From a virus: a DNA stretch of 30,663 nt. Of the stretch, positions 1 to 30,663 are shown one piece after another. How positions within the stretch are numbered: the stretch's first letter is position 1; each line of letters begins with the position of its first letter. The notes under the pieces are model-generated. The model was given only the letters and a program-made list of their open reading frames with translations. It did no database searches and was not told where the DNA came from. A program made the translations under genes and the position numbers. The DNA is taken from positions 19,070 through 49,732 of the IMG/VR virus record IMGVR_UViG_3300030451_004769, one strand, 5' to 3'.

Positions 1-275
1 CTGAATCAGAACAGATTGCTCCTTGTTTGAATTATTATCAATATCATTTGAAAGGTATAAGTCTGTTGCCAAGACACGATTATGGTGCTTATCCTCAGAT
101 GCCTTACGAAGCTATTGATGAGAAGACTTATCAGAAACAGGTTTCAAAGTTAGGTAAGTTATCATTTGGTGTGATTAAACACGAAGAAGCAGAAATAGAT
201 AAATTCTGTAATAATGATTCGTGTGAAATTATTCCAATGACAGGTGATAACGATGACCAAGAATATGCAAATTAA
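1..275 (+). CDS. nrdJ: Class II (adenosylcobalamin-dependent) ribonucleotide reductase, C-terminal fragment
   Basis: The reading frame is open to the left edge (codons from base 3), so only about the last 90 residues of a larger protein are present. The visible part has the YPQMPYEAIDEKTYQKQV segment typical of the C-terminal region of B12-dependent ribonucleotide reductases. A tail with two cysteines (CNNDSCEII) fits the mobile redox-active C-terminus that re-reduces the active site in NrdJ enzymes. The enzyme makes deoxyribonucleotides for phage DNA synthesis, consistent with dUTPase and DNA polymerase genes just downstream. A TTG at 27 could be mistaken for a start but lies inside the open frame. 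It could instead be a class I or III enzyme, but the motif and cysteine tail favour class II. Family assignment is from remembered motif similarity, not alignment. Confidence 0.68.
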   Translation, partial: ESEQIAPCLNYYQYHLKGISLLPRHDYGAYPQMPYEAIDEKTYQKQVSKLGKLSFGVIKHEEAEIDKFCNNDSCEIIPMTGDNDDQEYAN

Positions 276-294
276 CAAAAGCGGACAGGCAGAC

Positions 295-318
295 GACACA
301 CCTGTAGAAAAATGTGTC
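295..318. promoter_or_regulatory. Inverted repeat between nrdJ and the TonB-receptor gene
   Basis: GACACA (295-300) and TGTGTC (313-318) form perfect 6-base arms around a 12-base loop. It lies in the 73-base gap between the reductase stop and the receptor start, about 20 bases before the receptor Shine-Dalgarno. It could be a transcript-processing hairpin, weak terminator or operator. No U tract follows, so a classical terminator is unlikely. Confidence 0.35.
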
Positions 319-348
319 AATGTTCAACACAACAATAGGAGAATGATT

Positions 349-3078
349 ATGAATTATCGTAATCTAATCTCAGTTCTAATGATGTCTTTTACTATTGTCT
401 TTGGACAAGCAGTAACAGGATACGTTGGTACTGAAGATGGTCCACTCGTTGGAGCGAATGTAGTTGTTGAAGGAACTGAACTTGGTGGCGTTAGTGATGA
501 CGCAGGTAAATTTGTTATCGAAACAGGTTCAGGTACTTTTGATATTACTGCATCGTACATCGGGTACATCGCCCAAACACAAAGCGTGGAGGTAGGCGAT
601 ATAGTTGCTTCAGTTAGCTTCAATTTAGTAGCTGACGTTGTAGCACTATCAGCATTAGAGGTCTTAGCTTCACGTGCTGATGAAACAACACCTGTTGCTT
701 ATACGAATGTTAGTAAAGAAGAAATGGAAATCAGACTTGGTTCACAAGACATTCCAATGATTCTTAATACTACACCTTCAGTATATGCGACTCAACAAGG
801 TGGCGGTGCGGGTGATGCTCGTATCAATGTACGTGGTTTCAACCAAAGAAATGTTGCTGTGATGATAAACGGTGTTCCTCAGAATGATATGGAGAACGGA
901 TGGGTTTATTGGTCTAATTGGGATGGAGTAGGAGATGCTACTTCTTCAATTCAGATGCAAAGAGGTCTATCAGCTGTTAATCTCGCAACACCATCAATTG
1001 GTGGAACTATGAACATAATAACTGACCCTGCGGCTCAAGAAAAAGGCGGTAAGTTCAAGCAGGAAGTCGGAGAGGGTGGATTTCTTAAAACCACTCTGAA
1101 CTATAACTCAGGTCTTATTAAAGATAAGTTAGCTTTGAGTGGAACTATAGTTCGTAAAACAGGTGACGGATTCATTGATGGAACTTGGACAGATGCTTGG
1201 GCATACTACGTAGGTGGTTCATATGCTGTAAGTAATGACCAACGTTTCGAATTATATGCGATTGGAGCCCCGCAACGTCACGGACAGAATCTATATAAAC
1301 AGAATATTGCTACTTACTCACAAGAGTTAGCAGGTAGTATTGATGGTTATAATGATTCTGCTTATGTTTCAGGCGAAAAGTTTGAACACGAAGCAGGTAG
1401 ATTCTTTAATCAGAATTGGGCGCCTGTAGACCCATCATACAAAGGACAGCAGTATTGGTATATGTATGGTGCGAGAACTACAGATAGAAAAAATTCTGAT
1501 ATGTTAAATGAAAGAGAAAACTTCTTTCATAAGCCTCTTGTCAATTTGAATCATTTTTATGATATCAATGAAGAGATGAGGTTAAGTTCTGTTCTGTATT
1601 GGTCAGGTGGCTCAGGTGGAGGAACAGGAACTTATGGTAGCGTAAGTAGGACACCCGCGATAGAAGGAAATGCATGGTATTCAAGTTCACCTTGGATGTG
1701 GGATTGGAATGCCGAGATTGAGCAGAACTCTGCTAATGTAGATACTGCTTGGAATGATGTTGAAAATCGTTCAACAGGTATACTTCGTAATTCAATCAAT
1801 AGACAAAACACTTACGGTTTAATTTCAAAGTTAAACTATGATGTCTCAGACGAACTTGAAGTTCAAATTGGTATTGATTGGAGAACTGCAGGTATTGAAC
1901 ACGCTCGTGAAGTTCGTGATTTACTTGGTGGTGATTACTATGTAGATTACGCTGATGATAATGCACCTGATGGTAAAGTTGTTCGTTTAGGTGACATTAT
2001 TGCATATCACAACGAAACAACGGTTGATTGGTTCGGAGCTTTCTTACAAGGTCAATATTCTACAGAGAAGATTAATCTTTATGGTATGGGTGGTATTTCT
2101 ACTATCGGATATACTTACAAAGATTTCTTTTCAGTAGAACAAGAACTTGTAGAGGCACCATCTATTACTACTTTTCAAGTTAAAGGTGGTGGTAGATATA
2201 ATCTTGATGACAGACTTTCAGCATTTGCTAATGTTGGGTATGTTCAGAAGCCACCAATCTTAGATAATGTTATCGATTATGATGGTAACATATCTTCAAA
2301 TCCTGATAACGAAAAATTCACATCTTTTGAAGTAGGTGGTGAATATGGAAGTGACTTAGTTGCTATCAAGGGTAGTTTTTATAACACTCAATGGAAAGAT
2401 AGAAACCTTACTAAGTCTGTTACTACAGGACAAGGTGACTCAGGTGATACTGACATCATTTATCTTACAGGTGTAAATCAAAGCCATAGTGGTTTTGAGA
2501 TTGAGTCTAAAGTTGCTCTACACGAAATGGTAGACTTAGACTTATCTGTTAGTATTGGTGATTGGTATTTTGATGGCGATGCCAAAGGTGATTATACAGA
2601 GATGGAATACAATGATGATAATCAAATCATTGGACAAACATCTACAGAGTATGAATATGCTCTTAATAATCTAAAAGTTGGTGATATGCCACAGACTGCT
2701 TATGTAGGAGGTCTTACAATTAAGCCTGTTAAGGGTTTAAGTGTTCAAGGTCTTTACAGATGGTACGACAATCATTATTCTGATTGGAGTCCTGATAGTC
2801 GTGAAGTTGAAGGTGACGCTGATAGAGCACAAGTATGGAAAACTCCATCTTATGGTAAGTTAGACTTACACTTGTCTTACAAGTTACCTGAAATTGCAGG
2901 ACTTGATATGACCTTACACGGTCATTTGTTCAACGCTCTTGATAATGTTTACATCCAAGATGCTGTTGACAACTCAAAGTATAATGGGTATGGTGATAAG
3001 ATGCACTTAGCTCATAATGCTGAAGTCTTTCTTGGTACTCCAAGAAGCTTCAACCTTGGCCTATCGGTCAATTTCTAA
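349..3078 (+). CDS. TonB-dependent outer-membrane receptor
   Basis: This is a 909-residue outer-membrane beta-barrel receptor that would use TonB/ExbBD energy to import a bound ligand; the substrate is unknown. Residues 1-20 are a signal peptide ending in VFGQ, with likely cleavage before A21. Residues about 22-92 are a carboxypeptidase-regulatory-like domain (VTGYV...GPLVGANVVVEG). Residues about 120-230 are the plug (INVRGFNQRNVAVMINGVPQ, then MQRGLSAVNLATPSIGGTMN). The rest is barrel, ending in an aromatic residue (LGLSVNF). The start at 349 is chosen because AGGAG (337-341) sits 7 bases upstream; in-frame GTG 244 and ATG 343 fit less well. It lies between phage nucleotide and replication genes. 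Hand counts of two 60-base lines gave about 40% G+C, against 23-38% in sampled neighbours, hinting at later acquisition from a host. The N-terminal extension is typical of FCB-group receptors. Confidence 0.93.
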   Translation: MNYRNLISVLMMSFTIVFGQAVTGYVGTEDGPLVGANVVVEGTELGGVSDDAGKFVIETGSGTFDITASYIGYIAQTQSVEVGDIVASVSFNLVADVVALSALEVLASRADETTPVAYTNVSKEEMEIRLGSQDIPMILNTTPSVYATQQGGGAGDARINVRGFNQRNVAVMINGVPQNDMENGWVYWSNWDGVGDATSSIQMQRGLSAVNLATPSIGGTMNIITDPAAQEKGGKFKQEVGEGGFLKTTLNYNSGLIKDKLALSGTIVRKTGDGFIDGTWTDAWAYYVGGSYAVSNDQRFELYAIGAPQRHGQNLYKQNIATYSQELAGSIDGYNDSAYVSGEKFEHEAGRFFNQNWAPVDPSYKGQQYWYMYGARTTDRKNSDMLNERENFFHKPLVNLNHFYDINEEMRLSSVLYWSGGSGGGTGTYGSVSRTPAIEGNAWYSSSPWMWDWNAEIEQNSANVDTAWNDVENRSTGILRNSINRQNTYGLISKLNYDVSDELEVQIGIDWRTAGIEHAREVRDLLGGDYYVDYADDNAPDGKVVRLGDIIAYHNETTVDWFGAFLQGQYSTEKINLYGMGGISTIGYTYKDFFSVEQELVEAPSITTFQVKGGGRYNLDDRLSAFANVGYVQKPPILDNVIDYDGNISSNPDNEKFTSFEVGGEYGSDLVAIKGSFYNTQWKDRNLTKSVTTGQGDSGDTDIIYLTGVNQSHSGFEIESKVALHEMVDLDLSVSIGDWYFDGDAKGDYTEMEYNDDNQIIGQTSTEYEYALNNLKVGDMPQTAYVGGLTIKPVKGLSVQGLYRWYDNHYSDWSPDSREVEGDADRAQVWKTPSYGKLDLHLSYKLPEIAGLDMTLHGHLFNALDNVYIQDAVDNSKYNGYGDKMHLAHNAEVFLGTPRSFNLGLSVNF

Positions 3079-3084
3079 AATGAT

Positions 3085-3113
3085 AAATCGGGGGGATTAA
3101 TTTCCCCCCATTT
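3085..3113 (+). terminator. Hairpin terminator after the TonB-receptor gene
   Basis: GGGGGGA (3090-3096) pairs perfectly with TCCCCCC (3103-3109) around TTAATT. Flanking AAAT/ATTT can extend the stem with one bulged base. A T-rich run follows. It begins 7 bases after the receptor stop, so it probably ends that transcript and insulates the replication genes. Confidence 0.75.
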
Positions 3114-3128
3114 ATTTCAAAAAAATAC

Positions 3129-3157
3129 TTGACCTTTAATGGTTTTTTTCGTAAGTT
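3129..3157 (+). promoter_or_regulatory. Possible sigma70-like promoter for the replication module
   Basis: TTGACC (3129-3134) resembles a -35 box, and TAAGTT (3152-3157), 17 bases further on, is a weak -10 match. It lies directly after the terminator and 27 bases before the dUTPase start, where a promoter is needed if the terminator is efficient. The -10 is poor, so the call is tentative. Confidence 0.35.
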
Positions 3158-3183
3158 CAAACGTAGATTGAGAGAGTACAATT

Positions 3184-3693
3184 ATGAATACACTAAGAAT
3201 AAAAGTCTTAGATGAATCTTTAGAATCTTTATATAAGAAAAGAGTTAACGTAGAAGGAGATGCAGGAGTTGATTTATATTTTCCTGATGAAGTTACTATT
3301 CCTTCAAAAGCATTAGGACTAAAAGTAGATTTAAAAATACAGGCAGAAATGGTACAAGAAGTCAATTCACAATTAATGACTAACATACCAAAAGAAATGT
3401 TGAAAGGAATGAACATAGAAGAAAGAAGTCTATCTTATATGGTCTTACCTCGTTCATCTATAATAAAGACTCCATTACGAATGTCGAATAGTATTGGAAT
3501 AATGGATGCAGGATATAGAGGTAACTTTATGGTTCCTATAGATAATTTATCAGATGAAGACTTTATAATTGAAAAACATACAAGATTGTTTCAAGTAGTT
3601 TCATCTAATTTAAATAATATTGATGTTAAAATAGTAAATAAATTAAGCACTTCAAAACGTGGTACAGGTGGTTTTGGCTCAACAGGTAATTAA
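3184..3693 (+). CDS. dut: dUTP diphosphatase (dUTPase)
   Basis: A trimeric-type dUTPase of 169 residues that hydrolyses dUTP to dUMP and pyrophosphate, keeping uracil out of DNA and feeding dTMP synthesis. All five motifs are visible in order: I GDAGVDLY, II PRSS, III NSIGIMDAGYRG with the catalytic Asp, IV TRLFQVV, and the glycine-rich C-terminal arm V RGTGGFGSTG. The stretch between motifs I and II is longer than in typical bacterial or phage enzymes, with an extra helix-like segment (MVQEVNSQLMTNIPKEMLK). The stop overlaps the polymerase start by one base (TAATG), implying translational coupling. GAGAG (3169-3173) lies about ten bases upstream of the ATG. Confidence 0.9.
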   Translation: MNTLRIKVLDESLESLYKKRVNVEGDAGVDLYFPDEVTIPSKALGLKVDLKIQAEMVQEVNSQLMTNIPKEMLKGMNIEERSLSYMVLPRSSIIKTPLRMSNSIGIMDAGYRGNFMVPIDNLSDEDFIIEKHTRLFQVVSSNLNNIDVKIVNKLSTSKRGTGGFGSTGN

Positions 3694-6212
3694 TGTATAA
3701 AGATATATTTTTTGATTTAAAAACTAAGAAAGTACATTTATGGGATGATGTACGAGGCTATGAATGTTTTAAGTATAAGCCTTATGCATATAAGAAAGAC
3801 CCTACAGGTAAATATACATCATTATATGGTGATAAATTATCTAAGGTTTATAGATTTGACCCTAATGAAGATGGTCTTTTTGAATCAGATGTTCCTGCAG
3901 AAACACGAGTTTTAGTTGACAAGTATGCTGACTCTGATGAAGTTTCAAAAGGTCATAAAAAATTCTTTTTTGATATCGAGGTCAAAGTAACAGAAGGTTT
4001 TCCAAGTCCTCACGAAGCTCCTAATGAAATAACATCAATAGCTTTTAATGATTGTACAGATAATACTTTACATTGTTTAGTATTAGACCCTGAAAATAAA
4101 GTGGACATAAATCATCCTGATATTTTAAGAAATAATTTTAAAGTAGAAACGTTTAAAAGTGAATTTGATATGTTACAAAGGTTCTTTTTACGTTATAAAC
4201 AAATAAGTCCTACTATCATATCAGGTTGGAATACAGAAAACTTTGATGTTCCTTATTTATATAATCGTGCTTGTAAGATTGTAGGTTCAGGATTAGCTTC
4301 TACATTAAGTCCTATCAATATTGTTCGGTGGTCTGAATTTAAAAATAGACATAAGATAGCAGGAGTCTCTCATTTAGATTATTTATATCTTTACAAAAAA
4401 TTTACATATACAGAAAAGTCAAGTTATAGATTAGATGCTATTGCTGAAGATGAACTTGGTGAAAAGAAAGTTGAGTATGAAGGTACACTTAATGACTTAT
4501 ATGACAATGACAGAACTACATTTGTTTTATATAACTTACAAGATGTTAAAATTGTAGAAGGTCTCGACACTAAATTAAATTTTATTGGTATTACACAAGC
4601 TTTGTGTCACACAGGTCACGTCCCTTATGAAAATGTGTTTACATCATCTCGATATCTCGAAGGTGCAATATTAGTATATTTAAGAAATCTTGATATCGTA
4701 GCTCCTGACAAGAAACCTAAACCTAAAAAAGATACTGATGGTGGACAATTTGCAGGTGCTTATGTGGCTGACCCTCAAAAGGGTAAACACGATTGGGTAT
4801 TTGATTTAGATGTTACGTCAATGTATCCTTCTGTTATTATGTCGTTGAACATATCACCTGAAACTAAACTTGGTAAATTAGAGAGTTGGGAACCTCAAGA
4901 TTTTATACGTGATGTAGAAAAAACATACAGAATAAATGATGATTATGGAAACGAAGTAGCATCGATGAGTTATAATGACTTTAAAAATTATGTTACAGAA
5001 AACAAAATATCGATATCAGCAAATGGTGTGTTGTATCGTAATGATAAGGCGGGATTGATTCCTGCTATTTTATCTAAATGGTTCGATGAAAGAGTAGAGT
5101 ATAGAAAGTTAGCTAAGAAGTATGGTAATGATGGTAATACAGAACGTTACGAATATTTTGATAGAAGGCAGTTAATTCAAAAGATTATGTTAAATAGTTT
5201 GTATGGTGTACTCGGTCTATCAGTATTCAGATTTTATGATATTGACAATGCAGAGGCTACTACGTTAACAGGTCAAGCATTGATTAAATTTAGTCGTACT
5301 ATTACAAATCATTTTTATAATAATGAATTGGGTACTGACAAAGACCACGTGATTTATATTGATACAGATTCAATCTTTGCATCAGCATTGCCATTGGTAA
5401 AACATAGATATCCTAAAGAAAATACTAACTCACAGGCTATGATGACTAAACGTATTCTTGATATAGCGTCTGAACTTCAAGAGTATTTAAATAATAGTTA
5501 CAATTACTTTGCAAATAAATTTTGTAATATAGAAAAACATAGATTTGAAATCAAACAGGAGGTCATTGGTATATCAGGTCTCTTTATAGCTAAGAAACGT
5601 TATGGTATGAAAATCATAAACGATAATGGAGTTGAAGTCAATAAGATGTTAGTTAAAGGTATTGATACGGTTCGTTCTAACTTTCCTATAGCTTGTGGTA
5701 AACTCTTGAAAGAAGTTCTTGATGATATTCTTGCCAATGTTCCTAAAGAAAAAGTAGACGAACGGATACTAAATTTTAAATCATCTATGAATACTATGCC
5801 AATAGATGGTCTTGCTATGCCTACAGGTGTAAAAGGTCTAAAGAAATATATAGAAAAGAAAACTAAAAATCAAAAATTTACTAAATTCAAATCAGGTGCT
5901 CCTATACACGTTAAGTCTGCTGTGAATTATAATGATTTATTATTACATTTTGAGGTTTCTAAACAATATTTATTTATAGGGTCCGGAGAGAAAATCAAGT
6001 GGGTTTATCTAACAAAAAATCCATTAGGACTCGATAGTTTAGCTTACAAAGGTTATGAAGACCCTAAAGAGATTCTACAATACATTCGAGATTACATAAA
6101 TTATGAGAAGATGTACGAGAAGAACTTGTACAATAAAATTATGATGTTTTACGAGGCTATGAATTGGTCGCCTCCTGTAAATAAACAGAAAACATTAGAA
6201 AGGTTTTTTTAG
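3693..6212 (+). CDS. Family B replicative DNA polymerase (T4 gp43-like)
   Basis: An 839-residue DNA polymerase with 3'-5' proofreading exonuclease, somewhat shorter than T4 gp43 (898). Exonuclease motifs: FFFDIEVKV (D94, E96), GWNTENFDVPYLYNR (D185) and YNLQD (Y280, D284). Polymerase motifs: DVTSMYPS (D373), KIMLNSLYG (about 497-505) and YIDTDS (D557, D559). All catalytic acids are present, so both activities are expected. The extreme C-terminus, QKTLERFF, matches the QxxLxxFF sliding-clamp-binding (PIP-box) pattern, and the clamp gene lies two genes downstream. The gene is coupled to dut by TAATG and to the glutaredoxin by a one-base overlap. Gene content around it is that of T4-like marine myophages. 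Confidence 0.96.
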   Translation: MYKDIFFDLKTKKVHLWDDVRGYECFKYKPYAYKKDPTGKYTSLYGDKLSKVYRFDPNEDGLFESDVPAETRVLVDKYADSDEVSKGHKKFFFDIEVKVTEGFPSPHEAPNEITSIAFNDCTDNTLHCLVLDPENKVDINHPDILRNNFKVETFKSEFDMLQRFFLRYKQISPTIISGWNTENFDVPYLYNRACKIVGSGLASTLSPINIVRWSEFKNRHKIAGVSHLDYLYLYKKFTYTEKSSYRLDAIAEDELGEKKVEYEGTLNDLYDNDRTTFVLYNLQDVKIVEGLDTKLNFIGITQALCHTGHVPYENVFTSSRYLEGAILVYLRNLDIVAPDKKPKPKKDTDGGQFAGAYVADPQKGKHDWVFDLDVTSMYPSVIMSLNISPETKLGKLESWEPQDFIRDVEKTYRINDDYGNEVASMSYNDFKNYVTENKISISANGVLYRNDKAGLIPAILSKWFDERVEYRKLAKKYGNDGNTERYEYFDRRQLIQKIMLNSLYGVLGLSVFRFYDIDNAEATTLTGQALIKFSRTITNHFYNNELGTDKDHVIYIDTDSIFASALPLVKHRYPKENTNSQAMMTKRILDIASELQEYLNNSYNYFANKFCNIEKHRFEIKQEVIGISGLFIAKKRYGMKIINDNGVEVNKMLVKGIDTVRSNFPIACGKLLKEVLDDILANVPKEKVDERILNFKSSMNTMPIDGLAMPTGVKGLKKYIEKKTKNQKFTKFKSGAPIHVKSAVNYNDLLLHFEVSKQYLFIGSGEKIKWVYLTKNPLGLDSLAYKGYEDPKEILQYIRDYINYEKMYEKNLYNKIMMFYEAMNWSPPVNKQKTLERFF

Positions 6213-6490
6213 TGATAAAAATATTCTACAATTCAAAAGTTGCTTGTAAATATTGTTCATTGGCTGTATCTTTTATGGAAAGATATAAGTTTGAATATAA
6301 GACTATTGACATATCTGTATCTGAAAATGAAAAAGAATATGATATGGCAGAGAATGTCTTAATGGAACAAATGGAATCTTCTTCTGTACTTCCTTATATA
6401 ATAATAGATGATACATATGGATTTGCAGGGTTCCCTGAAGTGAAAGATGAATATCAAGTTTTAGAATACATACAACGAGTTAAAAAATAA
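6212..6490 (+). CDS. Glutaredoxin
   Basis: A 92-residue thioredoxin-fold protein with the redox motif CKYC (C12, C15) after strand one, and the cis-proline region VLPYIIIDD followed by GFAGFPE, which forms the glutathione-binding side. It probably donates electrons to ribonucleotide reductase, matching the nrdJ fragment in the same transcription direction. The GTG start at 6212 shares a base with the polymerase stop TAG, so translation is likely coupled. A phage glutaredoxin among replication genes is common in T4-like phages. Confidence 0.87.
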   Translation: MIKIFYNSKVACKYCSLAVSFMERYKFEYKTIDISVSENEKEYDMAENVLMEQMESSSVLPYIIIDDTYGFAGFPEVKDEYQVLEYIQRVKK

Positions 6491-6506
6491 CATAGGAGTT
6501 ATAATA

Positions 6507-7223
6507 ATGGAAAGAACATATTTAGATAGATTTATACAAAAGTATTATCTTGGTGGATTAATATCTAATACAATATGGAAGGTTAGAGACAATACTCTAA
6601 GTACTACTTTTACTACTGATGGTAAAGAGATGTTAGGTAGTGTGACCTTTAATAATTTTACACAACCTGATGCTGACTTAGGTATCATCGATACTGAAAG
6701 ATTAATGAAAATCTTGAGCGTGTTGAATGGTACGTGTTCTATGACTTATCAGAATGTAGAAGAACGTGTTATTGCAATAACATTGAAAGACACTAATGCA
6801 GAGGTCAAATTTAATCTTGGCGACTTGTCTATCTTCGGTGAAGAGTCTAAATTAAAGAATGAACCTGAGTATGGTCTTACTTTAAAGATGAGTAAAGATT
6901 CTGCTAAGGCTTTTGTTAATGGTTGTAATGCAATATCAGAAAGTAATCACTTTACGGTTGTTGGTAGTGGTAGTGATTGTGAGTTAATTATCAATTATGA
7001 TAAAGAAAAGAACTTGGATATGATTAGAGTTCCTGTCGAAGTAGTAAATGGTGGTGATATAGAAAACGTATCTTTCGCATCACATCATTTAAGAAGTGTT
7101 ATATCAGCAAACTCAGAAGCTGATGCTATTTCACTTCAGGTTAGTGACGCAGGACTATTGAAATGTGTATTTTCTAATTCAGAATATTCAGCAGAATATT
7201 TTCTCGTAGCAATGGATAGATAA
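6507..7223 (+). CDS. Sliding clamp, DNA polymerase processivity factor (T4 gp45-like)
   Basis: A 238-residue protein close to the length of T4 gp45 (228). It would form a ring around DNA that tethers the polymerase and, in T4, also activates late transcription. Support comes from the diffuse beta-rich pattern of clamps (LSTTFTTDGKEMLGSVTF, VIAITLKDTNAEVKFNLGD) and from its place immediately before the clamp-loader ATPase and two genes after the polymerase. The ATG is preceded by AGGAG (6493-6497). The stop overlaps the next start by one base. Sequence motifs in this family are weak, so context carries much of the call. Confidence 0.85.
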   Translation: MERTYLDRFIQKYYLGGLISNTIWKVRDNTLSTTFTTDGKEMLGSVTFNNFTQPDADLGIIDTERLMKILSVLNGTCSMTYQNVEERVIAITLKDTNAEVKFNLGDLSIFGEESKLKNEPEYGLTLKMSKDSAKAFVNGCNAISESNHFTVVGSGSDCELIINYDKEKNLDMIRVPVEVVNGGDIENVSFASHHLRSVISANSEADAISLQVSDAGLLKCVFSNSEYSAEYFLVAMDR

Positions 7224-8161
7224 TGACAAAGACAAACACACTTTGGGTTGAGAAATATCGTCCTGATGTTCTTGATAATTACATTGGTAACGAACATCTC
7301 AAGAAACAAATATCTAAAAACATAGAAGAGGGTGACCTTCCTCATTATTTGTTTCATGGTCAGGCAGGCACAGGTAAAACTACACTTGCAAAAATTCTTG
7401 TAAAGAATATTGATTGTGATTATTTGTATATCAATGCATCTGATGAAAATAATGTTGATAATATAAGAACTAAGGTTAAAGGGTTTGCTATGACATACTC
7501 TACAGCTATATCTAATATCAAGATTGTTATTTTAGATGAGTGTGATTTTATGTCTGTAAATGCACAGGCTGCTTTGAGAAATCTAATGGAGTCGTACTCT
7601 GCACATTGTAAATTTATATTGACTTGTAACTATAAGGAAAAAGTTATTGACCCTCTACAAAGTAGATGTCAAGATTATGAATTGATTCCTCCTAATAGAG
7701 CAGAAGTTGGTAAACATTGTGTAAAGATTCTTGAAGCAGAAAGTGTACAATATGAAGTTGAAACTATAGCTACTATTATTGATGCCTGTTATCCTGACAT
7801 TAGAAGAGTAATTAATTATCTTCAAAAACAATCTATAGATGGTAATCTAAATTCTAATTTAGAAGAATTACAAGATTCGGATTATAAACTGAAGTTGATT
7901 GATGTACTAAAGGATAAGTCTACTGACAAAAAGGTAGCCTTTATCGAAATAAGAAAGTTGTTGATGAAGAATAAAGTTCGTGACTTTACTCCATTGTTTA
8001 GTTTACTCTATGATAGATTAGATAAATTAACTGATGCTAATAATAGTAAGGCGGAAATTATTCTTATATTGGCTAAATATCAGAACATGGATGTACAAGC
8101 AGTTGACAAAGAAATCAATATTATGGCTATGTTCGTAGAAATATTGGGAGTGTTAAAATGA
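7223..8161 (+). CDS. Clamp-loader ATPase large subunit (T4 gp44 / RFC-like)
   Basis: A 312-residue AAA+ ATPase (T4 gp44 has 319) that opens the sliding clamp and loads it on primed DNA with the gp62 partner. Visible motifs: the N-terminal WVEKYRPDVLDNYIG typical of RFC-type loaders, Walker A GQAGTGKTT (46-54), Walker B ILDECD (103-108), the sensor region FILTCNY (131-137) and the SRC motif with the arginine finger (LQSRCQDYE, about 145-153). The C-terminal collar region is helical. It is coupled to the clamp gene by TAATG and to the next small gene by a four-base overlap. Confidence 0.95.
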   Translation: MTKTNTLWVEKYRPDVLDNYIGNEHLKKQISKNIEEGDLPHYLFHGQAGTGKTTLAKILVKNIDCDYLYINASDENNVDNIRTKVKGFAMTYSTAISNIKIVILDECDFMSVNAQAALRNLMESYSAHCKFILTCNYKEKVIDPLQSRCQDYELIPPNRAEVGKHCVKILEAESVQYEVETIATIIDACYPDIRRVINYLQKQSIDGNLNSNLEELQDSDYKLKLIDVLKDKSTDKKVAFIEIRKLLMKNKVRDFTPLFSLLYDRLDKLTDANNSKAEIILILAKYQNMDVQAVDKEINIMAMFVEILGVLK

Positions 8162-8385
8162 ATCCACAAGAAATACAAGTAGACATAAGTAAAGCAGATG
8201 ATATAGTTTGTGATAAACAAGATTGTGAAAGCACATATTTTCAACCTGTAATGGCGATGAAAAGACTATCACCTTTAGTGTCTCCTACAGGTCAAGAAGC
8301 AATAGTTCCTATTCAAGTTTACGCTTGTATCAAATGTAATGAAGTTCCTGAAAAGTTTAAACAAGAGGCAAGTAATCTTGATTAG
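8158..8385 (+). CDS. Small zinc-ribbon-like protein
   Basis: A 75-residue protein with two cysteine pairs, C18-x4-C23 and C57-x2-C60, spaced about 33 residues apart, as in a zinc ribbon. The central part is hydrophobic and beta-like (EAIVPIQVYACIKC). No enzyme motif is visible. It sits between the two clamp-loader subunit genes and is translationally coupled to gp44, so a role in replication or transcription is plausible, though this is inferred only from position. Proteins of this kind recur in T4-like marine phages. Confidence 0.72.
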   Translation: MNPQEIQVDISKADDIVCDKQDCESTYFQPVMAMKRLSPLVSPTGQEAIVPIQVYACIKCNEVPEKFKQEASNLD

Positions 8386-8848
8386 TGTTAAGAGTTTTTA
8401 TGACTTTTTAAAACGATTGACTAAGTTTGGTTATCATCAAAATCTAAACTTTTGGAACTCACTTGATGATACTAAAAAGAAATATAGTCAATATATGATA
8501 AATAGGTATCTATCAATGGAACCTGATTTTATTACTTTGGTAAATGACATTCAAATATTACAAGGTTCGTCAAAACTTAGTGACAAACATCATTTTTTGC
8601 TGTGGTCAGAGTTGTTGCCGAACAAGAACATTTTTTTTAAATACATAGGTAAGGATAAAAGTATGAATTGGCCTAAACAATGGATAGAGATAGTTTCTCA
8701 AAATTTTCAGATATCACAAACTGAAGCAGTAGAAGCTATGGAAATGTATATGGTATCTGAAGGTGGTAAATTAGAACTATATGAAATATTAACAAGATAC
8801 GGCATAGCTGAAAAGGACATACGTAAGGTATACGATTATGAATCTTAG
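8378..8848 (+). CDS. Clamp-loader small subunit (T4 gp62-like)
   Basis: A roughly 156-residue helical protein directly after the gp44-like gene, where T4-like phages carry gp62, the non-ATPase partner of the clamp loader. Segments such as SVKSFYDFLKRLTKFG, YLSMEPDFITLVNDIQIL and NIFFKYIGKDKS resemble gp62 of marine T4-like phages (remembered pattern, not aligned). The start is taken as TTG 8378 because AAGAGG (8363-8368) lies 9 bases upstream. An in-frame ATG at 8339 has no Shine-Dalgarno and would overlap the zinc-ribbon gene by 47 bases. The 3' end overlaps the ClpP-like gene by 11 bases. Confidence 0.65.
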   Translation: MISVKSFYDFLKRLTKFGYHQNLNFWNSLDDTKKKYSQYMINRYLSMEPDFITLVNDIQILQGSSKLSDKHHFLLWSELLPNKNIFFKYIGKDKSMNWPKQWIEIVSQNFQISQTEAVEAMEMYMVSEGGKLELYEILTRYGIAEKDIRKVYDYES

Positions 8849-9419
8849 AAATTTACAAGCAAATGAAGGTTACAGAAACTTTCACGAAATGTTAATGAAA
8901 GAGTTGGAGTGGGGTATCAATACAGATACGAACACTTTATACTTAGCAGGTGATATTGGCGGTGAGACTTTACACTCAGGTGCAATACATATGGACATAC
9001 TACATAGATTTAATCCTAAATCAGATATAAATCTTAACATCAATTCATTTGGTGGTGACACGTATGCTATGTTTGGACTCGTAGATAAGATGAGAAGTTT
9101 ACCTGTAAAGGTAAATACTATTTGTCTTGGTACTTGTATGAGTGCAGGAGCAGTAATACTTGCTGCAGGAACAGGAACACGTAAAGCACATAAACACTCA
9201 AGTATAATGGTTCACGATGGTCAAGTTGGTATACAAGAAAAAGTAGCTGACTTTCAAAGAGCATCAGAACACTTCAAAGACTTAACGGATAGATGTAATA
9301 GATTAATGGCAGAAGTTACAAAAAAAGACTTTGAATATTGGGAAAATATTAATAAATTCGATAGTTACTTAACTGCTGAACAAGCACTCGAAGTGGGAAT
9401 AATTGACGAAATAATATGA
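8838..9419 (+). CDS. ClpP-like serine protease
   Basis: A 193-residue member of the ClpP/crotonase-fold proteases. The full triad is visible: Ser102 in LGTCMSAGAVILAAG, His126 in SSIMVHDGQVG, and Asp175 before the SYLTAEQALEVGIID segment. The substrate-side NSFGGDTYAMFGLVD loop matches ClpP, and length is close to ClpP without a propeptide. In other phages such proteases can act in head maturation. Here it lies next to replication and DNA-metabolism genes and no head genes are visible, so it may instead turn over host or phage proteins, perhaps with a host Clp ATPase. It overlaps its neighbours by 11 and 4 bases. Confidence 0.9.
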   Translation: MNLRNLQANEGYRNFHEMLMKELEWGINTDTNTLYLAGDIGGETLHSGAIHMDILHRFNPKSDINLNINSFGGDTYAMFGLVDKMRSLPVKVNTICLGTCMSAGAVILAAGTGTRKAHKHSSIMVHDGQVGIQEKVADFQRASEHFKDLTDRCNRLMAEVTKKDFEYWENINKFDSYLTAEQALEVGIIDEII

Positions 9420-9991
9420 GTAAATTAATTTACCCTAAAGAACCTGATTTGTTGATAAAAAATATCTTATCAAAAGATGAGTGTGAATTTTATCGTAGAA
9501 TAACAGATGAATTTGTTGATGATAAATCTCCACTTGTGTCTTTAAGAAGGCAAGATAAAGGTCTATATGAAGTTGATAGGCAATATTGGTCTTTTAGAGA
9601 ACATCCTAATTGGATGATTGATTTGACAGAAAAATTATCTTCATATTATGATGAAAAAATATTTATGCCAAGACATTGGCATATTATGAAATACAGAAGA
9701 CCAGGTGATGGACTTGGTTGGCACGCTGAGGGTAGAATTAGTTACGTATCATTTTCAGTAAATTTAAGTACACCTGATGAACACGAGGGTTCAGATTTTG
9801 AAGTACGTGGACGAGACCTGACTTTAAATCAAGGTGATGGTATTGCATACTCAGGTAGAACTACACATCGAGTAACACCATTAATTAGTGGTACAAAATA
9901 TAGCATAGTTGCATGGTTTAAAGATGCAACAAGAATGAAAGAAGTTTATGAAAAACCTTTTCCATATGAAAAAAGAAATAAAAAAACATAG
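9416..9991 (+). CDS. 2-oxoglutarate/Fe(II)-dependent oxygenase
   Basis: A 191-residue double-stranded beta-helix oxygenase. The iron ligands appear as H103-x-E105 (GWHAEGR) and H151 (TTHRVTP); the cosubstrate-binding basic residue is probably K161 (SGTKYSIVAWF), where Arg is common. HxE replaces the more usual HxD, an accepted but less frequent variant. Such enzymes hydroxylate proteins, nucleic-acid bases or small molecules; the phage target cannot be read here. They are frequent in marine T4-like phages. The gene is coupled to the ClpP-like gene by a four-base overlap and followed 8 bases later by the DUF1599 gene. Confidence 0.84.
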   Translation: MSKLIYPKEPDLLIKNILSKDECEFYRRITDEFVDDKSPLVSLRRQDKGLYEVDRQYWSFREHPNWMIDLTEKLSSYYDEKIFMPRHWHIMKYRRPGDGLGWHAEGRISYVSFSVNLSTPDEHEGSDFEVRGRDLTLNQGDGIAYSGRTTHRVTPLISGTKYSIVAWFKDATRMKEVYEKPFPYEKRNKKT

Positions 9992-9999
9992 GAGTTTAT

Positions 10000-10383
10000 A
10001 TGCCTAAAACAATAAAAGAATCTTCAACCTATATAACTGAAAAGTCACATCCAATTGTTGAACAGATGGAAAAAGAATGGCCTGAGATGACAGATGAGTT
10101 TAAAAGATTACAAAGAGAACAATACGAATTATTTTGTAGAAAACAACACGATTATGGTCCAAGTAATATTTCAGTTGGTACTATGTTAGCAAACGAAGAA
10201 GAAGTTCATTTATCACTTACAGGACTTTGGTTTCGTATGAATGATAAGATTCAAAGATTAAAAAATATGTTGATGAGTCGTAGAGATACAGCAGTTGACG
10301 AACCTTTAGAAGATGCTTATCTTGATGTTAGTAATTATGGTATTATGGCAACAATCGTAAAGAATGGTAAGTGGGGTAAATGA
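10000..10383 (+). CDS. DUF1599 / nucleotide-modification-associated domain 1 protein
   Basis: A 127-residue, mostly helical protein. The segments FCRKQHDYGPSNIS, LWFRMNDKIQRLKNM and DEPLEDAYLDVSNYGIMA match the DUF1599 pattern, in which conserved Lys/His/Asp/Glu side chains suggest a MazG-like nucleotide-binding site. The family was linked by genome context to nucleotide or DNA-base modification; its biochemical activity is not established. AGGAG (9991-9995) precedes the ATG. The stop overlaps the nuclease start (ATGA). The adjacent 2-oxoglutarate oxygenase could belong to the same process, but this is conjecture. Confidence 0.68.
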   Translation: MPKTIKESSTYITEKSHPIVEQMEKEWPEMTDEFKRLQREQYELFCRKQHDYGPSNISVGTMLANEEEVHLSLTGLWFRMNDKIQRLKNMLMSRRDTAVDEPLEDAYLDVSNYGIMATIVKNGKWGK

Positions 10384-11216
10384 AGCAAGTAAGTTATAGT
10401 CAATACTCACTTTGGAATCAATGTCCTTATCAGTGGAAGTTACAATATGTAGATAAAATACGAACATACGAACCGTCTATTTATTCATTGTTTGGTAGTG
10501 CATTACACGAAGCAATTCAATTATATTTAGGTTGTATGTATAACTTTACTATAAAAGATGCAGACGAAATCGATTTAGATGATTTACTAAGACGTAAAAT
10601 GAAAGAGTTGTATCAGAAAGAAGTTGTCGAAAAAGAGTTTACAGATTTTGTATCACGTGAAGATATGGTAGAATTTTATGAACAGGGTGTTGAGATATTA
10701 GATTGGTTCAAAAAGAAACGTGGTCAATACTTTAACAAAAGAAGTTGGACTCTTCTTGGTATAGAAGAGAGATTGGCGTTGCCTATCAGAGGTGATTTAC
10801 ATTTTCTTGGATTTCTTGATGTTGTAATGAAAGATGAAATAAGTGGTAAGATAAAAATTATTGATATCAAGACTGCAACAATGGGTTGGAATAAATATCA
10901 AAAGGCTGATGTTATAAAGAGTGACCAATTACTATTATATAAAGAATATTATGCACAAAAACATAATGTTCCTGTAGACAAAATTGATATTGAGTTTTTA
11001 ATCTTCAAAAGAAAACTATGGGAAAATGCTCAGTTTCCTCAAAAGAGAATACAAAGACACGTACCTGCTAATGGTACACCAAGTATGAATAAGATGAGAG
11101 TAAGATTCGAAGAGTTTTTAGATGCCTGTTATGATGAAGACGGTAATATTAAGAATATAGAATATGAAAAATGTAAAGGTAAATGTAGAGCATTTACTAA
11201 ATGTAAGGATTTATAA
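10380..11216 (+). CDS. PD-(D/E)XK exonuclease with probable Fe-S cluster (Cas4/RecB-like)
   Basis: A 278-residue nuclease of the RecB/Cas4 type. Active-site residues in order: H43 (SALHEAI), D147 (FLGFLDVV), D162-I-K164 (IIDIKTA) and a QxxxY-like element at Q183 (SDQLLLYKEY). One N-terminal cysteine, C15 (NQCPYQWK), and three C-terminal ones, C265, C269 and C275 (KCKGKCRAFTKC), reproduce the 1+3 layout that holds a 4Fe-4S cluster in Cas4 and AddB. It probably processes DNA ends in recombination or host-DNA breakdown. There is no CRISPR array or other cas gene, so a CRISPR role is not indicated. It is coupled to both neighbours. Confidence 0.82.
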   Translation: MKQVSYSQYSLWNQCPYQWKLQYVDKIRTYEPSIYSLFGSALHEAIQLYLGCMYNFTIKDADEIDLDDLLRRKMKELYQKEVVEKEFTDFVSREDMVEFYEQGVEILDWFKKKRGQYFNKRSWTLLGIEERLALPIRGDLHFLGFLDVVMKDEISGKIKIIDIKTATMGWNKYQKADVIKSDQLLLYKEYYAQKHNVPVDKIDIEFLIFKRKLWENAQFPQKRIQRHVPANGTPSMNKMRVRFEEFLDACYDEDGNIKNIEYEKCKGKCRAFTKCKDL

Positions 11217-11626
11217 TGAAGTATAGAGATGTTAAAGTAAGTGTGAGGATGTTTTTAGATGATTTCATCGAACCACCTTTTAGAGATTATGTAATTTATT
11301 ATCTACAAAAGATTGAACAAACTTTAAAGTTGAGAGTGCATCACGTTTTTATTTATGATAAAGTTGATACTTTAAAAGTAAAAGAATTTTCTGATTTCAT
11401 TACGGACAAATTAACACATAAAACAGAAATAATACCTGTAGAAAATGTTAGACCACAAGACCATATATGGATGAATTTATTACCTGAAAAACATAAAGAC
11501 TTAGGTCAATTTACATATGCATCTTATTATGAAGAACCTGTTGATATATTTATTGGATTAAAAAGTTTTAATGATGCAGCAGTTTTCGTAACATCACCTA
11601 AACCGGAGAAAAATGGAAAAGACTAA
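11216..11626 (+). CDS. Hypothetical protein
   Basis: A 136-residue protein not recognised. It has alternating hydrophobic and charged segments (DYVIYYLQKIEQTLKLRVHH, VFIYDKVDTLKVKEFSDFI) compatible with an alpha/beta fold. No signal peptide, membrane segment or cysteine motif is visible. It shares one base with the nuclease stop and overlaps the SLOG-domain gene by 14 bases, so it belongs to the same transcript. Confidence 0.7.
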   Translation: MKYRDVKVSVRMFLDDFIEPPFRDYVIYYLQKIEQTLKLRVHHVFIYDKVDTLKVKEFSDFITDKLTHKTEIIPVENVRPQDHIWMNLLPEKHKDLGQFTYASYYEEPVDIFIGLKSFNDAAVFVTSPKPEKNGKD

Positions 11627-12023
11627 ATGTGCTATTATTGGTAGCAGAGAATACACGAATAAAAGAAAGATACAAGAGTTTGTTTTTAAACTAAAGGAAA
11701 AGTATAAAGGAGACGTAGTAATTGTTTCAGGTGGAGCAAAACATGGTGCTGATAAATATGCAAAAAGATATGCCTTAGATTTTGAATTAGAATATCACGA
11801 GTTTCCACCATATCACGAATCACATAATATGCATTGTGTTTTAGGTAAATTTCATTATGGTAAACCATACAACGTAGGTAATTATCATAGTCGTAATAAA
11901 AAATTAGTTGAACATTCTGATATGGTTGTAGCGTTTGTTCCTGACAAAGTAACTAATGGTACACGTTCTGCACTAAAATATGCTAAAGAATTAGAAAAAG
12001 TTTTTGTAATAATCTCAGGATAA
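11613..12023 (+). CDS. SLOG (DprA/YspA-like) domain protein
   Basis: A 136-residue Rossmann-like protein. CAIIGSREYTN at the N-terminus, VIVSGGAKHGADKYAKRYA in the middle and RNKKLVEHSDMVVAFVPD near the C-terminus match the nucleotide- or nucleic-acid-binding SLOG superfamily (YspA/DUF2493 and DprA branches). Such proteins bind nucleotide-derived ligands or single-stranded DNA. In a phage it may sense or process a nucleotide signal, but the ligand is unknown. The start ATG is inside the preceding gene, after GGAG (11606-11609). It is the last gene before a 35-base AT-rich gap. Confidence 0.75.
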   Translation: MEKTKCAIIGSREYTNKRKIQEFVFKLKEKYKGDVVIVSGGAKHGADKYAKRYALDFELEYHEFPPYHESHNMHCVLGKFHYGKPYNVGNYHSRNKKLVEHSDMVVAFVPDKVTNGTRSALKYAKELEKVFVIISG

Positions 12024-12047
12024 CATATATTTATATATAGATATATG
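12024..12047. promoter_or_regulatory. AT-rich inverted repeat upstream of the RHH-like gene
   Basis: CATATAT (12024-12030) and ATATATG (12041-12047) are perfect 7-base arms around a 10-base AT loop. They fill one of the few gaps between genes in this region. It may contain a -10 element or be an operator for the ribbon-helix-helix-like protein encoded next. No convincing -35 is visible. Confidence 0.4.
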
Positions 12048-12058
12048 AGAGAAATGTT

Positions 12059-12262
12059 ATGAGAAATTCCGAATTAAAGTTGACCTCGGTCAAAGTTTAT
12101 AAACCACTTTATCACAAATTCAAAGTCAAAGCAATGGATGATGAGTTCACTTTACAAAAACTTGTGAATAGATGCATGGATATGTATATGCACGACAACA
12201 CTTTTAGAGATAAAATATTTGAACATAATAATTTAGTATTATCAGGGAGTATGAACCTATGA
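12059..12262 (+). CDS. Ribbon-helix-helix-like small DNA-binding protein
   Basis: A 67-residue protein. The layout is a short strand (LTSVKVYKPLYHKFKVKA), a turn, then helix (FTLQKLVNRCMDMYM), which resembles the MetJ/Arc/CopG ribbon-helix-helix fold and would act as a dimer on DNA. No direct target is known. The AT-rich palindrome just upstream is a candidate site for self-regulation. GAGAG (12047-12051) precedes the ATG, and the gene overlaps the next by 4 bases. The fold call is by eye and moderately sure. Confidence 0.6.
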   Translation: MRNSELKLTSVKVYKPLYHKFKVKAMDDEFTLQKLVNRCMDMYMHDNTFRDKIFEHNNLVLSGSMNL

Positions 12263-12495
12263 GAAAAGAAATATTAGATGCTAGCAGATTACACTTCAAG
12301 GCTCACATTGAAAAACATAGAATCAATGTTGAGAATCTTTTGAAAAATCCTACAGGAGTCGCAGAACATCCTGACATTATGGAAACGATAGAAAAAGAGT
12401 TAGAAATTATTGCTGAGTATGATGATAAGTTAGAAGTGTTGGACAAATACTTCTTTATGCAATATGTAGATGACAAAGAGGTTTTAAATGGCTAA
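12259..12495 (+). CDS. Hypothetical small helical protein
   Basis: A 78-residue acidic protein that looks entirely helical (RLHFKAHIEKHRINVENLL, IMETIEKELEIIAEYDDKLE), with coiled-coil-like spacing in the second half. It has no recognised family, signal peptide or membrane segment. It overlaps both neighbours (4 and 8 bases), linking the RHH-like gene to the first glycosyltransferase in one transcript. It might be an adaptor, but nothing in the sequence proves it. Confidence 0.65.
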   Translation: MRKEILDASRLHFKAHIEKHRINVENLLKNPTGVAEHPDIMETIEKELEIIAEYDDKLEVLDKYFFMQYVDDKEVLNG

Positions 12496-13915
12496 GATGA
12501 AATTACCAAAATTAAAAAAGATTGACCCTAATAAAGTTAAGAAGAAAAAAATTCTTCTATTATCTGATGATTGTAGAATGAACTCAGGTGTTGGAGTTAT
12601 GTCTTTAGAAATTATTAGACAAACGTGCCACTTGTATGATTGGGCTCAAATAGGAGGTGCAATTAAACATCCTGATGAAGGAAAACAATTTGATTGTTCA
12701 CAAGATTTAAGAGAGTTTACAGGCGTTGATGATGCTTATTTACACGTATATCCAACATCAGGTTATGGTAATGATGAGATGGTAAGACATTTGATGATTA
12801 AAGAAAAACCTGATGCCATAATGATTTATACAGACCCAAGATTTTGGAAGTGGTTATTTGAAATGAGTCACGAAATTAGAACACAAATACCAATATTCTA
12901 TTATAACATATGGGATGATTTACCATATCCACATTGGAATGAACCATTCTATGAATCAGTTGATTGCTTAATGAACATAACAAAACAGACTTGGAATATT
13001 GTACGTAACGTTAGAAAAAATGTTCCTGTAAAAGATTGGGAGTGTACTCTTGTACCTCATGGTATACACGAAGAAGTATTCTATCCTATACAAGAAGATA
13101 GTGAAGAACACAAAAAGTTTATTGAGTTTAAAAAGAAGACATTAAGAAATAAAGATACTAATTTTATTATCTTATGGAATAATAGAAACATCAGAAGAAA
13201 ACTTCCTGGTGATGTTATACTTGCATATAATCATATGTTAGAACAATTAACTGAAGAACAACGTAAAAATTCATTGTTGATAATGAAGACTGCTCCTGTT
13301 GATAATAATGGTACAGACTTGATGGCAGTTGCAAAACATAATCTAAAACATGGAGATTGTATGTTCATATCAGATAATCTTCCACAAGAAGAACTGAATT
13401 ATCTATACAATATGGCTGACGTTACAATTAATATGGCATCAAATGAAGGATTTGGATTAGGTACAGCAGAATCATTAATGACAGGAACTCCAATAGTTGT
13501 TAATGTTACAGGTGGTTTACAAGACCAATGTGGATTTAGAAAAGAAGATGGTTCACTTTTAACAAAAGAAGATTACACCGAAGAGTGGGGCTCTAATCAC
13601 GATGGTAGATATAAAGACCATGGTTCTTGGGTAAAGCCTGTTTGGCCTGCGTGTCGTTCATTACAAGGTTCTCCTCCTACTCCATATATCTTTGATGATA
13701 GATGTAGATGGGAAGATATTGGTGATAAGTTACTTGAGTGGTATAATACACCCAAGGAAGATAGAGAAAAGGCAGGTTTAGAAGGTAGAGAATATTGTCT
13801 ACGTGAAGACACAATGTTATCAGCAAAAAATATGGGTAAGGCTGTAATTGAATCGGCTGAAAATTGTTGGAAGAATTGGAAACCTGTTAAACAATTTCAA
13901 GTATACGAGGTATAG
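12488..13915 (+). CDS. GT-B glycosyltransferase (GT4-like)
   Basis: A 475-residue transferase with two Rossmann-like halves. The N-terminal half begins KKKILLLSDDCRMNSGVGVM, an acceptor-side glycine-rich loop. The C-terminal half has FIILWNNRNIRRKLPGDVIL, then NLPQEELNYLYNMADVTIN and EGFGLGTAESLMTGTPIV (about 318-336), the E-x7-E donor-site pattern of GT4 enzymes. It transfers a sugar from a nucleotide sugar with retention of configuration; donor and acceptor are unknown. It opens the glycan island. Unlike most GT4 enzymes it has a long C-terminal part rich in Trp and acidic residues. Confidence 0.88.
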   Translation: MAKMKLPKLKKIDPNKVKKKKILLLSDDCRMNSGVGVMSLEIIRQTCHLYDWAQIGGAIKHPDEGKQFDCSQDLREFTGVDDAYLHVYPTSGYGNDEMVRHLMIKEKPDAIMIYTDPRFWKWLFEMSHEIRTQIPIFYYNIWDDLPYPHWNEPFYESVDCLMNITKQTWNIVRNVRKNVPVKDWECTLVPHGIHEEVFYPIQEDSEEHKKFIEFKKKTLRNKDTNFIILWNNRNIRRKLPGDVILAYNHMLEQLTEEQRKNSLLIMKTAPVDNNGTDLMAVAKHNLKHGDCMFISDNLPQEELNYLYNMADVTINMASNEGFGLGTAESLMTGTPIVVNVTGGLQDQCGFRKEDGSLLTKEDYTEEWGSNHDGRYKDHGSWVKPVWPACRSLQGSPPTPYIFDDRCRWEDIGDKLLEWYNTPKEDREKAGLEGREYCLREDTMLSAKNMGKAVIESAENCWKNWKPVKQFQVYEV

Positions 13916-13916
13916 A

Positions 13917-15173
13917 ATGAAAAAATTAGTAACGGTTATAGGACCTATAGGTACTCGTAGTGGTTATGGTTCACACGCAAGAGATATTGTAATCTCATTA
14001 TTAGATTTAGGTTATGATGTCAAGACTATGCCTATTAGATGGGGGATGACTCCACAAAATGCATTGAATATTAATAGTGCAAGAGATAAACGTATAGTTG
14101 ATACAATATCGTTTGATGGTAAGATTGATAGACAGCCTGACATTCACATACACATAAGTGTTCCTACAGAGTTTCAAAATATTGGTAAACTCAATATAGG
14201 TATTACTGCAGGAGTGGAATGGACACATCCTAATCCTAATTGGGTAAATGCTATGAATAGAATGGATTACAATTTAGTGCCTTCAAACTTTGTAAAAGAA
14301 GTTATGAGTATGACTTATACAGATGAAAATAAAAAAACAATAGCGTGTACAAAACCTATAGAAGTTTTATTTGAAGGTTATGATGAAACTATTTACAAAC
14401 CTGTAAACGAATATTCAGAACTATTGGTCAAAGAATTAGATGTTATAAAAGAAGATTTTTGTTACTTATTTGTTGGACATTGGCTAAGTGGTCCTTATGG
14501 TCACGATAGAAAAGATGTTGGAAAATTAGTATACAATTTTTTAGATACATTTAAAGACACAAAAGATGCACCTGCTTTGATAATGAAAACATCAACAGGT
14601 ACATTTTCTCCTGTAGATAAATACAGATGTTTAGATAGAATGAGAGAAATAAAACATAGTTTTGGTTCTGATGTGAAGTTACCTAAAATTTATTTCGTAC
14701 ATGGTGAATTTTCAGATGAACAAATGAATGAGTTGTATAATCATCCTAAAGTAAAATCAATGGTATCATTTACTAAGGGTGAAGGATATGGAAGACCTTT
14801 ATTAGAATTTAGCACTACAGGAAAACCTGTTATAGCAACAGGTTGGTCAGGACATACAGATTTTCTTGATGGTGAATACTCTGTTTTACTACGTGGTAGA
14901 TTAGATAAAGTACATAACGATTCAGTTCCAAAAGACTATCGACATAGTGAATCACAATGGTTTAACGTTGATGAAGAAGCAGCAAAAATGTCTTTAAAAT
15001 ACGTCTTTGATAATTATAAACAATTTCAAACTAAAGGTTATGCTCAAAAAATGAAATCTACAGAATTTACACTAACTGCAATGACAGATAAATTTGGTAA
15101 AATGTTGGATGAGATGAGTAAAGATTTACCTCAACAAGTTGGAATAAAATTACCCACACTAAAGAAGGCTTAA
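13917..15173 (+). CDS. GT-B glycosyltransferase (GT4-like), second copy type
   Basis: A 418-residue transferase related in layout to the preceding one. It starts MKKLVTVIGPIGTRSGYGSH with the glycine-rich N-terminal loop. The donor-site region is YNHPKVKSMVSFTKGEGYGR followed by PLLEFSTTGKPVIATGWSG (from about residue 278). The ATG at 13917 follows CGAGG (13906-13910). An upstream TTG-initiated extension in the same frame overlaps the previous gene by 68 bases and is not preferred. Two adjacent GT4-type genes suggest sequential sugar additions. Donor and acceptor are unknown. Confidence 0.86.
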   Translation: MKKLVTVIGPIGTRSGYGSHARDIVISLLDLGYDVKTMPIRWGMTPQNALNINSARDKRIVDTISFDGKIDRQPDIHIHISVPTEFQNIGKLNIGITAGVEWTHPNPNWVNAMNRMDYNLVPSNFVKEVMSMTYTDENKKTIACTKPIEVLFEGYDETIYKPVNEYSELLVKELDVIKEDFCYLFVGHWLSGPYGHDRKDVGKLVYNFLDTFKDTKDAPALIMKTSTGTFSPVDKYRCLDRMREIKHSFGSDVKLPKIYFVHGEFSDEQMNELYNHPKVKSMVSFTKGEGYGRPLLEFSTTGKPVIATGWSGHTDFLDGEYSVLLRGRLDKVHNDSVPKDYRHSESQWFNVDEEAAKMSLKYVFDNYKQFQTKGYAQKMKSTEFTLTAMTDKFGKMLDEMSKDLPQQVGIKLPTLKKA

Positions 15174-15174
15174 T

Positions 15175-15642
15175 ATGGAAGAAAAAACAAGTTGTCCAAT
15201 ATGTTCTATAAAAGAACAAAGTAGTTGTTTTGTTGAGAAAACTGATGAAGGATTTGAATCATATTTATGTTTTGATTGTGGTTATACTACAAACTCGGCT
15301 CTTAAATTAAATGAATGTGATAATGAAACACAAAACTATACATCGTTAGTTAAAGAATTAAAAATAGAAGATACAGAAAGACAATTAGAATGGTATCCAT
15401 CTGTTATAAATATGGGTACAATGGGTATGATTTATCCTGAAGGGACTCCTAATCTTTGGTACTATAAAGTTGCTAAGGTAAAAGAAATACCTGAAAGTGA
15501 AAGAGTAAATTACCCTAAAGAAGATGGTACGTTTTATGAAACATTTCTTGATGTTGATGGTGCAGAATCATTTAAACCACAAGAATTTCTTGAAGCTTGT
15601 AAGTGTATTGGTATAACACAAACGGTAAACGTTGATGGCTAA
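15175..15642 (+). CDS. Zinc-ribbon hypothetical protein
   Basis: A 155-residue protein. The N-terminus has two CxxC-type pairs (CPIC at 7-10 and CFDC at about 32-35), a classic zinc ribbon of the kind used in nucleic-acid- or protein-binding modules. The remainder, with QLEWYPSVINMGTMGMIYPE and NLWYYKVAKVKEIPE, is unrecognised. The gene interrupts the run of glycosyltransferases and is 1 base from the previous stop, so it is co-transcribed. Whether it has anything to do with glycans is not shown. Such proteins occur in other marine T4-like phages. Confidence 0.7.
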   Translation: MEEKTSCPICSIKEQSSCFVEKTDEGFESYLCFDCGYTTNSALKLNECDNETQNYTSLVKELKIEDTERQLEWYPSVINMGTMGMIYPEGTPNLWYYKVAKVKEIPESERVNYPKEDGTFYETFLDVDGAESFKPQEFLEACKCIGITQTVNVDG

Positions 15643-16066
15643 ACAAACTTATAGTTGGGGTAAAGTTAAAAGAGGAGATATAATATCTTTTAGATATCAA
15701 GGTAGTGATGGTCGTTCTACTAAAAGAAGTGTTATTGTTCTTGAAAAGAGATTGAAACATCCTAACTCTAAAAACCTTCTGTTACACGGATACCAATTAG
15801 ATGTAAGAAATGTTCCTGCTATTAGAAGTGAATCTGCTTTGTTAAATTTGTTTGCCAAAATTGGTACTCCTCAAGAGGTAGACAAAGATAATAACATAAT
15901 AAAAATATTAGTTGAAGGAAAAAGTCCTCAGGTATATTCAAGGACACGTACTTTAATTCAAAAGTATGGAATCTATAGAACGTATTATTATGACAGAGCT
16001 ACACGAAACCAAGTTTTTCTTGAACCTGTAAAAATAGACCCAAAAGTATTAGATGCAATATTATGA
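15635..16066 (+). CDS. Hypothetical protein, beta-rich N-terminus
   Basis: A 143-residue protein. The first part (YSWGKVKRGDIISFRYQG, then STKRSVIVLEKRL) looks like a small SH3/KOW-like beta barrel; the rest is basic with many Tyr and Arg (YSRTRTLIQKYGIYRTYYYD). The family is not recognised. The start is the ATG at 15635, overlapping the preceding stop by 8 bases; a TTG codon just before is in frame but unlikely. Its stop overlaps the start of the deleted glycosyltransferase gene. A structural or nucleic-acid-binding role is possible but unproven. Confidence 0.65.
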   Translation: MAKQTYSWGKVKRGDIISFRYQGSDGRSTKRSVIVLEKRLKHPNSKNLLLHGYQLDVRNVPAIRSESALLNLFAKIGTPQEVDKDNNIIKILVEGKSPQVYSRTRTLIQKYGIYRTYYYDRATRNQVFLEPVKIDPKVLDAIL

Positions 16067-16592
16067 TTAGTTACGCCATAACATCACATAATGAAACGTT
16101 TGAATTAAAACGTTTACTTGATTATCTAATGTCTTACAAAGACCAAGAACATTAAATAAAGATTTTGCGTCACAAAAGAATTACTTAAATTCTATCTGTA
16201 CAAAAGAATGGATATTTCAATTAGATTCAGATGAGGTTCCATCTCAGCTTTTAATTGAAAACATAAAGGCTATAATCAATGCTAATCCTAAAGTAGAAAT
16301 GTTTTGGGTACCAAGAATAAATACGGTTGAGGGTATTACTGAAGAACATTGTAAAATGTATGGATATCAAATGGATACCAAAGGAAGAATAAATTGGCCC
16401 GACCCTCAAGCAAGAATTTATAGAAATAGTAAAGATATAAAATGGGTAAGACCTGTACACGAAATATTGACAGGAGCAAAAGTTACTACAGCTATACCCT
16501 TTGAAGAAGACTTTGCATTAAGACATACAAAGAATATAGAAAAACAAATACAACAGAATAGGTTTTACAATGAGGAAATTTCAGGTACTTGA
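16063..16592 (+). pseudogene. Family 2 glycosyltransferase with internal deletion and frameshift
   Basis: A normal start (ATG 16063, overlapping the previous stop) gives MISYAITSHNETFELKRLLD... for 30 residues and then stops at 16153-16155. From about 16154 the +2 frame continues the same family: LNKDFASQKNYLNSICTKEW, then IFQLDSDEVPSQLL with the DxD metal site, then MFWVPRINTVEG, to a stop at 16592. In intact WaaE/KdtX-like GT2 enzymes the two parts are separated by roughly 35-40 residues carrying the nucleotide-binding D-D-x-S motif. That stretch is missing here, with a length not divisible by three. The protein is therefore probably inactive. Alternatives are a read or assembly deletion. 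The second part, from ATG 16299, could make a useless 97-residue peptide. Confidence 0.72.
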
Positions 16593-18252
16593 TTGTACGT
16601 TAAGAGATGGTGGCTATTATACTGATTGGTCTTTTGATAAAGATTTGGTCAGAAGAATGGTCAAGGCTCTTGATGGTAACAAAGTTGATATCATAGAACT
16701 TGGATATAAATCACCTGTTAAAGGTGGTCCATATAGAAAATGTAATGATGGTTTCATTCGTTCAATAATAGACTTTGAATTAAATCATTCCAAGTTTTCA
16801 TTTATGATTGACGCAAAAGATTATTTTTTAGAGCAAAGTATAGACTTACAATTATTACGTGATATAATAAAACCAAAGTTTGAGTCTCCTTTTGAAGTGT
16901 GTAGAGTTGCATTGAAGTTTTCTGAAATAGAACAATCAATGGAACTGATTGGCTACATTCAGAATCTTGGCTATCAAGTATTTGTTAATTTGATGCAGAC
17001 TTCTATATTAGAAGATTCTAATATTAAATACTTTAATAAAAGAATGAAAGAATTTGGTGTTGAAAAGACATATATAGCTGATAGTTTTGGTGCATTACTC
17101 CCACTTCAAGTTGGTCAAATCTTTACTAATCACGATGTAGATGGTATACATACTCACGATAATATGAATTTAGCCTTTGCAAATTGTGTAACTGCAATAG
17201 ACAATGGGGCTACTTGGTGTGATGGTACAATAACAGGTATGGGTAGAGGTGTAGGTAATGTCTATACAGAACAATTACTTCAATGGAGAGGTGAGATAAC
17301 AAATGATATGTTAGATGTAGTTGACGAGTTTCAACAGATGAAATTGAAACATGGTTGGGGACATAATCCATTGTATATGTATTCAGGTCTTAATCACATA
17401 CATCCTTTATACGTTCAAGATTTAAATCAATCTAATCTTAATGGTTCTCAATTATTTACTGCAGCATCAAAGTTAAAAAATACACATTCTTATGACTCTA
17501 AATTATTAGTGGAGTTGAAAGAACAAAGAGCAGTTGTGATAATACCTGCTAGGTACAAGTCTTCAAGATTTCCTGGTAAACCACTTGCAAAGATAAATGG
17601 TAAAGAAATGATATTACACGTTTGTGAAAAGGCAGAACAGGCAGTTGGTATTGAAAACGTATACGTAGCTACAGAAAATGAAGAGATAGCAAAAGTCGTT
17701 AGAGGAAATGGCTATTCAGTTGTAATAACTTCTGATAATTGTTTGACAGGTACCGACAGAGTAGCAGAAGCCTCTCAAGAAATAGATGCTGATATATTTG
17801 TTAACGTACAAGGTGATGAACCTGTTATTAATCCTGAAGATATTTTGAAAGTGATTGAGGCAAAAAAGAATAATCCTGATTCGATTGTTAATTGTTTTTC
17901 TAAACTACATCAAGATGAAGACCCAGCAGATAGAAAAATACCTAAAGTAATTATGGACTTAGATAACAATTTATTATATTCAAGTAGAGCTCCATTACCA
18001 TCACAAAAAGAATTGAATAAGGACAATTTGATTGATATTTATAAACAAGTATGTATTTATGCGTTCAATAAAGAACATCTACAAAAGTTTACACAGGAAT
18101 CAAAAACTCCATTAGAGAGAGAAGAAGACATCGAAATAAATAGGTTTTTAGAAAAAGGCATCAATGTTAAAATGTTACGTTCTGACCACGTTTCGTATGC
18201 AGTAGATTATCCTGAAGATATTAACGTAATTGAAAAGATGAGTAAAGTATGA
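16570..18252 (+). CDS. Bifunctional aldolase (DRE-TIM/HMGL-like) - CMP-Kdo synthetase-like (KdsB) fusion
   Basis: One uninterrupted 560-residue chain. Residues 1 to about 315 form an HMGL-like TIM barrel: LDCTLRDGGYYTDW (R12, D13) and the metal-binding HTHDN (H194, H196) followed by GMGRGVGN, as in 4-hydroxy-2-oxovalerate aldolases, which join pyruvate and an aldehyde. Residues about 320-560 match KdsB: VVIIPARYKSSRFPGKPL, NVQGDEPVI (412-420), LYSSRAPLP and AVDYPEDI. KdsB transfers CMP from CTP to the 2-keto-3-deoxy acid Kdo. Inference: the fusion makes a 2-keto-3-deoxy sugar acid and activates it as a CMP-sugar. The start overlaps the deleted GT2 gene by 23 bases. The exact sugar cannot be told. 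Confidence 0.9.
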   Translation: MRKFQVLDCTLRDGGYYTDWSFDKDLVRRMVKALDGNKVDIIELGYKSPVKGGPYRKCNDGFIRSIIDFELNHSKFSFMIDAKDYFLEQSIDLQLLRDIIKPKFESPFEVCRVALKFSEIEQSMELIGYIQNLGYQVFVNLMQTSILEDSNIKYFNKRMKEFGVEKTYIADSFGALLPLQVGQIFTNHDVDGIHTHDNMNLAFANCVTAIDNGATWCDGTITGMGRGVGNVYTEQLLQWRGEITNDMLDVVDEFQQMKLKHGWGHNPLYMYSGLNHIHPLYVQDLNQSNLNGSQLFTAASKLKNTHSYDSKLLVELKEQRAVVIIPARYKSSRFPGKPLAKINGKEMILHVCEKAEQAVGIENVYVATENEEIAKVVRGNGYSVVITSDNCLTGTDRVAEASQEIDADIFVNVQGDEPVINPEDILKVIEAKKNNPDSIVNCFSKLHQDEDPADRKIPKVIMDLDNNLLYSSRAPLPSQKELNKDNLIDIYKQVCIYAFNKEHLQKFTQESKTPLEREEDIEINRFLEKGINVKMLRSDHVSYAVDYPEDINVIEKMSKV

Positions 18253-19049
18253 AAATAGGTATAGTTGGTCAAGGTGTTGTTGGTGAGGCAATCAAAGAAG
18301 GATTTGAATATTTAGAACACGATGTATTAGTACACGATACTAAGTTTTGGGACACGAGTGTTTCGGATTTGATTGAAACTGAGATGTGTTTTTTATGTGT
18401 TCCTACACCTGAAAGAGAAGATGGTAAATGTGATACCTCTATTGTTGAGAGTGTGGTACGAGAATTACTTCAAGTAGATTATAGAGGTTTGATTGCAGTC
18501 AAGTCTACCGTAACTCCTGGTTTAGTTGATAGTCTAAGTAAAAAATTTAACATAAAGAATATATGTTTTGTGCCTGAGTTTTTGAGAGAACGATGTGCAT
18601 CATATGATTTTATACACAATCACGACCTTTGTGTAATTGGTGTTTATTCGGATGAAGATTATGAACTTGTTAAAAAGGCTCATGGTAATTTACCAAAGTC
18701 GTTTAGACAATGTACTCCTATAGAAGCAGAATTTGTTAAGTATTTCAATAACGTTTATAATGCAACACTAATTACATTTGCAAATTCTTTTAGTGCAATA
18801 TGTGAATCGATGGATGTAGACTATGGTAAAATCAAAGAAGTAATTACACAACGAAATCATATTCAAGACATTTATTTAAACTCATCAGAAGACACTAAGG
18901 GTTTTGGAGGAGCGTGTTTACCAAAAGACACATCTGCATTGAATGAGTTGGCAAAGAGTGTAGAGAAATATGACATTAGTTTTTTTGAAGATATACTAAA
19001 ACAAAATCGTGAGTTTAAAACAACGGTTTTCAAAGGAATGAGAAAATGA
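18249..19049 (+). CDS. UDP-glucose/GDP-mannose dehydrogenase-like protein, short form
   Basis: A 266-residue oxidoreductase. MKIGIVGQGVVGEAI is the NAD-binding GxGxxG; CVPTP (50-54) and KSTVTPG (85-91) follow the family order. EFVKYFNN carries the catalytic Lys (K164) and Asn, and GFGGACLPKDT holds the catalytic Cys (C223). The usual C-terminal UDP-sugar-binding domain of the roughly 390-440-residue enzymes is absent. If active it would oxidise a sugar C6 alcohol to a carboxylate, or use an unusual, smaller substrate. It overlaps the aldolase-KdsB fusion gene and the next SDR gene by 4 bases each, so the three are translated together. Confidence 0.8.
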   Translation: MKIGIVGQGVVGEAIKEGFEYLEHDVLVHDTKFWDTSVSDLIETEMCFLCVPTPEREDGKCDTSIVESVVRELLQVDYRGLIAVKSTVTPGLVDSLSKKFNIKNICFVPEFLRERCASYDFIHNHDLCVIGVYSDEDYELVKKAHGNLPKSFRQCTPIEAEFVKYFNNVYNATLITFANSFSAICESMDVDYGKIKEVITQRNHIQDIYLNSSEDTKGFGGACLPKDTSALNELAKSVEKYDISFFEDILKQNREFKTTVFKGMRK

Positions 19050-19987
19050 AAATATTAGTTACAGGTGCAGCAGGCTTTTTAGGTTCACATCTATGTGATG
19101 ATTTACTCGAACAAGGTCATAAAGTAAGGGGTGTAGATAATTTCTTTCGAGGTAAAAAAGAGAATTTACCTGAACACAAAAACTTTAAATTTGTAGAATG
19201 TGATTTATTAGAATCAACAGCTGCTCGAGGAGTTAAATTAGAAATATACACTTGGCAACCTGATATAATTATTCATTATGGGGCAATAAATGGCACACGA
19301 TATTTTTATGATATGCCATATCAAGTATGTAGGGATAATATCATAATGACACAAAATGTTTTAGATGCTTGTAAATGGTATCCAAATGTAAAGAAGATAG
19401 TTTACGCATCCTCTTCAGAAATCTATGGTCCAGCTCCAAAGGTTCCTACTGAAGAAACTGAAGAGATGATTCTTTATCCACAAGCTGATAGAGATTCATA
19501 CGCCTCGTCAAAGGGTATTGGAGAGTTTTTAGTTAGACTATGGTGTAAACAACACGATAGAAAATATTTAATCGTTAGACCTTTTAATACTTATGGACCA
19601 AGAATGGCTACAGGTGGATATGGTCAAGTGATACCTGAGTTTATCGAAAGAATACAATCAGATGAAGATTTTTATTTGTATGGAGATGGTAAACAAACAA
19701 GGTCATTTTGTTATGTGAAAGACCATACAAGGATTGTTACTGAATTGTTAGAAACTGCTGATAACGAAATATTAAACATAGGGTATGACGAAGAAATAAC
19801 AATTAAAGAATTGGCAGAAGTTGTACACGAAGTTGTTGGTAAAGATTTTTCAGTTAAGTATAAAGATGCTTGGCCCAATGACACTAAATGGAGAAAGCCA
19901 AGTTTAGAGAAATTATTTCAATTTACATCTCATAGAGATTACGTGAGTTTAAGAGATGGTATAAAGGCTATGATAAATGAAAAATAA
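19046..19987 (+). CDS. NAD-dependent nucleotide-sugar epimerase/dehydratase (extended SDR)
   Basis: A 313-residue extended short-chain dehydrogenase. It has VTGAAGFLGSH (GxxGxxG, NAD binding) at the N-terminus, the active-site Ser region ASSSEIYGP (121-129) and YASSK (Y152, K156). RPFNTYGPRM and YGDGKQTRSFCYVKD are typical of UDP-glucuronate decarboxylases and dTDP- or UDP-sugar epimerase/dehydratases. The preceding dehydrogenase-like gene would suit a UDP-glucuronate or similar substrate. The precise reaction is not decidable. It overlaps the preceding gene by 4 bases and the next by 11. Confidence 0.87.
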   Translation: MKILVTGAAGFLGSHLCDDLLEQGHKVRGVDNFFRGKKENLPEHKNFKFVECDLLESTAARGVKLEIYTWQPDIIIHYGAINGTRYFYDMPYQVCRDNIIMTQNVLDACKWYPNVKKIVYASSSEIYGPAPKVPTEETEEMILYPQADRDSYASSKGIGEFLVRLWCKQHDRKYLIVRPFNTYGPRMATGGYGQVIPEFIERIQSDEDFYLYGDGKQTRSFCYVKDHTRIVTELLETADNEILNIGYDEEITIKELAEVVHEVVGKDFSVKYKDAWPNDTKWRKPSLEKLFQFTSHRDYVSLRDGIKAMINEK

Positions 19988-20762
19988 AACTAAGAAAATA
20001 TTAGAAGTCTTTAAATCTCTTGATAGTGTAGAGAAAAGGATGGATGAAATTAAAGATGCCTACAAAGACGAAACAATGTATGTAGTGGCATCAGGTCCAT
20101 CTCTAAACAATTATGCTCCTAATAAATTAAAAGAAGTTCTATCCGATAAATTAGTAGTTTGTATTAAACAATCTTATCATCAATTAAAAGACATTACAGA
20201 TATTTTATTATTAAACTTTACTAATTTATCTCCATATACTTTTAATCCAAATACAATAGTTACTTGGTTGTATTGGTTTCAAAATCATCCACAGATAGTC
20301 TTTGAAAAGTTTAAAGGTGATTTATTGTTTCCAATATATAGAAATGATGATATACCAAATAAGATGACTCAATCAATTGCTTATAAAGGTGATTATGAAA
20401 ATATGATGTTTGATAAGGGACTACCAAGACCTTGGGGACCTGGACTAATGTATGAATTGGCGATACCCTTAGCAGTTCATTTTGGTGTAAAAAAGATAGT
20501 CACTTTAGGTTGGGATGTAGGCAATTTAGACTTGTGGGAAGGTCAAGATGATTCAGAACGACATTTCGTAGACCATTATTATTCAGATGAAACGCAGTTA
20601 TTCGATAGATTTAAAATAGATGCTACTGAAATAAGACTAATAGCTAATTCTATGGTTGGTATTTACAATTATTTACAGACAATAGGTATTGATTTTAACA
20701 TCATATCAGATAGAAATCCTGTAGACTCTGAAGTGCCAAGAATAAAAATAGAGGATATTTAA
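19977..20762 (+). CDS. DUF115/GT42-like putative glycosyltransferase
   Basis: A 261-residue protein. After a charged helix, MYVVASGPSLNNY (34-46) is the G-P-S-L loop shared by DUF115 (Maf/MptE-like) proteins and GT42 sialyltransferases. A second conserved block runs from WGPGLMYELAIPLAVHFG to KKIVTLGWDVG, resembling the CMP-binding side of those families. With a CMP-sugar synthetase-like domain two genes upstream, a CMP-sugar transferase is attractive but not proven. Alternatives are a Maf-type flagellin glycosyltransferase relative or an inactive homologue. Confidence 0.55.
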   Translation: MKNKTKKILEVFKSLDSVEKRMDEIKDAYKDETMYVVASGPSLNNYAPNKLKEVLSDKLVVCIKQSYHQLKDITDILLLNFTNLSPYTFNPNTIVTWLYWFQNHPQIVFEKFKGDLLFPIYRNDDIPNKMTQSIAYKGDYENMMFDKGLPRPWGPGLMYELAIPLAVHFGVKKIVTLGWDVGNLDLWEGQDDSERHFVDHYYSDETQLFDRFKIDATEIRLIANSMVGIYNYLQTIGIDFNIISDRNPVDSEVPRIKIEDI

Positions 20763-21797
20763 ATGAAATTACAAAATAGATACATTCTTGGAACACATAT
20801 AATGTTCTTTGAAATAGACATGGTTGTTGAACATATACAGAGTATAATTAATGCTGTTGAATTAGTTGAAAATAAAGAAATGGTCACTATAGAATTATTC
20901 TTTAACATTTCAGAATATTTTGAAAAAATAGATACAAGTCAAACAACAAAAGAAGAGTTGATAGATAAGTTTAAAACTATGACAAAACCTCTTGAAGATA
21001 CAGGAGTAGATTTAAACGTAGTAATTTATGACGATAATAAACCATATGCACAAATAGATTACAGAAGAGACTTGAATTATAAAAGTTGTAAACATTATGA
21101 TTATATTATATGGGGCGAAAGTGATTGTTTACATCCAAGACAAATGTTTCACGTGCTTGAAGAGATAAAGAACTATGCAAATCAAAATAACATACATAGA
21201 TTTGTGACTACGTTTGCAGTTAGAAAGATGTGGGATGAATCTTGGACGGTATTGGAACATAATGATTTTACAAATTTACCATTTCATAGTATGAAAACAG
21301 AACCTGAGTTAGCACAAACTACTCCACATAGTATTAGATATAATATGACGATAGAAGAGATGGATAAAATAAATGAAAGAGCAGAAGAACTTGATGTTAA
21401 GATGATTAGTTATCCAAAGTTTGATGGTTCAGGATTAGTTCTTACAGGTGATTTGGTTCAAAACAATGTCAATGTACCACATTGTATTATTGGTCATCAG
21501 ATTGATGATACAAGTATGATGGAAAGTTGTAGAACTATGATGGGTAATCAATACATTCAATTCGTAGTTAAAAATATTTTAAAGGTACATAATAGAAATC
21601 ACACTAAAAAGAGATTGTATGCACTCGATATGGATACTAATAGTAAATTAAGTGAAACAGATGGTGCACGTTATAGTAATTGGTTTAAAGAATTAAATGC
21701 AATGGCTAAAAAGAACTTTAGTGTGTTTGGCCCAAATCAATCAAAGTATTTTAGATATAAAGATTTTGAAAAGGTTATGGGTATAGATGAAGGCTAA
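20763..21797 (+). CDS. Putative GT-A glycosyltransferase
   Basis: A 344-residue protein, not assigned to a family with certainty. The opening RYILGTHIMFFEIDMVVEHI is strand-helix, and YDYIIWGESDCLHPRQMFHV (about 113-132) looks like a GT-A metal site with E-S-D in place of D-x-D. The region VPHCIIGHQIDDTSMMESC has a histidine where GT-A enzymes often place a second metal ligand. No signal or membrane segment is seen. It starts one base after the preceding stop and overlaps the GT29-like gene by 11 bases. Confidence 0.55.
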   Translation: MKLQNRYILGTHIMFFEIDMVVEHIQSIINAVELVENKEMVTIELFFNISEYFEKIDTSQTTKEELIDKFKTMTKPLEDTGVDLNVVIYDDNKPYAQIDYRRDLNYKSCKHYDYIIWGESDCLHPRQMFHVLEEIKNYANQNNIHRFVTTFAVRKMWDESWTVLEHNDFTNLPFHSMKTEPELAQTTPHSIRYNMTIEEMDKINERAEELDVKMISYPKFDGSGLVLTGDLVQNNVNVPHCIIGHQIDDTSMMESCRTMMGNQYIQFVVKNILKVHNRNHTKKRLYALDMDTNSKLSETDGARYSNWFKELNAMAKKNFSVFGPNQSKYFRYKDFEKVMGIDEG

Positions 21798-22587
21798 ATT
21801 AGAATGGCAAGTTCCTGAACCTGAAAGACTTCATGGAGAACATAATACAAAATTAGAAGTTGACTTTGATACGATAGCATCAGTTTTTAAAAATGCAGTA
21901 ATAGATAAAGAATATTATGATTACATAAGAGATAAAAAAGTTGTTATCGTAGGACCAGCAGGATATTTACGTGGACAAAACAGAGGAGATTTCTTTACAG
22001 ATAATTTTGATATCATCGTAAGAATAAATAGGTCATTTCCATTAGAAAAAACTGATTGGACAGATTTAGGATATAGAACTGATATTAGATATCATAATGG
22101 TAGTGAAAATCCTGTGGAAGGTGGTCCATTATTCTTAGAAAGAAGTAGTAATCTTGAATATTTATCAGTAATTTTTCCAAGACATTTAGACTACTTTGAC
22201 CATCATATAAATGAAATCGAAAGAAAAATAAATGAATCAGATGAAGAGGTTAAACCTAAGTTGCACACATATACTGACATTGAACAATTTATAACATTTC
22301 ATCACATTATGAAGACAAGACCAAATGCAGGAGTTGCAACTATATTAGATTTATTGAATTACTCTCCAAAACAATTACACATTTCAGGTATGACTTTCTT
22401 TACAGGTAAATCTTATATTGATTCGTACTCAGAAAAGGCTTTGAAGGGAGAGGAACATCACGTACAAAGACAAATAACGAATCACGCACAAGGACCACAA
22501 AGAGACTTGGTAAGAATGTTATACGAAAATTATTCAACAATAACTTTAGATGATGAAGTTAAAGAAACATTAGGAGTTAAAGGATGA
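21787..22587 (+). CDS. GT29-like sialyltransferase family protein
   Basis: A 266-residue protein with sialylmotif-like blocks. Motif L: KVVIVGPAGYLRGQNRG then FDIIVRIN (51-81). Motif S: TRPNAGVATILDLL followed by LHISGMTFF (177-205). Downstream histidines (H224/H225 and H233 in TNHAQGPQRD) could be motif III/VS. GT29 enzymes transfer sialic acid, or probably Kdo-type acids in plant homologues, from CMP donors. No membrane anchor is present, unlike eukaryotic Golgi enzymes. The CMP-Kdo-synthetase-like domain at 17500-18252 would supply a fitting donor. Acceptor unknown. Confidence 0.72.
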   Translation: MKAKLEWQVPEPERLHGEHNTKLEVDFDTIASVFKNAVIDKEYYDYIRDKKVVIVGPAGYLRGQNRGDFFTDNFDIIVRINRSFPLEKTDWTDLGYRTDIRYHNGSENPVEGGPLFLERSSNLEYLSVIFPRHLDYFDHHINEIERKINESDEEVKPKLHTYTDIEQFITFHHIMKTRPNAGVATILDLLNYSPKQLHISGMTFFTGKSYIDSYSEKALKGEEHHVQRQITNHAQGPQRDLVRMLYENYSTITLDDEVKETLGVKG

Positions 22588-23225
22588 AGATAGAGTTTAA
22601 AAAAGAATATTTGAAAAAAAGAATTATAGTTGATGTAGGCTCATCTGCATATCCACTACAAGCATACGGTACTCCTGATGAAGATGCTGAGATATTTTTA
22701 TTTGAACCAAGACCTGATTTTTATCAAGAGTTAGTTGATAAGTATGGTAATGAAGAAAACTATCACCTTTCTACTCTTGCTCTTTCAAACAATATCGGTA
22801 CAAGCACTTTTTATAGCACTCAAAAAAGAAACTGCTCTTCACTATTTGAACCTAATAAAGAGGAAGAAAATATTAATAGAAGATGGGAAGAAGCATTTAA
22901 TTATGAAACGTTTGATGTTGAAACTAATACCTTAGATAATATATTTCAAGATTTTGAAAGAGTAGACTATATGAAGTTAGATACTCAAGGTAATGAATAT
23001 GATATTTTATCTGCTGGAAAAGAGTTATTAACCAAGACAATGTATGTAAAGGTTGAAGTACATCTTACAGAATATTACAAAGGACAAAAGTTTATGGAAG
23101 ATTACATTGAACTTTTTAAATCATTAGATTTTGAAGAGATGTTATGGAAAAGACAAATTAGTCCTGATGGACTTTTTCAAGATGCATTTTTTGCAAACAA
23201 TAGAGATATGGAGTTCGTAGTATAA
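22584..23225 (+). CDS. FkbM-family methyltransferase
   Basis: A 213-residue S-adenosylmethionine-dependent methyltransferase. IIVDVGSSAYPLQ (SAM loop), EIFLFEPRPDFYQEL (acidic residue after the second strand), DYMKLDTQGNEYDIL and YVKVEVHLTEYYKGQ are the FkbM signature order. FkbM enzymes usually O-methylate sugars or secondary metabolites, so methylation of a glycan sugar fits the island. It overlaps the GT29-like gene by 4 bases and the next SDR by one. Confidence 0.87.
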   Translation: MKIEFKKEYLKKRIIVDVGSSAYPLQAYGTPDEDAEIFLFEPRPDFYQELVDKYGNEENYHLSTLALSNNIGTSTFYSTQKRNCSSLFEPNKEEENINRRWEEAFNYETFDVETNTLDNIFQDFERVDYMKLDTQGNEYDILSAGKELLTKTMYVKVEVHLTEYYKGQKFMEDYIELFKSLDFEEMLWKRQISPDGLFQDAFFANNRDMEFVV

Positions 23226-24142
23226 TGAAAATATTAGTTACAGGTGGAGCAGGATTTATTGGTAGTGCATTAGCCTACAAATTATCAGACCTTGGACACG
23301 AAGTCACGATTGTAGATATGACTTGCAAAAGTGTTGATACATCGAAAGTCGAGGCTATAGGTGGAGACCTATCAGATGACGGACAGGATAACCCTTTATT
23401 TGGTAGTAAATTAGCTTTGTATCAATTTGATTACATATATCATTGTGCAGCACAAAGTAGTGGTTACATTGGATTGATAGACTCAGGCAAAGACATTGAT
23501 TGGAATGTAAAGGCTACGGTAAATGTATTTAAATATGCTAAACAAACGAATGTTAAAAAAGTTATTTACACCTCTTCAATGTCGGTTTATGGTAATGGCA
23601 CGAATTTATCAGAATCATCACCAATAGACCCAACATCACATTATGGTATTTCTAAATATACAGGAGAGTTGTATTGTAAACAATACGAAAAACTTGGAGT
23701 TGATTATAGTATCTTTAGATTATTTAATGTTTATGGTTTTGGACAAGATATGGAAAATCTTAATCAAGGTATGGTGAGTATCTATTTGGCACAATCTTTA
23801 AAAGGTCGTGAAATATTAGTCAAAGGCTCTACTGACCGATTCAGAGATTTTGTTTATATTGATGATGTCGTATCAGCATTGTTATTAGGTATGGATGATG
23901 TTACTTCAAATAAAACATATAACGTATGTACAGGGACAAAGACAACGGTAAAAGAGTTATTAGATATTATAGTAAATGCACACGATAAAGGTGACGACTA
24001 TTTTAAAATAAATGTTGTTGACCAATATGAGGGTGACCAACATGGAGCATCAGGACTAAATGTAAAACTAAGACAATTAGGTTGGGAAGCTAATACTGAA
24101 CTTAGAGATGGCGTCAAAAAGTTCATTCAAGGATTCAAATGA
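23225..24142 (+). CDS. NAD-dependent nucleotide-sugar epimerase/dehydratase (extended SDR), second
   Basis: A 305-residue extended SDR with VTGGAGFIGSAL, the active-site region YTSSMSVYGNG (115-125) and YGISK (Y140, K144). FRLFNVYGFGQ and DRFRDFVYIDDV are characteristic of GalE/WbpP/RmlB-type enzymes. The first seven codons are nearly identical in DNA to those of the SDR at 19046, but the proteins diverge strongly after that. It probably epimerises a nucleotide sugar used by the island. It is coupled to the FkbM gene by one base and to the next transferase by a 4-base overlap. Confidence 0.87.
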   Translation: MKILVTGGAGFIGSALAYKLSDLGHEVTIVDMTCKSVDTSKVEAIGGDLSDDGQDNPLFGSKLALYQFDYIYHCAAQSSGYIGLIDSGKDIDWNVKATVNVFKYAKQTNVKKVIYTSSMSVYGNGTNLSESSPIDPTSHYGISKYTGELYCKQYEKLGVDYSIFRLFNVYGFGQDMENLNQGMVSIYLAQSLKGREILVKGSTDRFRDFVYIDDVVSALLLGMDDVTSNKTYNVCTGTKTTVKELLDIIVNAHDKGDDYFKINVVDQYEGDQHGASGLNVKLRQLGWEANTELRDGVKKFIQGFK

Positions 24143-25092
24143 AAATAGCATTTTGTTCGCAAATGAATTTCAAAGGTACAATACCACGAAATCATAAAAA
24201 TATGAGAGTTGAGTTTGCACAGATGTGTGCATTAAAGGCTACTCATTTTCCATTATATAGTCTTGGAACAGAAGAGATGGATAAAGATTATGACCATATT
24301 ATATTACTGATTCCAAAGACACCTCAAGATAGAGATAGATTGTACGAAATGGAATTAGTTGAGTTGGCACGACAACACGGAAAAATGATTTGGTTTATGC
24401 AAGAGGGACCTAATTGGATATTTCAAGACTTACCTGTTTATCAACAATTTTGGCACTATAATTTGTTACAAGATGTAGATGGTATATTAACAGAAAACAC
24501 AACCGACATTTCTTACTTCAGAGGTTTACTTGGTACAGAAAAACCTATTTGGGATATACCATCATTAATGATTGAAGACGATATAGTTCCAAGAAGTGAG
24601 TGGTCTGACGTTATTATAATTGGTGGTAATATGGTTAGATGGTATGGTGGGTTTGATTCATATATCATAGCATCAGAGTTTGAACCTGATTATAAGTTGG
24701 CATCAGTTAGTATGGGTAGAAAACAAGAACAAGAAAATGAGATAGGAAATGTACAATATCTACCTTACTTAGAATGGAGAGATTGGATGAACGCCTTGTC
24801 TCAATTTCATATTGGTGTACATTTGATGCCTACGATAGCAGCAGGAACGTTTGCTATGAATTGTGCATATCATGGTATACCTGTTATTGGTTACGAAGAA
24901 GCAGACACCCAAAGAAATTGTCACCCTCTTACTTCACTAAAGATTGGCGACTTAGAATTAGCAAGAGAATACGCTGAGAAATTAAAGAGTGATAAATTCT
25001 ATAATTTGTGTAGTGAGACTGCACAAAAAAGATATAGAGACCATCATAGTGAAGAGGCATTCTTGAAACATATGAACGAGGTTCTTAAATGA
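24139..25092 (+). CDS. Putative GT-B glycosyltransferase
   Basis: A 317-residue protein. The N-terminal half contains DYDHIILLIPKTPQDRDRLY and a strand with MIWFMQEGPNWIF. The C-terminal half has SDVIIIGGNMVRWYGGFDS, then LPYLEWRDWMNALSQFHIGV and MNCAYHGIPVIGYEEADT, the late donor-binding layout of GT-B enzymes, in which an A-x-x-x-G-x-P-V-I loop follows. The ligand is not known. It overlaps the neighbours by 4 bases on both sides, so it is part of the same translation unit. Confidence 0.68.
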   Translation: MKIAFCSQMNFKGTIPRNHKNMRVEFAQMCALKATHFPLYSLGTEEMDKDYDHIILLIPKTPQDRDRLYEMELVELARQHGKMIWFMQEGPNWIFQDLPVYQQFWHYNLLQDVDGILTENTTDISYFRGLLGTEKPIWDIPSLMIEDDIVPRSEWSDVIIIGGNMVRWYGGFDSYIIASEFEPDYKLASVSMGRKQEQENEIGNVQYLPYLEWRDWMNALSQFHIGVHLMPTIAAGTFAMNCAYHGIPVIGYEEADTQRNCHPLTSLKIGDLELAREYAEKLKSDKFYNLCSETAQKRYRDHHSEEAFLKHMNEVLK

Positions 25093-26021
25093 AAATATTA
25101 GTATTTCATCAGCCTTGGCCTATGGGTAATTATAAATACAATACAGCTATAGGTAATATACTCGGCAAAACACACGAAGTCTATTTGTTAGAGCAACTCA
25201 ATGGAAGAGAAGCTACAGATGAATACATTAATCAAATAATAGAATTAGACCCTGACATAGCATACTTCGATATGTTAGATGCAGAAACGTTTAAGATAAT
25301 AGAAAAATTAAAGTGTAAAAAGATATTGGCTTATAATACAGGTGGCATCGTAGGTTATGATGAGATATTCGATTATAAAGATAAATGGTACACTCACGTA
25401 TTTACAAATTCTATTGAAATGAAAGAAAAATTTTTGAATAATGGAACCTTCGCAGATAATTATAATTGGTACTTAAATTGTTTACCTGAAGAAGAGATGG
25501 TATACGAATTACAATATGAATTTCCGTGTGTCTTTTTAGGTATGGGTTTTGGTAGAGTTACAAATGATTCTTATAAATTAGAAAGAGATTTATTCTTTAC
25601 AGGTTTTGATGATAGAATATCCCTACAAGTTTTTGGCAATGGGTGGCCACAATCTAATAATTACACTTATAGAGGCATATTACCCGCTAATGATATTGGT
25701 AAATTATATAGTTCATCTAAATCAGGTTTTGCTATCATAGCAAAAGGTCAACGAGAACGTGGTATGATAAATAATAGATATTCAGAAATGGGCAGTTGTG
25801 GTATACCAATTATAAGTTATAATTATGAAGACATTGATTGGTATGGAGCAGAAGATTATATAAATTTTGTAACAAATAAAGATGAAATAGTAAACATAGT
25901 TAGAGATATAAATTTAGGTAAAGATGATAAGTACAAAGTCAAATCAGAAAATCTACAAAAATTTTGTAAAAATCAACATAAGATATTTCTTGAAAAATTA
26001 AATAACATAATGGAAATCTAA
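25089..26021 (+). CDS. CgeB-like GT-B glycosyltransferase
   Basis: A 310-residue protein similar in layout to CgeB/Glyco_trans_1_2 transferases. It has an N-terminal MKILVFHQPWPMGNYKYNTA, DPDIAYFDMLDAETF and HVFTNSIEMKEKF. The C-terminal half has LQVFGNGWPQ, YSSSKSGFAIIAKGQRERG and NNRYSEMGSCGIPIISYN, the donor-site E-x-x-x-C-G pattern. CgeB-type enzymes decorate spore or virion surfaces or proteins in other systems. Donor and acceptor here are unknown. It shares one base with the next small coiled-coil gene. Confidence 0.75.
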   Translation: MKILVFHQPWPMGNYKYNTAIGNILGKTHEVYLLEQLNGREATDEYINQIIELDPDIAYFDMLDAETFKIIEKLKCKKILAYNTGGIVGYDEIFDYKDKWYTHVFTNSIEMKEKFLNNGTFADNYNWYLNCLPEEEMVYELQYEFPCVFLGMGFGRVTNDSYKLERDLFFTGFDDRISLQVFGNGWPQSNNYTYRGILPANDIGKLYSSSKSGFAIIAKGQRERGMINNRYSEMGSCGIPIISYNYEDIDWYGAEDYINFVTNKDEIVNIVRDINLGKDDKYKVKSENLQKFCKNQHKIFLEKLNNIMEI

Positions 26022-26215
26022 TGAAACAAACTATCAGTAATGAATTGAAGATTGCTGTCTTAGAAAAAAAGGTTGCAACCTTAGAGAAAGAATTTAAGGA
26101 CTTTATGTCTAAATGGGGACCTGATGTTCAACAGAAAAGAGCTGAACGAGATGAAGTGTGGGATGAGATGGTTCGTGTCGTTTCAATACAAAACAAAAAT
26201 AAGGAAAAGAAATGA
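26021..26215 (+). CDS. Small coiled-coil protein
   Basis: A 64-residue protein. The segment ELKIAVLEKKVATLEKEFKD shows a clear heptad pattern with Leu/Val at a and d, indicating a dimeric or trimeric coiled coil, followed by a charged tail (KRAERDEVWDEM). No membrane or cysteine motif is present. It lies between two glycosyltransferases and shares 1 and 4 bases with them. It could be an adaptor for a transferase complex or unrelated. Confidence 0.68.
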   Translation: MKQTISNELKIAVLEKKVATLEKEFKDFMSKWGPDVQQKRAERDEVWDEMVRVVSIQNKNKEKK

Positions 26216-27429
26216 ACTTAATTAGTTTTATACTTCCAAGTAGAAATAATTTAAAATATTTAAAACAAGCATATCATAGTATCAGAAAAAACTCTGAACA
26301 TCCACACGAAATTTGTATAGCATCAGATGCAAGTACAGATGGAACGGTTGAATGGGTACAAGAGATAATGAAAAAAGATGAGAACGTAAAACTTCACATC
26401 AACGAAGGTCCTGAAAGACTTGGACACACGATTCTATATGATACATTAGTTTACGAATATGCTACACACGATAGGGTAATGATATTTCACGCAGATATGT
26501 ATTTGTGTCCTGAAGCTGATGAAGAGATAGATAAATTACTAAAACCAGGTATAGTCGTATCACTAACTCGAATCGAACCTCCATTACATCCTCCAGGTCC
26601 TGAAAAGATATTATGTGATTATGGTATAGAACCTGAAGAATTTCAAGAAGAAGAATTGTTGAATTGGATAAAGGTATCAGGTAGTGAGGTCGCAGAAGAC
26701 AAATATACTAATGGTATCTTTGCCCCTTGGTGTATAATGAAAGATGACTTTTTGAGAATACACGGACACGACCCTTTATTCGCTCCTCAATCAAAAGAAG
26801 ATTCAGATATATTCAATAGATTTATGTTAGCAGGATATGAGTTTATACAGACTTGGCAAGGCTATGTATATCATATGACTTGTAGAGGCTCACGATTTAA
26901 AGATGGTGCTAAGAGAAATCCTGATGGTCAAGTCTTTATGAAGGGTAGAGAAACAGACGAGTGGTTACAACAGAATCATAGGTCAACACGAAACTTTATT
27001 AGAAAGTGGGGCTCAATGGTTTTACACGATGAATATCTACGACCTATTATACCTCCTAAATACGATGTTGGTCTAATAGTAGATAATTGTAGTGAAGCAT
27101 TCTTATACGAATTAGAGCCATATTGTAATCAAATATATTTAGACGATGATGGTCTTTTTCAAGATTATCTTGATAGAGAACAACAGAATTGTGGATATGA
27201 TTTAGGTGCAAAGTTAGTCACTAAAAATATTAAACCATTTAATGATGTATTGATAAAGTTTGATTGTAATCAATTAGATAATGCTAATTGGCAGATATTC
27301 ACTCAGTTCCCACGTATCATAGAAGAGAGTGGAGAACCTAATACAACATTTGAGTTGGATGTCTTTACAATAAAGACGAAATTGCTTGACAATCAGGTCG
27401 ATACATTAGTATATTCAGTATGTAAATAA
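26212..27429 (+). CDS. Family 2 glycosyltransferase with C-terminal extension
   Basis: A 405-residue GT-A enzyme. SFILPSRNNLKYLKQAY, then CIASDASTDGTVEW (DAS/TDGT, about 35-48) and VMIFHADMYLCPEA (HAD at 93-95 in place of DxD) fit GT2. The acidic KEDSDIFNRFMLAGYE (about 197-212) is the catalytic-base region. Beyond about residue 275 there is an extension with a second alpha/beta-like segment (YDVGLIVDNCSEAFLYELEP), not recognised. This is the intact counterpart to the broken GT2 gene at 16063 and the last transferase of the island. Confidence 0.86.
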   Translation: MNLISFILPSRNNLKYLKQAYHSIRKNSEHPHEICIASDASTDGTVEWVQEIMKKDENVKLHINEGPERLGHTILYDTLVYEYATHDRVMIFHADMYLCPEADEEIDKLLKPGIVVSLTRIEPPLHPPGPEKILCDYGIEPEEFQEEELLNWIKVSGSEVAEDKYTNGIFAPWCIMKDDFLRIHGHDPLFAPQSKEDSDIFNRFMLAGYEFIQTWQGYVYHMTCRGSRFKDGAKRNPDGQVFMKGRETDEWLQQNHRSTRNFIRKWGSMVLHDEYLRPIIPPKYDVGLIVDNCSEAFLYELEPYCNQIYLDDDGLFQDYLDREQQNCGYDLGAKLVTKNIKPFNDVLIKFDCNQLDNANWQIFTQFPRIIEESGEPNTTFELDVFTIKTKLLDNQVDTLVYSVCK

Positions 27430-27698
27430 TGAGTAAACACGCAGCAAAGAGAGACAAAGGGTCAACGTTTTATTTATTGACTCCTAATATGGATTATCCA
27501 ATTGAGATGGGTGAAGTATCATTTGGTACATTTTACTCTTATGGTGGTATTGTTATGTTAAAAAATATCTTGACTATTTCAGAAAAAGATAGTAAATTAC
27601 TATCGCAAATTGAGATAAAAGACGATAGGAACAATACATACACAGCAGAAGAGTTTGTCGATATGTTGAGTAACTTAAAGGTGGTTGATAATGGCTAA
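27429..27698 (+). CDS. Hypothetical protein
   Basis: An 89-residue protein not recognised. FYLLTPNMDYPIEMGEVSFG and YGGIVMLKNILTISEKD look like a short alpha/beta fold, and LSNLKVVDNG closes it. No special motif is visible. The start shares one base with the GT2 stop (TAATG) and the stop overlaps the Lys-rich 50-residue gene by 8 bases. Confidence 0.65.
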   Translation: MSKHAAKRDKGSTFYLLTPNMDYPIEMGEVSFGTFYSYGGIVMLKNILTISEKDSKLLSQIEIKDDRNNTYTAEEFVDMLSNLKVVDNG

Positions 27699-27843
27699 TA
27701 TAGATTGGCAAAAATATGAAGATGAAATGATGGAAGACTCATTCAGACAAAATATTAAAGTCAAACATAAAACTAAGAAAAAACAAAAGGAAAAAAAGAA
27801 TGATAAACAAAAGAATTATGGTATTCGTAAAAAGAATAATTAG
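27691..27843 (+). CDS. Lys-rich 50-residue protein
   Basis: ATG at 27691 gives 50 residues and a TAG. The sequence begins MANIDWQKYEDEMMEDSFRQ and ends in a run of about 14 lysines within 26 residues (KHKTKKKQKEKKNDKQK). The ATG overlaps the upstream gene's stop by 8 bases, implying translational coupling. Its 3' end overlaps the lipoprotein gene by 44 bases in another frame. The basic tail suggests a nucleic-acid- or anionic-surface-binding peptide. It may be a short real gene or a non-coding artefact; the acidic first half and coupling support the former. Confidence 0.5.
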   Translation: MANIDWQKYEDEMMEDSFRQNIKVKHKTKKKQKEKKNDKQKNYGIRKKNN

Positions 27844-28333
27844 TCTTCCAATACTATTCTTAATAGGATGTGGTATAACAGAACCAGGTCCTGATGTAGT
27901 AATAGAACCATATTGTAATATGCCTGTAGTTGATGGTATGCCAACGTTAACATTAAAAGATACTTGGCAAACAATTCATATGATAGATTTTGAAGTAACG
28001 GTTGATGGTGAACCTGAAGAGTACGCCTCACTATCATTCGAATCAAATCTATTTTGGCAACTTAATGATACATTAGGTTATTTCACTCATCAATGGTTAA
28101 CAGATGAAATAGAATATAATACCTATGATACAAGTTATGTAATAGGTGGTGGACTACACGATTTAGTACCTACATCTAATTATAGAAGTCTTACAGACGA
28201 TGAAGGTAAAACAAGAAATGCAATAGCTCCTGTTCGTACTATGGCAGGAGATACCCTTATATTGAGTTATAGTGCTTACATACAAGGGGTTGGTAGACAT
28301 AGTGGTGAATTAAAAATTAAATTAGTGAGATAA
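27800..28333 (+). CDS. Phage-encoded lipoprotein, function unknown
   Basis: A 177-residue exported protein. The N-terminus MINKRIMVFVKR is basic, followed by the hydrophobic IISLPILFLIG and a lipobox LIGC with the lipidated cysteine at C24. The mature part is beta-rich and acidic (PTLTLKDTWQTIHMIDFEVT, GDTLILSYSAYIQGVG), and no known enzyme motif is visible. The start at 27800 is supported by AAGGA (27787-27791), 8 bases upstream; ATG 27818 is an alternative. As a periplasmic or outer-membrane lipoprotein in a phage, a superinfection-exclusion role (as for T5 Llp) is possible, as is host envelope change. This is inference. Confidence 0.78.
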   Translation: MINKRIMVFVKRIISLPILFLIGCGITEPGPDVVIEPYCNMPVVDGMPTLTLKDTWQTIHMIDFEVTVDGEPEEYASLSFESNLFWQLNDTLGYFTHQWLTDEIEYNTYDTSYVIGGGLHDLVPTSNYRSLTDDEGKTRNAIAPVRTMAGDTLILSYSAYIQGVGRHSGELKIKLVR

Positions 28334-28335
28334 CA

Positions 28336-28542
28336 ATGCCTTATTTAGAAATGTTTGAAGTACAAGAAAATGAAGTCTATACCCAAGTAGAGATTACAGA
28401 AGAACAGGCTAAAGAATATAAGGAATATCAAGATGGTGGAGAATATCCTGAATGGGTAGATGAGATAGATTGGGATGAAGGTGATAAAACACATAGACCA
28501 GGAAATGATAGTGTTGTTTCAGTTGAAGTCGTGGAGGAATAA
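28336..28542 (+). CDS. Small acidic hypothetical protein
   Basis: A 68-residue strongly acidic protein (EITEEQAKEYKEYQDG and EYPEWVDEIDWDEGD). It lacks a signal or membrane segment and any cysteine. The function is not recognised. It starts two bases after the lipoprotein stop and ends two bases before the next start, so it belongs to the same transcript. Confidence 0.62.
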   Translation: MPYLEMFEVQENEVYTQVEITEEQAKEYKEYQDGGEYPEWVDEIDWDEGDKTHRPGNDSVVSVEVVEE

Positions 28543-28544
28543 AT

Positions 28545-28814
28545 ATGAAGTGGGTCTTGGTTAATAAAAGTGATGAAATTGTAGACACTTGTGAAATAGC
28601 AAGTAATGTTGGTGTATCAGGTGCAAAGACTTATTTTAGAAAACGAAAACAGATAAACGAAGAGTCTTTTGATAAACTTTGGAAAGTGATGAGTAACGAA
28701 CAATACGAAAGAATTATAGAATTATCTAATAGAGAGAATAAACAATATCAATGGTGGAAAGATGAAGAAACATACCTTGATGTAGAAGCTCCAATAACTA
28801 AATCAGGAGAATAG
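28545..28814 (+). CDS. Hypothetical protein
   Basis: An 89-residue protein not recognised. MKWVLVNKSDEIVDTCEIA opens with strands, and KTYFRKRKQINEESFDKLWK and QWWKDEETYLDVEAP are charged and aromatic. No catalytic or membrane motif is seen. A GTGGAGG-type site (GGAGG at 28533-28537) precedes the ATG. It is one of four consecutive small genes with tight spacing. Confidence 0.62.
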   Translation: MKWVLVNKSDEIVDTCEIASNVGVSGAKTYFRKRKQINEESFDKLWKVMSNEQYERIIELSNRENKQYQWWKDEETYLDVEAPITKSGE

Positions 28815-28815
28815 A

Positions 28816-29028
28816 ATGGAATATTATGAAGTAGACGTGGTCTTCGAAGAAGAGGTATCAACAAAGAGTGGTATCAAAATAAAGAAGGTCAGAAGAAAGT
28901 ATTTAGTACAAGCACAAAGTGTAACGGCATCAGAGGCATTGGTATATCAGTTCTTATCAGATAGTCCATACACCTATGAAGTAGTTTCTTCAAGAAAATC
29001 AAAAATTATTGATGTGGTTTCGGATTAA
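28816..29028 (+). CDS. DUF4494-like protein
   Basis: A 70-residue protein. YYEVDVVFEEEVSTKSGIKI then KKVRRKYLVQAQSVTASEAL resembles the DUF4494 pattern, in which a strand-rich start is followed by a conserved 'lV.A.s.teAEa' block. That family is known mainly from Bacteroidota and their phages, which would suit an FCB-group host. Function unknown. It is followed by a 45-base gap with an inverted repeat. Confidence 0.55.
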   Translation: MEYYEVDVVFEEEVSTKSGIKIKKVRRKYLVQAQSVTASEALVYQFLSDSPYTYEVVSSRKSKIIDVVSD

Positions 29029-29043
29029 TGATATATTTATCAT
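29028..29043. promoter_or_regulatory. AT-rich inverted repeat ATGATA-TATT-TATCAT
   Basis: Six-base arms (29028-29033 and 29038-29043) around TATT lie in the gap before the coiled-coil gene at 29074. It shares an ATATTTAT core with the repeat at 12024-12047. It may include a -10 box or operator. A good Shine-Dalgarno, AAGGGG (29064-29069), follows. Confidence 0.38.
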
Positions 29044-29073
29044 AGAGACATTGAAACTAACGTAAGGGGTAAA

Positions 29074-29355
29074 ATGAATCAAGCAGACAGAAAAGAATTT
29101 GATGTTATTCATACGAAGATAGACGCAATCAAGGAAGATATCGAAAGAATGAATCAAGATATCAATAACGCACATCAAAAAACAGATGAAAATCTCAAGT
29201 TCATCAAAGAAAGTTTATTCAATCCACACGAAGGTTTATGGGCCGAAACAAAGTTAAATACACAATTCAGAGAAGATACCAAGAAATGGAGAACAATGAT
29301 TACATCAGCGTTAGTCGCAGTATTTGGCAAGTGGGTCTACGACATACTTGGCTGA
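29074..29355 (+). CDS. Coiled-coil protein with C-terminal membrane segment (XhlA-like architecture)
   Basis: A 93-residue protein. Residues 1-50 form a heptad-patterned coiled coil (VIHTKIDAIKEDIERMNQDI). At the end, WRTMITSALVAVFGKWVYDI is hydrophobic enough for a single membrane span. This coiled coil plus C-terminal anchor is the layout of XhlA-type phage lysis-associated proteins, though the sequence is not clearly related. It is followed by more small membrane proteins, so a lysis function is plausible. Shine-Dalgarno AAGGGG (29064-29069) is strong. Confidence 0.68.
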   Translation: MNQADRKEFDVIHTKIDAIKEDIERMNQDINNAHQKTDENLKFIKESLFNPHEGLWAETKLNTQFREDTKKWRTMITSALVAVFGKWVYDILG

Positions 29356-29666
29356 CGACGCAGCAACTACGAAGCAAAATTCTTAAAAGAGGGTTATGGC
29401 TATCCTTAGTCACAATAATGTTTTCATTAAATCCACTACTCTCCAAGTCATCTCAAGTCGATATAATACTCTCAAGTGATATACCATTATCAAAAGAAGA
29501 GTTGATTAAAATCAAGAACAAGATTGCACAAGAGAAGATTGTGGCTCCACAATGGATATACATTGATGATAAGATGTATTTAGTAGAAAAGAAACCATTG
29601 GAGACAACGAGTGAAAAAGAAAATAAAGGAAAGACTAAAGGACTTAATAAAGGTTCCAAGGATTAA
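29331..29666 (+). CDS. Exported or membrane-anchored small protein
   Basis: The frame runs to a stop at 29666 and contains an N-terminal hydrophobic segment (GLWLSLVTIMFSLNPLLS) after basic residues, like a signal peptide or anchor. It then has IILSSDIPLSKEELIKIKNK and a Lys-rich C-terminal tail. The start is uncertain. GTG 29331 leaves a signal-peptide-length N-terminus; ATG 29286 and ATG 29418 are alternatives, and no strong Shine-Dalgarno marks any of them. It overlaps the preceding gene's end in a different frame. It may be a lysis-related (spanin- or holin-like) protein, but no family is recognised. Confidence 0.5.
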   Translation: MGLRHTWLTTQQLRSKILKRGLWLSLVTIMFSLNPLLSKSSQVDIILSSDIPLSKEELIKIKNKIAQEKIVAPQWIYIDDKMYLVEKKPLETTSEKENKGKTKGLNKGSKD

Positions 29667-29763
29667 ACTTGACGAGAAGGATGTAGAGATAACTCTCTTA
29701 GAACTCAAGAAAAGAGTTGGTCCTCCCAAATTATCTTTTAGTAAGAGAGGAGTGGGAAGATGA
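29611..29763 (+). CDS. Small basic protein (GTG start)
   Basis: GTG at 29611 opens 50 residues (KKKIKERLKDLIKVPRIKLD, then VEITLLELKKRVGPPKLSFS) ending at TGA 29761. GGAGA about 7 bases upstream is a fair Shine-Dalgarno. The stop overlaps the next ATG in an ATGA junction, which argues for real translation. It overlaps the preceding gene by 56 bases in another frame. Function unknown. Confidence 0.55.
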   Translation: MKKKIKERLKDLIKVPRIKLDEKDVEITLLELKKRVGPPKLSFSKRGVGR

Positions 29764-29966
29764 ATCATAATATAATATTCGATACATTGGTCAATCATCA
29801 GACTAAAGATTCTTATGAAAGAGTAGAGGATATAAGGAGAGGATTGAGTGAAAAAGAGGAAGCCCTCATAAGAAGTCAAGCAATCGTAATGATAGATAGA
29901 AATCAAGGTAGACAACACATAGTAGAGAAGGTCCTAAAAAGATTTAAGCGTTGCATCAACGTATAG
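29760..29966 (+). CDS. Small hypothetical protein
   Basis: A 68-residue helical, charged protein (ERVEDIRRGLSEKEEALIRS, DRNQGRQHIVEKVLKRFK). No membrane segment or motif is seen. The ATG lies in an ATGA overlap with the 50-residue gene, preceded by GGAG. The stop comes one base before the next ATG. Confidence 0.6.
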   Translation: MNHNIIFDTLVNHQTKDSYERVEDIRRGLSEKEEALIRSQAIVMIDRNQGRQHIVEKVLKRFKRCINV

Positions 29967-29967
29967 T

Positions 29968-30072
29968 ATGAGTGAAAAAGAAAAAATAGCAATAGATTAT
30001 ATGATGTTAGGTATATTGATAGGCATAGGTATAGGATATTTCTTAGGTATATGGTCAACATATTATGGGTAG
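29968..30072 (+). CDS. 34-residue single-span membrane peptide
   Basis: ATG at 29968 gives MSEKEKIAIDYMMLGILIGI followed by GIGYFLGIWSTYYG and a stop at 30072. The centre is a glycine-rich hydrophobic helix of about 20 residues, flanked by a charged N-terminus. It may be a holin-like or accessory membrane peptide. It overlaps the next gene by 8 bases. The gene is too short to be sure from sequence alone, but the amphipathic layout and coupling support it. Confidence 0.5.
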   Translation: MSEKEKIAIDYMMLGILIGIGIGYFLGIWSTYYG

Positions 30073-30211
30073 ATTAGGAGATTGGGACAAAGTAGAAAAG
30101 AGGCGAAAACCTGTAAAGTTCTCACGTGAGGATGAGATATGGGAGTACGTCAAGATGATGATATGGGTCTTAGGAGGCTTGACATATCTTTATTTCTTGT
30201 TTGTTGGGTAA
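30065..30211 (+). CDS. 48-residue C-terminally anchored membrane protein
   Basis: ATG at 30065 overlaps the preceding stop and gives 48 residues. The first half is basic (GDWDKVEKRRKPVKFSRE), and the last 18 residues (MMIWVLGGLTYLYFLFVG) form a hydrophobic span. This is the layout of tail-anchored small phage membrane proteins. It closes the cluster of small membrane proteins before a 177-base gap. Function unknown. Confidence 0.55.
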   Translation: MGRLGDWDKVEKRRKPVKFSREDEIWEYVKMMIWVLGGLTYLYFLFVG

Positions 30212-30291
30212 TGATGGACTGCGTCCGTCTGCGACACCTGAGACCGATGTTATTTGACGATATATTAATGCTTAATCGATAGATTATTATT

Positions 30292-30379
30292 ACTTTGACA
30301 CAATATAAGTGTTAATCTTTTCAAAGTTGATTATAGTTATTATATAACTAAGAAGAATATAAAACTAATAAAACTTTGA
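30292..30379. repeat. ACTTTGA repeat set before the last gene
   Basis: ACTTTGA occurs at 30292-30298 and 30373-30379, and its inverse TCAAAGT at 30321-30327. Between them ACAC (30298-30301) and GTGT (30309-30312) form another small inverted repeat. Three occurrences of a 7-mer in 88 bases could mark a protein-binding region such as an operator or origin-like element, but an AT-rich background makes chance possible. Confidence 0.35.
30334..30350. promoter_or_regulatory. Near-perfect 17-base palindrome TAGTTAT-TAT-ATAACTA
   Basis: Seven-base arms around TAT lie about 39 bases before the ATG at 30389. A palindrome this complete near a DNA-binding protein gene is operator-like. The 177-base gap 30212-30388 has no clear sigma70 promoter, although TTGACA occurs at 30295-30300 without a good -10. 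Confidence 0.4.
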
Positions 30380-30388
30380 AAACTATAT

Positions 30389-30663
30389 ATGTCCTTCGAC
30401 CACGAAAAACAAGCAAAATCTAAGAAAAACAACATAGATAGCCTGTCAAAACAAGAATATAGGGAGGTTAAGGTAAAGATACCTGTATATAAGGGATACC
30501 AACTCTCCAAATCACGTATAGAATGGGCCATACATAATAGTATTTCTATGTCACAGGCAGCACGAACTCTTGGTGTTGCTTATAATACCTTTAAGAAGTA
30601 CGCCAAACAATACGATTTATGGCATCCCTCTGAGTCGAGCCATAAGAAAGAACACACTCAACC
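30389..30663 (+). CDS. Helix-turn-helix protein, 3' end cut by window
   Basis: ATG at 30389 starts a frame open to the right edge, 91 residues visible. A basic N-terminus (MSFDHEKQAKSKKNN) is followed by SKSRIEWAIHNSISMSQAAR and TLGVAYNTFKKYAKQYDLW, the pattern of a helix-turn-helix in which an AARTLGV helix precedes a recognition helix. It probably binds DNA; the C-terminal part, which could hold a nuclease or regulatory domain, is not in the window. No Shine-Dalgarno is visible. Similar N-termini occur in marine T4-like phages. Confidence 0.7.
   Translation, partial: MSFDHEKQAKSKKNNIDSLSKQEYREVKVKIPVYKGYQLSKSRIEWAIHNSISMSQAARTLGVAYNTFKKYAKQYDLWHPSESSHKKEHTQ

Follow-up and report, generated by a model that had tools for sequence, protein, structure and literature searches.

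A TonB-dependent receptor of Marinimicrobia type, preceded by a candidate regulatory pseudoknot, in T4-like ocean phages

Among the classic receptors of phages are TonB-dependent receptors, and a gene for one inside a phage genome therefore bears on phage–phage competition as well as on nutrient supply. Such a gene lies in the window analyzed here, a stretch of 30,663 nucleotides (G000:19070–49732, from a virus record of 49,732 bases), and raises the question of what it does for its carrier. A functional receptor would mean that common ocean phages install their own outer-membrane uptake channel, going beyond the rewiring of metabolism inside the cell.

Genomic setting and distribution

An earlier note on this DNA had described a bacterial-type TonB-dependent receptor carried like a moron gene between phage nrdJ and dUTPase/polymerase genes, with its own Shine–Dalgarno sequence and terminator. 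This core reading holds: phage genes are matched on both sides, a Shine–Dalgarno-like sequence and a terminator-like hairpin are present (Table 1), and receptor-less sister phages keep the same flanks. That note mentioned neither the pseudoknot before the gene, nor that the receptor comes from Marinimicrobia, nor that the cassette is mobile.

Table 1 Features of the window at and around the receptor gene
Feature	Position	Strand	Details and evidence
nrdJ C-terminal end (adenosylcobalamin-dependent ribonucleotide reductase)	3..275	+	phrog_367; continues upstream in G000
H-type pseudoknot RNA, receptor 5' leader	281..318	+	covariation in alignments A2 and A3
Pseudoknot elements	S1 285–289/301–305; S2 295–300/313–318; linker 306–312		A-rich linker
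Shine–Dalgarno-like AGGAG	337..341	+	sequence
TonB-dependent outer-membrane receptor, 909 aa	349..3078	+	ORF, Pfam, AlphaFold model, Foldseek
Receptor layout (residues)	1–20; 22–100; ~103–120; ~121–232; ~233–909		signal-peptide-like; CarboxypepD_reg_2; TonB-box region; plug; barrel
Terminator-like hairpin, strong, closing the receptor unit	3090..3109	+	similar hairpins 3' of the gene in related phages
Promoter-like TTGACC-17-TAAGTT before dut/polB	3129..3157	+	sequence comparison; weak consensus match, not returned by the scan
dUTPase	3184..3693	+	PF00692, phrog_135
T4-like family B DNA polymerase (PolB)	3693..6212	+	phrog_262, E 1.5e-181

The upstream part of nrdJ best matches TIGR02505 (1.3e-94, just under that model's cut-off), pointing to the AdoCbl-dependent RTPR type. 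The gene is only seemingly split, because a 10-N scaffold gap (G000 19060–19069) lies within it directly 5' of the window; a frameshift or true split gene was ruled out, as the independent contig L001 runs continuously across the gap. Its nrdJ–receptor junction agrees at 427/432, and the same junctions recur in many independent phage contigs, ruling out the chimeric contig for which the earlier note had proposed a junction check.

Clamp loader genes are also among the neighbours in the window (Pfam, PHROGs), and the phage carries a T4-type replication set comprising gp43-like PolB, gp44/gp62-like clamp loader, UvsX, SSB and DnaB-like helicase, from which it is presumably virulent. Neither Pfam nor PHROGs recognized virion genes in it. 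The same phage also has a long run of surface-sugar genes (window 12488–27429), including glycosyltransferase, UDP-glucose dehydrogenase, epimerase and GtrB-like genes.

A pattern-based scan of IMG/VR found at least 317 stretches encoding receptor relatives, among which one population may be sampled repeatedly. The best 80 of these are 74–97% identical; most of these 80 loci show the order nrdJ–receptor–(extra genes)–polB, with nrdJ adjoining in nearly all, and the INPHARED phage collection held only distant receptors (at most about 31% identity). PolB-anchored loci comprised 35 with the receptor, 27 with nrdJ but without it, and 12 undecided. In 27 of 62 loci nrdJ and polB are present but the receptor is missing, most of these 27 having a gap of 56–157 bp in its place; the gene is thus accessory and dispensable for infection. 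On the PolB tree there are at least four switches between presence and absence. A site resembling the promoter-like element in Table 1, e.g. TTGACT-17-TATATT, also occurs between nrdJ and polB where phages lack the receptor.

Four receptor-less loci hold a glutamine-synthetase-like ORF in this gap. Because the slot also houses glutamine synthetase and peroxiredoxin genes, it fits an auxiliary-metabolism hotspot. Phage glutamine synthetase genes stand there beside or in place of the receptor (L048 12823–13845, L117 8958–9941 and L124 8955–9941), and domains PF00120/PF03951 were confirmed on the L048 protein. The genes tested 3' of the receptor in relatives encode glutamine synthetase, methyltransferase and lipoprotein-like ORFs lacking a Pfam match. 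No gene for a SusD partner lipoprotein, which would mark a SusC-type glycan importer, was found beside the receptor, dut/polB coming next in the window and other genes in the relatives tested. Three further observations concern related phages: the gap of the receptor-less L121 holds a likely tRNA gene after position 3354, again marking an insertion-prone slot; a 316-aa ORF appears to interrupt nrdJ in L046 and L102 in an intron- or intein-like manner; and L023 carries a manA RNA (RF01745) at 3054–3252.

The receptor protein

The ORF, the Pfam domains and the predicted fold agree with the earlier description of a full-length 909-residue receptor with signal peptide, regulatory-like domain, plug and barrel. 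Pfam placed CarbopepD_reg_2 at residues 22–100 (1.4e-12) and Plug PF07715 at residues 112–220 (E 1.2e-13, over the curated cut-off). An AlphaFold model built with 84 sequences (mean pLDDT 78.6, pTM 0.76, the plug region being less confident) predicts an N-terminal domain, a plug and ~22 barrel strands. Its nearest PDB folds by Foldseek are Fiu, PqqU/YncD, FhuA and FecA, with E to 1e-32; profile and fold neighbours together are siderophore, copper and PQQ receptors.

The best-conserved parts are the TonB box and the plug. The motif LEVLASRADE.TPVAYT is nearly invariant across 84 phage and host sequences, and its position before the plug suggests that it acts as the TonB box; the plug, likewise nearly invariant, is 90% identical between phages and hosts. 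Outer loops, assigned from the predicted strands of the model, are less variable in phages (entropy 0.59) than in hosts (1.14), a difference that may partly reflect the shallower phage clade, although the loop-to-strand ratio is lower too. Near the start codons of phage receptors, e.g. at window 358–368, the nucleotides of CGTAATCTAAT (Arg-Asn-Leu-Ile) are kept far beyond those of the remaining signal peptide.

A pseudoknot in the leader

Upstream of the receptor, the conserved element of the leader starts with GCGG and can form an H-type pseudoknot in which ACAGG pairs with CCTGT (S1) and GACACA with TGTGTC (S2), CAGAC and the linker AGAAAAA being left unpaired; the start codon lies 30 nt on. 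Among 48 distinct leader sequences, 98.1% of cells are paired, with compensatory changes at 5/11 pairs; a wider set with 30 distinct leader sequences shows compensatory changes at 6/11 pairs, and pairing amounts to 97–98% of cells across alignments A2 and A3. The covariation score was reached by 0/500 shuffles, and slid structures fail. Single-sequence folding energy gives no information on this leader, as expected of a pseudoknot.

The element stands ahead of all phage receptors with a readable start region. A pattern scan of IMG/VR added at least 78 loci: the receptor is the next gene in 71, and the other 7 end within 140 nt, apparently in a receptor start. It was found neither in receptor-less phages nor in host receptor leaders. 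Across 245 Marinimicrobia genomes there were only weak matches, the two best of which proved on inspection to lie inside coding sequence, and a search of 4227 Rfam families at E up to 10 gave no match except unrelated chance ones. A role as an nrdJ recoding signal was ruled out: the spacer is of variable length, and in L013, L016 and L036 entire genes separate nrdJ from the pseudoknot, which assigns the latter to the receptor rather than to nrdJ.

The conserved pairing marks the element as a candidate new regulatory RNA family, small, strongly covarying and outside Rfam, and a separate find from the receptor. With less certainty, it may govern how the receptor mRNA is translated or how stable it is, perhaps in response to a metabolite. 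More tentatively, and in our estimate less likely than not, it could represent a leader class of its own that phages invented or captured, either riboswitch-like and ligand-sensing or bound by a protein, which would make the cassette a nutrient-sensing and uptake module spreading among T4-like Marinimicrobia phages.

Marinimicrobia origin

In a search of bacterial genomes, the close relatives of the receptor were nearly all from Marinimicrobia, an abundant group of which most members are uncultured. All 10 Marinimicrobia genomes compared have a close ortholog at 60–68% identity, plus roughly 6–17 other TBDT-like matches near 30%. At the fullest sampling, all phage receptors and a single contig of 4.3 kb binned with Marinimicrobia (L159) form one clade (100/100), which lies either within the host orthologs or beside them as their sister; monophyly of the host orthologs is not rejected (p 0.09). 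The tree of the receptor family proposed in the earlier note thus contains a viral branch, and the outcome that would have counted against its reading, a receptor confined to bacteria, is the opposite of what was found, since the phage copies form a clade of their own and sister phages show the empty site. Two independent acquisitions, suggested by the grouping of L090 with hosts (AU p 1e-7), were dropped: that result stemmed from sparse sampling, and the addition of host-like phage receptors returned the single clade.

By its phylogeny, the phage receptor derives from a conserved Marinimicrobia (SAR406) receptor, and from this gene origin only we infer that Marinimicrobia are the hosts of the phages. 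The Marinimicrobia-binned L159 (986–3736 and 3876–4265) carries a DegT-like aminotransferase and tandem receptors; its receptor falls inside the phage clade and lacks the pseudoknot, which may reflect phage-to-host transfer or mis-binning. Upstream of the host ortholog, a near-perfect CRP-type palindrome, TGTGATGTCTGTCACA, is present in L167, L176, L194, L199, L210 and L213, with variants in L170 and L178, suggesting control of the host gene by a CRP/FNR-family regulator.

Selection and exchange between phages

The dN/dS of the receptor against its relatives is 0.07–0.17, a range like that of dnaB and polB, and the proteins are still 80–90% identical where four-fold sites are far diverged; by these measures the receptor is under purifying selection. 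Pairwise identities among dnaB, uvsX, polB and ssb correlate with one another (rho 0.70–0.82), whereas receptor identity does not track these replication genes (rho 0.06–0.12) and tracks nrdJ weakly (0.43), indicating that the receptor has been exchanged between phage lineages. Seven loci have it elsewhere in the genome, near e.g. Hsp20, peptide deformylase or polynucleotide kinase.

The transferred unit is seen directly in two phages. L117, with the receptor at the nrdJ site, and L383, with it at another site, have in common 2,966 bp at 95.5% identity between unrelated flanks; this sharply bounded stretch starts at the TTTCACATAC box before the pseudoknot and ends at the terminator region. 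The box occurs in 67/119 leaders, the window leader being without it. The receptor thus appears to travel in a self-contained mobile cassette, which sometimes opens with the TTTCACATAC box and otherwise consists of the pseudoknot leader, the receptor gene and the terminator, in that order.

Role during infection

Taken as a whole, we give somewhat better than even chances to the reading that the gene is a phage-adapted Marinimicrobia TonB-dependent receptor on a mobile cassette, importing the host receptor's substrate during infection. Origin, synteny, purifying selection, phage–phage exchange and the leader RNA were established computationally; for the infected cell, we infer that the phage receptor would be exported to the outer membrane, would couple to host TonB/ExbBD and would take up the small substrate that the host receptor imports, so keeping a limiting nutrient supplied once host synthesis shuts down. 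The earlier note had offered import, change of the host surface and a decoy for phage tails as roles. Conservation of the TonB box, plug and outer loops favours a functional importer, taking up the ligand of the host receptor, over a blocking decoy; import is the best fit among the offered roles, and a pure decoy fits poorly. Loop conservation might nevertheless stem from another conserved surface interaction.

The main rival that remains is surface remodelling with superinfection exclusion, in which the phage receptor replaces or dilutes the host receptor of rival phages, shielding resources late in infection or via debris. FhuA-like TBDTs do serve as phage receptors, T5 blocks FhuA by its lipoprotein Llp, and the solved FhuA–Llp complexes 8b14 and 8a60 are among the fold matches of our model. 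Exchange independent of the replication genes, together with the accessory distribution, would suit a gene of phage–phage conflict, and a small lipoprotein-like gene lies 3' of the receptor in 9 loci. However, blocking or decoy action has no need of the TonB box and plug, the very parts that are best conserved, and the phage outer loops show no diversification relative to hosts, leaving exclusion a possible but rather unlikely account.

Import of cobalamin for the neighbouring NrdJ is attractive because that enzyme is of the adenosylcobalamin type; it adjoins the receptor in nearly all loci, and its identity correlates with that of the receptor above other genes. The host genomes point elsewhere: 9/10 Marinimicrobia genomes have one cobalamin riboswitch, and in 7 of these 9 it is followed by another TBDT-like gene, which is shorter; no cobalamin riboswitch was found at 10 host-ortholog loci or across 6 phage sources. 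Many nrdJ-bearing phages also lack the receptor and some receptors stand away from nrdJ, so that the cobalamin reading is disfavoured and very unlikely. A transduced or mis-assembled bacterial passenger without phage function, to which the bacterial nature of such receptors and a GC of 0.38, over the phage average, might point, is largely refuted and scarcely credible given identical junctions in many independent contigs, dN/dS near 0.1, a phage-typical four-fold-site GC of 0.11, a separate phage clade and a phage-only leader RNA.

With import as the preferred reading, receptor-carrying phages probably change the uptake of the infected cell through its surface. Phage management of nutrient supply at the cell surface thereby becomes testable with one gene, for which natural phage pairs with and without the receptor are available.

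Comparison with known systems

Small H-type pseudoknots serve as regulatory RNAs in the preQ1-I, SAM-II and SAM-V riboswitches and in the T4 gene 32 leader. Like them, the present element is a short pseudoknot in a 5' leader, has a linker rich in A and lies upstream of a start codon; its conserved bases are unlike theirs. Among solved transporters, Fiu, PqqU (YncD), FhuA and FecA share the plug and 22-strand barrel with the predicted model (TM-score on target about 0.7–0.8) at only 12–15% identity, so the ligand cannot be named from the fold. The Marinimicrobia (SAR406/Fidelibacterota) ortholog is far closer, with 55–71% identity and the same domains, TonB box, plug and loops; it differs in being chromosomal and in having no pseudoknot leader, sister-clade leaders having the CRP-type palindrome instead.

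The only precedent found in the literature for a phage-carried TonB-dependent receptor is the SusC-like receptor of the marine megaphage Mar_Mega_1, which its authors interpret as an auxiliary gene for uptake (PMC9723777). The sole full TonB-dependent receptor match to our model in the viral structure library BFVD, A0A8D9FQQ5, is probably of this type and belongs to a different family, with 12% identity over the fold alignment. The megaphage receptor and the present family are both TonB-dependent receptors of marine phages; they differ in phage lineage, abundance and synteny. The passage on Mar_Mega_1 mentions no leader RNA, and its receptor type is known from a few megaphages only, whereas the receptors reported here carry the pseudoknot, have a siderophore/PQQ-type fold and occur in hundreds of T4-like sequences.
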